From: Acetobacteraceae bacterium | GTDB lineage: Bacteria > Pseudomonadota > Alphaproteobacteria > Acetobacterales > Acetobacteraceae | Direction of reading: 5' to 3' | Length of the DNA: 64,000 bases | NCBI GenBank assembly: GCA_027482245.1 | Contig: JAIXWG010000034.1 | Coordinates: 62,001 to 126,000, forward strand | Part shown: positions 1 to 64,000 of the stretch, piece by piece | Layout of the letters: every line of letters begins with the position of its first letter | Numbering within the stretch: the stretch's first letter is position 1 | The notes under the pieces: model-generated | Database searches by the model: none | Seen by the model: only the letters and a program-made list of their open reading frames with translations | What the model was told of the DNA's origin: nothing | Translations under genes and position numbers: made by a program

Positions 1-539
1 TGCCTCGTGGTGAACTGCCCCGGCGCCAGGTAGGCGCGGCCCATCAGCCCCATGGCGACGACGATGGTGCCGAGCAGCGCCGCATCCGTCTTGGCGATAT
101 GCGTCTCCACCCCCAGCACGAAGCATCCCGCCAGCATGGCGGCGCCGAGGAAGGCCGCGCGGCGCCCGACCAGCGACCGCCCGAAATGCGCGGTGGCCAG
201 CACCGCGGCGAGCGCGCCGAGGAGCGACGGGATGCGATAGGCCCAGATGTCGGCCTTCGTCCCCAGGCGAAGCCCCTCCACCACATGCACCGCCGTCGCC
301 TGCGCCCAGTGGATGCCGGCGGGCTTCTTGTTGCGCTCCACCTCCCCGAAGCGGATGCGGACATAGTCGCCGCTCTCCACCATCTGGCGGCTGGCCTGGG
401 CGAAACGGCTTTCGTCGCGGTCGCCGGCGGGCAGGGTGAAGAAGCCGGGCAGCCAGAGCAGCAGACACAGCAGCGCGAGCCAGGGAAGCGGGCGGCGCGT
501 CTCCGGCAGCCTGTCGAGGAAATCGCGCAGCGCTTGCAT
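1..539 (-). CDS. ArnT-like family 39 glycosyltransferase, N-terminal part (cut by window edge)
   Basis: The N-terminal 179 residues of an integral-membrane lipid-linked-sugar transferase of the ArnT/PMT (GT39) type. The ATG is at 539 and the gene runs off the left edge. After a short basic N-terminus comes a hydrophobic helix (around residues 18-34), then a periplasmic-loop motif, GDRDESRFAQAS, whose acidic pair is the conserved catalytic/metal region of this family, followed by further hydrophobic helices. Family members transfer a sugar (for example aminoarabinose) from a polyprenyl phosphate to lipid A or other acceptors at the outer face of the inner membrane. The sugar and acceptor cannot be told from this piece. 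It is divergent from rsmB, 48 bp away. Confidence 0.75.
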   Translation of the reverse strand, partial: MQALRDFLDRLPETRRPLPWLALLCLLLWLPGFFTLPAGDRDESRFAQASRQMVESGDYVRIRFGEVERNKKPAGIHWAQATAVHVVEGLRLGTKADIWAYRIPSLLGALAAVLATAHFGRSLVGRRAAFLGAAMLAGCFVLGVETHIAKTDAALLGTIVVAMGLMGRAYLAPGQFTTR

Positions 540-587
540 GGCGCGGCCCTAGCACGCCGCGGGCCGGGGGGCCATAAAGCGCCGCTC

Positions 588-1889
588 ATGCCCCCCCGTC
601 CCCCGACCGCACCCCAACGCAGCCCCCAACGCGCCAACCCCGGCCGCCAGGCGCCCGGCGTGCTGACGCGCAACGCCGCGCTGGCGCTGCTCGCCGCCGT
701 CTTCGAACGCCGCCGGCCGATCGAGGAAGCGCTGGATGCCCTGCCCTCCACGCTGGAGGCGCGGGACCGTGGCGCGGCGCACCGCATCGCCGCCGCCGTG
801 CTGCGGCGGGCCGGCAGCCTCGATGCCGTGCTGGAGCCCTTCCTGCGGCGGGAGCCGCCCCCCGTCGTGCGCGCCGCGCTGCGCATGGGGGCGGCGGAGC
901 TTCTGCTGCTCGGCACCCCCGCCCATGCCGCCGTCGCCGCGACGGTGGAGGTGGTGCCGCGGCCCTTCGCCGGCCTGGTCAACGCCGTGCTGCGCAAGGT
1001 GGCGGCGGAGGGGTCGCTCGACGGCCTGGATGCGGAACGGCTGGACACGCCGCCCTGGCTCTGGTCGGCCTGGCATGCCGCCTATGGCCCGGCGGTCCGC
1101 GCCATCGCCCGCGCGCACCAGCTTCCCGCGCCGCTCGACATCTCCCTGAAGCCCGGCGCCACGCCGCCGGAGGGGGCGGTGGAGCTGCCCACCGGCAGCT
1201 GGCGCCTGCCCGCCGGCACGCGCGCCGCCGACCTGCCCGGCCTGGCGGAGGGCGCCTTCTGGGTGCAGGACGCCGCCGCCGCCCTGCCGGCGAAGCTGCT
1301 CGCCGTGAAGCCCGGGGAGCGCGTCGCCGACCTCTGCGCCGCCCCCGGCGGCAAGACCGCGCAGCTGGCCGCGGCGGGCGCCGCCGTGACGGCGGTGGAA
1401 CGCGACCCCCGCCGCGCGGCCCGGCTGCGGGAAAACCTGGCGCGGCTCGGGCTCGACGCCGTGGTGCTGGAGACGGATGCCGCGACCTGGCAGCCCGATG
1501 GTGCCGGCTTCGACGCCGTGCTGCTGGACGCTCCCTGCTCCGCCACCGGCATCATCCGCCGCCACCCCGACATCCCCCACCTGAAGCGGGTGGCGGACAT
1601 CACCTCGCTCGCGGAGACGCAGGCGCGGCTGCTGGAACAGGCGATCCGCCTGCTCCGCCCCGGGGGACGATTGGTCCTGGCCACCTGCTCCCTCCAGCCG
1701 GAGGAAGGGGAGGCGCATCTGCCGCGGGCGGAGGCGCTGGGCCTGGTGCCGGACCCCATCGCGCCGTCCGAACTGCCGGGGCTGGAGGAGGCCTTGACGC
1801 CGCGCGGCACGCTCAGGACGCGCCCCGACCTCTGGGCCGACCGTGGCGGGCTGGATGGCTTCTTCGCGGCAAGGTTCCGGCGCCTGTAG
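588..1889 (+). CDS. rsmB: 16S rRNA m5C967 methyltransferase RsmB
   Basis: A 433-aa protein with an N-terminal NusB-like RNA-binding region (about residues 25-140) and a C-terminal SAM-dependent RsmB/NOP2/Sun methyltransferase domain. Visible motifs are the SAM loop DLCAAPGGKTAQLAA, the proton-donor/catalytic region LLDAPCSATGIIRRHPDI (PC motif) and the nucleophile-bearing ATCSLQPEEGE (TCS motif). It methylates a cytosine in 16S rRNA using SAM. The reading frame is open further upstream, but homology begins close to the ATG at 588, so I chose that start. The next gene, an Lrp-type regulator, lies 98 bp downstream. Confidence 0.92.
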   Translation: MPPRPPTAPQRSPQRANPGRQAPGVLTRNAALALLAAVFERRRPIEEALDALPSTLEARDRGAAHRIAAAVLRRAGSLDAVLEPFLRREPPPVVRAALRMGAAELLLLGTPAHAAVAATVEVVPRPFAGLVNAVLRKVAAEGSLDGLDAERLDTPPWLWSAWHAAYGPAVRAIARAHQLPAPLDISLKPGATPPEGAVELPTGSWRLPAGTRAADLPGLAEGAFWVQDAAAALPAKLLAVKPGERVADLCAAPGGKTAQLAAAGAAVTAVERDPRRAARLRENLARLGLDAVVLETDAATWQPDGAGFDAVLLDAPCSATGIIRRHPDIPHLKRVADITSLAETQARLLEQAIRLLRPGGRLVLATCSLQPEEGEAHLPRAEALGLVPDPIAPSELPGLEEALTPRGTLRTRPDLWADRGGLDGFFAARFRRL

Positions 1890-1987
1890 CCTTCGGGGCG
1901 GAAAATCCTTCTCGCTGACCCTCCCCCTGGCGCGGCCGGAAAAAATTTGTTCTAAGTTCCGGGAGCGTTACCCGGGACACCCAAGGC

Positions 1988-2455
1988 ATGGCCACCGCCG
2001 AACTCGACCGCATCGATCGTGAGATCCTGCGCCTGCTGATGCAGGACGCCGCCCGTTCGCTGGCGGAGATCGCGCAGGAAGTCGGGCTGACGCCCACCCC
2101 CTGCTGGAAGCGCATCAAGCGGATGGAGGAGGCGGGCGTCATCACCGGCCGCGTGGCGCTGGTGGATGCGACGCTGGTCGGGCTGCCGATCTCCGTCTTC
2201 GTCTCGGTCGAGACGGGCGACCATTCCGCGGACTGGATCGCCCGCTTCGCCGCCGCCGTGGACAGCCTGCCGGAGATCGTGGAGTGCTGGCGCCTCGGCG
2301 GCGACGTGGACTACCTGCTGCGCGTCGTGGTGCCGGACATGGCGGGGTACGATGCGTTCTACCGCCGTTTCGTTGCGGCGGTCCCGTCGCTTCGCAAAGT
2401 GACCGGCCGTTTCGCCATGGAACGCGTCAAAAGCACGACCGCCCTGCCGATTTGA
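1988..2455 (+). CDS. Lrp/AsnC family transcriptional regulator
   Basis: A 155-aa protein of typical Lrp/AsnC length. An N-terminal winged helix-turn-helix starts at residue 5 (LDRIDREILRLLMQDAARS, then the recognition helix around TPTPCWKRIKRME). A C-terminal RAM/AsnC ligand-binding domain contains VECWRLGGDVDYLLRVVVPD. Family members bind amino acids and control amino-acid metabolism or transport. Its target is not evident here: no transporter or amino-acid enzyme is adjacent. Upstream is a short AT-rich stretch (1941-1957) and an imperfect CCGGG/CCCGG inverted repeat (1959-1975) that could be an autoregulatory site. Confidence 0.9.
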   Translation: MATAELDRIDREILRLLMQDAARSLAEIAQEVGLTPTPCWKRIKRMEEAGVITGRVALVDATLVGLPISVFVSVETGDHSADWIARFAAAVDSLPEIVECWRLGGDVDYLLRVVVPDMAGYDAFYRRFVAAVPSLRKVTGRFAMERVKSTTALPI

Positions 2456-2518
2456 CCGCGGTTGCGGGGCCGCGCCCGGTTTCCCCGCCGGGCCGTGGCG
2501 GGTAGAACCGGCACTGTC

Positions 2519-3178
2519 ATGCCCGCTTCACACCCCATCCGCATCGCGCCCTCCCTCCTCGCCGCCGATTTCGCGCGGCTGGGGGAGGAGGTTGCCGCCA
2601 TCGAGGCCGCCGGCGCCGATTGGCTCCACCTCGACATCATGGACGGTCATTTCGTCCCCAACATCTCCTTCGGGCCGTCCGTGGTGAAGGCGCTGCGCAA
2701 GCATGCGCGGATGCCCTTCGACGTGCACCTGATGATCGCGCCGGCCGACCCCTACCTGGCCGCCTTCGCGGATGCGGGCGCGGACCTGATCAGCCTGCAC
2801 CCGGAAGCCGGGCCGCATCTGCATCGCTCGCTGCAGACCATCCGCGCACTGGGCAAGAAGGCGGGCGTGGTGCTGAACCCCGCCACCCCGGTGGCGGTGG
2901 TGGCGGAGGTGATCGACCTGGTCGACCTGGTGCTGGTCATGTCGGTGAACCCGGGCTTCGGCGGCCAGTCCTTCATCCGCAGCCAGCTCAACAAGATCGC
3001 GACGCTGCGCGGCATGATCGAGGCCTCGGGCCATGAGATCGCGCTGCAGGTGGATGGTGGCGTGACCGCCACGACGGCGAAGGACTGCATCGCGGCCGGC
3101 GCCGACGTGCTGGTGGCCGGCACCGCTGTCTTCGGCGCACCGGACTACGCCGCCGCCATCGCTGGCCTGCGGGGATAA
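2519..3178 (+). CDS. rpe: Ribulose-phosphate 3-epimerase
   Basis: A 219-aa TIM-barrel enzyme that interconverts ribulose 5-phosphate and xylulose 5-phosphate in the pentose-phosphate pathway. The N-terminal signature [18 protein letters not shown], the metal/catalytic segments [13 protein letters not shown] and VHLMI, the [13 protein letters not shown] loop and the C-terminal QVDGGVT phosphate-binding region are all present. The ATG at 2519 is preferred over an in-frame start 57 nt upstream because it matches the family N-terminus. It is followed after 10 bp by a heparinase-like gene and may be co-transcribed with it. Confidence 0.96.
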
Positions 3179-3188
3179 GGGAGACGCC

Positions 3189-4859
3189 ATGATCGGGGGG
3201 GTCCTTCGCGGCGCGCGCCGCATCCTGGCGAATCTGAAACCGATCAAGGTGCCGGACGGGCCCGCGCGGTCCTTCCGCGACCTCTGGCCCGGCGATGCCG
3301 CCCGCGGCGCCCGGCTGTTGCGCGGCGAGTTCGAGGTCATGGGCACCGTCCGCCCGCTGCGGCCGCAGGAGGCCGAGGGCGGTCCCGGCGACTGGGGCGG
3401 CGGCGGCGGTTCGCCTACCTGGCGCGCCGCGGCGCATGGCTTCGCCTGGCTGCGGGACCTCCGCGCCCTCGGCACCGACGCCGCCCGGCTGCGTGGCCGG
3501 GCGCTGACGGCCGATTGGCTGGCGCTGGCGAGCCATGAGGCGCTGGCGGAGGCGCCGGAAGTGGCCGGCGCCCGCATCTCCGCCTGGCTCGGCCATTGGG
3601 ACTTCCTGGCCGCGACGGCGGAGGACGGGTTCCGCAAGCAGCTGATGCAGCGCCTCGCCCAGGATGCCCGCGGCGTGGTGGCCGGCCTGCCGGCCGAAGC
3701 CGCGCATCGTGGCGCGCTGGTCGCCCTCAAGGGCGGCATGGCGGCGGCCGTGGCGCTGGAGGAGGAGACCTGGCTCGCCCGCTGCGTCCGCTTCCTGCCG
3801 CAGGAGCTGGAGCGCCAGTTCAACCCGGATGGCGGCCATGTGGAGCGCAGCCCGACCGCGCAGCTGCTGGCGCTGCAGGACCTGATCGAGATCCGCAACC
3901 TGCTGCACGGCGCGGGGATCGAGGCGCCGCCCCAGCTGGCCGGCACGCTGGACCGCGCGGCGCCGGCGCTGCGCCTGCTGCGCCACGCCGATGGCGGCCT
4001 GTCCCTGTTCAACGGGACGCGGGAGGAGCAGGCCGCGATCATCGACCTGGTGCTGACCCAGGGCCAGTCCCGCGGCCGCGCGCCGACCCACCTGCCGGAG
4101 ACCGGCTTCCAGCGCCTGACCGCCAGCCGCACGCTCGTCATCGTCGATTGCGGCGCGCCGCCGGCCGCACGGCGGGATGCTGCGCCGGGCGGGCTGCCCC
4201 GCGGCGCCGACCGCCACGCCCATGCCGGCACGCTGGCCTTCGAGATGTCGGTCGGCCGCGACCGCCTCATCGTCAATTGCGGCGCCGCCCCGGCGGCGGA
4301 GGGCGAGTGGCGCGACGCGCTGCGCGCCACCGCCGCCCATTCGACCCTGGTCCTGGCCGACACCAATTCCAGCGAGCTGAAGCCCGAGGGCCTCGGCCGG
4401 CGCGTGGAGCAGGTGGAGGCCGACCGGCAGGAGGCGAATGGCGCGCAGTGGCTGGAGGCGAGCCATGACGGCTGGGTCCGCCAGTTCGGCCTGCGCCATC
4501 GCCGGCGGCTCTACCTGTCGGAATCCGGCGACGATCTTCGCGGCGAGGATGTGCTGGAGGCGGAGCGCGACGTCTCCGTCCCCGGCTTCGCGGTGCGCTT
4601 CCACCTGCACCCCGCGGTGGTGGCGAGCCTGCAGCAGGACGAGCAGGGCGTGCTGCTGCGCCTGCCGTCGGGTGTGGGCTGGCGGCTGCGGGTGAAGGGG
4701 GCCCGCGTCGCGATCGAGGAAAGCATCTACCTGGCCGCGGAGCCGCGGCGGAGCCAGCAAGTGGCGCTGTATGCGGAGGCCGGCGCGAACAGCCTGCAAT
4801 GGGCGATCGTGCGGGTGAGCATGGGCGCGCCGGGCGGGGCAGAGGCGGAGGAGGAGTAG
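3189..4859 (+). CDS. Heparinase II/III family protein
   Basis: A 556-aa protein of the heparinase II/III-like family. The N-terminal half is predicted alpha/alpha-toroid, including the conserved FNPDGGHVERSPTAQ segment near residue 215. The C-terminal half is a beta-sandwich opening with the diagnostic RHAHAGTLAFEMSVGRDRL pattern. Members are polysaccharide lyases, or related proteins, acting on uronic-acid-containing polymers. In alphaproteobacteria a homolog commonly sits near rsmB/rpe/purH, so this may be a cell-envelope housekeeping protein rather than a secreted degradative enzyme. No signal peptide is obvious. It starts 10 bp after rpe and is separated from the glycosyltransferase by a palindromic repeat pair. 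Confidence 0.85.
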   Translation: MIGGVLRGARRILANLKPIKVPDGPARSFRDLWPGDAARGARLLRGEFEVMGTVRPLRPQEAEGGPGDWGGGGGSPTWRAAAHGFAWLRDLRALGTDAARLRGRALTADWLALASHEALAEAPEVAGARISAWLGHWDFLAATAEDGFRKQLMQRLAQDARGVVAGLPAEAAHRGALVALKGGMAAAVALEEETWLARCVRFLPQELERQFNPDGGHVERSPTAQLLALQDLIEIRNLLHGAGIEAPPQLAGTLDRAAPALRLLRHADGGLSLFNGTREEQAAIIDLVLTQGQSRGRAPTHLPETGFQRLTASRTLVIVDCGAPPAARRDAAPGGLPRGADRHAHAGTLAFEMSVGRDRLIVNCGAAPAAEGEWRDALRATAAHSTLVLADTNSSELKPEGLGRRVEQVEADRQEANGAQWLEASHDGWVRQFGLRHRRRLYLSESGDDLRGEDVLEAERDVSVPGFAVRFHLHPAVVASLQQDEQGVLLRLPSGVGWRLRVKGARVAIEESIYLAAEPRRSQQVALYAEAGANSLQWAIVRVSMGAPGGAEAEEE

Positions 4860-4878
4860 GGGGGTGCGGGGAGCCCTG

Positions 4879-4999
4879 CTCCCTCTCCACCCGCAGGGGG
4901 GAGAGGGCCGGGGTGAGGGGGGCTCCGGTCGTGCGGACCGTCCTGGCCATCCGAACGCCCCCCTTACCCAACCCTCTCCCCCCTCCGGGTGGAGAGGGC
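4879..4999. repeat. REP/BIME-like pair of inverted palindromic elements
   Basis: Two copies of the same roughly 40-bp element face each other, at about 4879-4921 and 4958-4999. Each copy contains its own hairpin: a CCCTCTCC arm, a short ACCCG-containing loop and a GGGGAGAGGG arm. The 36 bp between them are unrelated. Such extragenic palindromes are common interspersed repeats in GC-rich proteobacteria. Here the pair occupies nearly all the space between the heparinase gene and the glycosyltransferase gene and could attenuate read-through. Confidence 0.8.
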
Positions 5000-5027
5000 T
5001 GTCCCGGCGGGGAGCGCCGCCATCCCG

Positions 5028-6143
5028 ATGAAGATTCTCGAAGTCACCAACGTCGATTTCTCGCTCCGCCACTTCCTGCTGCCGCTGATGCGCGGCCTGC
5101 GGGACCGGGGGCATGAGGTTGTCGGCGTCTGCGCCGACGGCCCGCTGCTCGACCTCCCCCGCGCGGAGGGTTTCCGCATCGCCCCCGTTCCCATGGCGCG
5201 CAGCCTGAACCCGGTGGCGCAGGCGCGCGCCTTGCGGGCGCTGGTCGCTCTGATGCGGGCGGAGAAGCCGGACCTCGTGCATGCCCACATGCCGATCAGC
5301 GGGCTGCTGGCCCGCGCGGCGGCGAGGGCCGCGGGCGTGCCGCGCATCGCCTATACCTGCCACGGTTTCCTCTTCAACCAGCCCGGCCCCTGGTGGCGCG
5401 GCACCCTGGCTCTGAACCTGGAACGCGCCGCCGGCCGCATCACCGACACCTTCCTGACCGTGAGCGCGGAGGAGGCGGAGGATGCGCGGCGCCTTCGCAT
5501 CCATCCCCATGCCACCGCCGTGCTGAACGGCCGCGACCCCGCCCGCTTCCGGCCGGACCCGGAGGCTCGGGCGCGGTTGCGCGCGGAACTCGGCGCCGCG
5601 CCCGATGACTGCGTCGTCATCGCCGTCTCCCGCCTCGTCCGCCACAAGGGAATTCCCGAGTTGCTGGCCGCCGCGCCGCCGGGCTGCACGCTCTGGATCG
5701 TCGGCGAACGGCTGCCCTCCGACCATGGCGAGGATCTGGAGCCGCATTTCGAGCGCGCCGCGCAGGTGCTCGGCCCGCGCCTGAAGCGCCTCGGCTACCG
5801 CCACGACATCCCGGCGCTGATGGCGGCGGCGGACGTCTTCTGCCTGCCCTCCCATTTCGAGGGCCTGCCCATGTCCATCATCGAGGCGATGCTGACCGGC
5901 CTGCCCGTCGTCGCGACCGATATCCGTGGCCCGCGGGAGCAGGTGGTGGATGGGCAGACCGGCCTGCTGGTGCCGCCCGCCACCGTCGAACCGCTGGTCG
6001 CCGCGCTGGCGCGCCTGGCCGCCGATCCCGCGCTGCGCCAGGCGATGGGGGAGGCCGGCCGCGCCCGCGCGCTGGATCGCTTCGACGAGGCGAAGGTCGT
6101 GGCCCGCACCATTGCATTGCTGGAAGGCACGCAACGCGGTTGA
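5028..6143 (+). CDS. Family 4 glycosyltransferase (GT-B fold)
   Basis: A 371-aa GT4-type retaining glycosyltransferase. The N-terminal Rossmann half starts [19 protein letters not shown]. The C-terminal half carries the nucleotide-sugar-binding signature: [12 protein letters not shown], then the [21 protein letters not shown]-x7-E-type motif and [16 protein letters not shown]. It likely adds a hexose to a surface polysaccharide or lipid carrier in the cytoplasm; donor and acceptor cannot be told. The ATG at 5028 matches the family start, although the frame stays open upstream into the repeat. The stop is 20 bp before the purH start. Confidence 0.88.
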
Positions 6144-6163
6144 AGCCCCGGGAGGAGGGGTCT

Positions 6164-7750
6164 ATGCCGCGCCGCATGAGCCAGACCCTCCCCGTCCGCC
6201 GCGCCCTGCTCTCCGTCTCCAACAAGACGGGCATCGTGGAATTCGCCCGCTTCCTCGTCGCGCAGGGCGCCGAGATCCTCTCCACCGGCGGCACCGCCAG
6301 CGCGATCCGCGCGGCGGGCATCCCGGTGAAGGACGTGTCGGAGCATACGGGCTTCCCGGAGATCCTCGACGGCCGCGTGAAGACGCTGGTGCCGCAGGTG
6401 CATGGCGGGCTGCTCGGCCGGCGGGACCTGGCGGATCACCTGGCGCAGATGGAACAGCACGGCATCGCGCCGATCGACCTCGTCGCCGTGAACCTCTACC
6501 CCTTCGAAGCGACGGTCGCGAAGGGCGCCGCGTTCGAGGACTGCATCGAGAACATCGACATCGGCGGCCCGGCCATGATCCGCAGCGCCGCGAAAAACTT
6601 CGCGTCGGTGGTGGTGATCACGGAGCCCGACCAGTTGGCCGAGGTTCGCGTCGAGCTGGAGGAAGGCGGCACCACGCTGGCGCTGCGACGCCGCCTCGCC
6701 CAGGCGGCCTATGCCCGCACGGCGGCCTATGACACCGCGATCAGCACCTGGTTCGCCGGCGAGAACAAGGACGTCTTCCCGCAGCGCCTCGCGGTCGCCG
6801 GCATCCTTCGCCAGGGGCTCCGCTACGGCGAGAACCCGCACCAGCAGGCGGCCTTCTATACCGATGGCACCAACCGCCCGGGCCTGGCCACCGCGCGCCA
6901 GGTGCAGGGCAAGGAGCTGTCCTACAACAACCTGAACGACACCGACGCCGCCTTCGAATGCGTCGCCGAATTCGACGAGCCCAGCATCGTCATCGTCAAG
7001 CACGCGAACCCCTGCGGCGTGGCCACGGCGGCCACGCTGGCGGAGGCCTGGGACCGCGCGCTGCTCTGCGACCCCGTCTCCGCCTTCGGCGGCATCGTCG
7101 CCGCCAACCGCGCGCTGGATGCCGCCGCCGCCGAGAAGATCGCCGCCATCTTCACGGAAGTCGTGGTGGCGCCGGATGCGGATGAGGCCGCGAAGGCCGT
7201 CTTCGCGCGGAAGAAGAATCTGCGCCTGTTGCTGACGGGTGGGCTGCCCGACCCGGCGGCGCCCGGGCGCCTGATCAGGTCCGTCGCCGGCGGCTTCCTC
7301 GCCCAGTCCCGCGACAATGGCCGCGTGACGGAAGCCGGGCTGCGCGTGGTGACGCAGCGGGCGCCGAGCGCGCAGGAGATGCGCGACCTGCTCTTCGCTT
7401 TCCGCGTCTGCAAGCATGTGAAGTCGAACGCCATCGTCTATGCGAAGGACCTGGCCACGGTCGGCATCGGCGCGGGGCAGATGAACCGCGTCGAATCCTC
7501 CCGCATCGCGGCGTGGAAGTCCGAGGCGGCGGCCAAGGCGGCGGGGCTCGACACGCCGCTGGCGCAGGGCTCCGTCGTCGCCTCCGACGCCTTCTTCCCG
7601 TTTGCCGATGGGCTGGAGACGGCGGCGGCGGCCGGTGCCACGGCCGTCATCCAGCCGGGTGGGTCGATGCGGGATGCCGAGGTGATCGCGGCGGCCGACA
7701 AGGCCGGGCTCGCCATGGTGTTCACGGGGATGCGCCACTTCCGGCATTGA
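6164..7750 (+). CDS. purH: Bifunctional AICAR transformylase / IMP cyclohydrolase PurH
   Basis: A 528-aa bifunctional enzyme for the last two steps of purine biosynthesis (AICAR to FAICAR to IMP). The N-terminal MGS-like cyclohydrolase domain has [17 protein letters not shown] and [14 protein letters not shown]. The C-terminal transformylase domain has [25 protein letters not shown] with the catalytic Lys-His pair, and a closing [14 protein letters not shown]...[11 protein letters not shown] chose the ATG at 6164 because a strong GGAGGAGGGG ribosome site lies just upstream. The ATG at 6176 (MSQTLP) is the alternative. Length is normal for the family. Confidence 0.97.
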
Positions 7751-7812
7751 TCGGCTGAGCCCGTCATGCGACGGGGATTCCAACCGGGGGGATCAGCAGC
7801 AGGGACCAGGGC

Positions 7813-8421
7813 ATGCAGCGCCTCCTCGACGGCTATCGGCGTTTCCGGGAGGATACCTGGCCCCAGCAGCGTGCGCGGTTCGAGGAGTTGGCCGCGCAGG
7901 GCCAGCGCCCGCGCACCATGATCATCGCCTGCTCCGACAGCCGCGTGGATCCGCAGATGATCTTCGCGGCGTCGCCGGGGGAGCTGTTCATCGTCCGCAA
8001 CGTGGCGAACCTCGTGCCGCCCTACATGCCGGACGCCGCCTTCCACGGCACCAGCGCCGCGGTGGAATTCGCCGTGCGCGTGCTGGGCGTGCGGGACCTG
8101 GTGGTGATGGGCCATGCGCTCTGCGGCGGCATCCGCGCGTTGCGGGAAGGCGTGCCGGCGGAGGCCGGGGACTTCATCGCGGGCTGGATCAACATCGCCG
8201 CCCGGGCGCTGGATGCCGGCCTCACCTGCGACACGCCGGAGGAAGCGCAGGAGGCCTGCGAGCATGAGGCCGTGCGCATCTCGATCGCCAACCTCATGAC
8301 CTTCCCCTGGGTGGCGGCGGCGGTGGCGGCGGGCACGCTGACCCTGCATGGCGCGCATTTCGGTGTCGCCAGCGGCCGCCTGGTGCTGATGAACCGCGAA
8401 GGACGTTTCGCGCCGGCCTGA
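7813..8421 (+). CDS. Beta-class carbonic anhydrase
   Basis: A 202-aa zinc enzyme for reversible CO2 hydration. The beta-class zinc ligands and catalytic dyad are visible: ACSDSR (Cys plus the Asp-Arg pair, near residue 40) and GHALCGGI (His and Cys, near residue 100). NLVPPYMPD and the [21 protein letters not shown] segment also fit. Likely cytoplasmic, supplying bicarbonate to carboxylases or balancing pH. It stands alone, 62 bp downstream of purH. Confidence 0.94.
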
Positions 8422-8434
8422 CCGCCATGGCAGG

Positions 8435-9490
8435 ATGGCGCCGACGAATCGGGGGATTCCGGTGCCGGACTGGCTGCCCATCGCGCTGATCGCCGGCATC
8501 GCGGGCCTCGCGGTGCTGCTGCTGATGCTGGCGCTGCGCGGCCGCGCCGCCGAACGCATGGACCGCATCGCGGCGACCCTCGATGCCATCACCGCCGCGC
8601 AGGAACGCCTCGCTGCCCGCACCGATGAACGGATGCGGGAGCAGGAGAGGGCGCTGGGCCAGCGGCTGGACGTGGCGGCGGAGCGTACCCAGGCCACGGC
8701 CAGCGCCATCCAGCAGCGCCTTTCCGTCATCGACAGCGCGCGCCAGAACATCGAGGCGCTAGGCGGGCAGGTCACCTCGCTCGCCGCCGTGCTCGGCAAC
8801 AAGCAGGCACGCGGCGCGCTGGGGGAGGTGCAGCTGCGGGACCTGGTGCAGGACCGGCTGCCGCCCTCGGGCTTCGCCTGGCAGCACACGCTGTCCAACG
8901 GCACGCGCTGCGACTGCCTGATCCGCCTGCCCTTCCCACCGGGCCCGATCGCGGTGGACAGCAAATTCCCGCTGGAGGCCTGGGCCGCGATGCAGGAGGC
9001 GCCGGACGCCGCCGCGCGCAACCTGGCCGCCCGCCGCTTCGCCGGCGACATCCGCCGCCACGTCGATGATATCTCGAAAAAGTACCTGATCCCCGGGGAG
9101 ACGGCGGAAGGCGCGCTGATGTTCCTGCCGTCCGAAGCGATCCATGCGGCGCTGCTGGCGAGCCATGGCGACCTGTTCGCGGAGGCCGCGCGGCGCGGCG
9201 TGCACATCGTGGGCCCATCGAGCTTCTGGGCCGTGCTCAACACCATGCGCGGGCTGCTGCGCGATGCCCGCCTGCAGGACGAGGCGCGGCGCATCCGCCA
9301 GCAGGTGGAGGCGCTGGCGGAGGAGACGTCGCGCCTCGAACGCCGCGTCGGCGCGCTGCGCGGCCACTACGCCGCCATGGCGCAGGACATGCGCGACATC
9401 GAGGTGACGGCGGAGAAGATCGCGCGCCGCGGCGACGCGATCCGTGCCCTCGACATCCCCGACGAGATTCCCCGGAAGGCCGCCGAATGA
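8435..9490 (+). CDS. rmuC: RmuC-family DNA recombination protein
   Basis: A 351-aa RmuC-type protein. There is an N-terminal membrane anchor (about residues 11-32), a coiled-coil region (about 35-100), then the RmuC nuclease-like domain with [37 protein letters not shown] (the D-x-K of a PD-(D/E)XK-like core) and [13 protein letters not shown]. coli RmuC limits inversion at short inverted repeats. The start is uncertain: ATG 8435, or GTG 8462 with a better-spaced GGGG. The stop overlaps the next gene's ATG (ATGA), indicating translational coupling. Confidence 0.88.
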
Positions 9491-10737
9491 GCTTTCTCCA
9501 GTTGCAATCAGGCATCGGGTTGCTGGCGCTGGCGCTGCTCGCCTGGGTGCTCGGCGGCTGCCGGCGTGGCGTGCCGTGGCGGGTCGTCGTGGCGGGGCTC
9601 GCACTTCAGATCGTGCTCGCGGCGGCGCTGCTGCACATCCCGCCGCTGCGCGATGCCTTCGCCCTGCTCGGCCGCGGTGTCGATGCGCTGGCGGCCGCGA
9701 CCAGGCAGGGGACGAGCCTCGTCTTCGGCTATCTCGGCGGCGGCCCGCTGCCCTTCGCGGAGCCCTTTCCCGGCGCGGGCTTCATCCTGTTCTTCCAGGG
9801 CCTGCCACTGGTGCTGGTGGTCGGCGCGCTGTCCGCGCTGCTCTACCACTGGCGCATCCTGCCGGTGGTGGTGGCGGGGATGGCGCGGGTGCTGACGCGG
9901 ACGCTCGGCATCGGCGGCGCCACGGGCTTCTCCGTCGCCGCCAATGTCTTCGTCGGCATGGTGGAGGCGCCACTCCTCATCCGCCCCTGGCTGGCGCGGC
10001 TGACGACCAGCGAGATGTTCGTGGTGATGACGGCGGGGCTCGCCACCATCAGCGGCAACATGCTGGTGGTCTACGCGCTGATGATCGCGCCCGTGGTGCC
10101 GGATGCGGCGGGGCAGCTGTTGGTGGCGTCCCTGGTGGCCGCGCCCGCTTCCATTGTCGCGGCGCTGCTGATGATCCCGCCGAGGCCGGGGGAGGTGCCG
10201 AACGAGGCCGAGGCCGCCGATGCGCCCCGCCTCTATGACAGCGCGATGGAGGCGGTGGTCCGCGGCACGATGGACGGGCTGCAGCTGCTGTTCGGCATCA
10301 TGGCCATGCTGATCGTCTTCGTGGCGCTGGTCGCGCTGGTGAACATGGTGGTGGAGCCCGTCACGGGCCTGACCCTGCAGGTCATCGCCGGCTGGCTGTT
10401 CTGGCCGATCGCCTTCGCCATGGGCGTGCCGCTGGAACACGTCGCGACCGTCGCGCAGTCGCTCGGCATCAAGGTCGTGGTGAACGAATTTGTCTCCTAC
10501 CTGCAGCTCGCGACGAGTGGCGGGCAGGGGCTGGACGGGCGGTCGCGACTGATCCTGACCTATGCGCTCTGCGGCTTCACCAGCTTCGGATCGGTCGGCA
10601 TCATGCTGGGGGGCATGACGGCGATGGTGCCGGAACGCCGCGCTGATATCGTGCGGCTCGGCCTGCCGTCGCTGGTGGCAGCCTTCATCGCCTGTTGCAT
10701 GACGGGGGCCGTGGTGGGGATGCTGGTGGCGCCGTGA
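9487..10737 (+). CDS. NupC-type concentrative nucleoside transporter
   Basis: A 416-aa polytopic inner-membrane protein of the CNT family (ion-coupled nucleoside uptake). Recognisable elements are the FILFFQGLPLVLVVGALSAL region, the GGATGFSVAANVFVGMVEAPLLIRPW motif (around residue 140; the family glycine-rich and E-A-P-L motif), TSEMFVVMTAGLATISGN, and the C-terminal half with NEFVSYLQL and ALCGFTSFGSVGIMLGGM. Length and motif order are normal. It overlaps rmuC by 4 bp and the next gene by a GTGA, so all three form one unit. Confidence 0.93.
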   Translation: MSFLQLQSGIGLLALALLAWVLGGCRRGVPWRVVVAGLALQIVLAAALLHIPPLRDAFALLGRGVDALAAATRQGTSLVFGYLGGGPLPFAEPFPGAGFILFFQGLPLVLVVGALSALLYHWRILPVVVAGMARVLTRTLGIGGATGFSVAANVFVGMVEAPLLIRPWLARLTTSEMFVVMTAGLATISGNMLVVYALMIAPVVPDAAGQLLVASLVAAPASIVAALLMIPPRPGEVPNEAEAADAPRLYDSAMEAVVRGTMDGLQLLFGIMAMLIVFVALVALVNMVVEPVTGLTLQVIAGWLFWPIAFAMGVPLEHVATVAQSLGIKVVVNEFVSYLQLATSGGQGLDGRSRLILTYALCGFTSFGSVGIMLGGMTAMVPERRADIVRLGLPSLVAAFIACCMTGAVVGMLVAP

Positions 10738-11864
10738 CGGAGCCGCCGGCTGCGCTCCGCCAGGCGCTGCTGCCGGGGGAGGCGATCCGCTGGCATGGCC
10801 GGCCCCATCCGACCGAGGGGATCGGCTGGACCATCATCGTGTCGCTGTTTGGCCTCCTGCTGCTGCTGCTCATCGCGCGGTCGGGTGGCACCGCCCCGAT
10901 GACCATGAACGACGTGCCGGTGCATGATCCGGCAACGCGGAAGGCGATCTGGCTGCTGTTCATGGCCGTCGCGATAGCGACGACCCTGTTCTTTCCCTGC
11001 CTGGTGCTGCGGCGCCTTCGCACCACCTACGCCGTTACCGATCGCCGCGTCCTGGTGCTAACCGGCCTGGGCTTTCAGGCGGCCGTGCAGAGCTTTCCGC
11101 CCCGGAGCATCTGGGGCACCGAGCGGCCGGACAAGCTGAGCGCAGATGCCATCGGCCGCCTGGTGATCCTGCGCGCGAAGCCGAGGCAGACCAGGGACAG
11201 GGCGGCTGAATGGCTGGCCGAGTTCGCCGCGATCCGCGACGACATCGGCGCGCAGGCCGCCATCAATGCGCTGGTCGCGGCGCCTCACGCCCTCATCGGC
11301 GACTGGCCGGCCGCCGTCGTCCGGCCAGAGGGCCTGGCGGCGTCGCTTCACTGGAGCCTGCGGGCCGGCGAGCGGTTGCTCTGGGCCGCGCAGCCGGACA
11401 GGGCGAGGCATGCGCTGGGCGCGCTGGTGCCAGCCCTTGTGATGTCGCTGTTCCTCGCGCCATTCGTCGTCGCCTTCATCACGGCGTCGTTTGTCGATCC
11501 CTTCATGCTCATCCTCGCCGCCCTCGTCGGCGCAGGGCCCGTCCTGGCTTGGCGCGACGCGACTGGCCTCGTCTTCGCCATCACGACGGAACGCGTCATC
11601 ATCCAGCAGCGGCGGAAGCGCCGGATGGGCGAGGTGGCGTGGCCGCTGGCCGCGATCGAGAGCATCCATCGACGCTGGTCGAAGGGACGCACCGGCACCC
11701 TGCTGCTGCGCGATGGGCGGCGGTCGGACCGGGAGGGCCACCCGGCCACGCTGGTGCTGCGCGGCCTGCCCGACGCCGCGGCGGCGGAGGCCGCGCTCTT
11801 CGCCGCGCTGGATGAGCCGAGGCGTGACGAGGCGGCGCGATCGCGCCAGGATGCCGCGCCATGA
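10734..11864 (+). CDS. Membrane protein with two PH-like (bPH) modules
   Basis: A 376-aa protein whose function I do not recognise. It is built as an internal duplication: LLPGEAIRWHGRP at about residue 13 and LRAGERLLWAAQPDR at about residue 215 each introduce a short N-region, one to two membrane helices, and a soluble PH-like stretch (TYAVTDRRVLVLTG in the first; VFAITTERVIIQQRRKRR in the second). This G-E-x-x-x-W then T-x-x-R-V/I pattern is typical of bacterial PH domains. The GTG start at 10734 overlaps the stop of the nucleoside transporter, and its own stop overlaps the ridA start (ATGA). Likely an inner-membrane protein. Confidence 0.6.
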   Translation: MTEPPAALRQALLPGEAIRWHGRPHPTEGIGWTIIVSLFGLLLLLLIARSGGTAPMTMNDVPVHDPATRKAIWLLFMAVAIATTLFFPCLVLRRLRTTYAVTDRRVLVLTGLGFQAAVQSFPPRSIWGTERPDKLSADAIGRLVILRAKPRQTRDRAAEWLAEFAAIRDDIGAQAAINALVAAPHALIGDWPAAVVRPEGLAASLHWSLRAGERLLWAAQPDRARHALGALVPALVMSLFLAPFVVAFITASFVDPFMLILAALVGAGPVLAWRDATGLVFAITTERVIIQQRRKRRMGEVAWPLAAIESIHRRWSKGRTGTLLLRDGRRSDREGHPATLVLRGLPDAAAAEAALFAALDEPRRDEAARSRQDAAP

Positions 11865-12241
11865 TCGATTTCATCGAACAGCCGGAACCCGGCAGCCCGC
11901 GTCCCTTCAGCCGCGCCACGCGCGCCGGCGGCCTGGTCTTCGTCTCCGGCCATTCCGCGCCGCACGACCCCGCCCGCGGCATCCATCGCGGCGCGACGCC
12001 GGCGGAGGAGGTGCGGAACGCGCTGGCGGAGGTGACGCGCATCCTGGCGGAGGCTGGCAGCAGCCTCGATCGCGCGGTGCAGGTGACGATGCTGATCACC
12101 GATCCCGCCGACTACGCCGCGCTCAACGCGGAATATGTGCAGCACTTCCCGAACGGGCTGCCGGCCCGCCACACGGCGCGCTTCGGCGTGCCGACCGAAG
12201 CCCGCGTCGCCTTTTCCTGCATCGCCTTGGCCGGAGACTGA
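11861..12241 (+). CDS. RidA-family protein (enamine/imine deaminase type)
   Basis: A 126-aa RidA/YjgF/UK114 protein. RidA enzymes hydrolyse reactive enamine/imine intermediates released by PLP enzymes. The family end motif is present as the NAEYVQHFP...PARHTARFGVPTEARV region, with the conserved Arg in the PARHTA segment; the SGHSA segment replaces the usual SGQ. It overlaps the upstream gene by ATGA and precedes a PLP-dependent aminotransferase by 5 bp. This pairing makes sense if it detoxifies intermediates of that enzyme. Confidence 0.82.
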   Translation: MIDFIEQPEPGSPRPFSRATRAGGLVFVSGHSAPHDPARGIHRGATPAEEVRNALAEVTRILAEAGSSLDRAVQVTMLITDPADYAALNAEYVQHFPNGLPARHTARFGVPTEARVAFSCIALAGD

Positions 12242-12246
12242 CCGCC

Positions 12247-13593
12247 ATGCGTTCCCGCCTGCTCCAGCGCAACCTGCGCGTCGATCCGCCGCTGGCCCTG
12301 ACGGGGCAGGGGATGTTCATCCATGACAGCAACGGGAAGGCCGTCATCGACGGCTCCGGCGGTGCCGCCGTCGCCTGCCTCGGCCATGGCCATCCCAGGG
12401 TGCTGGAGGCGATGCGCGCGCAGATGGATCGCCTCAGCTACGCGCACACCGCACTCTATTCCTGCGAGCCCGCGGAGCAGCTGGCGGACCTGGTGCTGGA
12501 AGGCGAGCCGGGCGGGCTGACGCACCTCTATCTCTGCTCGTCAGGCTCCGAGGGCGTGGAGGCCGCGCTGAAGCTGGCCCGCCAGTACTTCGTCGAGATC
12601 GGCCAGCCCGACAGACAAAAGTTCATCGCGCGCCGGCAGAGCTATCACGGCAATACCCTCGGCGCGCTGGCGGCCGGGGGCAACATGATGCGGCGCGCGA
12701 TCTACCAGCCGATCCTCTCCGACGCCTTCCACCACGTCTCGCCCTGCTACGCCTATCGCGACCGGCGCGACGATGAGAGCGATGCGCAGTATGTCGCACG
12801 CCTGGCGGCGGAGCTGGAAGCGCAGTTCCAGGCGCTCGGCCCCGATACCGTCGCGGCCTTCATCGCGGAGCCGGTGGTGGGGGCGACGCTCGGCTGCGTC
12901 GCGGCGCTGCCCGGCTACTTCCAGGCCGTCCGCGCCATCTGCGACCGCCACGGCGCGCTGCTGATCCTGGACGAGGTCATGTCCGGCATGGGCCGCACCG
13001 GCACCATGCATGCGTGGGAGCAGGAGGGCGTGCCCCCCGACATCCAGGTCGTCGCCAAGGGCCTCGGCGGGGGCTACCAGCCGATCGGCGGCATCATGAT
13101 CGGCGGGAAGATCATCGACGCGCTGGCCAATGGCTCCGGCGGCTTCATGCATGGCCACACCTACCAGGCGCATCCCATTGCCAGCGCCGCGGCGCTCGCC
13201 GTGCAGCAGGTGATCCGGGAGGAGGGGCTGCTGGAGAATGTCAGCGCCATGGGCACGCTGCTGGAACAGCGCCTGACGGAGCGCCTCGGCAACCACCGCC
13301 ATGTCGGCGACATCCGCGGGCGCGGGTTGTTCTGGTGTGCGGAGTTCGTCGCCGACCGCGCCAGCAAGGCGGTCTTCGACCCTGCCCTCAAGCTGAACGA
13401 GCGCATCAAGCGGGAGGCCTATGAGCGCGGCCTGGCCTGCTACCCGATGGGCGGCACCATCGATGGCAAGCGGGGCGACCACGTGATCCTCTCGCCGCCC
13501 TACATCGCGACGGCGTCGGACATCGAGGCGATCGTGGCGCGCTTCGGGGATGCGGTGGATGCCGCCATTGCCGGACTTCCGCCAAGTGGTTGA
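12247..13593 (+). CDS. Class III (aspartate family) PLP-dependent aminotransferase
   Basis: A 448-aa fold-type I class III aminotransferase. Visible are the SGGAAVACLGHGHPRVLEAM N-terminal region, the cofactor-binding SSGSEGVEAALKLARQY, LLILDEVMSGMGRTGTMHAWE (the Asp that contacts the pyridine nitrogen), the Schiff-base lysine in VVAKGLGGGYQPIGG, and GHTYQAHPIASAAALA. The amino donor and acceptor cannot be told from sequence. It follows ridA closely, and both probably share a transcript. The stop at 13593 is followed by a stress-type promoter for csbD. Confidence 0.9.
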   Translation: MRSRLLQRNLRVDPPLALTGQGMFIHDSNGKAVIDGSGGAAVACLGHGHPRVLEAMRAQMDRLSYAHTALYSCEPAEQLADLVLEGEPGGLTHLYLCSSGSEGVEAALKLARQYFVEIGQPDRQKFIARRQSYHGNTLGALAAGGNMMRRAIYQPILSDAFHHVSPCYAYRDRRDDESDAQYVARLAAELEAQFQALGPDTVAAFIAEPVVGATLGCVAALPGYFQAVRAICDRHGALLILDEVMSGMGRTGTMHAWEQEGVPPDIQVVAKGLGGGYQPIGGIMIGGKIIDALANGSGGFMHGHTYQAHPIASAAALAVQQVIREEGLLENVSAMGTLLEQRLTERLGNHRHVGDIRGRGLFWCAEFVADRASKAVFDPALKLNERIKREAYERGLACYPMGGTIDGKRGDHVILSPPYIATASDIEAIVARFGDAVDAAIAGLPPSG

Positions 13594-13604
13594 AGTGTAA
13601 CGGG

Positions 13605-13629
13605 GGAACCCCCCGCTTGAACGCGCGTT
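13605..13629 (+). promoter_or_regulatory. Candidate general-stress (EcfG-type) promoter of csbD
   Basis: GGAAC at 13605-13609 and CGTT at 13626-13629 are separated by exactly 16 nt. This is the consensus of the alphaproteobacterial general stress sigma factor EcfG (GGAAC-N16/17-CGTT). It lies 48 bp before the csbD ATG, in the correct orientation. CsbD-family genes are typical general stress regulon members, so promoter and gene fit each other. Confidence 0.75.
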
Positions 13630-13677
13630 TTCACCCCCGAACCGGCCATCGTGGTCGGGCAAGAGGAGAACGCGACC

Positions 13678-13872
13678 ATGGACAAGGACCGGATTTCTGG
13701 CGCTGGCAACCAGGTCAAGGGCAGCATCAAGCAGGGCGTCGGTGAGCTGACCGGCGACGCGAAGCTGCAGGCCGAGGGCATGGCCGACAAGGCGAAGGGC
13801 AAGGCCCAGAGCGCCGTCGGCGGCGCCAAGGATGCCGCCCGTGACGCCGTCGATGGCAAGGACCGCGTCTGA
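13678..13872 (+). CDS. CsbD-family stress protein
   Basis: A 64-aa hydrophilic, Lys/Ala/Gly-rich protein of the CsbD family. It begins with the family signature MDKDRISGAGNQVKGSIKQG and continues with repeated G-x-A-K-Q/L segments. The molecular function is unknown. CsbD proteins are abundant under general stress in many bacteria. The ATG at 13678 follows an AGAGGAGAA ribosome site. It has its own EcfG-like promoter and is followed by a hairpin (13884-13904) and a terminator. Confidence 0.88.
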   Translation: MDKDRISGAGNQVKGSIKQGVGELTGDAKLQAEGMADKAKGKAQSAVGGAKDAARDAVDGKDRV

Positions 13873-13951
13873 CTGATGACGGTCCAGGGCCGGTTCGGCC
13901 CTGGCGGATGGGGCCCGGGGAAGGCACCCCCTTCCCCGGTTCCCGTCCATG

Positions 13952-13986
13952 AAAAAGGCCCGGGGAGTTCCCTCCCCGGGCCTTTC
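13952..13986. terminator. Bidirectional intrinsic terminator between csbD and rpsO
   Basis: A perfect 11-bp stem (13957-13967 with 13972-13982) with a 4-nt loop. It is flanked by an A-run on the left (13952-13956) and a TTT on the right, so it can serve transcripts from both strands: csbD (+) and the rpsO end of the long minus-strand operon. A second hairpin without a T-run (CCAGGGCC/GGCCCTGG, 13884-13904) sits between it and csbD. Confidence 0.85.
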
Positions 13987-14012
13987 TCATGCCCGCCTTG
14001 CGGTGGTCGAAG

Positions 14013-14285
14013 TCAGCGACGCAGGCCGAGGCGCCCGATCAGGCTCTCGTAGCGCTTCACGTCCTTCTTCTTCACGTAGTCCAGCAGGCCACGGCGCTGG
14101 CCGACCAGCACCAGCAGGCCGCGCCGGCTGTGGAAGTCCTTCGGGTGGGCCTTCAGGTGCTCCGTCAGCATGGCGACGCGCGCGGAGATCAGGGCGACCT
14201 GGACCTCCGGGCTGCCGGTGTCGCCCGGCTTGGTGGCGTATTCCTTGATCAGGGCCGCGCGGGCCTCTGCGGTCATCGTCGACAT
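14013..14285 (-). CDS. rpsO: 30S ribosomal protein S15
   Basis: A 90-aa primary 16S rRNA-binding protein of the 30S platform. The family core is complete: [42 protein letters not shown], and the C-terminal [23 protein letters not shown]. Two adjacent ATGs (14288 and 14285) are possible; the second has the better spacing from the AAGGA. It is the last gene of the minus-strand operon, 20 bp after truB. The gene order truB-rpsO matches E. coli, but pnp is not next: a terminator follows instead. Confidence 0.96.
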
Positions 14286-14307
14286 CATGATTCCTTCCAG
14301 GTGCGGG

Positions 14308-15303
14308 TTAAGCCTCGTCCCTGACCTGGATCCAAGGGCCGTCGGGATGGCCGAGCTGGATCAGCCGCTCGGGCTGCATCCAACCGCCTTCCAGCCGGCA
14401 CAGGCCGAGGAGACGCTCCCCCGCCATCGCGCGCAACAGCCCCCCTTCGGGGTCCGCTTCGCGGGGAATCCTGCCCATGAGGTCCACCAGGCTGATCGCC
14501 TGGCCCTGCATGAGGCGGGCGGCCTCCTCTCCATTGACGGCCAGTGCCGGGATGTCGGCCAGCGCGGTCGTCACGGGAAGAAGGAGGTCCGGGGAAGGGG
14601 ACGGCGTATCGCCGGTTCCGAGCAGGCTGTCCAGCGAAATCGCGTGCTCTTGCCGGAAGGGGCCGACCCGCAGCCGGCGGAGCGCCGTGATATGGCCGAC
14701 GGAGCCGACCGCCTTCGCGACGTCGCGCGCCAGCGACCGCATGTAGACGCCCTTGCCGCTCTCCACATGGAAGATGGCGGTGTCGATGTCCGGCCGCGCG
14801 ATCAGGTCGAAGCGGTCGATCCGCGCGGGGCGCGGCGCGATCTCCACCGCCTGGCCTTCGCGCGCCAGGTCATAGGCGCGCTCGCCGCCGATCTTGATGG
14901 CGGAATAGGCGGGCGGGACCTGCATGATCTCCCCGCGGAAGCGGGGCAGCACGGCCTCGATCTCCGCATCCGTGGGGCGGACATCGCTGGTCGCGGTCAC
15001 CTTGCCGTCGGCGTCGTCGGTGTCCCGCGCCTCGCCGAACTTCAGCGTGAAATGGTAGCTCTTGGTCCCGTCCATGACGTAGGGGACGGTCTTGGTCGCG
15101 GCGCCGAAGGCGACCGGCAGCAGCCCCGTCGCCAGCGGATCGAGCGTGCCGCCATGGCCCGCCTTCTGCGCCTGGAAGGCCCGCTTCACCTTGTTGACCA
15201 CGTCGGTGGACCCGATGCCGGAGGGCTTGTCCACGATCAGCCAGCCATCGAGCGCACGGCCCTTCGGCTTCTTGTTGGGGCGGTGGCGGTTGGGCGGGCT
15301 CAC
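14308..15303 (-). CDS. truB: tRNA pseudouridine(55) synthase TruB
   Basis: A 331-aa enzyme that makes pseudouridine 55 in the T-loop of tRNAs. Family elements are [36 protein letters not shown] (with the catalytic Asp), [20 protein letters not shown], and the C-terminal PUA-like region. It starts with GTG at 15303, overlapping the rbfA stop (GTGA), which points to translational coupling. Length is normal. Confidence 0.96.
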
Positions 15304-15797
15304 GATTCGTCTTCGTCCTTGGTGGCGGGCTTCGGCTGCAGATCCTGCTGCACCTCCGGCCGCTGCATGACCTTGTTGATGTGCATGGCGTAGTCGAGCG
15401 CGGTGTCCGGCTGGAAATGCAGGTCCGGCGCGAAGCGCAGCCGCACCGCCTTGCTGACCAGCGTGCGGAGGTAGGGCGACACGCGGCGCAGGCCCGCGAA
15501 CTGCGCGGGCGTCAGGTCCTTCCCCAGCCCGCTGACGAAGGCCGTCATGTGCTTGAGGTCGGGGGAGGCGCGGACCTCCGTCACCGTCACATGCAGGTTG
15601 TGCAGGTCGGGGTCGCGGAATTCCTCGCGCGCGAAGACGGCGGCCAGCGCATGGCGCACCTCCTCCGCCACGCGCAGCTGGCGCTGGGACGGGCCCTGGG
15701 GCCCCTCGCGCTTCACGGGTGGCTTGCTGTCGCGCCGGTCGGCGCCGCTTGTGTCGCGGCGGCTGTCCGTGGTCGCATTCCCGGATCGGCGGGCCAT
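15300..15797 (-). CDS. rbfA: Ribosome-binding factor A
   Basis: A 165-aa 30S maturation factor of the KH type. The core is SQRQLRVAEEVRHALAAVFARE, then VTVTEVRASPDLKHMTAFVSGLG, with the C-terminal LRFAPDLHFQPDTALDYAMHIN. It carries an extra basic N-terminal extension of about 35 residues and a charged tail, both common in alphaproteobacteria. The ATG at 15797 has a GAGGG site 10 nt upstream; the ATG at 15806 is an alternative. A strong hairpin lies between it and infB. Confidence 0.94.
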   Translation of the reverse strand: MARRSGNATTDSRRDTSGADRRDSKPPVKREGPQGPSQRQLRVAEEVRHALAAVFAREEFRDPDLHNLHVTVTEVRASPDLKHMTAFVSGLGKDLTPAQFAGLRRVSPYLRTLVSKAVRLRFAPDLHFQPDTALDYAMHINKVMQRPEVQQDLQPKPATKDEDES

Positions 15798-15831
15798 GCT
15801 GGTCATTCCCTCAATGCTGGCCGGGCAAAGC

Positions 15832-15862
15832 AAAGGGGGCGCGGCGTCTCCGCCGCGCCCCC
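15832..15862 (-). terminator. Terminator-like hairpin between infB and rbfA
   Basis: A perfect 12-bp stem (15835-15846 with 15851-15862) closed by a 4-nt loop that reads GAGA on the minus strand. It is followed downstream on that strand by TTTGCTTTG, not a clean T-run. It sits in the 87-bp gap between infB and rbfA. It is likely to act as a partial terminator or mRNA-stability element that lowers rbfA-truB-rpsO expression relative to infB. Confidence 0.75.
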
Positions 15863-15884
15863 TGATGCCCGGACCCTGGTGGCG

Positions 15885-18800
15885 TCAGAGCGTGCCGGCG
15901 ACCGTCTCGGTCTCGTAGCACTCGATCTGGTCGCCGACGCGGATGTCGTTGTAGTTCACGAAGGACATGCCGCATTCGTAGCCGTTGGTCACTTCCTTCA
16001 CGTCATCCTTGAAGCGGCGCAGCGTGCTGAGCTCGCCCTGGTGGATGACCGTGCCGTCGCGCAGCAGGCGGACGCCGCAGCCGCGCTTGACCACGCCTTC
16101 GGTGATGCGGCAGCCCGCCACGTTGCCGATGCGCTTGACCTCGAAGACCTGCAGGATCTGGGCGTAGCCCAGGAACTTCTCCCGCTGCACCGGCGCCAGC
16201 TTGCCGCGCACCAGTTCCTCGATGTCGTCCGCCACCTCGTAGATGATGGAGTAGTAGCGGATCTCCACGCCGTCGCGCGTCGCCAGTTCGCGCGCCTGGG
16301 TGGTGGCGCGGACGTTGAAGGCGACGATGACGGCGTTGGACGCCTTGGCCAGCTGGATGTCGCTTTCGGTGATCTGGCCGACGGCGCTGTGCAGGACACG
16401 GACCCGCACCTCGTCGTTGCCGAGCTTGCCGAGCGTGACGCCGATGGCTTCCGCGCTACCCTGCACGTCGGCCTTGCAGACGACGGCCACTTCCTTCTGC
16501 GCGCCCGCCTGGATGCGGGCCAGCATGTCGGTCAGGCTGCCGCGGCCGGCGCTGATCGCCGCCACCTGCTTCTCCCGCAGCTTGCGCGTGCGGAATTCGG
16601 AGATCTCGCGCGCCTGCGTCTCGTCCTTCACCGCGACGAAGTTCTCGCCGGCGGTGGGGACGCCCGACAGGCCCAGGATCTCGACCGGCAGGGACGGGCC
16701 GGCTTCCTTCACCTGGCGCGCCTTGTCGTCGAGCATCGCGCGCACCCGGCCCCATTCGGCGCCGGCCACGACGATGTCGCCCGTCTTCAGCGTGCCCTTC
16801 TGGACCAGCACCGTCGCCACCGGGCCGCGGCCGCGGTCGAGGCGGCTTTCGATCACGGTGCCTTCGGCCGCACGGTCCGGATTGGCGCGCAGGTCCAGGA
16901 TTTCCGCCTGCAGCGTGATGGCCTCGAGCAGCTTGTCGAGGTTCAGCTTCTGCGTGGCGGAGACCTCGATCTCCTGCGTCTCGCCGCCCAGGCTTTCCAC
17001 CACGATCTCGTGCTGCAGCAGTTCCTGCTTCACGCGCTCGGGGCGGACGCCCGGCTTGTCGATCTTGTTGATGGCCACGATGATCGGGACGCCGGCCGCC
17101 TTGGCGTGGCTGATCGCCTCGATCGTCTGCGGCATCACGCCGTCATCCGCCGCCACGACCAGCACGACCATGTCGGTCACGCTGGCGCCGCGGGCGCGCA
17201 TGGCGGTGAAGGCCGCGTGGCCCGGCGTGTCGATGAAGGTGACCTTCTCCCCGCTCGGGATCGTCACCTGGTAGGCGCCGATGTGCTGGGTGATGCCGCC
17301 GGCCTCGTGCGCCGCCACATCGGCCTTGCGCAGCGCGTCCAGCAGGCTGGTCTTGCCGTGGTCGACATGGCCCATGATGGTGACGACCGGGGCGCGGGGC
17401 TCCAGGTCGACATCCGTGTCCTCGTCGCCCTCGATGCCGATCTCGACATCGCCTTCCGCCACGCGCTTCACGCGGTGGCCGAATTCCTGGACGATCAGCT
17501 CCGCCGTGTCGGCGTCGATGGACTGCGTCAGCGTCGCCATCACGCCCATGCGGAACAGGGCCTTCACCACCTCGCCGCCACGCGCGGCCATGCGGTTCGC
17601 CAGTTCCTGCACGGTGATGGTCTCCGGCACCACCACGTCGCGGACGACGCGCTCGGCGCCGGAGCGCAGGCGCGCCAGCTCCTGCTGCCGCCGCTCACGC
17701 TCACGCGCACGGCGGACGGAAGCGATGGAGCGCGTGCGCTCGTCCTCGCCCTCGATCGCCGCATTGACGTCGATGCGGCCTTCGCGGCGGCGATCGGACG
17801 GCGTCAGCGTCTTCTTGGGCGGCGGCGCCACGGGCTTCTTGGCGCCGGGCGGGCCGACCATGCCGGGGCGGCGGACGGGACGGGCGTCCTCGTCATCCTC
17901 CCGCGGCGCGCGGGCCTTCAGCGTCAGCTTCGCGGCGGGCGCATCGGCGGGCGGCACGTTCGGGGCCACGTTGGGCGGCGCGCCGGGCGGGCCGGCCGGG
18001 CGGCGCGGACCGATCGAGGTCGGCACCGGGCCGGGGCGGCCGGAGCGCAGCGGCGGCGCCATCGGGCGCGGCGGGCCGCCGGCACGATCGCCATAGCCGG
18101 GACGGGCGCCATAGCCGGGGCGCGCGCCATCGCGCGACGGACCATCGCCCTGGCGGGGCGGCGGCGCATCGCGGCGCGGCGGGGGCGCGGAGGGTTCCGG
18201 CCGGCGCGCCATCGGCGCGGGCGGGGCCTGCGGGCGCGGCGGGGCGACAGGCTGAACCTGCGGCGCCGGGGCCTGCGGGGCAGCGGCCACGGGGGCGCTT
18301 TCCTCCGCCACGGGCGGCGGCGGGGGCGCACGGCGCGCTTCCTCGGCGGCGCGGCGCGCCTCCTCGGCGGCCAGGCGCTCCTCATCCTCGGCGCGGCGAC
18401 GCTCCTCCTCGGCGCGGCGGGCCGCTTCCTCGGCGGCGGAGCGCAGCTGGAGCGCCTGGCGCTCCCGCTCCTCGCGCTGGCGCTGCGCCTCGACGCGGCG
18501 CTGCTCCTCCAGCACGCGCTGGCGCATGGCGACTTCCGCCTGCGTCAGCGGGCGGCCGGCCGCGGCGGGCGGCTTGCCCGCCGGCGCGGCGTTGCCCGGG
18601 CGCGGCGGCCCGCCCACGGCGGGGCGAGGCCCGCTGGGCTGGGCGCCGGCCGGCGCGGCCGCTGCCGGGGCAGCGCCCGGCTTGGCCGGGGCCACGGCTG
18701 GGGTGGGGGCGCGCTTCTTCAGCACCTCCACCTGCACCACCTTGCTGCGGCCATGGCTGAAGGACTGGCGCACGCTGCCAGCGTCCACCGTCTTGCCCAG

Positions 18801-18902
18801 CTCCAGGCGGCCGCCGGGCCGTAGGGAAAGCCGGCCCTTTGCCGCATCCTGGTCGTTCTGGTCGCTCATCCGCCGATCCGAACCCGATCTCTCGTCCGTC
18901 AT
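15885..18902 (-). CDS. infB: Translation initiation factor IF-2
   Basis: A 1005-aa GTPase that delivers initiator tRNA to the 30S subunit. The N-terminal third is low-complexity: an Ala/Arg/Glu-rich coiled-coil region followed by Pro/Ala/Gly-rich linkers. The IF2_N module and the G domain follow, with G1 [15 protein letters not shown]2 [11 protein letters not shown]3 DTPGHAAF and G4 NKID, then domains II-IV. The start could be the ATG at 18902 or the ATG at 18869 (MSDQND), which resembles related proteins; neither has a strong ribosome site. It is preceded by ylxR, 90 bp upstream. Confidence 0.96.
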
Positions 18903-18992
18903 GTCTCGCCGCGTGTTGAACGCGGCACCCTGTGCAGTCCGCGCAAGCGCGGGTGAAGTCGGTCCCCGCCCCGGCAACCCGGGACGCGGTAA

Positions 18993-19778
18993 TCAATCCC
19001 CGGCCGTGGCCGGGGGGGGTGTTGCCTCGGGCGGCGCGCCCGGCGCGTCCCCCTGTCTTGGCCCCGCGGCGGCAACGCCCACGAGCCGTGCGGCTTCCGC
19101 CGCGATCCCGTCCGCCAGCTTTCCTGGCGCGATGACAACATGCACCGCCCGGTCCCGTCCGAACAGCGCCCCCAGCTCCGCCGCCGTCAGCGGCGCCACC
19201 GAGGCGACCCGCCGCAAGCCGACGAGCCGTTCCCGTTCCGCCAGGCTGCCGTCGGAAGCCTGGACCACCAGGCCGGCATTCCCGGCCTGCAACCATTCCC
19301 GCGCCGCCTGCCAGCCACTGACGGCCTGCCCGGCGCGACGGGCGAAGCCGATGAGGTCGCGGACGCGCCCCCGAAGGCCGTCCTCGATCCGCGCGCGAAG
19401 GTCAGGGGGCACGTGCACCGAGCCACGCGCGGCCTTGGCAAAGGCCCCACGGGTCGCGGCACGTTCTATCACATCGGCCTTCGCGCTCAACCACATTCCC
19501 CGGCCCGGCAGACGCCCGGCCAGATCGCATACCACCATCCGGTCCGGCGAGAGCACGAACCGCAGCATCGCTTCATTCGCCAGCCGCTCCCGCGTCACCA
19601 GGCAACGGCGCAGCGGGCCCTTCTCCGGCTCCTCCGCGTCATCCGCCAACTCGTCGCCAGGCGCGTCATCGCCTGGCACCGCCATCAGGGCCGCGGCCTC
19701 ATGCACCGGTGCCGGAACCCCGCCTTCGGTGGGGTGCAGCGGCGTGTCAGGCGTTGCGCTCGTCGCCCTGCTCCCCAT
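18993..19778 (-). CDS. ylxR: YlxR-type RNA-binding protein with L7Ae-like C-terminal domain
   Basis: A two-domain protein. The DUF448/YlxR domain carries PLRRCLVTRERLANEAMLRFV and LPGRGMWLSAKADVIERA. A C-terminal L7Ae/L30e-like domain follows (RVRDLIGFARRAGQAVSGW ... AVHVVIAPGK). Such fusions lie between nusA and infB in many alphaproteobacteria. The N-terminus is uncertain: the ATG at 19778 would overlap nusA by 32 nt but has AGGA 8 nt upstream; GTG 19706 and ATG 19685 are alternatives that remove a poorly conserved acidic leader. The role is presumably RNA or ribosome-assembly related. Confidence 0.85.
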   Translation of the reverse strand: MGSRATSATPDTPLHPTEGGVPAPVHEAAALMAVPGDDAPGDELADDAEEPEKGPLRRCLVTRERLANEAMLRFVLSPDRMVVCDLAGRLPGRGMWLSAKADVIERAATRGAFAKAARGSVHVPPDLRARIEDGLRGRVRDLIGFARRAGQAVSGWQAAREWLQAGNAGLVVQASDGSLAERERLVGLRRVASVAPLTAAELGALFGRDRAVHVVIAPGKLADGIAAEAARLVGVAAAGPRQGDAPGAPPEATPPPATAGD

Positions 19779-21411
19779 CCGCGGCTTCCTCGCCGGCACC
19801 CTCGTCACCGTCGGTTGCCTCACCGGCTTCCTCGCCGGCTTCGGCTTCCGCCCCCTCGGCTTCCATCTGGGCGGCCATGGCGCCGACCACATCCTCGTCG
19901 CCGAACCAGCCGGCGGACTGGCGCGCGGCCAGGATGACGGCGTTCGCCGTGTCCTCGTCCACCGCATCCGTGCCCAGGATCTCGATCAGCTCGTCGCCCG
20001 CCAGGTCGGCCAGGTCATCGAGGGACTTCACGCCCTTCTCGCCCAGCGCCACCAGCATGGCGGGGGAGAAGCCGCCGACCTCGGCGACCGCGTCCTCCAC
20101 CCCCATCTCGCGACGCTTCTCGTCCAGTTCAAGGTCGCGCTTGTCCAGGAAGGCCTGGGCGCGACGCTTCAACTCGGCCGCGACATTCTCGTCGAAGCCT
20201 TCAATCTCCGCGAGTTCCTCGTCATCGACGTTGATGATGTCCTCGATGGAGCCGAAGCCCTCGGTCACCAGCAGGCCGGCGATGACGTCGTCCACGTCCA
20301 GCCCTTCGACGAAGAGGCCGGAGCGCTTGCGGAAATCCTCCTGCCGGCGCTCGGATTCCTCGGCCTCCGTCAGGATGTCCACGTCGTAGCGCGTGAGCTG
20401 CGAGGCGAGGCGAACGTTCTGGCCGCGGCGGCCGATGGCGAGGCTGAGCTGGTCATCCGGCACCACCACCTCGACGCGCCGCGCATCGTCGTCCAGCACC
20501 ACCTTGGTGACCTCGGCGGGGGCGAGCGCGTTGACGATGAAGGTCGCCTGATCCTGCGACCAGGGGATGATGTCGATCTTCTCGCCCTGCAGTTCCTGCA
20601 CCACCGCCTGCACGCGGGACCCGCGCATGCCGACGCAGGCGCCGACGGGGTCGATGGAGCTGTCGCGGGAGATCACGGCCATCTTGGCGCGGGAGCCCGG
20701 GTCGCGCGCCACCGCCTTGATCTCGATGATGCCGTCATAGATTTCCGGCACTTCCTGCGCGAAGAGTTTTGCCAGAAAGCCCGGATGGGTGCGCGAGAGG
20801 AAGATCTGGGGCCCACGAGGCTCCTCGCGGACATCGTAGATGTAGGCCCGCACGCGGTCGCCGTTGCGGAAGGCTTCGCGAGGAATGGTCTCGTCGCGGC
20901 GCAGCAAGGCTTCCGCCCGGCCGAGATCGACCATCAGGTTCCCGTATTCGGTCCGCTTGACGACGCCGTTGATGATCTCGCCGACGCGGTCCTTGTACTC
21001 GTGATACTGCTTGCTGCGCTCGACCTCCCGCACGCGCTGCACGATGACCTGCTTGGCGGTCTGGGCGGCGATGCGGCCAAAATCGATCGGCGGCAGCGGA
21101 TCGACGATGAATTCGCCGATCTGGATGCCGGGTTTGATCTTCTGGGCGATGCGGAAGGAAAGCTGAGTCGCCTCGTTCTCCACCGGCTCCGCCTCGACCA
21201 CCTCGGTCCAGCGGGAGAGGCGGACCTCCCCGCTCTTGCGGTCGATGGTCGCGCGGATGTCCTTCTCATGCCCGTACTTGGCGCGGCCGGCCTTCTGGAT
21301 GGCCTGCTCCATCGCCTCGAGCACCTCGTCACGCTCGATCATCTTCTCCCGCGCGACCGCATCGGCCACCTGCAGGAGTTCCGGGCGCGCGATCGCGACA
21401 TCCATCGCCAT
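19747..21411 (-). CDS. nusA: Transcription termination/antitermination factor NusA
   Basis: A 554-aa RNA-polymerase-associated factor that controls pausing, termination and antitermination. Domains in order: an N-terminal RNAP-binding domain (from [23 protein letters not shown]), S1 (around residues 130-200), KH1 and KH2 ([39 protein letters not shown]), then two helix-hairpin acidic repeats ([13 protein letters not shown]...) and an acidic C-terminal tail. The ATG at 21411 follows rimP by 4 bp and has an AGGA 9 nt upstream; the ATG at 21405 is also possible. Confidence 0.97.
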
Positions 21412-21415
21412 GGCG

Positions 21416-22003
21416 TCAGTTCCTCTTGGGTTTGCGGCCGCGGGGGGGCGCCCCGGCAGCCTCGTCCTGGGCCTCCTCCGCGCCGGCGTCATCGGCCGGC
21501 ACGGCGGTGGCCGCGATCAGTTCATCGGTCAGCACCAGCTTGGCGCGGCGGATATTGCCGCGGGGCAGGTCGAGCTGCGTCCCATCCTCCAGCCGCAGCC
21601 GCGCCGTCTCCGCATCCGCGCCCAGCGCGATGCCGCGGAAGCGCTTCCGGCCGTCCTGTGGCACCACCAGCTCCACTGTCGCCAGGTGGCCGGCGAAGCG
21701 GTTCCAGTCCTTGGCGCGGGTCAGCGGGCGGTCGATGCCGGCGGAGGAAACCTCCAGCATCCATTCGCCCTTGATCGGGTCCTCGACGTCCAGCACGGCG
21801 CCGACGGAATGGCTGATGGTCTCACAATCCTCGACGCGGAAGGGGGCTTCGTCGGCGCGGTCGGCCATGATCTGGACCACCGGCCGTTCCTTGCCGCTGA
21901 CCTGCACCCGCACGAGTTCGTAGCCGAGCTGCCCCAGCGTCGGCAGGATCGCCGCGGCGATCCGGGCCTCCAGGCCCTCATGATGCGGAAGGTCTTCGTC
22001 CAT
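21416..22003 (-). CDS. rimP: Ribosome maturation factor RimP
   Basis: A 195-aa 30S assembly factor. The N-terminal part has [27 protein letters not shown] and [21 protein letters not shown]. The conserved ILEVSSAG-like block appears as [15 protein letters not shown], followed by the SH3-like C-terminal domain. The frame is open for 550 nt upstream, but homology starts at the ATG at 22003. It is the first gene of the operon leading to rpsO, just downstream of an intrinsic terminator. Confidence 0.95.
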
Positions 22004-22046
22004 TGCGCGTTCCAGGCCGACGCGCCCGGGGCCACAGGAAGCGGCC

Positions 22047-22077
22047 AACAAAAAAGGCGGCCCGTTTCGGGGCCACC
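22047..22077 (-). terminator. Intrinsic terminator upstream of rimP
   Basis: On the minus strand a GGTGGCCC / GGGCCGCC stem (one G-T pair, CGAAAC loop) is followed by TTTTTTG. It ends transcription of the upstream 22165-22650 gene. It also implies that the rimP operon either starts from a promoter very close to 22003-22050 or depends on read-through. Confidence 0.8.
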
Positions 22078-22164
22078 TCCCGGTCTCGTCGGAAAGCGAT
22101 CTCTCACCCGCCATATAGACCTGCATTCCGGGCCCCGCAAGCGCGACGGCGTTACGCCGCGCCC

Positions 22165-22650
22165 CTACTCCGCGCCCGGCGGCGTCGGAACCCGCGCCAG
22201 ATGCGTCACGCGGCGGCGGCCATGGGCGCGGGGCGACAGGGCCTCCCCATGCAGGCGGTTGTCGAAGACGCGGGCGCCGCCGCGGGCGACCTGCACCAGA
22301 CAGAAATGCCCGGTGACGCGGGCCAGCCACCAGCCCTCCGGCAGCCCGTCCCGCACCGCGCGGGTCAGCGTCTTGCGGCCCTCCACCGGCCGGGGCTCGG
22401 CGGGCACGCCGGCCAGGTCGAGCGCACCGACCAGGTCGCGCCACCAGGCCGTCACCACCTCCCGCCCCGGCGGGTAGCGGTCGGGCGAGACCTGGGCGAG
22501 CAGCGCGCAGGCGCTGGCATAGTCGAGGCCCGCGGCGGTCGCGACCGCGGTCGGGCCGCACCAGGGGGCGTAGCCGCCACGCTCGCCGGCGAAATCCTCC
22601 GGACGGCGCAGGCGGCGCGGGCGCAGGTCATTGGCGGGCAGCGGCAGCAT
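22165..22650 (-). CDS. Papain-like (C39-type) cysteine-peptidase-fold protein
   Basis: A 161-aa protein of uncertain function. It has the layout of a compact papain-like/C39-like fold: Cys in [14 protein letters not shown] (about residue 31), His in [10 protein letters not shown] (about residue 114) and Asn in VFDNRL about 14 residues later. These would form a Cys-His-Asn triad. There is no signal peptide. It is transcribed alone between trmB and rimP and is followed by an intrinsic terminator. Whether it is a real peptidase is inference from motif spacing. Confidence 0.5.
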
Positions 22651-22729
22651 GGCGTGGGGCCCCGAACGTCGAGGACCTCACGATAGCGTGAATTATACAA
22701 TCACACAATCGAGATCGACGGACAGGCGA

Positions 22730-23443
22730 TCAGGCCTTGCGGAAGATCCACCAGATGGGCTGCCGGCCTTCGCGCCGCGCCTTGGCCTCGTAGCGCGTGC
22801 CGGGCCAGCCCACGGGGCGCTCCGCCGCATGGCGCTCGGCCTGCACGAAGAGCGTCGTGGCCCCGAAAACCTCCTCCACCCAGGCCTGGTAGGTCGGGTC
22901 GTCGCTGGCGATGCGCCATTCGCCGCCGGGGCGCAGCGCGCGGGCGACCAGGGCCAGCAGCTCCGGGTGCACGAAGCGGCGCTTGGCGTGGCGCGACTTG
23001 GGCCAGGGGTCCGGGAACATCAGCATCAGCCGGTCGAGCGAGCCCTCCGGCAGCGCCTGCACCAGGTGCCGGGCATCGGTCGGCCAGAGGCGGAGGTTGG
23101 CGGGCAGCGCGCCCGTGCCCTCCTCGCCCTCTGCGACCAGCCGCGTCAGCAGGGAGCAGAGGCCGTTCTCGAACACCTCGGAGGCGATGTAGGCGACCTG
23201 CGGGTGCGCCGCGACCTGTTCCAGCGCGTGCTCGCCGCCGCCGAAGCCCACCTCCAGCCAGAGCTTCGCGCCCGGCATGCCGAAGGCGGCAAGCGGGTCC
23301 CGTGCCTGGTCGGCGGACAGCCGCAGCCGCGGCAGGGTCACGTCCAGCAGGCGCTGCTGGCGGGGCCGCAGCGGGTGGCCGCGGCGGCGGCCATAGAGAC
23401 GGTCGGGCACGCCCTCGGCAAGCGGCGGACGGTCGGCGGTCAT
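22730..23443 (-). CDS. trmB: tRNA (guanine-N7-)-methyltransferase TrmB
   Basis: A 237-aa SAM-dependent enzyme making m7G46 in tRNA. The SAM-binding motif is WLEVGFGGGEHALEQ, an acidic motif follows (VAYIASEVFENG), and the family signature LMLMFPDPWPKSRHAKRRFV is intact. The C-terminal region has GGEWRIASDDPTYQAWV. It sits directly downstream of metK but is separated from it by a strong terminator, so it likely has its own promoter within the 70-bp gap. Confidence 0.94.
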   Translation of the reverse strand: MTADRPPLAEGVPDRLYGRRRGHPLRPRQQRLLDVTLPRLRLSADQARDPLAAFGMPGAKLWLEVGFGGGEHALEQVAAHPQVAYIASEVFENGLCSLLTRLVAEGEEGTGALPANLRLWPTDARHLVQALPEGSLDRLMLMFPDPWPKSRHAKRRFVHPELLALVARALRPGGEWRIASDDPTYQAWVEEVFGATTLFVQAERHAAERPVGWPGTRYEAKARREGRQPIWWIFRKA

Positions 23444-23459
23444 CGGTCGTTCCTGAACG

Positions 23460-23494
23460 AAAAAGGGGGCGGCGGGCCTGCGCCCACCGCCCCC
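23460..23494 (-). terminator. Intrinsic terminator after metK
   Basis: On the minus strand a 13-bp stem (GGGGGCGGTGGGC with GCCCGCCGCCCCC, one G-T pair, 4-nt loop) is directly followed by TTTTT (23464-23460). It lies 20 bp after the metK stop and 17 bp before the trmB start. Confidence 0.93.
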
Positions 23495-23514
23495 AAGTCA
23501 CGCAAAGCCTGGAA

Positions 23515-24702
23515 TCAGCGGCCGAAGGCGCGACGGATCTCGTCGGCGAGGTCCGTCTTCTCCCAGGTGAAGGTGCCCTTCTCCGCATCCGGCGTGCGGC
23601 CGAAATGGCCATAGGCGGAGGTCGGCACGTAGATCGGGCGGTTCAGGTGCAGGTGCTCCCGGATCCCGCGCGGGGACAGGTTCACCATGCCGTCGATCAC
23701 CTTGGCCAGCTTCGCCTCGTCCACATCCTTGCCCGTGCCGTGCAGGTCGAAATAGACCGAGAGCGGCTTGGACACGCCGATGGCGTAGGAGACCTGGATG
23801 GTGCAGCGATCCGCGAGGCCGGAGGCCACGACGTTCTTCGCCACGTAGCGGGCGGCATAGGCGGCCGAGCGGTCCACCTTCGTCGGGTCCTTGCCCGAGA
23901 AGGCGCCGCCGCCATGCGGCGCCGCGCCGCCATAGGTGTCGACGATGATCTTGCGGCCCGTCAGGCCGCAGTCGCCGTCCGGCCCGCCGATGACGAAGGT
24001 GCCGGTCGGGTTCACGTAGAACTCGTTGTCCGGGCACATCCAGCCCTTGGGCAGGCTGCTCTCGACGATCGGGCGCAGGATGCGCTTGATCTCGGCCTGG
24101 TCCAGGTGCTCCTCGTGCTGCGTCGAGACGACGATGGAGGTGGCGCCCACCGGCTTGCCATCGACGTAGCGCAGCGTGACCTGGGACTTGGCGTCGGGCA
24201 GCAGGCCCTTCACCGCCACGTCGCCGGCGCGGCGCATCTCGCTCACGCGGCGCAGGATCAGGTGCGCGTAGTAGAGCGGCGCGGGCATCAGCTCCGGCGT
24301 CTCGCGGCAGGCATAGCCGAACATGATGCCCTGGTCGCCGGCGCCTTCATCCTTGTTGCCGGCGGCGTCCACGCCCTGCGCGATATGCGCGGACTGCGCA
24401 TGCAGGTGGCACTCGATCTGGGCGTTCTTCCAGTGGAAGCCGTCCTGCTCGTAGCCGATGTCATGGATGGCCATGCGGGCCAGGTGGATCAGCAGTTCCG
24501 GCGTCACGCTGCCGGGGCCGCGCGTCTCGCCCGCCAGGACCACCCGGTTGGTGGTGCACAGCGTCTCGCAGGCCACGCGGGAATAGGGGTCGGCCGAGAG
24601 GTAGGCGTCGAGCACGGTGTCCGAGATGCGGTCCGCCACCTTGTCCGGGTGGCCTTCGGAGACGCTTTCAGACGTGAAAAGGTATTCGCCCTTATCGCGC
24701 AT
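23515..24702 (-). CDS. metK: S-adenosylmethionine synthetase
   Basis: A 395-aa enzyme making SAM from methionine and ATP, the methyl donor for the window's several methyltransferases. Family motifs are [20 protein letters not shown] (ATP/methionine binding), the [12 protein letters not shown] hexapeptide-containing loop, [16 protein letters not shown] and [19 protein letters not shown] (P-loop-like). Length is normal. It is monocistronic: its own promoter (24783-24811) lies 81 bp upstream of the ATG and an intrinsic terminator follows. Confidence 0.98.
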
Positions 24703-24782
24703 GGCTTGGTTCGGCCTCTTGTCGCGGGAGAGCCGGATCGCCCCGGCCTGGCAAGATTGGCCCGGCGGATCCGGGACGGGGG

Positions 24783-24811
24783 CGTATCGCAGTGCAAGAT
24801 GGCGGGGTCAA
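24783..24811 (-). promoter_or_regulatory. Sigma-70-type promoter and structured leader of metK
   Basis: On the minus strand TTGACC (24811-24806) and GATACG (24788-24783) are spaced by 17 nt. The transcript would have a leader of roughly 75 nt. In that leader a CCGGATC arm and a GATCCGG arm (about 24772 down to 24731) can pair around an inner GGCC/GGCC hairpin. No known SAM-riboswitch consensus was recognised. Confidence 0.65.
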
Positions 24812-24845
24812 GGCAGTTGGGCGCCCGCGGCGGGGTTCGATCGCG

Positions 24846-25463
24846 TCAGGGTTGTGGCCAGGGGTCGAGCAGCAGCCCCTCCAGATCCGGCACGGCGCCG
24901 GGGATGGCGAGCTCCACCGGCGGCCGGCCCCGGGGATCGGCATAGGCGCCAAGGGCGTGCCAATCGGCCAGGCTGCGGCGGTGGCCGGCATGGCGGACGG
25001 CGCCCGTGTTCATCGGCGTCAGCCGCGCGGCCGCGCCGTGGCGGTCCAGGAGCCCCGCCAGGTCGATCCGCAGCGCCACCTGCGGCCGGCCGGGGTCCGC
25101 GGCGCGCAGCCCTTCCGCCCGCCGCTGGTCCAGCCAGAAGAAGACATGGCTGTTGACGTGGCGGCGCCAGGCCGCCGGGCTGGTGCCGCTGCCGGCCAGC
25201 GCGCCGGCCAGCTTGCCGTCCGGCATCGCCTGCCGGCGCAGCTCCGCCGTCCCGTGGATGGGGTGGCGGAGCGTGGTGAAGCTCGCGCGGTTCTCCTCCA
25301 GCAGGCGCGTGGCCTCGGGGGGCTCGAACAGCGCGACCAGGGCCTCGGCGCTCAGCAGGCCGTGGCGGCGGATCAGGGGCAGGGCGGCCGGGCTCGTCAG
25401 GTGCCAGGCGACGCCGCCCGTGCGCGCGACCAGGGCCGCCGCGTCCCAGCCCCGCACCGTCAT
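24846..25463 (-). CDS. DUF7002-like protein of unknown function
   Basis: A 205-aa protein. It begins with a small domain carrying WHLTSPAALPLIRRHGLLSA, followed later by HVFFWLDQRR and a basic central region. The H-x-T-x6-I-x2-x-G-L pattern is what one sees at the start of ADP-ribosyltransferase-like proteins of the DarT/DUF4433 and DUF7002 kind. I cannot say whether it is an active transferase. It overlaps the dapB stop by 4 bp, so it is co-translated with that lysine-pathway gene. Its stop lies just beyond the metK promoter. Confidence 0.5.
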   Translation of the reverse strand: MTVRGWDAAALVARTGGVAWHLTSPAALPLIRRHGLLSAEALVALFEPPEATRLLEENRASFTTLRHPIHGTAELRRQAMPDGKLAGALAGSGTSPAAWRRHVNSHVFFWLDQRRAEGLRAADPGRPQVALRIDLAGLLDRHGAAARLTPMNTGAVRHAGHRRSLADWHALGAYADPRGRPPVELAIPGAVPDLEGLLLDPWPQP

Positions 25464-26233
25464 CGCATGCCGAGCACATCCATCATGGAATAGAGACCGG
25501 CCGGCTTGCCGTGCAGCCAGAGCGCCGCGCGGATCGCGCCCGTGGCGTAGGACCGCCGGTCGAAGCTGCGATGGGTGAGCGCGATCTGCTCCGTGCCCGA
25601 GGCGAAGAGCAGCGTGTGTTCCCCCACCACCTGGCCGCCGCGCAGCGCCGCGAAGCCGATCGGGCCGGTCTTCCGGGCGCCGGTATGGCCATCCCGGCCG
25701 GAGTCGATCCCCACCTCCTCCAGCGTCTTCCCCCGCCCCTTGGCGACGGCGCGGCCCATGGCGATGGCGGTGCCCGACGGCGCGTCCACCTTCTGGCGGT
25801 GGTGCATCTCCAGGATCTCGGCGTCGTACTGCTCGGGCGGCAGGGTGGCGCCCATGCGCTCCGCGATGGCCAGCACCAGGTTCACGCCGGTGGAGTAGTT
25901 GGCGGCGTAGCAGATCGGCGCCTGCTTCGCGGCGGCGGCGACGGCCGCTTCCTCCTCCAGCGTCAGGCCGGTGGTGCCGAGGACATAGGCCTTGCCCGAA
26001 GCGGCGGCCGCGGCGGCATGGCCGGCGGCGGCGGAGGCATGGGTGAAGTCGATGACGACGTCGCTGGCGGCGAACAGCGCCGCGGCATCGGGCAGCAGCG
26101 CGGCGGGCAGGCCGGCAGCCTCGGCGCCCGGCCGGTCGATGCCGCCGGCGAGCGTCGCGCCGGCCTGCACCGTTTCCTCCGCCAGCAGCCGCCCCATGCG
26201 GCCGGCGATGCCACAGATGCCGATGCGGACCAT
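25460..26233 (-). CDS. dapB: 4-hydroxy-tetrahydrodipicolinate reductase
   Basis: A 257-aa NAD(P)H-dependent enzyme of the diaminopimelate/lysine pathway. The N-terminal Rossmann motif is IGICGIAGRMGRLLAEE. The central DFTHASAAAGHAAAA and the catalytic/substrate segment EILEMHHRQKVDAPSGTAIAMG (the His-His and Lys of the E-x-H-H-x-x-K-x-D-x-P-S-G-T signature) are complete, and the C-terminal NAD region GEHTLLFASGTEQI is present. It is followed by the 4-bp-overlapping DUF7002-like gene and probably transcribed together with moeB and dsrE upstream. Confidence 0.97.
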   Translation of the reverse strand: MVRIGICGIAGRMGRLLAEETVQAGATLAGGIDRPGAEAAGLPAALLPDAAALFAASDVVIDFTHASAAAGHAAAAAASGKAYVLGTTGLTLEEEAAVAAAAKQAPICYAANYSTGVNLVLAIAERMGATLPPEQYDAEILEMHHRQKVDAPSGTAIAMGRAVAKGRGKTLEEVGIDSGRDGHTGARKTGPIGFAALRGGQVVGEHTLLFASGTEQIALTHRSFDRRSYATGAIRAALWLHGKPAGLYSMMDVLGMR

Positions 26234-26291
26234 GCGAACCCCCCGTTTCCCGATCGCACAGGCTTCGCCCGCGCCCCGCGAGGGGTCAAGG

Positions 26292-26666
26292 CTACAGGCT
26301 GACGATCTGCCCCGGCCCGACGGCGGCGAGGAAGGTGACCACCCCCGCCACCTCCACCCCCGGCGCGAGGGAGGCGGCCGCCAGCCCCTCCGCCTTCAGC
26401 CCGGCCTCGCAGGCGATCAGGCGGATGCCGAGGTCCCGGGCGGCCTCCATCAGGGGGGCGATGCCGGCGACCCCGCGGGATTCCAGCAGCGCCTCCCGCG
26501 CATCCTCCACCAGCGGCGCGGTCGCCAGGAACAGGCGGCAGCCGCCATTGGTGGCGAAGAGGGTGACATCCCGCCCCACCGCCGCCGCGCCCGTCGCCAG
26601 CACCAGGGCGTAATGCGCGGCCTCATGATCCCCCTGCCGCAGCAGGATGCCGAGGGGCGTGGTCAC
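26292..26666 (-). CDS. DsrE-family small protein
   Basis: A 124-aa DsrE/DsrF-like alpha/beta protein: LGILLRQGDHEAAHYALVLATGAAAVGRDVTLFATNGGCRLF at the start, LIACEAGL (with the Cys where sulfur carriers of this fold place theirs) and a hydrophobic end. DsrE-fold proteins handle persulfide sulfur or act as small redox carriers. The GTG start at 26666 overlaps the stop of the E1-like ThiF protein, so the two are co-translated. This suggests a sulfur-activation pair. Confidence 0.72.
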   Translation of the reverse strand: MTTPLGILLRQGDHEAAHYALVLATGAAAVGRDVTLFATNGGCRLFLATAPLVEDAREALLESRGVAGIAPLMEAARDLGIRLIACEAGLKAEGLAAASLAPGVEVAGVVTFLAAVGPGQIVSL

Positions 26667-27511
26667 ACTGCGCCCGCCGGGGCCCCGGCGATCGAGCAGG
26701 CCGGCGCCGCGACCTCTCCATGGGCCGAGAGGTCGTGGATGGTCGCCGCCTCCCCGCACAACGCGCAGGCGGGGTCGCGCTTCAGCTTCACCGTGCGGAA
26801 GCGCGCATCCAGCGCGTCCCACAGCAGCAGGCGGCCCGACAGGTCCTCCCCGATGCCCATGATCAGCTTGAGCGCCTCCGTCGCCTGCAGCGTGCCCATC
26901 ACGCCGGTGACGGCGCCGAGCACGCCGGCTTCCGAGCAGGTGGGCACCAGCCCCTCCGGCGGCGGCTCCGGGTGCAGGCAGCGGTGGCAGGGATGCGGGT
27001 GGCCGAGATGCGACTTGAAGACGGAGAGCTGCCCCTCGAACCGCAGCACCGCGGCCGAGACCAGCGGCCGGCCCAGCAGGTGGCAGGCATCGCCCAGCAG
27101 GAAGCGCGTGGCGAAATTGTCGGTGCCGTCGCAGACCAGGTCGTAGCGGGGGATGTTCTCCCACGCCCACGCGGCGTCGAGCCGCCTTGCGTGGATCTCC
27201 ACCTTCACTTCCGGGTTCAGCGCGCCGATCGTCTCCGCCGCGCTGTCCGCCTTGTTGCGGCCGATGCGGGCCGTGGCATGGGCAACCTGGCGCTGGAGGT
27301 TCGACAGCTCCAGCCGGTCGTCATCGATGATGCCGATCGTGCCGACGCCCGCCGCGGCCAGGTAGAGCGCCAGCGGCGAGCCGAGCCCGCCCGCGCCCAC
27401 CAGCAGCACCCGGGCCGATCGCAGGCGCGACTGGCCGATGGCGCCGACTTCCTCCAGCAGGATGTGCCGGGAGTAGCGGCGGAGCTCCGCATCCGTGAAG
27501 TCGAGGTCCAT
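26663..27511 (-). CDS. MoeB/ThiF-type adenylyltransferase (E1-like)
   Basis: A 282-aa HesA/MoeB/ThiF protein. It has RYSRHILLEEVGAIGQ, the ATP-binding VLLVGAGGLGSPLALYLAAAG, the DDD and NLQRQ motifs, the adenylation-site Asp in VCDGTDNFATRFLL, and two zinc-binding CxxC pairs (CHRCLHP and CALCGE). No C-terminal rhodanese domain. These enzymes adenylate the C-terminus of a ubiquitin-like sulfur carrier (MoaD or ThiS). No carrier gene is in the window. The ATG at 27511 (MDLDFTD) matches the family start. Confidence 0.9.
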   Translation of the reverse strand: MDLDFTDAELRRYSRHILLEEVGAIGQSRLRSARVLLVGAGGLGSPLALYLAAAGVGTIGIIDDDRLELSNLQRQVAHATARIGRNKADSAAETIGALNPEVKVEIHARRLDAAWAWENIPRYDLVCDGTDNFATRFLLGDACHLLGRPLVSAAVLRFEGQLSVFKSHLGHPHPCHRCLHPEPPPEGLVPTCSEAGVLGAVTGVMGTLQATEALKLIMGIGEDLSGRLLLWDALDARFRTVKLKRDPACALCGEAATIHDLSAHGEVAAPACSIAGAPAGAV

Positions 27512-27958
27512 GCAGGGGATATGGGCGCGCCCGGGGGGCCGGCGCAATACGGCCCGCGCCACCCGCGAGCCTAAAGCCCACTAACCCTTTTTAGCACCTT
27601 TAGCACCGATTCCGCGGCCCCCGGGCCGCGGCGGTGGTCGGCGAGGGGGAGGGGCGAAGACAGACCTCCGGCGCGTGATCCGCTGAACATAACGCGAACG
27701 GCAACGGAAGCGCCATCTTTTTCGTGACGGGTCGGGAACCCTTTCGAGGGTTGGCGCGCTGCGGCGCCTGGGTTATGCCCTCGCCCCCGCCTTCCGGCGG
27801 GTCGCCCCAGCCGCGCGCCAGAATGGCCCGCCGGGGCTCCGCGCCCCAGCGCGCGGGCGGGGCCCCTGGCCCCACAGGCACGGCCCCCTACGGGTTAACG
27901 CCACGGTAGCAACCCCGGCGCCACATGCGCCGGCGATCGCAGGAGGTGATGGCGAAGC
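27512..27958. other. 447-bp divergent intergenic region with repeats and hairpins
   Basis: No convincing gene. It separates the divergent moeB-like and SGNH genes. It contains a 9-bp direct repeat, TTTAGCACC twice in a row (27590-27607), next to a perfect CCGCGG-type hairpin (27612-27631; 8-bp stem, 4-nt loop), and GC-rich sequence beyond. The region near moeB (27575-27607) is unusually AT-rich for this genome and probably holds its promoter. Confidence 0.5.
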
Positions 27959-28618
27959 ATGCGCATGCCCAAGGGCCCGTGGCTGTCTGGTGGCTTCCTG
28001 TCCGGCCATGCCGGCCGGCGCCCCAGCCCTGTCCGCCGGCATGCCCCCTGGTCGGTGCTGCTGCCGCTGCTGGCCGGGCTGATGGCGTCCCCCGCCCTGG
28101 CCCAGAACCGCTGCCCGGACGTGCTGCTGGGCGACAGCCTGGCGGTCGGCATGGCCCCCTTCGCCCAGGCCCAGGGGTTCGAGGTGATCGCCCGCGGCGG
28201 CGCCGGCATCACCTGGCTGCGCCAGCAGGAACCCCGCTGCGCCCGCCGCCTCGTCCTCGTCTTCGGCACCAACGACCTGCGCGGCATGCGGAACGAGGAA
28301 GCGGACAGCTACCTCCGCCAGATCAGCGCCGTGATGGAACGCTGGCCCGCCGCCCGCATCATCTGGGCGACGCCGGGCTGCTTCAACCGCGACGCGCAGC
28401 TGGAACAGGGCAGCACGGTGCTGGACCGCGTGCTGGCCCGCCGCGTGAACCAGGCCGATGACGCGCTGCGCCACCTGCCCGCCATCAACCGGGGGCGGGA
28501 GGCGCGCTGCACCTATGAATCGCATGACGGCGTGCACCCGACCGGGGAGTGGTACCGCAACTGGTGGTCCGCCCTGATGCGGTCGATGGAGCGCACCCAG
28601 GTCGCGGGAATGCGCTGA
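27959..28618 (+). CDS. Exported SGNH/GDSL-type hydrolase
   Basis: A 219-aa protein with a long basic N-region and a hydrophobic stretch ending ...LLAGLMASPALAQN, a likely signal peptide cleaved after AQ or ALA (about residue 49). The SGNH blocks follow: block I LLGDSLAVGM (nucleophile Ser), block II Gly in RGGAGIT, block III FGTNDLRG (Asn), and block V DGVHPTG (Asp-x-x-His). It is probably a periplasmic esterase or an acetyl-group-modifying enzyme on a surface glycan; the substrate is unknown. The strong AGGAGG lies 12 nt before the ATG, so the exact start is not certain. Confidence 0.75.
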   Translation: MRMPKGPWLSGGFLSGHAGRRPSPVRRHAPWSVLLPLLAGLMASPALAQNRCPDVLLGDSLAVGMAPFAQAQGFEVIARGGAGITWLRQQEPRCARRLVLVFGTNDLRGMRNEEADSYLRQISAVMERWPAARIIWATPGCFNRDAQLEQGSTVLDRVLARRVNQADDALRHLPAINRGREARCTYESHDGVHPTGEWYRNWWSALMRSMERTQVAGMR

Positions 28619-28671
28619 GGCCAGGCCCGCAACCCGCTTGACCGCGGGGCGGGCACGGGAGCATGACGTAG

Positions 28672-28862
28672 GCGCGGGAGAGCTGCCCCGGCCCAAGGGC
28701 CGGTGCGGCGCCGAAGGAGCAACCGCCCCGGAAACTCTCAGGCCCACGTACCGCAACCCGTCTTGAACTCTGAAAAGTGGAGCGGCAGCTCCCGCCGACG
28801 GTGTAAGCCCCGGGCCCGCGATGGGCCGGCGGTGATGCTCTCAGGCCAATGACAGAGGGGGC
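28672..28862 (+). promoter_or_regulatory. Tandem glycine riboswitch
   Basis: Two consecutive glycine aptamers. The first has GCCGAAGGAGCAA (28710-28722) and ACTCTCAGGC (28734-28743). The second has the variant GCCGACGGTGTAA (28794-28806) and CTCTCAGGCCAATGACAGAG (28838-28857), the classical 3' closing sequence. A possible -35 TTGACC lies at 28638. No T-run terminator is visible before the gene; regulation could act on ribosome access, since the SD and start of the next gene are only about 30 nt from the aptamer. It lies directly in front of the FAD dehydrogenase gene, not a gcv operon. Confidence 0.93.
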
Positions 28863-28900
28863 ATTCGAACCCGCGCGAGGCGCGCGGGCGGAGAATGCGC

Positions 28901-30163
28901 ATGTCCCGTTCCGACCCTGAGACCGTCGCCGTGATCGGCGCCGGCATCACCGGCATCACCACGGCCTACAACCTGGCCCGCCGCGGCCACCGCGTCACGG
29001 TCCTCGACCGCCACCCCTACGCCGCGATGGAGACGTCCTTCGCCAATGGCGGCCAGCTCTCGGCCTCCAACGCGGAGGTCTGGAACAGCTGGGCGACCGT
29101 GCTGAAGGGCATGCGGTGGATGCTCTCCCCCGGCGCGCCGCTGCTCGTGAACCCGCGTCCCTCCTGGCACAAGCTGTCCTGGATGGCGGAATTCGTCGCC
29201 TCCATCCCGCGCTACGAGGAGAACACGATCACCACCGCCCGCCTCGCGATCGAGGCGCGCTCGCATCTCCGCCGCCTGGCGGCGGAGGAGGGGATCGAGT
29301 TCGACGCGGAGGATCGCGGCATCCTGCATGTCTACCGAACCCGGCAGGATTTCGACGCCGCCGCGCGCGTCACCGCGCTGCTGGCCAGGGGCGGGCTGGA
29401 ACGCCGCGCCGTTACGCCGGCCGAGATCCGCGCCATCGAGCCCGCGCTGAAGGGCGAGGTCTTCGGCGGCTTCTACACGCCGTCCGACTTCACCGGCGAC
29501 ATCCACAAATTCACCAACGGCCTAGCACTGGCCTGCGCGCGCCACGGCGTCACGCTGCGCTATTCGACCGAGGTGCTGGCCACGGAAGCGGGCGAGGATG
29601 GCGTCACCATCACCTGCCGCTCGACGGAGCCGGCGGCGGACGGCGCGTCACATGAACCGGAGGTGCTGCGCTTCGACAAGGTCGTGGTCTGCGGCGGCGT
29701 CATGTCCCGCCGGCTGGGGGAGGCGCTGGGCGACCGGATCAACGTCTATCCGGTGAAGGGCTACTCCATCACCGTGCAGCTCGATGATCCCGCGGACCAG
29801 CAGGCGGCGCCGTGGGTCAGCCTGCTGGACGACAAGGCGAAGATCGTGACCAGCCGGCTGGGCGCGCGGCGCTTCCGCGTGGCGGGGACGGCGGAGTTCA
29901 ACGGCTACAACCGCGACATCCGCGCGGCGCGCATCGCGCCCCTGGTCGCCTGGTGCCGCGCGCATTTCCCAAGCATGAGCACGCGCCACGCCGTGCCCTG
30001 GGCCGGGCTGCGGCCGATGATGCCGGACATGATGCCGCGCGTGGCGCGCGGGCGGAATCCGCGCGTCTTCTATAACACCGGGCATGGCCACCTCGGCTGG
30101 ACGCTGTCCGCCGCGACGGCCGATGCGGTGGCCGCGCTGGTCGGCGCCCGCGCCAACGCCTGA
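28901..30163 (+). CDS. D-amino-acid-dehydrogenase-like FAD oxidoreductase
   Basis: A 420-aa DAO/DadA-type flavoprotein. The FAD dinucleotide-binding motif is VAVIGAGITGITTAYNLARRGHRVTVLDR. SFANGGQLSASNAEVW is the DadA signature region; VYPVKGYSITVQL and the C-terminal NTGHGHLGWTLSAATA (second FAD contact) are conserved. DadA deaminates D-amino acids, passing electrons to the respiratory chain; relatives oxidise glycine or sarcosine. Its own glycine riboswitch argues that glycine (or a compound giving glycine) is the physiological substrate or signal. The ATG at 28901 has GGAG 7 nt upstream; ATG 28895 is too close to it. Confidence 0.88.
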   Translation: MSRSDPETVAVIGAGITGITTAYNLARRGHRVTVLDRHPYAAMETSFANGGQLSASNAEVWNSWATVLKGMRWMLSPGAPLLVNPRPSWHKLSWMAEFVASIPRYEENTITTARLAIEARSHLRRLAAEEGIEFDAEDRGILHVYRTRQDFDAAARVTALLARGGLERRAVTPAEIRAIEPALKGEVFGGFYTPSDFTGDIHKFTNGLALACARHGVTLRYSTEVLATEAGEDGVTITCRSTEPAADGASHEPEVLRFDKVVVCGGVMSRRLGEALGDRINVYPVKGYSITVQLDDPADQQAAPWVSLLDDKAKIVTSRLGARRFRVAGTAEFNGYNRDIRAARIAPLVAWCRAHFPSMSTRHAVPWAGLRPMMPDMMPRVARGRNPRVFYNTGHGHLGWTLSAATADAVAALVGARANA

Positions 30164-30188
30164 CGGCAAGCGCGCGGCGGCGGCGCGC

Positions 30189-30842
30189 CTACAGCGCGCC
30201 GCTGGCCAGCGCGTGGTCCACGCCGCCCAGGATGTGCACGCCGAGCACGGCGCGCGCCGCCTGCGCGTCGCGCCCCAGCGCGGCGTCGCGCAGCGCCGCG
30301 TGTTCCCCCGCCGCGATGGCGCCGCGGAAGCCCAGCGCCAGGTTCTGGTAGCGCTGGTAGCGGTCGAAGGCCGCGGCATGTGTCGCCATCAGCGTGCGCG
30401 ACCCGCAGGCGGAGATCAGCGTCTGGTGGAACTGGGCGTCGAAGTGGCGCCAGGCCTCCAGCGCTTCGGCATCGCCCGCCAGCAGCTTCTCCTCCATCTG
30501 CGCCAGCTTGTGGTGCGCCGCGACCACGCGCGCCTCCCACTCCACGTCGCCGGCGCGGAAGGACTGCTCCAGCGCGTGTTCCTCCAGCAGCAGCCGCAGG
30601 CCGGCGAGTTCGCGGAGTTCGGTCGCGGAGAAGGGCGCCACCTCGAACCCCCGCTGGCCTTCCGCGATGACGAGGCGTTCGGCGACGAGGCGCGACAGCG
30701 TTTCCCGCAGCGTGCCGACGCCGGCTTCATAGGCGTCGCGCAGCGCGTCGAGCTTGAGCTTCCGCCCCGGCCCCAGCCGGCCGCGCAGGATGTCGGACCG
30801 GATCAGGCGATAGGCGCGCTCGCCCGCCGTCTCGGGGGTCAC
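30189..30842 (-). CDS. GntR-family regulator (FadR/VanR type), copy 2
   Basis: A 217-aa GntR protein. The N-terminal winged helix has AYRLIRSDILRGRLGPGRKLKL, YEAGVGTLRETLSRLVAERLV and EGQRGFEVAPFS. The C-terminal all-helical FCD domain has metal-site histidines around HFDAQFHQTLISACGS. It is a clear paralog of the gene immediately upstream, and its GTG start overlaps that stop codon (GTGA), so both are made from one transcript. It probably acts with its paralog on the divergent TRAP operon. Confidence 0.9.
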   Translation of the reverse strand: MTPETAGERAYRLIRSDILRGRLGPGRKLKLDALRDAYEAGVGTLRETLSRLVAERLVIAEGQRGFEVAPFSATELRELAGLRLLLEEHALEQSFRAGDVEWEARVVAAHHKLAQMEEKLLAGDAEALEAWRHFDAQFHQTLISACGSRTLMATHAAAFDRYQRYQNLALGFRGAIAAGEHAALRDAALGRDAQAARAVLGVHILGGVDHALASGAL

Positions 30843-31570
30843 CGCGCGGCCGCCCGGCGCAGCGCCTGCCCGGCCCGCGGGGTGGCGAGGGGGGCGAGGG
30901 CGCGGCTGCGCAGCACCTGGTCCACGCAGCCCGCGATATGCGCTTCCAGCACCGCCGCCGCCCGGTCCGCGTCCCGCGCCAGGGCGCATTCCAGCAGCGC
31001 GGCGTGCTGTTCGGCCGCGACGGCGCCGCGGAAGACCACCGCGACCATCTGGTAGCGGAGGTAGCGGTCATAGGCCGCCGCGTAGCTCTCCAGCAGCACG
31101 CCCGAACCGCAGGCCTCGATCAGCGCATGGTGGAATTCGCGGTCGTAGCGCTTCCACAGGCCGGTATCGGCGGCCTCGCCCTTCAGCAGCCGGCGTTCCA
31201 GCACGGCGAGCTTGTGGTGCGCGCCGACCACGCGGCCTTCCCAGTCGATGTCCCCCGCCGCGAAGGACAGGCGGATGGCGTGGCGTTCCAGCAGCAGGCG
31301 GAGGTCCGCGATCTCCCGGAATTCCTCGGCGGAGACAGGGGCCACGGTGAAGCCGCGCTGGCCTTCAGCGACGACCAGGCCCTCGGTCGCGAGCCGGTTC
31401 AGCGCTTCCCGCAGCGTGCCGACGCCGGCCTCGTAGATAGGGCGCAGGCCGTCGAGGCCGAGCTTGCGGCCGGGGGCGAGGCGGCCGAGCAGCACATCCG
31501 CGCGCAGGCGGCGATAGGCGGCTTCGCCGCCATCCTCCCGCTCTTCCTTCGCCTCCCCGCTGCGGATCAC
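30839..31570 (-). CDS. GntR-family regulator (FadR/VanR type), copy 1
   Basis: A 243-aa GntR regulator with the same layout as its neighbour: winged helix AYRRLRADVLLGRLAPGRKLGL ... YEAGVGTLREALNRLATEGLV, then an FCD ligand-binding domain (RYDREFHHALIEACGSGVLLE). The GTG start at 31570 faces the TRAP transporter operon across 178 bp that include a TCCGAT-GG-ATCGGA palindrome. The effector is likely the TRAP substrate or a catabolite of it. Confidence 0.9.
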   Translation of the reverse strand: MIRSGEAKEEREDGGEAAYRRLRADVLLGRLAPGRKLGLDGLRPIYEAGVGTLREALNRLATEGLVVAEGQRGFTVAPVSAEEFREIADLRLLLERHAIRLSFAAGDIDWEGRVVGAHHKLAVLERRLLKGEAADTGLWKRYDREFHHALIEACGSGVLLESYAAAYDRYLRYQMVAVVFRGAVAAEQHAALLECALARDADRAAAVLEAHIAGCVDQVLRSRALAPLATPRAGQALRRAAAR

Positions 31571-31646
31571 CGCGCCGCTCCCTGGCTGACGGGCGCAGTA
31601 TCGGGCGGTGCCGGCGTGTCGGCAATATCGGAGATACGGAGAAACA

Positions 31647-31660
31647 TCCGATGGATCGGA
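31647..31660. promoter_or_regulatory. Candidate operator between gntR pair and TRAP operon
   Basis: A perfect 14-bp palindrome, TCCGAT-GG-ATCGGA, in the divergent promoter region. GntR proteins bind such short palindromes. A related CGGAGATACGGAG stretch lies just to its left. Assignment to these regulators is inference from position. Confidence 0.45.
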
Positions 31661-31748
31661 AAATCCCGCTTGATCCCCGTAATCGCCGCTACTAGCCTCG
31701 TTGCCAAGCCGCGTGCGGCCAAGGACGGTTCAGGGAAGGGAACACCTC

Positions 31749-32738
31749 ATGTCACTGCTCACCGGGCGTCGCCCGCTGCTCGGCCTCGCCGCCGCGCTCT
31801 CCACCGCCCCGATCCTGAAGGCGGAGGCGCAGGCCCGCCGGCGCATCCGCTTCACCGCCGTCTTCTCGGACCAGGACATCCGCGCCGATGCCATGAAGGG
31901 CTTCCAGCGCGACCTGGCTGGCGAGTTCGACGTGGAGCTGCACCTGAACGCGACGCTGTTCCGCCAGGGGACGGAGCTTGTCGCCATCCAGCGCAACAAC
32001 GTGGAGATGGCGAACCTGGCACCGCAGGACTTCTCCCGCCAGATTCCCGCCTGGTCCGTCATGGCGTCCGCCTACCTGTTCCGCGACGCCGACCACATGA
32101 CGAAGGTCTTCGCCGGCCCGATCGGCGAGGAGTTCAAGCGCATGGCGCGGGAACAGCTGAACGTGCAGGTGCTGGGCCCGCTCTATTTCGGCACGCGGCA
32201 CGTGAACCTGAAGCCGCGCACGCGAATCACGACTCCGGCCGACATGCGCGGCATCAAGCTGCGCATGCCCCCGGGCGAGACCTGGCAGTTCCTGGGCGAG
32301 GCGCTGGGCGCCAACCCGACGCCGGTCGCCTTCGCGGAGCTCTACACGGCGCTGCAATCCGGCACGGTGGATGGCCAGGACAACCCGCTGCCCACCAGCC
32401 GCACCATGCGCTTCCATGAGGTGACGACGCAGTTCGTGCTGACCAGCCACCTCGTCGCCTATGACCTGCTCTCGGTCTCGTCCCGGGTGTGGGACGGCAT
32501 GACGCCCGCGCAGCGCACGGCCATGCAGGCGGCCGCCGACAAGGCGATCGCGGAGAGCACGAGCCGCCACCTGGCGCAGGAGCAGGAGATGCTGGACTTC
32601 TTCCGCGCCCAGGGGCTGGAGGTCTATGCGCCGAACGTGGACGCCTTCCGGGCGGAGGCGCAGCGCCGCTACCTCGCCTCCACCCAGTCGCAGGGCTGGC
32701 CCGCCGGGATCCTCGACCGCATCAACGCCGTCCGCTGA
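31749..32738 (+). CDS. TRAP transporter substrate-binding protein DctP
   Basis: A 329-aa periplasmic solute-binding protein. A signal peptide covers about residues 1-29 (PLLGLAAALSTAPILKAEAQA). The DctP-type core includes GTELVAIQRNNVEMANLAPQDF, the carboxylate-binding Arg region of GIKLRMPPGETWQFLGEALGANP, and VDGQDNPLPTSRTMRF. TRAP binding proteins usually bind organic acids through that arginine. It is the first gene of a dctPQM-aroQ operon, divergent from two GntR regulators. Confidence 0.93.
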   Translation: MSLLTGRRPLLGLAAALSTAPILKAEAQARRRIRFTAVFSDQDIRADAMKGFQRDLAGEFDVELHLNATLFRQGTELVAIQRNNVEMANLAPQDFSRQIPAWSVMASAYLFRDADHMTKVFAGPIGEEFKRMAREQLNVQVLGPLYFGTRHVNLKPRTRITTPADMRGIKLRMPPGETWQFLGEALGANPTPVAFAELYTALQSGTVDGQDNPLPTSRTMRFHEVTTQFVLTSHLVAYDLLSVSSRVWDGMTPAQRTAMQAAADKAIAESTSRHLAQEQEMLDFFRAQGLEVYAPNVDAFRAEAQRRYLASTQSQGWPAGILDRINAVR

Positions 32739-32745
32739 GGCCGCG

Positions 32746-33219
32746 ATGATCGGCTGGCTCGGCCGCCGCGCGGAGGATGTGCTCTCCGCGCTGCTGGCGG
32801 CGATGTTCGTCGCCTTCATCCTCCAGATCGTGACGCGCTACGTCTTCAACGCGCCGCTGAGCTGGACGGCCGAGTTCTCCACCCTCTGCTGGCTCTGGGG
32901 CATCCTGTGGGGCGCCGGGCTGGTGCTGCGGGACGAGGAGGAGATCCGCTTCGACGTGATCTACGGCGCCATGCCGCCCGGCGTGAAGCGCGTGGCGGAT
33001 GCCATCACGGGCAGCGCGGTGGTCGTGATCTTCGGCTGGTCGCTGCCCGCGATGGCGGACTACGTCACCTTCATGAAGGTGGAGAAGACCGCCTATCTCG
33101 GGCTGCGCTTCGACACCGTCTATTCGGTCTACCTGGTCTTCGCCGTGGCGCAGATCGTGCGCCACGCGCTGATCGTGTGGCGCTCCGTCACCGGCCGCGG
33201 CCTGGCGCGGGGGGCGTGA
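32746..33219 (+). CDS. TRAP transporter small permease DctQ
   Basis: A 157-aa inner-membrane protein with four predicted helices, containing the DctQ landmarks RYVFNAPLSWTAEFSTLCWLWGILWGAGLVL and RDEEEIRFDVIY. It pairs with the large permease. It starts 7 bp after dctP and its stop overlaps the potential GTG of dctM. Confidence 0.92.
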   Translation: MIGWLGRRAEDVLSALLAAMFVAFILQIVTRYVFNAPLSWTAEFSTLCWLWGILWGAGLVLRDEEEIRFDVIYGAMPPGVKRVADAITGSAVVVIFGWSLPAMADYVTFMKVEKTAYLGLRFDTVYSVYLVFAVAQIVRHALIVWRSVTGRGLARGA

Positions 33220-33221
33220 CG

Positions 33222-34517
33222 ATGCTCTCGCCGCTCATGCTCATGCTGGTCACGCTGCTCGGCCTCTCCTGCCTCGGCCTGCCGATCGGCGTCGCGATGA
33301 TCTCGGCCTCCATCGTCTATCTCGGCGCGTCCGGCCAGGACATGTCGATCGCGGCGGAGCAGGTGCTGAACGGGTTGAACGGCAGCTACGTGCTGCTGGC
33401 CGTGCCGCTCTTCATCTTCTCCGCAGGGCTGATGAATGCGGGCAGCCTGACGGACCGGCTGCTGCGCTTCTGCGACCTGCTGGTGGGGCGCTTCCGCGGC
33501 GGGCTCGGCCATGTGAACATCGTGCAGAGCGTGATCTTCGCGGGCATGTCGGGATCAGCGGTGGCCGATGCCGCCGGCAGCGGCAAGGTCCAGATCGACA
33601 TGATGACCAAGGGCGGCGTCTATCCGCTCAGCTACGCCGCCGCGCTGACCGCCGTCACCGCCGTGATCGGGCCGATCATCCCGCCCTCCATCCCCATGGT
33701 GCTCTATGCGCTCGTGGCCGATGCCTCCATCGGCTACCTGTTCCTGGGCGGCGTGATCCCGGGGCTGCTGATGGCGCTGGCGCAGATGGGCATCAACAGC
33801 TGGATGGCCCATCGCAACAACTGGCCGATCGCGGAGACGGTGCCGCTGCGCGAAGTGCCGCGGCTGACGATGGAGGCGCTGCCCGCGCTGCTGATGCCCG
33901 TCATCCTGCTGGGCGGCATCTATGGCGGCGTGATGACGCCGACCGAGGCCGCGGCCGTCGCCGCCGCCTATGCCTGGTTCATCGCCGCCGTCTTCTACCG
34001 CAGCCTGACCATGCGCCAGACCTGGACGGCGGTGGTGGAAAGCGCGCGCTCCACCGCCGCGATCGGCATGCTGATCGCCGGTGCGCTGGCGCTGAACTTC
34101 GTCATCACCAGCGAGAACGTGCCGAATACGGTGCGCGCCGTCCTCGGGGGATGGGACCTGTCGCAGTGGCAGTTCCTGCTGCTGGTGAACGTGATCCTGC
34201 TGGTGCTGGGCTGCCTGATGGAAGGCAGCACCATCCTGCTGATCGTCGTGCCCGTGCTGGTGCCGGCGGCCCAGGCGCTTGGCGTGGACATGGTGCATTT
34301 CGGCGTCATGGTCGTCGTCAACATCATGCTGGGGCTGGTGACGCCGCCCTATGGCCTGCTGCTGTTCATCGTCGCCAAGCTGTCGAACCAGCCGCTGATG
34401 GCGGTGGTGCGGGACACGCTGCCCTTCCTGGTCGCCATGATCGCCGCCCTGTTCCTGATCACCTACGTCCCGGAACTCGTGCTCTGGCTGCCACGGCAGC
34501 TCGGCTACCAAGGTTGA
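33222..34517 (+). CDS. TRAP transporter large permease DctM
   Basis: A 431-aa ion-coupled permease of the DctM type with about 12 helices. Typical segments are LLAVPLFIFSAGLMNAGS, GGLGHVNIVQSVIFAGMSGSAVADAAG, IGPIIPPSIPMVLYA and GLVTPPYGLLLFIVAKL. Start: ATG 33222, 2 bp after the dctQ stop; an in-frame GTG at 33216 overlaps it. With DctP and DctQ it forms a complete TRAP system, most likely for a carboxylate. Confidence 0.94.
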   Translation: MLSPLMLMLVTLLGLSCLGLPIGVAMISASIVYLGASGQDMSIAAEQVLNGLNGSYVLLAVPLFIFSAGLMNAGSLTDRLLRFCDLLVGRFRGGLGHVNIVQSVIFAGMSGSAVADAAGSGKVQIDMMTKGGVYPLSYAAALTAVTAVIGPIIPPSIPMVLYALVADASIGYLFLGGVIPGLLMALAQMGINSWMAHRNNWPIAETVPLREVPRLTMEALPALLMPVILLGGIYGGVMTPTEAAAVAAAYAWFIAAVFYRSLTMRQTWTAVVESARSTAAIGMLIAGALALNFVITSENVPNTVRAVLGGWDLSQWQFLLLVNVILLVLGCLMEGSTILLIVVPVLVPAAQALGVDMVHFGVMVVVNIMLGLVTPPYGLLLFIVAKLSNQPLMAVVRDTLPFLVAMIAALFLITYVPELVLWLPRQLGYQG

Positions 34518-34521
34518 GAGA

Positions 34522-34965
34522 ATGTCCCGCACCATCCATGTCCTGAACGGCCCCAACCTCGATCGCCTCGGCAAGCGGGAGCCGGAGATCTACGGCCGCA
34601 CCACGCTGGCGGAGATCGAGGCGCTGTGCCGCGCGGAGGCCGGGAACGACAGCATCGTCTTCCGCCAGACCAACTGGGAAGGCCAGCTGATCGAGTGGAT
34701 CCACGAGGCGATCGACACGGACGCCGCGGGGCTCGTCATCAACCCCGCCGGCCTCAGCTTCCGGTCCATCCCGCTGGTCGATGCGCTGCGGATGTTCCCG
34801 CGCCCGATCGTCGAGCTGCACATCTCCAACATCCATCGCCGCGATGCGCTGCACCAGCATTCGCTGGTCTCGACCGTCGCGACCGCGGTGATCGCGGGGC
34901 TGGGCGCGCGCGGCTATGGCGTGGCGCTGCGCGCGCTGCGGGACATGCTGGACGAGGCCGCCTGA
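34522..34965 (+). CDS. Type II 3-dehydroquinate dehydratase-like protein (divergent AroQ)
   Basis: A 147-aa protein of normal AroQ length, 4 bp after the TRAP permease. The N-terminal HVLNGPNLDRLGKREPEIYG keeps the catalytic loop Arg19 and Tyr24. NWEGQLIEWIHEA and VELHISNIHRRD keep Asn51 and the catalytic His100. The substrate loop normally NPGAYTHTS reads NPAGLSFRS here, losing the usual His at position 80. The family dehydrates 3-dehydroquinate to 3-dehydroshikimate. Given the TRAP context it may act in quinate-type catabolism or on a different hydroxy-acid, rather than in aromatic biosynthesis. Confidence 0.8.
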   Translation: MSRTIHVLNGPNLDRLGKREPEIYGRTTLAEIEALCRAEAGNDSIVFRQTNWEGQLIEWIHEAIDTDAAGLVINPAGLSFRSIPLVDALRMFPRPIVELHISNIHRRDALHQHSLVSTVATAVIAGLGARGYGVALRALRDMLDEAA

Positions 34966-34980
34966 GCCGCCGCCCGCGCG

Positions 34981-35931
34981 CTACGCGGCGCCGCCCCGCC
35001 GGACGAGGTTGCGCAGCCCCGCAGGGCCATGCGCCTGCCAAGCGATGAGGTTCTCGACCACCGCCGGCAGGGCCTGCTGCATGTAGATGTCGCTGACGCC
35101 GCCGATATGCGGCGTGATGATCACGTTCGGCAGCGCCCAGAGCGGGCTTTCCCGCGGCAGGGGCTCGGCTTCGAAGACATCGAGCCCGGCGCCGGCGATG
35201 CGCCCTTCCGCCAGGCAGGTCGCCAGCGCGCCTTCATCCACCACGGCGCCACGGGCGATGTTGATCAGGTAGGCGTCGCGCCGCATGGCCGCCAGGACGC
35301 CGGCATCGACCAGGTGATGCGTCGCCCGCGAATAGGGCGCCAGCACGATGAGGAAGTCGGCCCGCCGCGCCGCCTCGGCCAGCTGGTCGCGCGGCAGGAT
35401 GGCTTCGAAATGCGGGGCCTCGCGCCGGGAGGCACTGACGCCGAGCACGGTCATGCCGAACAGCCGGCAGCGTTCCGCCAGATGCCCCGCGATGGCGCCG
35501 ACGCCGAGGATCGTCACCGTCCGCCCATGCAGCAGCTTCTGCGGGCGACGATCCCAGATCCGGGCCTCCTGCTTCGCCAGCGTGCCGCGCAGGTCGCGCA
35601 ACAGCGACAGCATGAGCATGAAGGCCAGCTCGGCCATCTGCGGTCCCTGGATGCCGCGCATGGCGGTGACCAGCACCTCCGGCCGCAGCTCGGGCAGCGC
35701 TTCCAGCTGGTCCGTGCCGGCCGTCAGGGCCTGGATCCATCGCAGCCGCGGGGCCGCCGCCAGCACGCGGCCGGGAATGGCGTGGGCGAGGCCGATGATG
35801 ATTTCGGCCTCCGCCGCTTCCCGCACCGCGTGGTCGGGGCTGCCGGCCAGGACGTAGTCGTAGCCCGGCGCGGCGGCCGACAGCGCCGGGAGCGAGAGGT
35901 CCACCCCCTCGCCGAAGACCAGGACCTTCAC
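34981..35931 (-). CDS. D-2-hydroxyacid dehydrogenase (NAD-dependent), GhrA/SerA-like
   Basis: A 316-aa D-isomer 2-hydroxyacid dehydrogenase. It has IQALTAGTDQLEAL, the Rossmann loop TVTILGVGAIAGHLAERCRLFG, catalytic Arg in INIARGAVVDEGAL, Glu in FEAEPLP and His in ITPHIGGVSD. Members reduce glyoxylate, hydroxypyruvate or other 2-oxoacids. The GTG start at 35931 overlaps the stop of the MetE-like gene (GTGA). The pair is divergent from the next GntR gene and may belong to its regulon. Confidence 0.9.
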   Translation of the reverse strand: MKVLVFGEGVDLSLPALSAAAPGYDYVLAGSPDHAVREAAEAEIIIGLAHAIPGRVLAAAPRLRWIQALTAGTDQLEALPELRPEVLVTAMRGIQGPQMAELAFMLMLSLLRDLRGTLAKQEARIWDRRPQKLLHGRTVTILGVGAIAGHLAERCRLFGMTVLGVSASRREAPHFEAILPRDQLAEAARRADFLIVLAPYSRATHHLVDAGVLAAMRRDAYLINIARGAVVDEGALATCLAEGRIAGAGLDVFEAEPLPRESPLWALPNVIITPHIGGVSDIYMQQALPAVVENLIAWQAHGPAGLRNLVRRGGAA

Positions 35932-36965
35932 GCGATCTCGCGGCGGACGATCGCGGCGCCATCCGCCAGGGCCTTCAGCTTCGCGAAGGCCGTCTCCCGC
36001 GGCAGGTACTTCATGCCGCAATCCGGCGCGGGGATGATGCGGTCGGGCGGCAGCACCGTCATGGCGTCGCGGATGCGCCCCGCCACCGTCTCCGCCGTCT
36101 CGACCTCCGTGGTGCCGAGGTCGATCACGCCGACCATCACCGTCTTGCCCGGCAGGTCGCGCAGGATGCCGAGGTCGAGCTTCGGCTGCGCGGCCTCGAT
36201 CGAGATCTGCTGCGCGGAGGCGGCCGACAGCTCCGGCAGGAAGGAGTAGCCCGTGGGCTTGCTGCTCACCATCGCGGCGTAGCCGAAGCACAGATGGATC
36301 GCGGTCGTGCCCTCGATCCCTTCCAGCGCCCGGTTGATGGCGGCGATGGCGAAGCGGCGGGCGCGGTCGGGGAAGGCCTGCATCCAGGGCTCGTCCAGCT
36401 GGATCACGTCGGCGCCCGCGGCCTTCAGCTCCCGGATCTCCTCGTTCAGCGCGGCGGCGAAATCCATCGCGACCTCGGCCTCGTCGCCATAGAACTCGTT
36501 CTTGCACTGCGCCGTCATGGTGAAGGGGCCGGGCAGCGTGATCTTCACCGTCCGGTCCGTGTTGGCGCGCGCGAAGGCGACGTCGCGCACCTCCACCGGG
36601 CGGATGCGGCGGATGCGGCCGGTGATGCGCGGCACCAGCGTGGGCTTGCCCGTGCGGCCGATGATCTTGCCCGGCACCGCGTGCTCGACGCCTTCCAGCG
36701 CGCAGGAGAAGTGGTTGGAATAGCTTTCCCGCCGGATCTCCCCATCGGTGATGATGTCGATTCCGGCGCGTTCCATGTCCCGCATCGCGACGATGGTCGC
36801 GTCGTCCTGCGCCTGTTCGAGGCGCGGTTCCTCGATCCGCCAGATGTCGGGGGTGCGGATGCGGGGCACGAGGCGGCTGCGCAGCCTGTCATGGTCCACG
36901 AGCCAGGCCGGCTGGGGGTAGCTGCCAACGACGGTGGTGGGCAGCAGCGGCAGCGTGCGGCTCAT
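35928..36965 (-). CDS. MetE C-terminal-domain-like methyltransferase
   Basis: A 345-aa protein matching only the catalytic C-terminal barrel of cobalamin-independent methionine synthase (full MetE is about 750 aa). It starts with TTVVGSYPQPAWL. It has ITDGEIRRESYSNHF, VIQLDEPWMQAF, and the zinc-ligand pattern of the family: His and Cys in AIHLCFGYA, an acidic residue about 20 further, and Cys in PAPDCGMKYLPRETA. Such short homologs (MesD/MesX-like and related) transfer methyl groups from other donors, or act in demethylation. Substrate unknown; the neighbouring hydroxyacid dehydrogenase suggests a catabolic role. Confidence 0.8.
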   Translation of the reverse strand: MSRTLPLLPTTVVGSYPQPAWLVDHDRLRSRLVPRIRTPDIWRIEEPRLEQAQDDATIVAMRDMERAGIDIITDGEIRRESYSNHFSCALEGVEHAVPGKIIGRTGKPTLVPRITGRIRRIRPVEVRDVAFARANTDRTVKITLPGPFTMTAQCKNEFYGDEAEVAMDFAAALNEEIRELKAAGADVIQLDEPWMQAFPDRARRFAIAAINRALEGIEGTTAIHLCFGYAAMVSSKPTGYSFLPELSAASAQQISIEAAQPKLDLGILRDLPGKTVMVGVIDLGTTEVETAETVAGRIRDAMTVLPPDRIIPAPDCGMKYLPRETAFAKLKALADGAAIVRREIA

Positions 36966-37028
36966 GGCCTGGTCCTCCTGGTGGGCCAGCCGTGCCGGCG
37001 GCGTGGTCGCGCGGCAGGCCAGCGCTTG

Positions 37029-37051
37029 TCGAATATCGTTTTTTGTTTGAC
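37029..37051. promoter_or_regulatory. Candidate GntR operator, copy 1
   Basis: A 23-nt AT-rich element, TCGAATATCG-TTTTTT-G-T-TTGAC, between the divergent MetE-like and gntR genes. The same element, with two differences, recurs at 37896-37918 in front of the Bug protein gene. TTGAC at its right end may serve as a -35 box. The shared site suggests control by the GntR protein encoded between them, including autoregulation. Confidence 0.6.
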
Positions 37052-37081
37052 CGGGGAAGCGGCATTCGCCATTCCTCGGGC

Positions 37082-37864
37082 ATGGCCACGCCGCCCCCCC
37101 GCACCACCCCGGTTGCCATCGCCATCGCCATGCCGGGGGTGGAGGAGGCGCGGACGCTGACCTCGGCCGTCCATGGGCGGCTGCGCGGCGACCTGATCGC
37201 GTGCCGCATCAAGCCGGGCGAGAAACTGCTGATCAGCCTGCTGGCCCAGCGCTTCCGGGTCAGCGCCGCCATCATCCGCGAGGCACTGTCCCGCCTGGTC
37301 GCCGACGGGCTGGTGGTGGCGGAGGACCAGCGCGGCTTCCGCGCCAGCGCGCTGACGCTGCCGGACCTGCGCGACCTGGCGGAGACGCGGATCGAGATCG
37401 AATGCCTGGCGCTCCGCCGGTCCATGGGCCGCGGCGATGCCGCCTGGCGCGGCGATGTGCAGGCCAGCTGGGCCGCCCTTCGCGCCAGCCCCCATCCGCG
37501 GCCGGAGGACAGCGCGGAGGCGCATGAGGCCTGGTCCGCGCTGCATGCCCGCTTCCACGCCGCGCTGGTCGGCGCCTGCGGGCTCGACTGGCTGATGCGC
37601 TTCCGCACCACGCTGTACGAGCAGAGCGAGCGCTACCGCCGGATGTCGCGCATGGTGCGCGGCCTGTCGCGCGACGTGCAGGCCGAGCACGGGCAGATCC
37701 TGCAGGCGGTGCAGGATGCGGCGGTGGAGGATGCCGTGGCGCTGCTGGCCGCGCATCTGCGCCGCACGGCCGAGGATATCGAGGCCGCGGCCCGCAATGG
37801 CGGGATCGGCGAGGAGGTGATCCCGCCCGCCACCGCGCGCAGCCGCTGGGGGCAGGGGGCGTGA
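37082..37864 (+). CDS. GntR-family regulator (FCD type)
   Basis: A 260-aa GntR regulator. A basic/Pro-rich leader precedes the winged helix (TSAVHGRLRGDLIACRIKPGEKLLI ... QRFRVSAAIIREALSRLVADGLVVAEDQRGF). The FCD domain follows with DLAETRIEIECLALR and HARFHAALVGACG. Start: ATG 37082, downstream of operator copy 1. It likely controls itself, the divergent MetE-like/hydroxyacid dehydrogenase pair and the downstream Bug operon. Confidence 0.9.
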   Translation: MATPPPRTTPVAIAIAMPGVEEARTLTSAVHGRLRGDLIACRIKPGEKLLISLLAQRFRVSAAIIREALSRLVADGLVVAEDQRGFRASALTLPDLRDLAETRIEIECLALRRSMGRGDAAWRGDVQASWAALRASPHPRPEDSAEAHEAWSALHARFHAALVGACGLDWLMRFRTTLYEQSERYRRMSRMVRGLSRDVQAEHGQILQAVQDAAVEDAVALLAAHLRRTAEDIEAAARNGGIGEEVIPPATARSRWGQGA

Positions 37865-37895
37865 CCCGCCCCTGAGCGGCGTCCATCGTCCGGCA

Positions 37896-37918
37896 TCGAA
37901 TATCGATTTTTGCTTGAC
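37896..37918. promoter_or_regulatory. Candidate GntR operator, copy 2
   Basis: TCGAATATCG-ATTTTT-G-C-TTGAC, matching copy 1 at 21 of 23 positions. It lies 57 bp before the Bug protein ATG. Around its left half an ATCGA...TCGAT dyad is visible. Confidence 0.6.
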
Positions 37919-37974
37919 GCTGCAGGCCGCCCATGGAAGCGTCCGCGCATAAGAAGACAAATCGGAGGAACACC

Positions 37975-38970
37975 ATGCGAGGCATCTCGCGCCGCCAGCT
38001 GGTCGGCGCGGCAGGCGCCGCGACCGTCATGGGGCCGGCCCTGGTGGCGGCGCCCGCCTGGTCGCAACCCGCCTATCCCAGCCGGACCATCAGCCTCATC
38101 TCCCCGGCCGCGCCCGGCAGCCAGACCGACATCTTCTCCCGCACCCTCGCCGCGCCGCTGTCCCAGCGGCTGGGACGGCCGGTGGTGGTGGAGAACCGGC
38201 CAGGCGCGGGCGGCATCGTCGGCACGCTGGCGACGGTCCGCGCCGCGCCCGACGGCCACACGATCCTCTACGCCTCCAACAGCGGCTTCCTCATCTCCCC
38301 GCATCTCCGGCGGCCCGCCCCCTACAACACGCCGCGCGACCTGGTCCCGATCGCGATCACGCTGAGCGGCCCGTCGGTGATCGTCGTCAACCAGAACGTC
38401 GCCGCCACGACGATCGAGGATTTCGTCACCGAGCTGCGCGCCAATCCGGGCAAGTACAATCTGGGCAGCCACGGCGTCGGCGCCTTCAGCCACGTCGCCA
38501 TGGAGATGTTCATGGGCCAGACGCGCACGGAGATGGTGCACCTTCCCTACAACGGCGGCGGTCCGCTCGGCGCGGCCTTCCTGGCCGGCGACGTCCATGT
38601 CGCGCTGCTGGATGTGCTGACGGCGCGGCCGCTGATCGCTTCCGGCCGCGGGCGCGTCCTCGCCACCGTGGGCGAGAGGCGGTCGCCGATCTTCCCCGAC
38701 GCGCCACTGGTGTCGGAGACGGTGGCGCCCGGCCTCGCGATGGATTTCTGGCTCGGCCTGCTCGCCCCCGCCGGGACGCCGTCCGAGATCATCGAGAAGC
38801 TGCATGCGGAGATCAACGCCATCACGCTCGGCGCCGAGGGACGCGCCCGTGCCGCGGAAGTCTCCATGCTCACCGATCCGCTCCCGCTTCCGGCGCTGCG
38901 CGCCAAGGTGGAGCGGGAGTGGGAGGAGTGGGGCCGGGTGATCCACGACCGGAACATCATCGGCACATGA
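37975..38970 (+). CDS. Bug/TctC-family tripartite-tricarboxylate binding protein
   Basis: A 331-aa periplasmic binding protein of the Bug family. The signal carries a twin-arginine-like motif (ISRRQLVGAAGAATVMG), cleaved near AWSQ. Core landmarks are YPSRTISLISPAAPGSQTDIFSR, GRPVVVENRPGAGGIVG and LPYNGGGPLGAAFLAGDV. No TctA/TctB membrane genes are nearby, which is common for Bug proteins. A strong GGAGGA ribosome site decides the ATG at 37975. Its stop overlaps the next start (ATGA). Likely binds an aromatic or carboxylate compound, given the downstream genes. Confidence 0.92.
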   Translation: MRGISRRQLVGAAGAATVMGPALVAAPAWSQPAYPSRTISLISPAAPGSQTDIFSRTLAAPLSQRLGRPVVVENRPGAGGIVGTLATVRAAPDGHTILYASNSGFLISPHLRRPAPYNTPRDLVPIAITLSGPSVIVVNQNVAATTIEDFVTELRANPGKYNLGSHGVGAFSHVAMEMFMGQTRTEMVHLPYNGGGPLGAAFLAGDVHVALLDVLTARPLIASGRGRVLATVGERRSPIFPDAPLVSETVAPGLAMDFWLGLLAPAGTPSEIIEKLHAEINAITLGAEGRARAAEVSMLTDPLPLPALRAKVEREWEEWGRVIHDRNIIGT

Positions 38971-39401
38971 CCACGCCGGTGACCGACCAGGAACGCCGGG
39001 CGATCGAGCAGGATTGCCTCAAGCTCATCGCCCTCTATGCCGTCGCCGCCGACCACCATGATGCCGAGGCCTTCGTCGGCATCTTCACGGAGGATGGGGA
39101 GTGGATCCGCCCCAAGGCGAGCCTCAAGGGGCATGAGGCGCTGCGCGCCTTCATGGCGCAGCGGCCGCGCGACGTGCTCTCCCGCCACGTCTCGACCAAC
39201 GCCGTCGTCACCGTGCTGGGGCCGGCCGCGGCGCGTGGCATCTCCTACGCCACCGTCTATCGCCGCGATGGCCATCAGGGTGGGGAAGCCCCGCTGGCCG
39301 GGCCGGAATCGATCGTCGAATACCACGACGACTTCGTGCTGACGCCGGCGGGGTGGCGCATCGCCGCGCGCCGCAGCCATTCCATCTTCCGCCGCGCCTG
39401 A
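38967..39401 (+). CDS. SnoaL/NTF2-like family protein
   Basis: A 144-aa small cone-shaped alpha+beta protein (SnoaL-like): LIALYAVAADHHDAEAFVGIFTEDGEW at the start, and VEYHDDFVLTPAGWRIAARRSHSIFRR at the end. Family members are isomerases, hydratases, or the beta-like subunits of ring-hydroxylating enzymes. The D-x-x-D-AEAF pocket and C-terminal strand are typical, but no specific activity can be assigned. Translationally coupled to the Bug gene by a 4-bp overlap. Confidence 0.78.
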   Translation: MTTPVTDQERRAIEQDCLKLIALYAVAADHHDAEAFVGIFTEDGEWIRPKASLKGHEALRAFMAQRPRDVLSRHVSTNAVVTVLGPAAARGISYATVYRRDGHQGGEAPLAGPESIVEYHDDFVLTPAGWRIAARRSHSIFRRA

Positions 39402-39418
39402 CACGAGGTCCTGCCCGC

Positions 39419-39961
39419 ATGGCACGCGTTCCGCTTCCCACGCGCGAGGAGTTCCCCGAGGAGCACCGCGCCACCTATGACCGCATGCAGCGGGAGCGCG
39501 GCAACCCCACGCCGCACGTCTTCCTCGCCCTGGCCAACATGCCGAACCTGCTGGAGCCGCTGCTCGATTTCACGAAGGAGATGCGGCACGGCTCCGTCAT
39601 GGACCAGCATCACCGCGAACTCGGCATCATGATGACGGCGCGGGCCGCCGGTTCGCGGTACGAATTCGACCATCACTGGAACCACGCCATCCGCCACGGC
39701 GTGACGCGCGAACAGCTCCTCGCACTCGACGAACATGCGACGTCGCCGCTGTTCAGCGACAGGGAACGCGCGGTCTGCCGCTATGCGGAGGAAGCCACGC
39801 GCCACATCGAGGTCGCCGACGCGACCTGGTCGGCCCTGCTCGCGGCCTTTCCGCTGCGGGAGGCGATGGACCTTGTCATGGCGGTCGCCTGGTACAATGC
39901 CGTGGCGCGCATCAACGGCCCGCTGAAGGTCGAGAACGAAGCCTGGTTCAGCAAGATCTGA
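39419..39961 (+). CDS. Carboxymuconolactone decarboxylase (AhpD-like) family protein
   Basis: A 180-aa protein of the CMD/AhpD fold. The core helix region is ELGIMMTARAAGSRYEFDHHWNHAIRHGV, with the E/H proton-relay pair of the E-x-x-x-H type (YEFDHHWNHA) but without the C-x-x-C of AhpD peroxidases. LALDEHATSPLFSDRERAVCRYAEE follows. This favours a decarboxylase/isomerase-type role in aromatic-compound breakdown over a peroxidase role. It sits in the Bug-SnoaL-CMD-VOC operon. Confidence 0.82.
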   Translation: MARVPLPTREEFPEEHRATYDRMQRERGNPTPHVFLALANMPNLLEPLLDFTKEMRHGSVMDQHHRELGIMMTARAAGSRYEFDHHWNHAIRHGVTREQLLALDEHATSPLFSDRERAVCRYAEEATRHIEVADATWSALLAAFPLREAMDLVMAVAWYNAVARINGPLKVENEAWFSKI

Positions 39962-39986
39962 CCTGCAGTACCCCGGAGGCCCGCCC

Positions 39987-41003
39987 ATGCCGATCCCGCC
40001 GCCCGTCTTCTACCCCCCCTTCAACACGACCCGCGCCAGCCATGTCGTGCTGACGGTGCGGGACCTCGATGCCGCCATCGCCTTCTACAGCCGCGTGATC
40101 GGCCTGGTGGTGAGCGGCCGTGACGGCCCGTTCGCCTGGCTGCGCGGCATCGAGGAGATCGCCCATCACAGCCTCGTCCTCCGCCAATCCGATGCCGCGC
40201 CGGTCTGCGAGCGGGTCGGCCTGCGGGTGCAGACGGAGGAGGAGCTGGACAAGGCGGCGGCCTTCTTCGATGGCCTGGGCCTGCCCGCGCGCTTCGTCGA
40301 CGTGCCCTTCCAGGGCCGGACGCTGCACGCCGCGGACCCGATGGGGACACCGCTGGAATTCTGCGCGCGGATGGCGGTGGTGGACCGGCGGCTGCTGCAG
40401 ACGGATCACCATCCCGGCGGCGCCGCGCTGCGCTTCGACCACAAGCAGATCCACATGGCGGATGTCGCGGCCGCCGCCGCCTTCTACACGAAGCTCGGCT
40501 TCCGCACCTCGGACTACATTGTGGTGGGGCCGCAGGATGCGCTGGTCGGTGCCTTCATGCATCGCAAGGACATCCCCTGGGACCTCGTCTTCCTGGCAGG
40601 GCCAGGACCGCGCCTGCACCACTTCGCCTATGTCACGCCGAGCATGATCGACATGTTCCGCGCCTGCGATGCCGCCGGCCTGCACAAGTACGGCCCCTCC
40701 GTGGAACGTGGCCCCGGCCGGCATGGGCTGGGCCATGTGCAGTACGTCTATTTCCGCGATCCTGACGGCCACCGCGTGGAACTGGTGCTGGAAGCGCCGC
40801 ACCACATGACGGATCTGGAGCAGGAACCGGTCCGCTGGGACGCGGCGCGGCGGGCGAACACGATGGATTGGGGCTATCCGCCGCCGCGCTGCTGGTTCGA
40901 CGAGGCGACGCGCTTCGCGGGGCTGACGCCCACGCCATGGACGGCGCCGCCGGATCGCGTGTCGCTGGAGGATTACCTGGCGGCGCGTCCTCCGGCGTGC
41001 TGA
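39987..41003 (+). CDS. VOC-family extradiol-dioxygenase-like protein
   Basis: A 338-aa two-module vicinal-oxygen-chelate protein. Module 1 is at about residues 16-120 (RASHVVLTVRDLDAAIAFYS). The catalytic module 2 has the metal ligands His in RFDHKQIHMADV, His in RLHHFAYVTPS and Glu in DGHRVELVLE, the 2-His-1-Glu triad of catechol 2,3-dioxygenase-type enzymes. A C-terminal extension rich in Pro/Trp resembles that of homoprotocatechuate 2,3-dioxygenase. It likely cleaves a catechol ring with Fe(II) and O2. It closes the operon begun by the Bug protein. Confidence 0.85.
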   Translation: MPIPPPVFYPPFNTTRASHVVLTVRDLDAAIAFYSRVIGLVVSGRDGPFAWLRGIEEIAHHSLVLRQSDAAPVCERVGLRVQTEEELDKAAAFFDGLGLPARFVDVPFQGRTLHAADPMGTPLEFCARMAVVDRRLLQTDHHPGGAALRFDHKQIHMADVAAAAAFYTKLGFRTSDYIVVGPQDALVGAFMHRKDIPWDLVFLAGPGPRLHHFAYVTPSMIDMFRACDAAGLHKYGPSVERGPGRHGLGHVQYVYFRDPDGHRVELVLEAPHHMTDLEQEPVRWDAARRANTMDWGYPPPRCWFDEATRFAGLTPTPWTAPPDRVSLEDYLAARPPAC

Positions 41004-41049
41004 GGCCCGCCAGGGCGAGCCCGCGCCTGGTCCTTCAGCGGCCCGCGGG

Positions 41050-42402
41050 TCAGGCGATCGGCTGGTTCCAGAAGGGCACCGCGGGTCCTGCCGGGGCCGG
41101 TGGTGGCGGCGGTGTCATCAGGCGTCCCGGGATGGCGGGATGGGGGCGCGGTGCTGGTGCCTCCGGCCATTCCAGGTCCCATTCCTGGCCCCAATCCGGC
41201 GGCTCCGGCAGGTCATCCGGCGTGGGCGGCGCGCTGTCCTGCTCGGCGATGCCCTTCTTGAGGTCGGCGATCGCTTCCTCGTCCAGGCCGAACTCCTCGC
41301 GCAGGCGGCGGTCATCCGGCAGGCTGCCCTTGTCGCGGATCTCCTTCTGCAGTTCCTCCATCTTCTCCTTCATCCGCTCCATCTCGACGCCGAGCTGCCC
41401 GGCGACCAGCGCGCCCTGAAGGCTCAGGCTCAGCGCGGTGCCGCCGACGCCGGAGACGGCATCGCCGACATGCAGCAGGTCCGACCCGACATCGGCCACC
41501 GCCATGCCGATGCCGGCCAGGCCGCGCGCGGTGTGGCCGCGCAGGATGTCCTCCACCCCCGCCACCGCGTCCTTGGCGGAAAAGCCCCACCCCACCACCG
41601 GCAGCAGCGACAGGGTGCGCCGCGCGGCCGCCTTGGCGCCGGCCCGCAGCAGCGCCTTGCCGGTCGCCTTGGCGGCGGCCTTCTCCAGCGCCTCGACCCC
41701 CGCGCGGCCGGCGGCGCCGGCCACGCGACGGCCGGCCAGCTTCTCCAGCGCCTTCAGCTCCGCGCTCGCGGTCTTCTGGCGCAGGCGCTGCGCCGCCGCG
41801 CGCAGGATGCCGCGCCGCACCTTGGACGGCGTGGCCACCTTCCGCGCCGCGTTCATGTCGATGAAGTGGATGCCCTTGTCGGCCAGCTTCCTCGACAGCT
41901 CCTTCGAGATGCCGGTGGCGTTGCCGGCGGCGTTGGAGACGGCGAGCCGCACCTTGGACGGCCACCGCCCCTTGCCCGCCAGCGCCTGCTCCGCCTCCTT
42001 CAGCGCGGCGATGCTGCGGTCCATGTCCTGCAGCGCCCAGGGCGGCAGGTGCGCGCGGCCGCGTTCCAGCTTGGCGATGCGGTTCTTCAGCTTCCTGCCG
42101 AGGTCGCTGGTGAAGGCGCTGACGTCGTTGACGGTGTGCGCGCCACCGCCGGCCTTGTTGTCCAGGATCAGGACCGATCCGTCCTTCGGGTTGAAGGCGA
42201 TCAGGTCGAGCCCCTTGGTCGTGGGCTGGTGCACGCGCCGCGTGCCGCTGCGCGGGAAGCGCTGGCTGCCGCCGGGGCCGTAGAGCACCACCCAGCCTTC
42301 CTGCCCCAGGAAGAAGGCGGCCTCACGCTCCCCCAGGCGGCCGATGGCGTGGCCGAGCGGCTCGCCGGTGGCCGATGTCCATTCCGGAACGGGATTGCCC
42401 AT
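41050..42402 (-). CDS. Orphan protein with N-terminal PD-(D/E)XK-like domain and glycine-rich hydrophobic centre
   Basis: A 450-aa protein I cannot assign. Residues 20-90 carry a nuclease-like pattern: Glu25/Glu27 (LGEREAAFFL), Asp66 (KGLDLIAF), Asp81-x-Lys83 (ILDNKAGGG). This spacing fits the restriction-endonuclease fold. Next come helical Ala/Lys-rich segments (about 100-260), a glycine-rich hydrophobic stretch (about 265-340), a charged helix (340-375) and a Pro-rich tail ending in FWNQPIA. There is no signal peptide and no immunity-like or secretion gene next to it. ATG 42402 has GAGGG upstream; TTG 42444 is in frame. It could be an effector/toxin; this is inference. Confidence 0.45.
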   Translation of the reverse strand: MGNPVPEWTSATGEPLGHAIGRLGEREAAFFLGQEGWVVLYGPGGSQRFPRSGTRRVHQPTTKGLDLIAFNPKDGSVLILDNKAGGGAHTVNDVSAFTSDLGRKLKNRIAKLERGRAHLPPWALQDMDRSIAALKEAEQALAGKGRWPSKVRLAVSNAAGNATGISKELSRKLADKGIHFIDMNAARKVATPSKVRRGILRAAAQRLRQKTASAELKALEKLAGRRVAGAAGRAGVEALEKAAAKATGKALLRAGAKAAARRTLSLLPVVGWGFSAKDAVAGVEDILRGHTARGLAGIGMAVADVGSDLLHVGDAVSGVGGTALSLSLQGALVAGQLGVEMERMKEKMEELQKEIRDKGSLPDDRRLREEFGLDEEAIADLKKGIAEQDSAPPTPDDLPEPPDWGQEWDLEWPEAPAPRPHPAIPGRLMTPPPPPAPAGPAVPFWNQPIA

Positions 42403-42510
42403 CTCGCTGCCCTCGCGCGGTGTGCCGATGGCAGGTTGGCACAACCATGCCGCGAGTAAACGCGCGAAGGGCCCGTCGGGGCGCTCCGTGAAGCCGTGTG
42501 AAACAGACCT

Positions 42511-43527
42511 CTACCGCTGGTGGCGCAGATACGGCCCGTTGACGCAGGTGCGCAGCCGCCCGGTGCGGAGGTAGTCCACCAGGTAGGTCATGGACAGCCG
42601 CCTGATGTCGAGGATGCTGGCCGTGCTGTAGAAGGCCGAATGCGGCGTCAGGACCAGCCGCTCATCCAGCCATTCCTCGCCGGCCGCCCAGGCCTGGATC
42701 AGCGGGTCCGTCCTGTCCAGCGGCTCCGGATCGAAGACATCGATGCCCGCCGCGCCGAGATGGCCGCTGCGCAGCGCATCGCCGACCGCCGCGAAATCGA
42801 CGATGCCGCCGCGCGCGGTGTTCACCAGCACCGCGCCAGGCGGCAGCAGGGCCAGGGCGCGCGCATCGATCAGGCCGCGCGTCTCCTCGTTCAGCAGGCA
42901 GTGGATGCTCAGCAGGTCGCTGCGCGCCAGCAGCGCGTCCAGCGTGTCGAAGCGTTCCCAGCCGAACGAGAGCTGGTGCCCGACCGGCAGATGCGGGTCG
43001 TGGTAGCCGACCTTCATGCCGAAGGCCTCGAAGCGCCGCGCGGCGGCGGTGCCGATGCGGCCGAGCCCGAGGATGCCGACGCGCAGCCCGCCCAGCCGCT
43101 TCACCGTCTTCAGCAGCCGCGCATCCCAGCTGTCATTCGACCGGCGCAGCCGGCGGTCATAGGCCTGGACGCCGCGCAGCAGCGTCAGCGAGAGGGCGAC
43201 GGCGTGGTCCGCGACCTCCGTCGTGCCGTAGTCCGGCGTGTTGATCACGGGGATGCCGGCCTCGCCGGCCGCCTTCAAATCCACATGGCCGTAGCCGACG
43301 CCGCCCTGCGCGATGCAGCGGCAGCGGTCGAGCCTGGCGATGGTCTCCGCCGTCATCCGATGCGCGCTGCGGCAGTTCAGCACCGCATCCACCCCCGCAT
43401 AGTCCTGCGGGTCCGGCAGCGTGCCCTGGACGGAGCGGCGATAGATCAGCTCTACGCCCGGGCCGGCGGCGGCTTCCTCCACATCGGGGACGGTGTCGTA
43501 GAGCGGGTCGATGACCAGGATCTTCAT
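42511..43527 (-). CDS. D-2-hydroxyacid dehydrogenase (C-terminal-binding-protein-like)
   Basis: A 338-aa D-isomer hydroxyacid dehydrogenase. It has IAQGGVGYGHVDLKAAGEAGIPV, the Rossmann loop GGLRVGILGLGRIGTAAARRFEAFG, catalytic Arg in VNTARGGIVDF, Glu in FDPEPLD and His in LTPHSAFYS. Its start codon shares one base with the stop of the RraA-type aldolase gene (TGATG), so the two are co-translated. Together they could process a branched hydroxy/oxo-acid. Substrate unknown. Confidence 0.9.
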   Translation of the reverse strand: MKILVIDPLYDTVPDVEEAAAGPGVELIYRRSVQGTLPDPQDYAGVDAVLNCRSAHRMTAETIARLDRCRCIAQGGVGYGHVDLKAAGEAGIPVINTPDYGTTEVADHAVALSLTLLRGVQAYDRRLRRSNDSWDARLLKTVKRLGGLRVGILGLGRIGTAAARRFEAFGMKVGYHDPHLPVGHQLSFGWERFDTLDALLARSDLLSIHCLLNEETRGLIDARALALLPPGAVLVNTARGGIVDFAAVGDALRSGHLGAAGIDVFDPEPLDRTDPLIQAWAAGEEWLDERLVLTPHSAFYSTASILDIRRLSMTYLVDYLRTGRLRTCVNGPYLRHQR

Positions 43528-44204
43528 CAATGCGTCTTCTGCCAGAGGGAGATGAGGGCTTCGGCATCGAAGCCGGGCGCGCGGGCGGCGCCGATCAGCG
43601 CCTGTTCCCCGGCCAGCAGCGCGTCGATCGCGCCGGGCAGGGCAGGCAGGTGTTCGGCGGGCACCACCATGGCGCCGTGCCGGTCGGCATGGATCAGGTC
43701 GCCGGGATGGACCGTCAGGCCGAAGACGGTCACGGGTTGGCCGATCTCCCGGATCTGCGTGAAGCCATTGCCGAGGCAGATGCTGCCCGCGAGGATCGGG
43801 AAGCCATCCAGCGCATCGAGGTCCCGCATCGCGCCATTGGTGATCACGCCGGCGCAGCCGAGCCCGCGATGGATCGCGGCATGGACCTCGCCCCAGATGG
43901 AGCCGAGGCCGGGACGCGCGCCGACATCCTCCATCACGACGATGCGCGGGCCGGGGCCGCTGCCCACCATGCGGTAATAGGCGAAGCGGATGGCGTCCTT
44001 CTCCGCCGGCGTGAGCGGCGCGGGATGGTCCGATGTCATCCGCGCCGTGACCGCGTAGCCGACCATGCGGAGCGCCGGGTCGCTGGCGATGGGGGCGCCG
44101 AGGGTCAGGCCCTCGATGCCCGGGCCGCGCAGCTTCGTCAGCGCATTCCAGACCGTGGGCGTGTCATGCCGCCGCAGCGTGGCGATGATGGCATCCGAAT
44201 CCAT
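43527..44204 (-). CDS. RraA/HMG-aldolase family protein
   Basis: A 225-aa RraA-like protein of the 4-hydroxy-4-methyl-2-oxoglutarate / 4-carboxy-4-hydroxy-2-oxoadipate aldolase group. It has DTPTVWNALTKLRG, the metal/oxoacid-binding VITNGAMRDLDAL (usual G-x-x-R-D core) and LIHADRHGAMVVP. Class II aldolases of this fold release pyruvate in protocatechuate/gallate breakdown; other members regulate RNase E. The metabolic neighbours favour an aldolase. ATG 44204 has AGGA 10 nt upstream. Confidence 0.85.
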   Translation of the reverse strand: MDSDAIIATLRRHDTPTVWNALTKLRGPGIEGLTLGAPIASDPALRMVGYAVTARMTSDHPAPLTPAEKDAIRFAYYRMVGSGPGPRIVVMEDVGARPGLGSIWGEVHAAIHRGLGCAGVITNGAMRDLDALDGFPILAGSICLGNGFTQIREIGQPVTVFGLTVHPGDLIHADRHGAMVVPAEHLPALPGAIDALLAGEQALIGAARAPGFDAEALISLWQKTH

Positions 44205-44250
44205 GCAGGGCATTCCTGGCGGCAGCGGGGCCAGGGCCCCGCGCATCGCC

Positions 44251-45216
44251 TCAGTTCAGGGTGATGTTGCCGCGCGTGACGACCCGCTTCCACCGCGCGG
44301 TGTCCTCCGCCAGTGTCGCGCCGAAGGCCGCGGGGCCGTCGGCGACCGGGACCAGGATCAGCGGCTCCAGCCGCGTGCGAAGCTCCGGCAAGGCGAGGGT
44401 CGCGCGCACGGCTTCGTCGATCCGCGCGATCGTCGCGGCGGGCGTGCCGAGGCGCGCGACGAGGCCGATCCAGACGCGGACATCCATGCCCGGGATGCCG
44501 AGTTCCGTCGTGGTCGGCACGGCGGGGTATTGTTCGAGCCGCGCATGCCCTGCCGTCGCCACCGCGCGCAGCTCGCCCCGGTCGAGCGCCGGCTTCACGG
44601 AGGCGACGGAGCCGAGCGTCATGTCCACGCGCCCCGCCATCAGATCCGCCATCGCCTGGCCGGTGCCGCGATAGGGCACGTGCAGGAAGCTGGCGCCGGT
44701 CTCCTGGTTCAGGATCTCCATCATCAGATGCGTGACGGATCCTGTGCCGGGCGAGGCATAGGTGATGCTGCCGGGCCGCGCCTTCGCATCCGCGATCATC
44801 GCGGCCAGCCCGGGCTGCCGCAGCGACGGGCCGGCGGTGAAGATGTAGGGCGTATCGACGAGGTGCGTGACCGGCACCAGGTCCCGCATCGGATCGAAGC
44901 TGAGGGGCTGAGGCAGCGCCGCGGCGATGGTCACCTGCCCGCCGGAGGCGACCAGCAGGCTCGTGCCATTCGCGGGCGATTGCAGGATGTTCTCCACGGC
45001 GATCAGGCCGGCGGCGCCCGTGCGGTTCTCCACCACGACTTCCTGCCGGAGGCGTTCGCCCAGGGGCTGCGCCATCAGCCGGGCCAGCACGTCCACCGAA
45101 CCGCCCGGCGCGAAGGGGACGACGAGGCGGACGGGCCCCGCGCCACCCTGCGCGAGCGCCGCGACGGGCAGCGTGGCCCCGGCTGCCGCGAGCAGCCCTC
45201 TCCTCGAGACGCGCAT
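44251..45216 (-). CDS. Bug/TctC-family binding protein
   Basis: A 321-aa periplasmic binding protein with a twin-arginine-type signal (RVSRRGLLAAAGATLPVAALAQ). Bug-family core: VRLVVPFAPGGSVDVLARLMAQPL, QEVVVENRTGAAGLIAVENI, LHVPYRGTGQAMADLMAGRVDM. No TctAB genes nearby. It is the first gene of a minus-strand operon with the RraA-type aldolase and hydroxyacid dehydrogenase, divergent from a LysR regulator. This suggests it captures the compound that these enzymes use. Confidence 0.92.
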   Translation of the reverse strand: MRVSRRGLLAAAGATLPVAALAQGGAGPVRLVVPFAPGGSVDVLARLMAQPLGERLRQEVVVENRTGAAGLIAVENILQSPANGTSLLVASGGQVTIAAALPQPLSFDPMRDLVPVTHLVDTPYIFTAGPSLRQPGLAAMIADAKARPGSITYASPGTGSVTHLMMEILNQETGASFLHVPYRGTGQAMADLMAGRVDMTLGSVASVKPALDRGELRAVATAGHARLEQYPAVPTTTELGIPGMDVRVWIGLVARLGTPAATIARIDEAVRATLALPELRTRLEPLILVPVADGPAAFGATLAEDTARWKRVVTRGNITLN

Positions 45217-45291
45217 GGAATCGATCCCCCTCCAGCCGCGGCCGGTCCTGCCGTCCGGCGATCATCGGCGGCGGTCTCTCATAGTGTCCAA

Positions 45292-45325
45292 TCGTATTTC
45301 TTGGGGTATCCATGCGCACATACGA
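45292..45325. promoter_or_regulatory. Candidate LysR operator
   Basis: An inverted repeat, TCGTAT (45292-45297) and ATACGA (45320-45325), with 22 bp between the arms. It lies in the 127-bp divergent space between the Bug gene and the LysR gene, just before the LysR ATG. Typical placement for LysR autoregulation with divergent activation. Confidence 0.5.
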
Positions 45326-45343
45326 TGAAGGACGGCGCCGGGC

Positions 45344-46243
45344 ATGGTCACCCATCGCATGGTGGAGGCGTTCCGGGCCGTGATGCAGGCCGGCAGCGTC
45401 ACGCGGGCGGCGGGCATGCTGAACATCTCCCAGCCCTCGGTGAGCCGCCTGCTGGCGGATCTGGAGGCCGGGCTCGGCCTCAGGCTGTTCGACCGGCGCG
45501 GCACGCGGCTGACGGCCACGACGGATGGCGTCGAGCTGTACGGGGAGGTGGAGCGGTCCTTCATCGGCCTGGCGCGCGTGGTGGACACGGCGGCACAGAT
45601 CCGCGCGCGCCATGCCGGCGTACTGTCCGTGGCCACCATGCCGGCGCTGGGCAACACGCTGCTGCCGGCGGTGCTGCGGGGCTTCCAGGCGCTGCCGGGG
45701 GCGCCGGTGGTGCGCCTGCACATCGTGCCGTCGCAGCAGGCGCTGGGCATGCTGGCCCAGCGGCGCTGCGACGTTGTCTTCAGCTCCATCGCGCCCGCGG
45801 CCGAGATCGGGCGGGAAGTCGCGGCCTTCCCGATGCGGGGGCGAGCCATCCTGCCGGCGGGCCATCCGCTCGCCGCCGGCACCGGGCCGCTGATGCCGGA
45901 GGCGCTGGACGGCATGCCGATGGTGGCGCTGGCCGCGAATTCCCTGGTGCGGGCGGAGACGGAGCGCGCTTTCGCCCAGCGCGGCGCCGCCTTCCGCGTG
46001 GCGGTCGAGACGATGCAGGCCTTCTCCGCCGCGCAGCTGGTGCAGGCGGGCTTCGGCTGCGCGGTGGTCGATCCGATGACGGCGCGGGCGCATGAAGCGG
46101 CCGGTGGCGTGAGCCGTCCCTTCGAGCCCGCGATCGACTTCTCCTTCGGCGCCTATGCGTGGCGGCCGGGCGACCAGGAGGATTGGATGGCGCGCTTCGT
46201 CAGGGCCGTGGCGGCGGCGGTGGCGTCCCTGCCGCTGGATTGA
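45344..46243 (+). CDS. LysR-family regulator
   Basis: A 299-aa LysR protein: N-terminal HTH (MVEAFRAVMQAGSVTRAAGMLNISQPSVSRLLADLEAGLGL), then the periplasmic-binding-like effector domain. Divergent from the Bug-aldolase-dehydrogenase operon, so it most likely regulates it. Its 3' end overlaps the convergent serine-hydrolase gene by 44 bp. Confidence 0.92.
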   Translation: MVTHRMVEAFRAVMQAGSVTRAAGMLNISQPSVSRLLADLEAGLGLRLFDRRGTRLTATTDGVELYGEVERSFIGLARVVDTAAQIRARHAGVLSVATMPALGNTLLPAVLRGFQALPGAPVVRLHIVPSQQALGMLAQRRCDVVFSSIAPAAEIGREVAAFPMRGRAILPAGHPLAAGTGPLMPEALDGMPMVALAANSLVRAETERAFAQRGAAFRVAVETMQAFSAAQLVQAGFGCAVVDPMTARAHEAAGGVSRPFEPAIDFSFGAYAWRPGDQEDWMARFVRAVAAAVASLPLD

Positions 46244-47270
46244 CGCCGACCCGGCTGTCGAGGATCGCCTGGCCCAGCGCCACCATCTGCGTGCTGGAGA
46301 CCGATGGCAGGTCGCCGAGGTCGATGCCCGCATTGCGGCGCATGGCGCGTTCGTCGCTGATGGCGCGGCGGTGCACCATCAGCAGGTCGAGCTTCGGCAG
46401 GCCGAGGATGAACTGTCCGTAGTGGCCGGAAGCGAGGAAGGCGCCTTCCCATTCCGGCGCCTCGCTGTGCATCGGCAGCCACCAGTAGTAGCCATAGCCG
46501 AGGCCGCGGCCCGCGAATTGGCCATGCATGGCCGAAGGGCGCACATGCGGCGCGACGCAGTCCCGCACCCAGGATTCCGGCACGACCTGCTGCCCGTTCC
46601 AGCGCCCGCCGCGCAGCACCAGCAGACCGACGCGCGCCATGTCCCGGCCCGAGAGGAACATGTGGTAGGCGAGGAAGCGGGACCGGTCGGGATAGCCGAG
46701 CATGCGCTGGCGGCTGCGGTCGAAATCCTCGAAGCCCAGCGGCACCGCCAGCTGGTCGCGCAGCGCGTCATGCACGGCGATGCCGGTCAGCTGTTCGAAG
46801 ATGGCGCCGGCGACGTTGAAATCCCAGTTGTTGTAGTGGAAGCGCGTGCCGGGGGCCTGCGATCCGCGCGGCGGCGTGCCGGCATCGTCGCCGCCGGGGC
46901 TGCCGGCGGGGTAGTAGACGCCCGACCGGCTGGTCAGGATGTCACGGATCGTCGCCCGCTTCTCCGCCGGCCACAGGCCCTGCACGTCATCGATGCCGAG
47001 CTGCTCCAGCGTCAGGTCCAGGTCGATGCGGCCGGCGGCGACATGCGGCCCGTAGAGAAGCGCCAAAATGCTCTTCCGCGTGGAGGCGAGGTAGCTGGCT
47101 TCCGACACGTCGCCATGGCGGTAGATCACCCGGCCCTGCGCGACGACCATGAAGGACGTCGTCGTCAGCGCCTGGAGCCTTTCGGTGAAGCGGTCGAGCG
47201 CGGCGGGGTCGAAGCCGGCCTCCCGCGGGTCCGCGTCCTGCCAGGCCGCCTGCGGTTCCATCGACGTCAT
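46200..47270 (-). CDS. Class C beta-lactamase-like serine hydrolase
   Basis: A 356-aa penicillin-binding-protein-like hydrolase. The S-x-x-K nucleophile motif is Ser63-Thr-Arg-Lys66 (LASTRKSILALLYG), the Y-x-N motif is Tyr146-Asn-Asn148, and a HYGQ block stands where the K/H-T-G motif lies. No signal peptide, so it is likely a cytoplasmic esterase, amidase or peptidase. Its ATG overlaps the stop of the ABC binding-protein gene (ATGA), suggesting it processes an imported peptide- or amide-like compound. Confidence 0.85.
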   Translation of the reverse strand: MTSMEPQAAWQDADPREAGFDPAALDRFTERLQALTTTSFMVVAQGRVIYRHGDVSEASYLASTRKSILALLYGPHVAAGRIDLDLTLEQLGIDDVQGLWPAEKRATIRDILTSRSGVYYPAGSPGGDDAGTPPRGSQAPGTRFHYNNWDFNVAGAIFEQLTGIAVHDALRDQLAVPLGFEDFDRSRQRMLGYPDRSRFLAYHMFLSGRDMARVGLLVLRGGRWNGQQVVPESWVRDCVAPHVRPSAMHGQFAGRGLGYGYYWWLPMHSEAPEWEGAFLASGHYGQFILGLPKLDLLMVHRRAISDERAMRRNAGIDLGDLPSVSSTQMVALGQAILDSRVGVNPAAGTPPPPPRP

Positions 47271-48841
47271 GGCGCTGTCCGCCCCACTTCCTTGGCCAGC
47301 GTCCGTTCATCGAGGCGCGGCTCATAGGCCAGGCCGCGGCGCAGCCCCCAGCTGTTGGTCTGGTGGTAGAGGGGGATGATCGCGCCATCCTCCATCGCGA
47401 GGCGCGTCGCCTCCCGCAGCATCTCCTCCCGCGCCGCATCGTCGAAGGTGCCGGCCGCGCGTTCCACCAGCCCATCGAGGGTGGGATTGCTGTAGGAGGA
47501 GGTGTTGGCCGCGCCGATGTTGCGGGCCTGGTCGGGCGTGCCGAGCACGTTCACGAGCATCGAGGTCGCGTCGAAGGTCGCATTGCCCAGGCCGACCATG
47601 TGCATCGCGAAGCTGCCGCGCTGCGCGGCATAGGCGCTCCAGGGCAGGGAGGCGACGCTGGTGCGCACGCCGATGCGCGTCCACATCTGCGCGACCGCCT
47701 GCGCCACGGCGGGCGCGCCGGGGTAGCGGTCCGTTGGCACGTGCAGCGTCAGGCGGAAGCCGTTGGGATAGCCCGCCGCGGCCAGCAGGGCGCGGGCGCG
47801 GTCCGGCTCGGCGTCGGCGACCGTCAGCGACGGCACGGCGGAATAGGTGCCGAGCGGCAGGATCTGCACGCTGGCCACCGCGGTGCCTTCCAGCACGCGC
47901 TGCGCGAGCCCGGCCCGGTTGATGGCGAGCGACAGCGCCTGCCGCACCTCTCGCCGCGCCAGCGGGTTGGCAGGCAGCGCGCTGCCATCGGCCGCGGTGA
48001 CGAAGCCGGCCGGCGTGGCCGCGCCATGCTCCGGCGCCAGGTAGATGACGCGCAGCCCGGGGGCGCTGACGACGGAAACGCCGGCCGTGCCGCGCAGGCG
48101 CGGCAGGTCGGACGCCGCCGGCATCTCGATCATGTCCACATCGCCGGAGAGCAGCGCCGCGGTGCGGCCCGCGGGGTTCGGCATCATGCGATAGCTCGCG
48201 GCTTCCCAGGGCACGGCAGCGCCCCACCAGGCGGGATTCCGCTCCAGCTCCACGCGGTCGCCGGGGCGGAAGGCGCGCAGGCGGAAGGCGCCGGTGCCGA
48301 TGGCGGCGCGGCCGGCATTGTAGTCCGCCGTCGCGGCACCTTCGCCGGCGTGGCGGGAGATGATCGCGACATTCACGAGGTCGCCTGGCAGGCCGGGGGA
48401 GGGGCCGCGCGTCTCGATCCGCAGCGTCGTCGCATCGGTGCTGGAGACCTGCGCGACGGCGCGGAGGAAGCCGCCGAAGCCGCCGGGGCTGTTCGGCACG
48501 CTGCGCGCCCGCGCCAGGCTGAAGGCGATGTCGTCGGCCGTCAGCGGCGTGCCGTCATGCCAGGTCACGCCCGGGCGCAGGCGGAATTCCCACGCCGTGT
48601 CGGAGACCGGCCGCCAGGATTCCGCGAGGCCCGGCGCCAGCGCGCCCCCCGCCGCCCGCTCCACCAGCCGGTCGAAGACCTGCATGGCGATGCTGTTGTT
48701 GGGCGAGGCGTTGTGGAAATGCGGGTCGGCCGAGGTCACGGCGCCCGCCATGCCGATGGTCAGCGTCTCGGCGTGCAGCGGCGCGGCCGCCAGGGCCGCG
48801 AGCCCGAGGAGGCGGAGGCTCCGTCTGGCAGCAACGTTCAT
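47267..48841 (-). CDS. ABC transporter substrate-binding protein, family 5 (peptide type)
   Basis: A 524-aa extracellular solute-binding protein of the DppA/OppA family. Signal peptide about residues 1-24 (LLGLAALAAAPLHAE). Core: LTIGMAGAVTSADPHFHNASPNNSIAMQVFDRLVE, the family block around WEFRLRPGVTWHDGTPLTADDIAFSL, and LPLGTYSAVPSLTVAD. It binds peptides or similar compounds. Permease and ATPase genes are not in the window. It is co-translated with the serine hydrolase and divergent from a LysR gene. Confidence 0.92.
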   Translation of the reverse strand: MNVAARRSLRLLGLAALAAAPLHAETLTIGMAGAVTSADPHFHNASPNNSIAMQVFDRLVERAAGGALAPGLAESWRPVSDTAWEFRLRPGVTWHDGTPLTADDIAFSLARARSVPNSPGGFGGFLRAVAQVSSTDATTLRIETRGPSPGLPGDLVNVAIISRHAGEGAATADYNAGRAAIGTGAFRLRAFRPGDRVELERNPAWWGAAVPWEAASYRMMPNPAGRTAALLSGDVDMIEMPAASDLPRLRGTAGVSVVSAPGLRVIYLAPEHGAATPAGFVTAADGSALPANPLARREVRQALSLAINRAGLAQRVLEGTAVASVQILPLGTYSAVPSLTVADAEPDRARALLAAAGYPNGFRLTLHVPTDRYPGAPAVAQAVAQMWTRIGVRTSVASLPWSAYAAQRGSFAMHMVGLGNATFDATSMLVNVLGTPDQARNIGAANTSSYSNPTLDGLVERAAGTFDDAAREEMLREATRLAMEDGAIIPLYHQTNSWGLRRGLAYEPRLDERTLAKEVGRTAP

Positions 48842-48909
48842 CGGGCGGTCCTCCTGCGGTCATTGGCGCGGGGCGGACTGTTCGGCGTTGTCGGCAATCC
48901 GTCAAATCG

Positions 48910-49881
48910 ATGCTAGGCATCCACGACATGCATCAGACGAATGCCCCCGCGCCCATCAGGTCGCTGCTGTCGCTGGACCTCAACCTGCTGAAGGCGCTGC
49001 AGGCGCTGTGGCAGTGCCGCGGCATCACCGCCGCGGGCCGCATGATCGGCCTGTCCCAGCCCGCGATGAGCCACGCGCTGCAGCGCCTGCGCCTGGCCTT
49101 CGCGGACGACCTCTTCGTCCGCGGCCCGGGCGCGCTGGTGCCGACGCCGCGCGGCACCGAACTCTGCCTGGCCGCGGTGGCGGCCCTGGCGGCGCTGGAG
49201 CGGGTGGCGATGCCCGCCGAACCCTTGCACCCCGCATCCAGCACGCGCAGCTTCCGGATCGGCATGAACGACTATGTCTCGGCGACGCTGCTGCCGCTGC
49301 TGATCCAGGCGCTGGCCGGGGAGGCGCCCCAGGCTTCGCTGGAGGTGATCCACCTGCCGCGCGGCCAGAACCAGGATGGCCCGGTGCTGCCGCGGCTGCT
49401 GGACGAGGGACGCATCGACCTCGCACTCGGCCAGATCGACGAATTGCCGCCGCGCTGCCGGCGGCGGAACCTGCGCGAGGATCCGCATGTCTGCGTGCTG
49501 GCCCGGCAGGCCTGGCGGGCGAAGCGGCCCTTCGACCTCGACGCCTTCATCGGCTTCCGTCATGTCCGCGTCTCCTCCTTCCCCGAACGGCGGAGCTGGA
49601 TGGACAAGGCGCTGGAGGCCCGGGGCCTGGCGCGGCGGATCGCCGTGACGGTCCCGCATTTCATGGCGGCGCTGCACCTCGTCGCGCGGACGGACCTGGT
49701 GACCACGCTGCCGCTGGGCGCCGTGGCGCCCTTCGCGGAGGCGCTTCGCCTGCATGTCCTGCCCTCGCCCTTGCCGGAGAGGCTGCATCGCCTCGACATG
49801 GCGTGGCTCAACGCGGCGGATGGCGACCAGGGTCTTGCCTGGCTGCGCGGCCTGATCGTGGCGACGGTGCTGCGGGGATAG
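48910..49881 (+). CDS. LysR-family regulator (NodD/LinR-like subgroup)
   Basis: A 323-aa LysR protein. The HTH is LSLDLNLLKALQALWQCRGITAAGRMIGLSQPAMSHALQRLRLAFADDLFVR; the LDLNLL start and the D-D-L-F-V-R end are typical of the NodD-type subgroup. The effector domain has SFRIGMNDYVSATLLPLL. Divergent (68 bp) from the ABC binding-protein/serine-hydrolase pair, its probable target. ATG 48928 (MHQT) is a possible later start. Confidence 0.9.
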   Translation: MLGIHDMHQTNAPAPIRSLLSLDLNLLKALQALWQCRGITAAGRMIGLSQPAMSHALQRLRLAFADDLFVRGPGALVPTPRGTELCLAAVAALAALERVAMPAEPLHPASSTRSFRIGMNDYVSATLLPLLIQALAGEAPQASLEVIHLPRGQNQDGPVLPRLLDEGRIDLALGQIDELPPRCRRRNLREDPHVCVLARQAWRAKRPFDLDAFIGFRHVRVSSFPERRSWMDKALEARGLARRIAVTVPHFMAALHLVARTDLVTTLPLGAVAPFAEALRLHVLPSPLPERLHRLDMAWLNAADGDQGLAWLRGLIVATVLRG

Positions 49882-49889
49882 GGGCGGGG

Positions 49890-49933
49890 CCCTAGAGCAC
49901 GCTGCGTTCATTTGAACGCATGTTGCTCTAGGG
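49890..49933. repeat. 44-bp interspersed palindrome acting as convergent terminator
   Basis: An almost perfect inverted repeat: CCCTAGAGCA ... TGCGTTCA / TGAACGCA ... TGCTCTAGGG, with a short mismatch in each arm and a 2-nt loop. The CTAGAGCA outer arms are characteristic of an extragenic palindrome scattered in alphaproteobacterial genomes. It sits exactly between convergent genes, and its right arm supplies the TAG stop codon (49930-49928) of the minus-strand fusion gene. Confidence 0.85.
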
Positions 49934-51415
49934 CCGGGTCGGCCAACCCTCCAGCAGGCCGATCTTCAGGTCGCGGTAGAGCCGGCTGCCCTGCGAAGCG
50001 CGCAACGCGTCGAGCCGCCGCTGGAGCGTCCTGCCGAGTTGCCGCAGCCGCCTGTCCCCCAGACGCTGCGCATGCACGAACATGGACCGTTCCTCCGACC
50101 CCGCGTGATGCTCCACCGCCGCCCGCAGGGCGCGCAGATGCTCCTCGAAGGCGAGGCTGGCGGTGTTGAGCTTCAGCGTCTTCGCCAGCAGGTCCGTGAG
50201 CTGACGGTGCTCGGAATAGGCGATCGGCACGTCGGGGCTCACCGCCGCGACGGCGGGGTAGAACAGGTGGTCCTCGATCTGCTCATGCATGTCGAGTTCG
50301 GCGGCCAGCACGCGCAGCACGTCACGCCGCTCGGGGTCTTCCCGGTCCATCGCCTCGATGCGCGCGAAGAGGGCGCGGAACAGGTCGTGATGCGCCGTGA
50401 GGACCTCCTCCGCGCGGCCGCCCTTGCCCGCCCTGGTCCTGGGCCCCTCGCCGCCCTCCAGTACGCGGGGGTCGCCTTCCTCCTGCTCACGCCGGATCTC
50501 GACATGGCCGTCGCGCAGCCTGACGTCGTAGCGCGGCTGCGCGCAGGTCGCGGGGCCGGCGGTCGGCTGCGCGCTGTCGAGCGCGAAGCGCGAGCCATGC
50601 CAGGGGCAGACGAGTTGCCCCTGCAGTACCCAGCCCTGGTCGAGCGGACCGCCGAGATGCGAACAGCGCGCGCCCATGGCACGGATCTGGCCGCGATGGC
50701 GCACCAGCACGACCGGCACGTCGAGCGCGGCCTCGGCATCGCGCAGCATCACCCTGCGGGGCTGGTCTTCCTGCAGATCGTCCAGCCGCGCGACCGCGGT
50801 GAAGTCCCGCGGCACGGGGCTGCGATCCGCGTGATCGACGCCGACCCGCTGCCGGTAGACGAGGTGCCCGCCGAGATACCCGCCCACCGCCATGCTGGCC
50901 CAGCCCGCCGCACTGGCCAGTTGCCCCGCCCCCTGCCGCCCGCGCCCGCGCAGGCCGAGCGACAGCAGCATGAGCGCCAGCGCCGTGCCGTTCACGGCGG
51001 CATGGACCAGGCCGACACGCCGCGCACGCTCATTCAGGTGCTGCCAGTCGGCGAGCCCGGTGGCCGTCGCCGCGACGGCGCCAACCGCGCCAAGCCTGAT
51101 CGCGGTCCGCGATGTCCGATCCGCTGGCCGCCGGCGGGCGAAGCCGAGCCGTGCGAGGAGGTCGAGGGCGACAGCCAGGGTCCAGGCGCCGATCGGCACG
51201 GTGACGACCATGGGATGGACGGGATGGCCGAAGCCGGTGCCGTGCAGCGCATCCCCCAGCGCCTGGGCCGGCGCACCCGCAACCTGCGCCGGGCGCGCCA
51301 TGGCCGTTTCCAGCACCCGCCCCGCTTCATCGAGCCGCGCCTCTGCCTCGATCCGGCCGATGAGGCGGTCTGCGCGGCTGCGCGGTGGCAGTCCGGCGGT
51401 CCGTCCAACCCGCAT
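49928..51415 (-). CDS. DUF2231-Rieske-hemerythrin fusion membrane protein
   Basis: A 495-aa three-part protein. Part 1 (about residues 60-190) is a DUF2231-type membrane domain, starting at GTGFGHPVHPMVVTVPIGAW and with four helices. Part 2 (about 200-310) is a Rieske [2Fe-2S] domain with Cys251-x-His253 and Cys270-x-x-His273. Part 3 (about 335-450) is a hemerythrin/HHE helix bundle with His-rich sites at 342-343, 377/381/383, 403 and 436-437. Rieske plus hemerythrin suggests electron transfer coupled to oxygen, NO or iron sensing or scavenging at the membrane. ATG 51415 has GGAGA upstream. Its stop lies inside the palindrome. Confidence 0.85.
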   Translation of the reverse strand: MRVGRTAGLPPRSRADRLIGRIEAEARLDEAGRVLETAMARPAQVAGAPAQALGDALHGTGFGHPVHPMVVTVPIGAWTLAVALDLLARLGFARRRPADRTSRTAIRLGAVGAVAATATGLADWQHLNERARRVGLVHAAVNGTALALMLLSLGLRGRGRQGAGQLASAAGWASMAVGGYLGGHLVYRQRVGVDHADRSPVPRDFTAVARLDDLQEDQPRRVMLRDAEAALDVPVVLVRHRGQIRAMGARCSHLGGPLDQGWVLQGQLVCPWHGSRFALDSAQPTAGPATCAQPRYDVRLRDGHVEIRREQEEGDPRVLEGGEGPRTRAGKGGRAEEVLTAHHDLFRALFARIEAMDREDPERRDVLRVLAAELDMHEQIEDHLFYPAVAAVSPDVPIAYSEHRQLTDLLAKTLKLNTASLAFEEHLRALRAAVEHHAGSEERSMFVHAQRLGDRRLRQLGRTLQRRLDALRASQGSRLYRDLKIGLLEGWPTRP

Positions 51416-51552
51416 GGCCTTCTCTCCTGTCCCGATGCAGGGCCAAACGCGACCGGGTGCCACGCGTTCAGGCCCCCGGGGATGACGATGCACGCCTTCC
51501 CGCGGCCACGCCCCGCCTGCGGTTCCAGACAACAGCGAAGGCCGTTCCCGCC

Positions 51553-51930
51553 ATGCCACCGATGACCGTCGCGCTCGTGGCGCATGACCAGAAGAAGGAT
51601 GCCCTGGTGGCCTGGGCACGGCAGTGGGAAGTGGCCCTGGCGCGGCATCGGCTGCTGGGCACCGGATCGACCGCCCAGCTGCTGGAGAAGGCCTGCCCGT
51701 CGCTCCGTGTGGAAGCGCTGCTGAGCGGCCCGGAGGGCGGCGACATGCAGATCGGGGCGAGGATCGTCGAGGGGAACATCGACGTCCTGGTCTTCTTCCC
51801 CGACCCCCTGAATGCCCACCCGCATGAGGCCGACTTCCAGGCCCTGATCCGGGTGGCGCTGATGAAGGACATCCTTTTCGCGCTCAGCCCGCGCAGCGCC
51901 GATTTCCTGGCGCGCGGACTCTTCGAGTAG
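51553..51930 (+). CDS. mgsA: Methylglyoxal synthase
   Basis: A 125-aa enzyme converting dihydroxyacetone phosphate to methylglyoxal plus phosphate, a bypass used when phosphorylated sugars build up. Conserved: MTVALVAHDQKKDALVAWA, the phosphate loop LLGTGSTAQLL, the catalytic Asp in SGPEGGDMQIGARI, and FFPDPLNAHPHEADFQALIRVA. ATG 51553 or 51562 (MTVALV). The frame is open upstream without homology. It is divergent from the fusion membrane protein. Confidence 0.93.
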   Translation: MPPMTVALVAHDQKKDALVAWARQWEVALARHRLLGTGSTAQLLEKACPSLRVEALLSGPEGGDMQIGARIVEGNIDVLVFFPDPLNAHPHEADFQALIRVALMKDILFALSPRSADFLARGLFE

Positions 51931-52427
51931 CGGAGGCGAGGCAGGCGGCCTTGGCTGTCGCGCCTCCGTGCCACACGGTCTTTCCCGAAGGCTGCCGCAA
52001 AGCACGCCCAGGTTGATCAACGAACCGTGTCTTTGGCCCGGCCAACCGCCCCGGAACGGTGTAGATACCCTGAACGACGACGGAAGCGGCAGTTGGCGGT
52101 TTCGCCGACTGCGACGACCGTCAGGCGGCCGGTGATCCGGCCGCGTCGCCGCGCCACGACGATGGGCGGCTGAACACAGGACCGCGCGCCCTCTCTCGAT
52201 GAAGGGCGTGACGAACACGTCCGGCGCGCCTGGCGCGCCGGGCACCGCATCCGTGGTCGCGCCGTGCACGGCACCGCCCGCGGTCTGCGCATCACCGCAT
52301 GGTGCCGCTTCCCGGCACGACCTGGTTCCGGACACCCGGATCCGGGACGCCTGCAGCGCGCCCGCCTCCCGGCTGGCGCGATCACGCCGCCACGATCCGA
52401 TGATTTCATGCAAGGGACCTTCATGCC
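51931..52427. other. 497-bp intergenic region, no gene recognised
   Basis: I find no coding homology in any frame between mgsA and the GH16 gene. The stretch is slightly less GC-rich around 52000-52110. AAGGGA just before 52428 is the ribosome site of the GH16 gene. No clear promoter or riboswitch consensus was recognised. Confidence 0.5.
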
Positions 52428-53240
52428 ATGGCCGCAAACGACGCACTCCACATCACCTTCGACGACGGCTTCGGCTCCATCGGCAACGTATGGAACGTGG
52501 ACGCCTCGGTCAGGGGCGAGGTGACGCTTTCCGGCAACTCCGCGATGATGGAATGGGCGACGGGGCGGGATGCCGGGCACGGCTACGGCACCTACACCGT
52601 CAATGCGAAGGCCGAGGGCAGCCAGCCCGGCCCCGGCATCATCTTCTGGCCCGGCGACAACCAGTGGCCCGGGCAGGAGATCGACCTTCTCGAGATCACG
52701 CCGGACGGCTCCGGCCGCCAATACGGCACGGTGCACTGGAATGACGGCGGCCACGACGCCTATCAGGCCATCGTCTATGACGGCGTCCAGGGCGGGACCT
52801 TCCACGACTACACCATGGTCTGGGAAGCCAACCGCATCACCTTCAAGGTGGACGGCGTCGAGAAGGCCGTCTTCACCGACAACGTCCCGGCCGACTTCGC
52901 TCATGGCGGCATGAACAACACCATCGGGTTCCTGAACAACAACCCGAATACCTCCCTCACGGTCCGTGACGTGACCTTCACGCCGCAGGGCGGCACGGCG
53001 CCGGCCCAGGCGGCCGCGCCCGTCGTGGAACAGGCGCCCCATGCCGCCGCCGTGGTGACGGCCGCGGAGCCGGCCTGGGACGACCACGCCTACCAGGCCC
53101 CCGAGGCGCAGCCGGCCTGGGAGGGTGAGTGGCAGGGCGACGCGCGTTTCCAGCCCGGCGCGGACGGCGTCATCGACTGGGACGCGCTCGCGGCGAAGGT
53201 GACGGCGAACTACGAGGCCACCGGCAGCTGGTTCGTCTGA
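52428..53240 (+). CDS. GH16-family protein (beta-glucanase-like) without classical signal peptide
   Basis: A 270-aa protein. The N-terminal about 185 residues form a GH16 jelly-roll: TFDDGFGSIGNVW, GYGTYTVNAKAEG, and the catalytic E-x-D-x-x-E as Glu84-Ile-Asp86-Leu-Leu-Glu89 (WPGQEIDLLEIT), with YGTVHWNDGGHDAY and FHDYTMVWEANRITF. The last 85 residues are an Ala/Pro/Glu-rich linker and an acidic WDALAAKVTANYEATGSWFV end. There is no signal peptide; the tail resembles those of proteins exported by non-Sec routes such as type I secretion, which is inference. It could trim or remodel a beta-glucan. Confidence 0.82.
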   Translation: MAANDALHITFDDGFGSIGNVWNVDASVRGEVTLSGNSAMMEWATGRDAGHGYGTYTVNAKAEGSQPGPGIIFWPGDNQWPGQEIDLLEITPDGSGRQYGTVHWNDGGHDAYQAIVYDGVQGGTFHDYTMVWEANRITFKVDGVEKAVFTDNVPADFAHGGMNNTIGFLNNNPNTSLTVRDVTFTPQGGTAPAQAAAPVVEQAPHAAAVVTAAEPAWDDHAYQAPEAQPAWEGEWQGDARFQPGADGVIDWDALAAKVTANYEATGSWFV

Positions 53241-53384
53241 TACCAGGGATCGACGGCGGCACGGTGACCGTGCCGGCCATCGTTCCATCGCGCTGTTGGC
53301 ACGACAGCGACCGGCAGCGGCATCCTCGGGATGCCGCTGCCATGGCGCGCTGCGCATCCATAAGCGTGGATCACGCCTGCCCCG

Positions 53385-54272
53385 TCAGCCCCACTGCATC
53401 TCGCCGGTCGCGACCTTGGCGCCGATCTGCAGCGCGATGGGCAGGCCGGCATCCGGGTAGCGCGCCTGCATCGCCGCGATCAGCGCCGCGCTGCCAGGGG
53501 CCTTCGCGAGTTCCTGCTCGAAGGCCAGCAGGTAGTCGCGGGTGAAGGCGATGGCGGCGGCATCCGTCGCCGCGCCTGGCGCCATGTGGCCGGCGACGAC
53601 GATGCGCGGGCTGCGGGCTGCCATCGCGTCCAGCGTGCGGATCCAGGCTGCGCGCAGCGCCGGTGTTGCGGTATCCGCGGTCCAGACATGCAGGCCCGCG
53701 AAGACCATCACGCCGCCGAAGACCGCCTGCAGCGACGGCACCCAGAGGTAGCGCCGGTTGGGCAGCCCCTCCGCCGCCACGATCTCGATCGCCGCCCCAT
53801 CCACCGTCAGCGCCGTCGCCTCGGAGGGTGCCGGGATCACCACATCGGCCAGGCTCGCCGGGCCATTGTCGCGGAGCTGCGGTCCCCAGACCTCGAGCTT
53901 CTTCGCGACATTGCCCTGGATGGCCGCGACCGTCTCCGGTGCCGCGATGATGCGTGCCTCGGGGAAGGCCGCGCGGACGGGGCCGAGGCCGAAGTAGAAG
54001 TCGGGGTCGCTCTGGCTCACATAAACCGTCGTCAGCCGCTTGCCGGTCGCACGGATCGCCTCCGCCAGGGCGCGGCCATCGGACAGCGTGAAGCCGCCAT
54101 CGATCAGCACGGCCTCGGTCGTGCCGGTCAGCAACACGGGCGCGCGCAGGAAGCCGGCCTCGTTGGCGGGGAAGTGGCGCCAGGCCGGCGCGGCCTGCGC
54201 CGCGGCGGGGGTGATCGCGGCCAGCGTGCCGGCCGCGGCGATGGTCTGCATGGCCTGTCTCCGGGTGATCAT
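53385..54272 (-). CDS. Exported metallo-beta-lactamase-fold protein with degenerate metal site
   Basis: A 295-aa protein with a signal of twin-arginine type (MITRRQAMQTIAAAGTLAA, cleaved near AAAQA). The MBL fold is clear: TTEAVLIDGGFTLSDGRALAEAI, TTVYVSQSDPDFYFGLGPVRAAFP and a late VVAGHMAPGA. The zinc motif, normally S-H-x-D-x-D-H-Y-F-G in its relatives, reads S-Q-S-D-P-D-F-Y-F-G (residues 86-95), so two histidines are lost while both aspartates and the late His remain. It may bind one metal or be non-catalytic. Upstream of it on the same strand is the DsbA-like gene. Confidence 0.8.
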   Translation of the reverse strand: MITRRQAMQTIAAAGTLAAITPAAAQAAPAWRHFPANEAGFLRAPVLLTGTTEAVLIDGGFTLSDGRALAEAIRATGKRLTTVYVSQSDPDFYFGLGPVRAAFPEARIIAAPETVAAIQGNVAKKLEVWGPQLRDNGPASLADVVIPAPSEATALTVDGAAIEIVAAEGLPNRRYLWVPSLQAVFGGVMVFAGLHVWTADTATPALRAAWIRTLDAMAARSPRIVVAGHMAPGAATDAAAIAFTRDYLLAFEQELAKAPGSAALIAAMQARYPDAGLPIALQIGAKVATGEMQWG

Positions 54273-54332
54273 GGGTCGATCCTTCTGGGGCGGCGGCGAG
54301 GATCGCCGCCGGGGTTGATGAAGCGGGCGTGG

Positions 54333-54971
54333 TCAGGATCCGTGGATCTGCGCCGCCAGGGCTTCCGGCGCGCCGAACAGCGCGGCGGAAGGGATGGGGC
54401 GGCGATCCGGGCCCACCAGCAGCGTCGGCACGCCGCGCGCGCCGCTCTCGGCCATCAGGCGCTGCGCCGCGGCCACGCGGTCCTCCAGCGCGCGCAGCAG
54501 GTCGTCATCGGGTGACGCGATGCGCGCCGCGGCCGCGGGAAGGCCGATCTCCGCCAGCACGCCGGCCAGCACGCCGATATCCGTGATGTCGCGGCCATCG
54601 ACGAAGCGGGCGCGCTGGATGGCGTGCAGCACCGCCATCGCCCGCGCCGGCGCTTCCAGCCCGGCCGCGACCAGGGCCAGCGTCGCCGGGCCGCTGTCGA
54701 AGGATCGCCCGGGTGTGGCCAGCACGCCCTGCCGATAGGCCTCGGTGAAGGGCTGCCCGGTCAGGCGTGCGATGCGCTGGTCGTTCGACCACGCATAGGC
54801 CGCGAAGGCGTCATCCATCGGGCGGGCGCCTTCCCCGGCGAAGAGCCCGGTGGGCATCACGCCCAGCGCAACACCCGGGTCGCCGGCCAGGCGCTCCAGC
54901 GCCGGCGCGGCGCCGTAGCACCATCCGCAGAGCGGATCGACGAGGGCGGTGAGGACAATCCGATCGGTCAT
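54333..54971 (-). CDS. DsbA-family thiol oxidoreductase/isomerase
   Basis: A 212-aa DsbA-like (FrnE-type) protein. The active-site CGWC is at residues 15-18 (LVDPLCGWCYGAAPALERL). The helical insertion and the cis-Pro region ARGVPTLLVG follow. There is no signal peptide, so it is cytoplasmic, unlike DsbA proper. ATG 54971 (or 54974) has AGGAG upstream; the longer frame to 55061 would overlap the LysR start. Probably transcribed with the MBL gene and regulated by the divergent LysR, possibly in redox or electrophile response. Confidence 0.87.
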   Translation of the reverse strand: MTDRIVLTALVDPLCGWCYGAAPALERLAGDPGVALGVMPTGLFAGEGARPMDDAFAAYAWSNDQRIARLTGQPFTEAYRQGVLATPGRSFDSGPATLALVAAGLEAPARAMAVLHAIQRARFVDGRDITDIGVLAGVLAEIGLPAAAARIASPDDDLLRALEDRVAAAQRLMAESGARGVPTLLVGPDRRPIPSAALFGAPEALAAQIHGS

Positions 54972-55035
54972 CATGCATCTCCTGGCGGCGGACAGATGCA
55001 TCAGGGAGATCGGAACCGGTAGACCAACGATCAGG

Positions 55036-55052
55036 ACAGATTGTATGTCTGT
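55036..55052. promoter_or_regulatory. Candidate LysR operator
   Basis: A 17-bp palindrome, ACAGA-TTGTATG-TCTGT, in the 89-bp space between the DsbA-like and LysR genes, 8 bp before the LysR ATG. The AT-rich core and dyad arms suit a LysR autoregulatory site. Confidence 0.5.
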
Positions 55053-55060
55053 GGCATCCA

Positions 55061-55963
55061 ATGCTCGATGCCCGGAACCTCAACCGCCTCGCCTATTTCG
55101 CCGCCGTCGTGGATGCGGGGTCCTTCACCGCGGCGGCGCAGCGGCTGGGCATCACCAAGGCCGTCGTCAGCCAGCAGGTCGCGCGGCTCGAACGCGAAGT
55201 CGGCACCACCCTGCTGGTCCGGACGACGCGCCGCGTGGCGCCGACCGAGGCCGGCCGGGCCTTCCATGCGCGCTGCACGCTGATCCTGCGGGAGGCTGAG
55301 GATGCCTTCGACGAGCTCGGCCAGGTAGCGACGGAACCCACCGGCCTGCTGCGGCTGACCGCGCCCTACGACTACGGGACGGCGATGGTCGTGCCGGCGG
55401 TGACCGAATTCACCCGTCGCCATCCCGGCTGCACCGCGGAGATCCTGCTCAGTGACCGGCGCCTCGATCTCGCGGGCGGGCAGCTCGACCTTGCCATCCG
55501 CGTGGGCTGGGTGACGGAGCCCGGCCTGCAGGCCCGGCGCATCGGCGGCTTCCGCCAGTTGCTGGTCGCCGGTGCCGCGCATGCGGACGCTGCCGCGATG
55601 GAGGACCCGGCGGAGGTCGCGCGGCTGCCCTTCGTGGCGCTCACGGCGCTGCGCGATCCGCTGGCCTGGCAGTTGACGCGCGGCGAGCTGGAGCGCCGGG
55701 CGATCCGGTTCGCCGCCACGATCGTGACGGACACATCGCCCGCGGTCCTTGCCGCCGTCATGGCCGGCGCCGGGCTCGGCGTGCTGCCGGACTTCCTCGT
55801 CGCACCGCTGATCGCCGAAGGTCGCCTGCACCACGTCCTGCCGCAGTGGAGCCTGCCTTCCGGCGGCATCCATGCGGTATTCCCGGCGCAGCGCTACCGT
55901 CCCGCGCGCGTCCGGGCCTTCGTCGAGCTGCTGGCGCGTGCTGAACGGGCGAGGTCAGGCTGA
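55061..55963 (+). CDS. LysR-family regulator (CrgA/YafC-like)
   Basis: A 300-aa LysR regulator: HTH LNRLAYFAAVVDAGSFTAAAQRLGITKAVVSQQVARLEREVGTTLLVRTTRRVAPTEAGRAF, then an effector domain with GLLRLTAPYDYGTAMVVPAV and GAGLGVLPDFLV. Divergent from the DsbA-like and MBL genes, its likely targets. It is the last chromosomal-backbone gene before the tRNA fragment. Confidence 0.92.
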   Translation: MLDARNLNRLAYFAAVVDAGSFTAAAQRLGITKAVVSQQVARLEREVGTTLLVRTTRRVAPTEAGRAFHARCTLILREAEDAFDELGQVATEPTGLLRLTAPYDYGTAMVVPAVTEFTRRHPGCTAEILLSDRRLDLAGGQLDLAIRVGWVTEPGLQARRIGGFRQLLVAGAAHADAAAMEDPAEVARLPFVALTALRDPLAWQLTRGELERRAIRFAATIVTDTSPAVLAAVMAGAGLGVLPDFLVAPLIAEGRLHHVLPQWSLPSGGIHAVFPAQRYRPARVRAFVELLARAERARSG

Positions 55964-56020
55964 CACCGCCCAAGCCGGCCTTGGCGCGGTGGCGGCAATC
56001 AGCTGGAAGCGTGGGGGAAT

Positions 56021-56067
56021 TGGCGGACCCGATACGATTCGAACGTACGATCTTTGCCTTCGGAGGC
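56021..56067 (-). other. 3' fragment of tRNA-Arg(CCG): attachment-site remnant
   Basis: On the minus strand this reads as the 3' 47 nt of a tRNA. From the 5' side: the CTCCGAA anticodon loop (anticodon CCG), GGCAA 3' anticodon stem, 5-nt variable loop, GTACG stem, TTCGAAT T-loop, CGTAT stem, CGGGTCC acceptor strand, discriminator G and encoded CCA (56023-56021). The D-arm, the 5' anticodon stem and the 5' acceptor strand are absent. The break within the anticodon stem is the typical crossover boundary of integrases that target tRNA 3' halves. Confidence 0.8.
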
Positions 56068-56487
56068 TGACGATTGCCACGACGTCGTCAGGGACAACAG
56101 CAGCATGAGCAGGGCTCTGAGGGCTCCTGCTGGTCGTTCAAGTCGGAACGAACGCCCTTGTAGCGGGATGTTGGCGGGACGTGGTTTGCGTTCCCGCCCA
56201 TCTACCTTACGCCCCAACTTCCTGCTCGGCTCCATGTTGAGGCTCCCTTATCGCCTCCGACTTCAGTCGCTTGCGGAGGCCGGCCATCCATCGGCTTGGC
56301 ACCTTTGCCAAGTCGAGGGATGGCGGCGGCCGCACCGACAGTCCAGCCCCCGTCCCACCACATCCAGCGAGAAGCCTTAAAGACAGGATCTTTCTCTGGG
56401 CGGCGCCGCACGCGTGATCAGCTTTGCCTGCCAAACTTAGCCGCTCGGCAGGCGGTCTTGCTCAGTCCGTGGATCAGCATGTCACTA
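56068..56487. other. 420-bp region between attachment site and ISL3 element, no intact gene
   Basis: Only short open frames with no recognisable domain. Base composition is slightly lower in GC than the backbone. It is likely degraded element DNA. No promoter or RNA was recognised. Confidence 0.45.
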
Positions 56488-58140
56488 GGGCTCTGTCGCA
56501 GTTCTCGTGCTGACGGGAGTTCATGCTGGGACGATCAACCTGGCGCGCAGCAGATCAGTTTTCCCACGTGCATACATCTGGCGCCTGACGAGCTTGAGCC
56601 TGGTGACGCTGCCTTCGGTCGTGCCATTGGACCAGGGCTCGGTGAGCGCAGCTTTGACCGCTGCCACGTCGTTGGCGATGCCACGGCCGAAGGAGGCCGG
56701 CAGGCCGCCGGTTGTGTCAGTGATCAACGCCGGCAACGCTTCGGGCGTGCGGGCGCGGGCAAATGGTGAAAGCGCTCGACCAGGTCTCGGGCCGCAACAA
56801 GGGCGGCCACCGAAGCCTCGACCGCCGCGACCATCACAGCGTCGGCGCGGGCCAGCAGGTCGCGGCCGGCCAGCATCGCTCGCGCGATTGTCCTGGTCGC
56901 CGGCACCCGCCCCGAGGCGCCGCCATCGGTCTGCTCGCTGCGCCGGCGCCGCGTTGCCCATTCAGTGGTGGCCCGCAGGCAGCTGCAGAAGCCCTCCCCG
57001 TGCAGCCGCCGCCAGATCTCGGTGGCGTTGTGGCACTCGGCGTCCCACGTGGCCTCGAGCCGCGGCAGCCAGGGCGCTAGAGTGCTCGTGCGGCTTAGGA
57101 ACACCTCGTCCTCGCGTTAGCGTAGCACGGCCCGTACCAGCTTTCTGCTGCGGCCAGTGCGGCGGGCGATTTCCTTGGGGCGTGCCGGCAGCCGCCATGG
57201 TCCGGATCGCCTCGTTTGCCTCCCGGCGCCGCAGGTAGCCCTCGTACTGCAGGCGCTCGGCCGCGCTGAGCAGGTCCGGCTTGAGCGCCCCGCGGCTGAG
57301 GGCGCGCTTGATAGGTCACGGCGCGCTCCGCACTGCCTCCAGGAAGGCCGCACTGGCGTTGTCCATCAGATGCCACCGGTCGGCGACCTGAACCGCCCCC
57401 GGCGAGGCGTCGCCGACGGCGCTAGCGAAGCCGCCAGCGCGGTCGCGGGCGACAACGCCGATCTCAGGATGCGCGCGCAGCCAGGCCTTGACCGTGTTCG
57501 TGTCGCGGTCGGGCAGCAGGTCGGCGATGCGACGCCTTTCCAGATCGCACAGAATGGTCCCGTAGCGCTGGCGGCGTCGCCACGCCCATTCGTCAATGCC
57601 GAGGGCACGTATGGGGCCAGCCGCTTTCGGCGCCTGACGACGGACGACGCGCAGCAGCGTGTCCTTGCCGACTGGCAGCATCAGCCGCTGCGCCAGGCCT
57701 GCGGCAGGGCGGCCGCCGAGTGCCACGCCGAGATGCCCGACGAGGCCGTCCAGGCGGGCGGTGCGCCGTCCGGATCGCCGCGCGACCTCGGTCGGCAGCG
57801 GCTCGGCGAAGGTCTGCCGCGGGCAGCCAGCCGCCAGACACCGAAGGCGGCGCAGTTGCAGGAGCAGTTCAACGGCACGCCCGTGCGAGGGCAGGTCGAG
57901 CAGCCGCCGCTCATAACGGCTGTGCAGCCGGTTGGTCGGCCCGCCGCAGGCCGGACAAGGACGCGGCGCCTCCGGCGCATGGACGGGAATGATGACGCGA
58001 TCTGCCACGGGCTCGATGGCATCCACGACGAGACCTGGCGGCAGCAGAGGCCGTAGGTCCAGTAGGCGCATGGATGCCGCTCCCTCCACGAAAGGAAGCA
58101 CCATCAACGTTCAACCAGCACGGAAAGTGCGACAGAGCCC
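56488..58140 (-). mobile_element. ISL3-family insertion sequence (inactive)
   Basis: A 1653-bp element bounded by terminal inverted repeats: GGGCTCTGTCGCA at 56488-56500 and its complement TGCGACAGAGCCC at 58128-58140, continuing imperfectly inwards (GTGCTG against CAGCAC). It contains one broken transposase gene on the minus strand. No matching target duplication is visible at the ends (TGTCACTA on the left, CGTTTCCG on the right), so one flank may have been rearranged. Confidence 0.85.
56521..58107 (-). pseudogene. ISL3-family transposase, frameshifted
   Basis: The N-terminal part (58107 or 58071 to 57316) has the zinc-finger-like RPCPACGGPTNRLHSRYERRLLDLP, the CLAAGCPRQTFAEPLP region and DDE-core pieces RALGIDEWAWRRRQRYGTILCDLE and ADRWHLMDN. 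It then stops at 57316. The rest continues in other frames: YEGYLRR and TRAVLR pieces near 57120-57290, WATRRRRSEQTDGG with PATRTIARAML (about 56760-57000), and the C-terminal WSNGTTEGSVTRLKLVRRQMYARGKTDLLRARLI (to 56521). At least three frame changes separate parts of what was one protein of about 520 residues. Confidence 0.85.
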
Positions 58141-58161
58141 CGTTTCCGCGCCGATTAACAC

Positions 58162-58810
58162 AAGCGCTTCAAGGTCTATCCATTGGCTTCTTCCACCCGA
58201 CATCGCCGAGGTCAGACGGAGCAGGGTAAAATCCACCTCTTCATTGCCATCGACCGCCCATCGAAGTTCGCTTTCGCCCAATTGCACGAGCGCGCCATCA
58301 CACGAGCGCGCCATCACACGAGCACGCCACCACGCGCATCGCCGCCGAGTTCCTTCCGGCATTACTGCAGGCTGTACCCTACCGTGTGAACAATGCCTTC
58401 CCCAACTACGGTCTGCACATCACCACGCCAGGCAATGAGGCGTGAGTTGCCAGCCTCACCCGGGAGACGATCAGCCGAGGCGAGCCTTTCCGTGCCCATT
58501 CCTTCGACCTTGCCTGTGCGCAGAACCGCATCAAGCACTGCCTAACCAAGCCGTTCCATCCGTGAACGAACGGCCAGGTCGAGAGGATGAACAGGACGCT
58601 CAAGGAAGCCACAGTTCACCGCAACAACTACGTCAGCCACGACGAGTTGCGCAGTCATCTCGCCCTGTGCCTCGACGCCTACAACTACGCGAGGCGCCTC
58701 ATAACCCTGAAGGGGTTAACCCCTACGGGCTCATCTGCCGGCCCTGGGCCGCAGAGCCCTACAGGTTCTCCACAAATCCGCATTGCCAAATGCCGGGACC
58801 AGATATCTAG
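58162..58810 (+). pseudogene. IS481-family transposase remnant
   Basis: The C-terminal portion of an IS481-type transposase, in pieces: KRFKVYPL, then DIAEV (frame change), QGKIHLFIAIDRPSKFAFAQLHERA, VPYRVNNAFP, a stop near 58443, EPFRAHSFDLACAQN with LTKPFHP, then NGQVERMNRTLKEATVH, SHDELRSHLA, DAYNYARRL and LKGLTPTG, and the end region WAAEPYRFSTNPHCQMPGPDI to the stop at 58810. It begins close to the right end of the ISL3 element; its N-terminal half is missing. A 16-bp triplication lies inside it. Confidence 0.82.
58286..58333. repeat. Three tandem copies of a 16-bp unit
   Basis: ACGAGCGCGCCATCAC occurs at 58286-58301 and 58302-58317, and with two changes at 58318-58333. It lies inside the IS481 remnant, where the intact family sequence would have a single copy (LHERA region). 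It is likely a replication-slippage expansion. Confidence 0.85.
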
Positions 58811-58841
58811 GCGTTATTCCCTATCAACCGGGCGGGCCGCC

Positions 58842-60065
58842 TTACCCGCCGTAGAGCGCGATAAACTCACCCAGGCGCCCTGCGAGTTCGCCTGCCATGT
58901 CGCGGCGACGCATCGCGTCGAAGCGGGGAATGGCGAAGGCCATCGTCTCCGCCAGGGCCCTCGGATCGCCTGCGGCGAAGGTGAAGCCGTCCAGACCGCC
59001 GCGCACCTTCTCCGCCATGCCGCCAATATCGGAGACGATCAGCGGCCTGCCGATGGTCAGGGCCTCCTGTATCACCAACGGCGAGTTCTCCCACCAGATC
59101 GAGGGCATGACGATCCAGTCCACATCGCTCATCAGCCGCACCAGGTCATCGCGACCGTAGCGTCCGGTCCAGCGCACGGCTGGCGCTTGCTGACGCATCG
59201 CCGTCTCAAACCAGAGTTCGAAGTCGCGAGGCATATAGCCGGGCACGCCGTGCAACGTGAGCGTCGCATCCTCGCAGCCCAGGGTGCCGCGGAGGATCGA
59301 GAAGGCCTCGACCAGCGTCCTCACCCCCTTGAAGACGCCGATGCTGCCGAAGAAGCCGAAGGCAGCGCGCCGCGCACCGGCCGCCAGAGGACGTGGCGGC
59401 ACGCGTTGCAGCAGCGGCACATAGTTCTCTATCATCACGATGTGGCCCGCCGGGACGCCCCATTCGATGTAGCGTTGGCGCAGGAACTCGCTGGGCGCGA
59501 CCAGCATGTCGGCCTTTAACAGATTGGCCAAGACGTAGCGGCGGCGCGCTGCGAATTCGTCCGGCGTGCGCTGAGGGTAGCAGGCCGCGCAGGCCTCGGG
59601 ACTACTGCTACTGCATAGCTGCAGACTGCCTGTCTTCACCATCTGGCCGTTATTGGCGCAGATGGCAAGAAACTCGTGTAGCGTAACGATCAAGCGTGCG
59701 CGTGGCAATATGCGACGCACCAGCGCCATCGCTTCGATGCCGCTACGAATATAGTGGTGCATGTGGACCACATCGGGCTGCTCGATGCGCAACAGCTCCG
59801 CAAATGCATCCAAGGCGCCGAGGTTCTGTTGCGAGAGAAGGAATACATCCATCTCTCCAGTCGGAAGCTCCCACTCATGCGCGCTCGCGCCCCAAGGAGC
59901 CAGCCGCTCACCCATCAGGCGGGGCAGAACGCGGGGCGCAGCGAATTGCGCTGTCCAGCCGGGCGCGGCACGCATCGCGCGAAACAGCTCAAAGGCGGCG
60001 AGTTCCGCTCCGGTCGGGCTCTCGTCGGGATGTCCATGCGCTACAACAAGAACCTTGCGGGTCAT
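58842..60065 (-). CDS. Family 4 glycosyltransferase
   Basis: A 407-aa GT-B-fold glycosyltransferase. The N-terminal domain begins TRKVLVVAHGHPDESPTGAE (the G-x-x-x-S/G-A-E loop of GT4) with VVHMHHYIRSGIEAMALVRR. A Cys-rich segment, LQLCSSSSPEACAACYPQRTP, resembles the cysteine cluster of some GT4 proteins. The C-terminal domain has AAFGFFGSIGVFKGVRTLVEAF, DVDWIVMPSIWWENSPLVIQEAL (E-x7-E type) and RPLIVSDIGGMAEKV. It overlaps the upstream GT2 gene by 4 bp. Both probably build one surface glycan in the island. Confidence 0.88.
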   Translation of the reverse strand: MTRKVLVVAHGHPDESPTGAELAAFELFRAMRAAPGWTAQFAAPRVLPRLMGERLAPWGASAHEWELPTGEMDVFLLSQQNLGALDAFAELLRIEQPDVVHMHHYIRSGIEAMALVRRILPRARLIVTLHEFLAICANNGQMVKTGSLQLCSSSSPEACAACYPQRTPDEFAARRRYVLANLLKADMLVAPSEFLRQRYIEWGVPAGHIVMIENYVPLLQRVPPRPLAAGARRAAFGFFGSIGVFKGVRTLVEAFSILRGTLGCEDATLTLHGVPGYMPRDFELWFETAMRQQAPAVRWTGRYGRDDLVRLMSDVDWIVMPSIWWENSPLVIQEALTIGRPLIVSDIGGMAEKVRGGLDGFTFAAGDPRALAETMAFAIPRFDAMRRRDMAGELAGRLGEFIALYGG

Positions 60066-62122
60066 GTCAAGGATCCCGATCGCAGGGGTACCAACGTCTG
60101 GAGGTATTTGCGCCACCGCCGCGCATGCAGCAGCATGTTGCAGAGCGTCAGCGCGTAGCGCCATTCCGAGCTGCCGATACGCACGAGGGACTGGCGCTCG
60201 AAATGAATGAGAGTGACGCGCGGATCATACCAGATCCGGTGGCCTGCCTCGATGAGGCGGTGACAGAGATCGGCATCCTCGAAATCTCCGATCACATAAT
60301 CCTCCGACAGACCGCCCAGTGCGGCGTAAAGGTCGCGGCCGACCATCAGGCAGGCACCGGTCACGGCTGGCACCTGGCGCGGCAGGGTGGTGCGGTCGCG
60401 CTCGGCGGCCTCGCCCTTGAGTGGATGGTCGCAGATCCATGCCTCCAGGTTTGGCTCTGGTTGGAAAGCCATGCCGACATGCTGAAGGGTCCCGTCGTCG
60501 AAGATCAGGCGGCAGCCCAGAGCGCCGCAATGCGGCAGCTCCTGGTGGCTGGCGACCAGATGGTCGAGCCAACCGGGCGCCAGTGGCAGCACATCGGAGT
60601 TGAGCAGCAGCAGCCGTTCGCCGCGCGCGGCGCGCGCGCCGGCATTGGTGGCTCCCGAATAGCCGAGGTTGCGTGACAGGCGCAGCATGCGCAGCGGCAC
60701 GCCGTAGACGCGGAAGGCGACCTCCGCCAGCTTCATGGCCTCCGCCGCGCGCTCCGGATCGTCCAGGACGTAGATCAGTTCCGCCTGGGCCAGCAGCCCC
60801 GGGTCGTTCGAGAAGAGAGCGCATTGCAGGAGGATCCAGTCCATCCGGCCGTAGAGTGGCACGACGAGCGAGACACCCGGCCGTGCGGGCGGTGTGCCCA
60901 GCACCACCTCATTCACGTTGACCGGAGCCTGCTTGGCCATCGCCCAGCAGGCCTCGATCGCCGGCAGGATCTGCTCGCGCAGCAGTGCCGGCGCGCCATC
61001 CGCGGCTGGATCCAAGCGAGAGAGGATGGCCTTGATCGCTTCGCGGGGCTCCAGCAGAAGCCGACCGGGCATGGGGCGCTCGATCACGCTGCCATCGGCC
61101 AGGCGCAGTTCCAGCGCGCCGCTCGCTGTAGCGGCGCCCGCACCTGGTACGAAGGCCGCCAGGCCCGTCCGCCCGATGCGGGTGGTGGGCGCCAGCTTCG
61201 GTGGCGCGAGGCTGGCATGGCGCACGCCATCCTCCAGCACCGTGAGGCCGGTGATAGCAAGGCCGGCGCTCGGCGCAGTGGCGAAGACCATGGCGCCGAC
61301 CCCGGTGATGCAGAAGGTAGTCTCGACCGCCGTGGTGCCGATCGCGACGGGCTCGGCCCGGCGCCGGCGCAGCAAGGGACGCACCACCCGGTGCCAGGTC
61401 AGGCGCGCGGCCCGGCGCAGGAAGCTGGCTAGGCGGGGCCGCGCGCCAATCCAGTTCAACGCGACGCGGCTGACGCGCCAAGCCGTGCTTTCCTCAATGG
61501 TGCGGCGGCGCGCGGCTTCCGCAGCAAGGCTCGCCTCCGTCCGGGCCACGCTGCGCTGTAGCTGCTCCGTCTCGCGCGCCGCCGTGCGACGCTGCGTGTC
61601 CAACTCCAAGCGCGCGGCTAGGCGCTCGCCCAGGGCCTCGAACAGGGCGCTGGCGGCCTCCGCTTGCGCCAGATCACGCGCCTGCGACAGAAGGTAGGCG
61701 AGCGCACCGGCTCCCAGCCCCCGTGGGGCCGAGATGCGCATACCCTGGCCGAAGGCAAGCAGCAGCGAATCCCGCCCTGCTGCTGGTGCCAGGGGGCCAA
61801 GTGGCCCCATCTCAAGCAGGAGCCCCGGTGCAGAGGCGAGGCTGGGGTCCAGACCTGGTCCCAGGATGCGCAAGGGAAGGGCACCTTCCGCTTCGCGCAG
61901 TCCGGCACCGCGCAGCGCCTCGGCGACCGCAGGCGCCCCTGCCTCGTCCAGCGCTGCCGTGCCCAGGGCAGCGGCAAGCCACGCCAGGAAGGGGTAGACC
62001 AAGATGAGATCCGGCTGCAGCGGGAAGCCGGGAGAGTGCCGCGCGGCATCCGCCAGCGCTTGCGACCACCAACGCGTCATGTCCGGCATCGTCGCGGAAC
62101 CCGCGCCTGCTTCGATGCTCAT
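60062..62122 (-). CDS. Large glycosyltransferase: helical N-terminal part plus GT2 domain
   Basis: A protein of about 686 aa. The C-terminal third is a GT-A family 2 domain: VSLVVPLYGRMDWILLQCALFSND, LIYVLDDPERAAEA, NLGYSGATNAGARAARGERLLLLNSDVLPLAPGWLDHLV (DxD-equivalent N-S-D), LGCRLIFDDGTLQHVGMAF and DFEDADLCHRLIEAGHRIWYDP. The first 400 residues are different: an Ala/Leu-rich region, a coiled coil (about residues 165-225), a basic segment and a beta-rich stretch. The start is uncertain among several ATGs (62155, 62122, 62089). It ends inside the start codon of the GT4 gene. Confidence 0.85.
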   Translation of the reverse strand: MSIEAGAGSATMPDMTRWWSQALADAARHSPGFPLQPDLILVYPFLAWLAAALGTAALDEAGAPAVAEALRGAGLREAEGALPLRILGPGLDPSLASAPGLLLEMGPLGPLAPAAGRDSLLLAFGQGMRISAPRGLGAGALAYLLSQARDLAQAEAASALFEALGERLAARLELDTQRRTAARETEQLQRSVARTEASLAAEAARRRTIEESTAWRVSRVALNWIGARPRLASFLRRAARLTWHRVVRPLLRRRRAEPVAIGTTAVETTFCITGVGAMVFATAPSAGLAITGLTVLEDGVRHASLAPPKLAPTTRIGRTGLAAFVPGAGAATASGALELRLADGSVIERPMPGRLLLEPREAIKAILSRLDPAADGAPALLREQILPAIEACWAMAKQAPVNVNEVVLGTPPARPGVSLVVPLYGRMDWILLQCALFSNDPGLLAQAELIYVLDDPERAAEAMKLAEVAFRVYGVPLRMLRLSRNLGYSGATNAGARAARGERLLLLNSDVLPLAPGWLDHLVASHQELPHCGALGCRLIFDDGTLQHVGMAFQPEPNLEAWICDHPLKGEAAERDRTTLPRQVPAVTGACLMVGRDLYAALGGLSEDYVIGDFEDADLCHRLIEAGHRIWYDPRVTLIHFERQSLVRIGSSEWRYALTLCNMLLHARRWRKYLQTLVPLRSGSLT

Positions 62123-62284
62123 GCGTGCGTCAGGCCTGCACATGACCGACATCAACCGACATTCTCATCATGGCCGGCCGAATCTGGCATGCGGGAGAGG
62201 GGTGTACGCATGTGATGGAGTGGGCATTGGCGCAGTGAACGCAGGGCATATGACGAACTTGTCCGAGGGGCCGACATTCAGGGT

Positions 62285-62470
62285 TCCCTATTCGCTGGAG
62301 GTCCGAGGGTGGATGACGGCGTTGATCAGAGTAGGTCGAGCGCGACAGGCTCTCTCGCGAGAGATCGCACCCACGGCGAAGATGAAGCTCCGGCTTGAGA
62401 ACCATCGTCCGAGTCAGGAGCGCGACATCCTGACGAAGCCTCCAGCGTCCGGCGCTGCACGCGCCACGCC
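62285..62470 (+). pseudogene. IS3-family OrfA remnant
   Basis: In one frame YSLEVRGWMTALIRVGRA followed by LSREIAPTA resembles the HTH start of IS3 OrfA proteins (Y-P-x-E-F-R ... L-V-R-A-G-R ... L-A-R-E-F-E-P-T-A). After a gap, LRLENHRPSQERDILTK resembles the leucine-zipper end (R-E-N-R-Q-L-R-Q-E-R-D-I-L-x-K). About 20 residues are missing between the two, and no OrfB follows. Confidence 0.55.
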
Positions 62471-62489
62471 GCGTCGCTCGGCACCTAAT

Positions 62490-62712
62490 GCGTTCTCCAT
62501 AGGCACACCGAGCTGCAGGCCTCGAACCCGACCGATCGCCCTGACGACGAGATTGAGCGCTGCGCGGCGGCCGTCGGCATCTTCGCGAGCGAAGCCACCA
62601 TGATCCGCCTCGTTGGCGCCTTTCTCCTCGAGACGTCGGACGAACGGGCTACCCAACGCGCCCGCCCCGTCGCCCTGGCAGCCATCAGCCCCATAGCCTC
62701 CCCCCAGGCTGT
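62490..62712 (+). pseudogene. IS256-family transposase C-terminal remnant
   Basis: In frame with 62600: LQASNPTDRPDDEIERC, AAAVGIFASEATMIRLVGAF, LLETSDERATQRARPVAL and AAISPIASP. This aligns with the C-terminus of Mutator/IS256 transposases (N-P-I-E-R-L-N-x-E-I-K-R ... V-G-I-F-P-N-E-x-A-I-x-R-L-V-G-A). Only the last 70 or so residues remain. It directly abuts the IS3 fragment and ends at the stop of the amino-acid-binding-protein gene. Confidence 0.72.
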
Positions 62713-63839
62713 CAGCGTAGCGGCGGCGCGTATTGCAGGCCGCCCTGGTTCCACAGCAGGTTCAGCCCGCGCTGGATGCCGAGCGGGCCTATATTCCGCT
62801 CCCAGACCTCCCGGTAATTGCCGACCTGGCGGATGACACGGGCTCCCCAATCCGCATCCAGGCCGAGCAGTTCCCCCGAACGACCAACACGGCCGAACAG
62901 ATGCTGTACGTCGCTGCTGGCGCTTGCGAGGCTGGTGGCCGCACCGCCTTGCAATTCTGCGACGGCGCTGCTGTCTAGTCCGAGCTCTTCCGCGGTAAGC
63001 ATCAGGAAGTGCGTCCACCGCGCGACCCTGAACAGGCGCTGTGCATCCTCGCGCACAGCCGGTCCGAGCGGCTCCTTGGAGATAACCTCGAACAGCACCG
63101 CATAGCGCGACTCGCCCGAACCTTGCTGCGCCACGAAGCCGGCGAGCGACGCCGTGTCGCTGGTCATGGCATCGCATTGCTGGCCTAGGAAGGCGGCGCG
63201 CACGGCATCGGAACTAGCCGCCGGAACGGCGGTAATCCGCAACCGCGTGCTGCGCACGTAGTCGGCCAGATTTCGCTCGGAGGTGGTGCCCGCCTCAACG
63301 CAGACCGTCGCGCCGTCGAGCTGCTGTACGCGGGCCACGCCACGGTCACGCCGGACCAGGAAGCCCTGGCCGTCATAGTAGGTCACGGCGGCAAAGATCG
63401 CGCCCTCCCCGGCATCGCGTTCCAGCGTCCAAGTGGTGTTGCGCGCCAGGATGTCGACATCGCCAGCCCGGAGCCGCTCGAAACGCTCCGCGGCCGGCAT
63501 CGGCACAAACCGGACCTTGCCCGCATCCCCTAGAATCGCCGAGGCCAGCGCGCGGCAGTAGTCGACGTCCAGCCCGCGCCACACGCCACGTCCCTCTCGA
63601 ACCGCGAAGCCCGGCGTTGCCGGAGAGACGCCACACAGCAAGTGGCCGCGCGCCCGGATGGCATCCAGCGCATCGGGCGCTGCGGCCCTTTCTGACGCCG
63701 GCCGGCCGGCCGCCGCGGTGCCAGACTGTGCCACCAGCGATTGCGCCGCTGCGACGCCTTGCGGTCCCGCGACTAGCGCCGTCAGCGCCAAAGCCGCGGC
63801 GATGCGGCGAGCCGCCTTCATCTGTCGTGTTTCACTCAT
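62712..63839 (-). CDS. General L-amino-acid ABC transporter binding protein (AapJ/BztA-like)
   Basis: A 375-aa family 3 solute-binding protein. A signal peptide is followed by a low-complexity Ala/Ser linker, then LDAIRARGHLLCGVSPATPGFAVREGRGVWRGLDVDYCRALASAILGD, LRAGDVDILARNTTWTLERDAG, GATVCVEAGTTSERNLADY, and the C-terminal VGNYREVWERNIG with GLNLLWNQGGLQYAPPLR. These are AapJ landmarks. ATG 63839 has GGGAAG upstream and overlaps the stop of the gene to its right (ATGA). Permease and ATPase genes are absent here. It lies among glycosyltransferases in the island; binding of an amino acid is inferred from family. Confidence 0.88.
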   Translation of the reverse strand: MSETRQMKAARRIAAALALTALVAGPQGVAAAQSLVAQSGTAAAGRPASERAAAPDALDAIRARGHLLCGVSPATPGFAVREGRGVWRGLDVDYCRALASAILGDAGKVRFVPMPAAERFERLRAGDVDILARNTTWTLERDAGEGAIFAAVTYYDGQGFLVRRDRGVARVQQLDGATVCVEAGTTSERNLADYVRSTRLRITAVPAASSDAVRAAFLGQQCDAMTSDTASLAGFVAQQGSGESRYAVLFEVISKEPLGPAVREDAQRLFRVARWTHFLMLTAEELGLDSSAVAELQGGAATSLASASSDVQHLFGRVGRSGELLGLDADWGARVIRQVGNYREVWERNIGPLGIQRGLNLLWNQGGLQYAPPLR

Positions 63840-64000
63840 CGGCTTACTTCCCATTCCTCGCTCTGGATGCGCTTCGATTCAGTAGGCGGCCCGCCGCGCG
63901 CGGCTGCGCGTGCGATCATTCGCATGAAGCCAAGCAGCGGGCGGTTGTCCGTCAAGCTGTACATGAAGGCGTTCTCTGCGAAGGCGTCGCGCAGGTAGTG
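63836..64000 (-). CDS. C-terminal end of an unidentified protein (cut by window edge)
   Basis: The last 54 residues of a minus-strand gene entering from the right: HYLRDAFAENAFMYSLTDNR at the edge and IQSEEWEVSR at the end. The stop (63838-63836) overlaps the ATG of the amino-acid-binding-protein gene, so they are co-translated. The piece is too short for me to recognise the family. Confidence 0.6.
   Translation of the reverse strand, partial: HYLRDAFAENAFMYSLTDNRPLLGFMRMIARAAARGGPPTESKRIQSEEWEVSR

Follow-up and report, generated by a model that had tools for sequence, protein, structure and literature searches.

The genome of an Acetobacteraceae bacterium was found to carry a displaced 3′ half of tRNA-Arg(CCG), which differs at one position from the intact gene on another contig. 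The stretch of DNA analysed (the window; 64,000 nucleotides) corresponds to positions 62001-126000 of contig C55 in a draft genome (G000) of 6.39 Mb and 71 contigs. We consider it likely that a tyrosine-integrase island inserted at tRNA-Arg(CCG) and that the fragment is its attR, without the integrase that would be expected next to it. The mechanism of such islands has long been established, and we rate the scar as a degenerate case of a familiar type. A tRNA remnant of only 46 nt, recognised by eye, does mark the edge of an island, and relatives bear out most of the predictions that followed from it.

The tRNA-Arg(CCG) fragment and its intact partner

An earlier note on this DNA had claimed a 3′ piece of tRNA-Arg(CCG) that runs to the CCA and lacks the 5′ half, and such a piece was found, 46 nt long and covering tRNA positions 32-77. 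Aligned with the intact gene, the fragment was identical at 45 of 46 nt (48 nt if the AT behind the CCA is counted). A pattern search of the genome allowing up to three mismatches returned two sites, one exact (C55:118021-118065) and one with a single mismatch (C43:300-344), while the reversed pattern used as a control returned none. The single substitution lies at window position 56051, where all 14 intact tRNA-Arg(CCG) genes compared carry the other base, indicating that the fragment has drifted. As expected for half a gene, ARAGORN called no tRNA in the window, and an Rfam search of window 55900-56400 gave two matches far under the gathering scores and no tRNA. When 35 tRNAs were compared with C55:62001-169288, Arg(CCG) was the only one with a piece there; these 35 had been extracted from 30 tRNA loci, out of 45 tRNA matches in the genome.

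A single intact gene for tRNA-Arg(CCG) was recovered from the genome, at C43:300-376 on the minus strand, with its 3′ end facing the contig edge and 299 bp assembled beyond the gene. The earlier note had predicted an intact gene beyond the window on the minus strand, and the search identified one such gene, on another contig, in the predicted orientation and with a near-identical 3′ half (one mismatch). On its 5′ side are genes that we take, by eye, to be pyrF, trpF, trpB and trpA. The first 126 bp of C43 are common to the start of C46 at 98% identity, and therefore no unique join of C43 to another contig could be made via its left edge. By eye, this shared sequence resembles an insertion sequence end.

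We then compared the gene order with that of relatives. In G004, the block at window 18001-28619 is found at C24:324627-335231, 34.6 kb on the 3′ side of the tRNA (C24:369868-369944). Similarly, in G006 the block at window 22159-28630 is found at C11:425160-431634, 17.9 kb on the 3′ side of the tRNA (C11:407159-407235). The block, which includes genes that by eye are presumably metK, rimP and nusA, has the same orientation relative to the tRNA in both genomes as in the window, and the DNA 5′ of their tRNA matches C43 at about 85-93% identity. With this order, the fragment has the rebuilt tRNA on one side and the downstream block on the other, the place expected of an attR. The linkage was found only in these two of the eight relatives searched (G001, G004, G006, G007, G008, G009, G010 and G013). 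In G009, the piece of the block nearest to the tRNA (C1:1438141-1438217), matching window 26.3-27.5 kb, is about 77 kb off on the 5′ side of the tRNA, and other pieces are about 0.5 Mb away on the same contig. Block and tRNA are on separate contigs in G007, G008, G010 and G013, and G001 gave no tRNA match at two mismatches. With the fragment and the intact gene on different contigs (C55 and C43), the order in G004 and G006 fits a single interval and that in G009 does not. We infer that both ends derive from a single element.

DNA on the two sides of the fragment

Composition, both in coding fraction and in G+C, changes at the fragment. Using a simple codon-usage gene finder, we obtained a coding fraction of 0.937 and a G+C of 0.721 for window 1-28600, and of 0.921 and 0.714 for window 28601-56020, whereas the remainder of C55, beginning at 56068, gave 0.634 and 0.655. 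The earlier interpretation is partly supported: in its favour are the displaced 3′ half, this step at it, the near-identical intact partner and the gene order of G004 and G006. The same note had described the DNA left of the fragment as ordinary backbone ending in a LysR gene. The 27 kb concerned (window 28.6-56 kb) are indeed host-like in composition, but their order was not found in relatives, where pieces are inverted in G004 and located elsewhere in G006 and G013, and a search of 14 further genomes of the genus for the LysR gene gave a match at E <= 1e-60 in no more than two (67% and 54% identity). The note had also proposed a comparison with relatives lacking the island; among the flanks compared, no relative has the left flank of the window directly behind an intact tRNA-Arg(CCG), and thus no empty site was recovered.

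Table 1. Features around the tRNA-Arg(CCG) fragment, in window coordinates
Feature	Position	Strand	Basis and remarks
LysR-family regulator, last gene left of the boundary	55061..55963	+	family and protein search
Presumed original chromosomal flank (B′)	55961..56020		without a TTTTCAn(4-5)TTAG-like motif
Displaced 3′ part of tRNA-Arg(CCG), presumed attR core	56021..56066	-	tRNA positions 32-77, anticodon loop to CCA; pattern search and alignment
Interval from fragment to ISL3, about 420 bp	56067..56488		no integrase match; an integrase starts here beside most of the relatives' fragments
Broken ISL3-family insertion sequence with terminal inverted repeats	56489..58139	-	family search and repeat search
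rve-type (IS481/IS3-like) transposase remnant	58150..58830	+	58587-58829 at E 0.0016, below the Pfam cut-off; wider extent by eye
Glycosyltransferase, GT4-like	58842..60164	-	family search
Protein with C-terminal GT2 glycosyltransferase domain	60062..62122	-	family search
IS256/Mutator-type transposase remnant	62501..62716	+	E 0.0032, below cut-off
SBP_bac_3 amino-acid-binding periplasmic protein	62712..63854	-	family search

Right of the fragment, the broken ISL3 element, the two glycosyltransferases and the SBP_bac_3 protein named in the earlier note were all recovered, while the tails of IS481/IS3 and IS256 type were seen only below cut-off. The amino-acid-binding protein is not the lone one that the note had made it, since C55 encodes another SBP_bac_3 protein farther to the right. 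By eye, the 8 bp outside the two ISL3 ends differ, which would fit an adjacent deletion. A search with 56060-56500 showed that the interval between the fragment and the ISL3 element is unique among 20 genomes, except for a 30-bp match in one. Gene prediction to the right of the fragment gave 34 genes, and a scan of 30 of them (the MreB-like protein by its last 260 of 346 aa) identified glycosyltransferases, the two SBP_bac_3 proteins, a bestrophin-like and an MreB-like protein, two-component proteins and a GH8 enzyme; no phage structural or conjugation families were among the matches of these 30 genes. Plasmids gave no match to window 56000-64000 in the near mode or to 56060-56500 in the distant mode. 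Further right, C55:146001-166000 was matched in five of nine relatives at 67-86% identity, never near the tRNA, and the longest match was 4.8 kb (G004:C42, 74%). When C55 from 98001 to its end was compared with the 3′ flanks of the relatives' tRNA, only short or insertion-sequence-type matches appeared, and the island DNA was absent from relatives at the tRNA site.

Related loci and a motif behind the tRNA

To place the fragment among related loci, we took a census of the named genomes for the 46-nt core, which had to be complete, so that shorter pieces would have been missed. The census yielded 62 loci, comprising 49 intact genes and 13 truncated copies, in which identity continued for only 0-5 nt beyond the core on its 5′ side. 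At 12 of the 13 truncated loci a tyrosine-integrase match lies 134-190 bp away on the 5′ side of the fragment and reads away from it; one of these matches (L119) is weak and has no ORF of 200 aa. The thirteenth locus (L139) has no integrase match within the 244 bp available on its 5′ side. A 30-mer search, which leaves the 5′ boundary free, identified pieces of 45-50 nt beginning at tRNA position 30-33 in G009, G028 and G030, each with an integrase beside it. Because L149 is on the same contig as the G030 piece, G009 and G028 represent two further cases. In addition to Phage_integrase, which all three integrases match, Arm-DNA-bind_3 was matched in the cases of G009 and G030. Of the 49 intact loci, many of which have little flank, one was matched by the integrase queries. 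In addition, a 33-nt piece of tRNA-Arg(CCG) with up to two mismatches matched in 155 of 397 genomes of the family, in some of them twice, intact genes and fragments being pooled in this count.

The Acetobacteraceae elements at tRNA-Arg(CCG) (G009, G028 and G030, and named loci such as L124, L134 and L157) have the tRNA in common with the window, and their fragments begin on the 5′ side at almost the position seen here. They differ in having an integrase beside the fragment that reads away from it, and with no integrase close 5′ of its fragment the window was not classified as an intact member of that class. By eye, paired arm-like repeats are present in the sequences of most relatives, and none are visible in that of the window.

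In islands of the Islander type, the endpoints are marked by a tRNA gene that has been regenerated and by a displaced piece of it, and crossover can take place in the anticodon loop, among other subsites (PMC4383910). The present case shares the regenerated gene, whose 3′ half is one substitution apart, the displaced fragment and the anticodon-loop class. It differs in that no integrase was found beside the fragment or on the 51 kb of island on C55, and in that the endpoints are on two contigs.

A motif of about TTTTCAn(4-5)TTAG was identified directly behind the CCA of the C43 tRNA, whereas the flank of the fragment in the window, taken from the last A of its CCA onwards, is without it. This fits element DNA at C43 and original chromosome behind the fragment. 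The motif occurred behind all 11 intact tRNAs of fragment-holding genomes, compared with 12 of 43 others (C43 among the 12), a count that left out six loci present twice and four with less than 26 nt of flank. As controls, 29 of 20,000 random 26-mers from the own genome and 544 of 20,000 shuffled flanks contained it. The Fisher values (9e-6 without C43 and 1.4e-5 with it) are exploratory, since the motif expression was written after the flanks were seen.

The missing integrase and the origin of the fragment

The earlier note had expected the integrase gene beside one end, probably, and our searches did not bear this out. On C55, Phage_integrase gave no match at E <= 1e-5, and tblastn with four integrase queries gave none near the fragment. 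A profile built from eleven ORFs beside the relatives' fragments and from the integrases of G009 and G028 retrieved nothing convincing from stop-split six-frame pieces of C55 (best E 0.49 and 0.52). Thus, no integrase match was obtained on the part of the island covered, the 51 kb of C55 right of the fragment; neither was one found on C43, including the 299 bp beside the tRNA to which the assembly of the intact end is confined. Comparing all 16 of the genome's integrase matches with the four queries revealed no close relative that could be the cognate enzyme; the best is 37% identical and lies near a piece of tRNA-Met.

In the explanation we prefer, a tyrosine-integrase element would have entered tRNA-Arg(CCG) by recombination at the site in the anticodon loop. 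The 3′ half that the element carried would have rebuilt the tRNA, now on C43, while the original 3′ half (window 56021-56066) would have been displaced to the opposite end and become attR. Everything to the right of the fragment would then be island DNA, which would have gathered insertion sequences that are now broken. As no integrase stands next to the fragment, where one is expected, the island has probably become fixed. We take the fragment as the probable attR, displaced by an island whose integrase has been lost or lies beyond C43, and of these two we infer loss rather than a site in the unassembled part.

It is possible, if somewhat doubtful, that insertion was serial, with the fragment as the attR lying furthest out, left by an old and now dead element, and the intact-tRNA end deriving from a younger one, so that the two ends would belong to different elements; this is a variant of the preferred explanation, and the probabilities of the two overlap. 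Serial insertion is suggested by the relatives, in which 8 of 15 fragments have the end motif behind them, as if the end of an older element were there, and it would suit a fragment that has no integrase and differs by one substitution from each of the 14 intact tRNAs. It is opposed by the finding that, at up to three mismatches, the genome holds only one piece besides the intact gene. The scar might instead have been made by an integrase of another class, with its gene beside the intact tRNA just past the edge of C43. L122, an intact locus on the same contig as that of G017, indeed has a different integrase beside an intact tRNA-Arg(CCG), and the sequence left of 56488 is, by eye, unlike the attachment arms of the common class. 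We regard this origin as rather unlikely, given that the four integrase queries matched at 1 of 49 intact loci, many with little flank, and that the 299 bp of C43 contain no integrase match and end in the 126 bp common to the start of C46. An artefact of assembly, or a partial duplication by chance, is a very improbable source of the fragment. The assembly is in 71 contigs and its composition shifts at the fragment, but an artefact would leave the gene order of G004 and G006 unpredicted, and chance is excluded by a 45/46 match truncated in the same way as 13 of the 62 named loci.

For the proposed tyrosine-integrase island, the lack of an integrase match and the end signature in common with other elements point to a way in which hot-spot islands may become permanent parts of a genome. 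We tentatively propose, as a reading that may yet prove wrong, that tRNA-Arg(CCG) is a serial landing site in Roseomonas-like Acetobacteraceae, that its elements share an end signature (about TTTTCAn(4-5)TTAG) despite integrases only about 40-80% alike, and that islands outlast the loss of their integrase, as here. If so, the signature behind an intact tRNA could separate occupied from empty sites without the other end. A literature search found nothing on tRNA-Arg genomic islands with an integrase in Roseomonas, and one for tandem tRNA islands in Acetobacteraceae brought up only work on Methylobacterium. The accessible part of a study of integration hot spots in Sinorhizobium meliloti does not mention CCG (PMC11476347). 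In the genome studied here, pieces of tRNA-Met(CAT), tRNA-Thr(CGT) and tRNA-Arg(CCT), all beginning at position 30-33, were also identified near integrases on C52, C13 and C22, respectively, in an examination confined to integrase loci that gives no count of all scars.

Integrases and tRNA genes in the source genome

The source genome carries, on a single contig (C52), an intact tRNA-Met(CAT) gene, an integrase gene and a displaced 3′ fragment of 44 nt, indicating that an element of ~10 kb is probably inserted at this tRNA gene. Pieces of tRNA-Thr(CGT) and tRNA-Arg(CCT) on contigs C13 and C22, respectively, perhaps represent two further tRNA islands. On contig C6, tRNA-Glu(TTC) is immediately adjoined by an integrase which is 28% identical to that beside the intact tRNA-Arg(CCG) in genome G017.

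Features in the source genome (L-numbers, sequence stretches; positions within each)
Feature	Location	Remark
Intact tRNA-Met(CAT)	L093 (C52) 42-117	
Integrase	L093 (C52) 8717-9862	
Displaced 3′ fragment	L093 (C52) 10050-10093	
tRNA-Thr(CGT) piece	L104 (C13) 7828-7873	To tRNA 3′ end; integrase in vicinity
tRNA-Arg(CCT) piece	L042 (C22) 2838-2877	tRNA positions 32-71; integrase in vicinity
G017-like integrase; tRNA-Glu(TTC)	L098 (C6) 2258-3307; 3500-3574	
Bestrophin-like protein with DUF6524 and two carbonic-anhydrase-like proteins in its neighbourhood	L035 (island) 4116-4916, 266-1664 and 8888-9367	
MreB-like gene	L035 (island) 19218-20000	Runs on into L036

A possible parallel in Belnapia rosea

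A tRNA-Arg(CCG) fragment on a Belnapia rosea contig (L119 1-834) adjoins an integrase-like sequence, which showed 37% identity over a partial match and contained no ORF of 200 aa. This may be a decayed integrase, making the locus a possible parallel to the window.

Gene content of the island

Stretches of L036 3520-19503, including sensor kinases and a GH8 enzyme, matched contig C42 of the close relative G004 at 71-79% identity; that relative's tRNA-Arg(CCG) lies on another contig. DUF6524 and two carbonic-anhydrase-like proteins, both with weak Pro_CA_2 matches below the cut-off, were found in the neighbourhood of a bestrophin-like protein. The island also carries an MreB-like gene, assigned from the last 260 aa of its predicted 346 aa.
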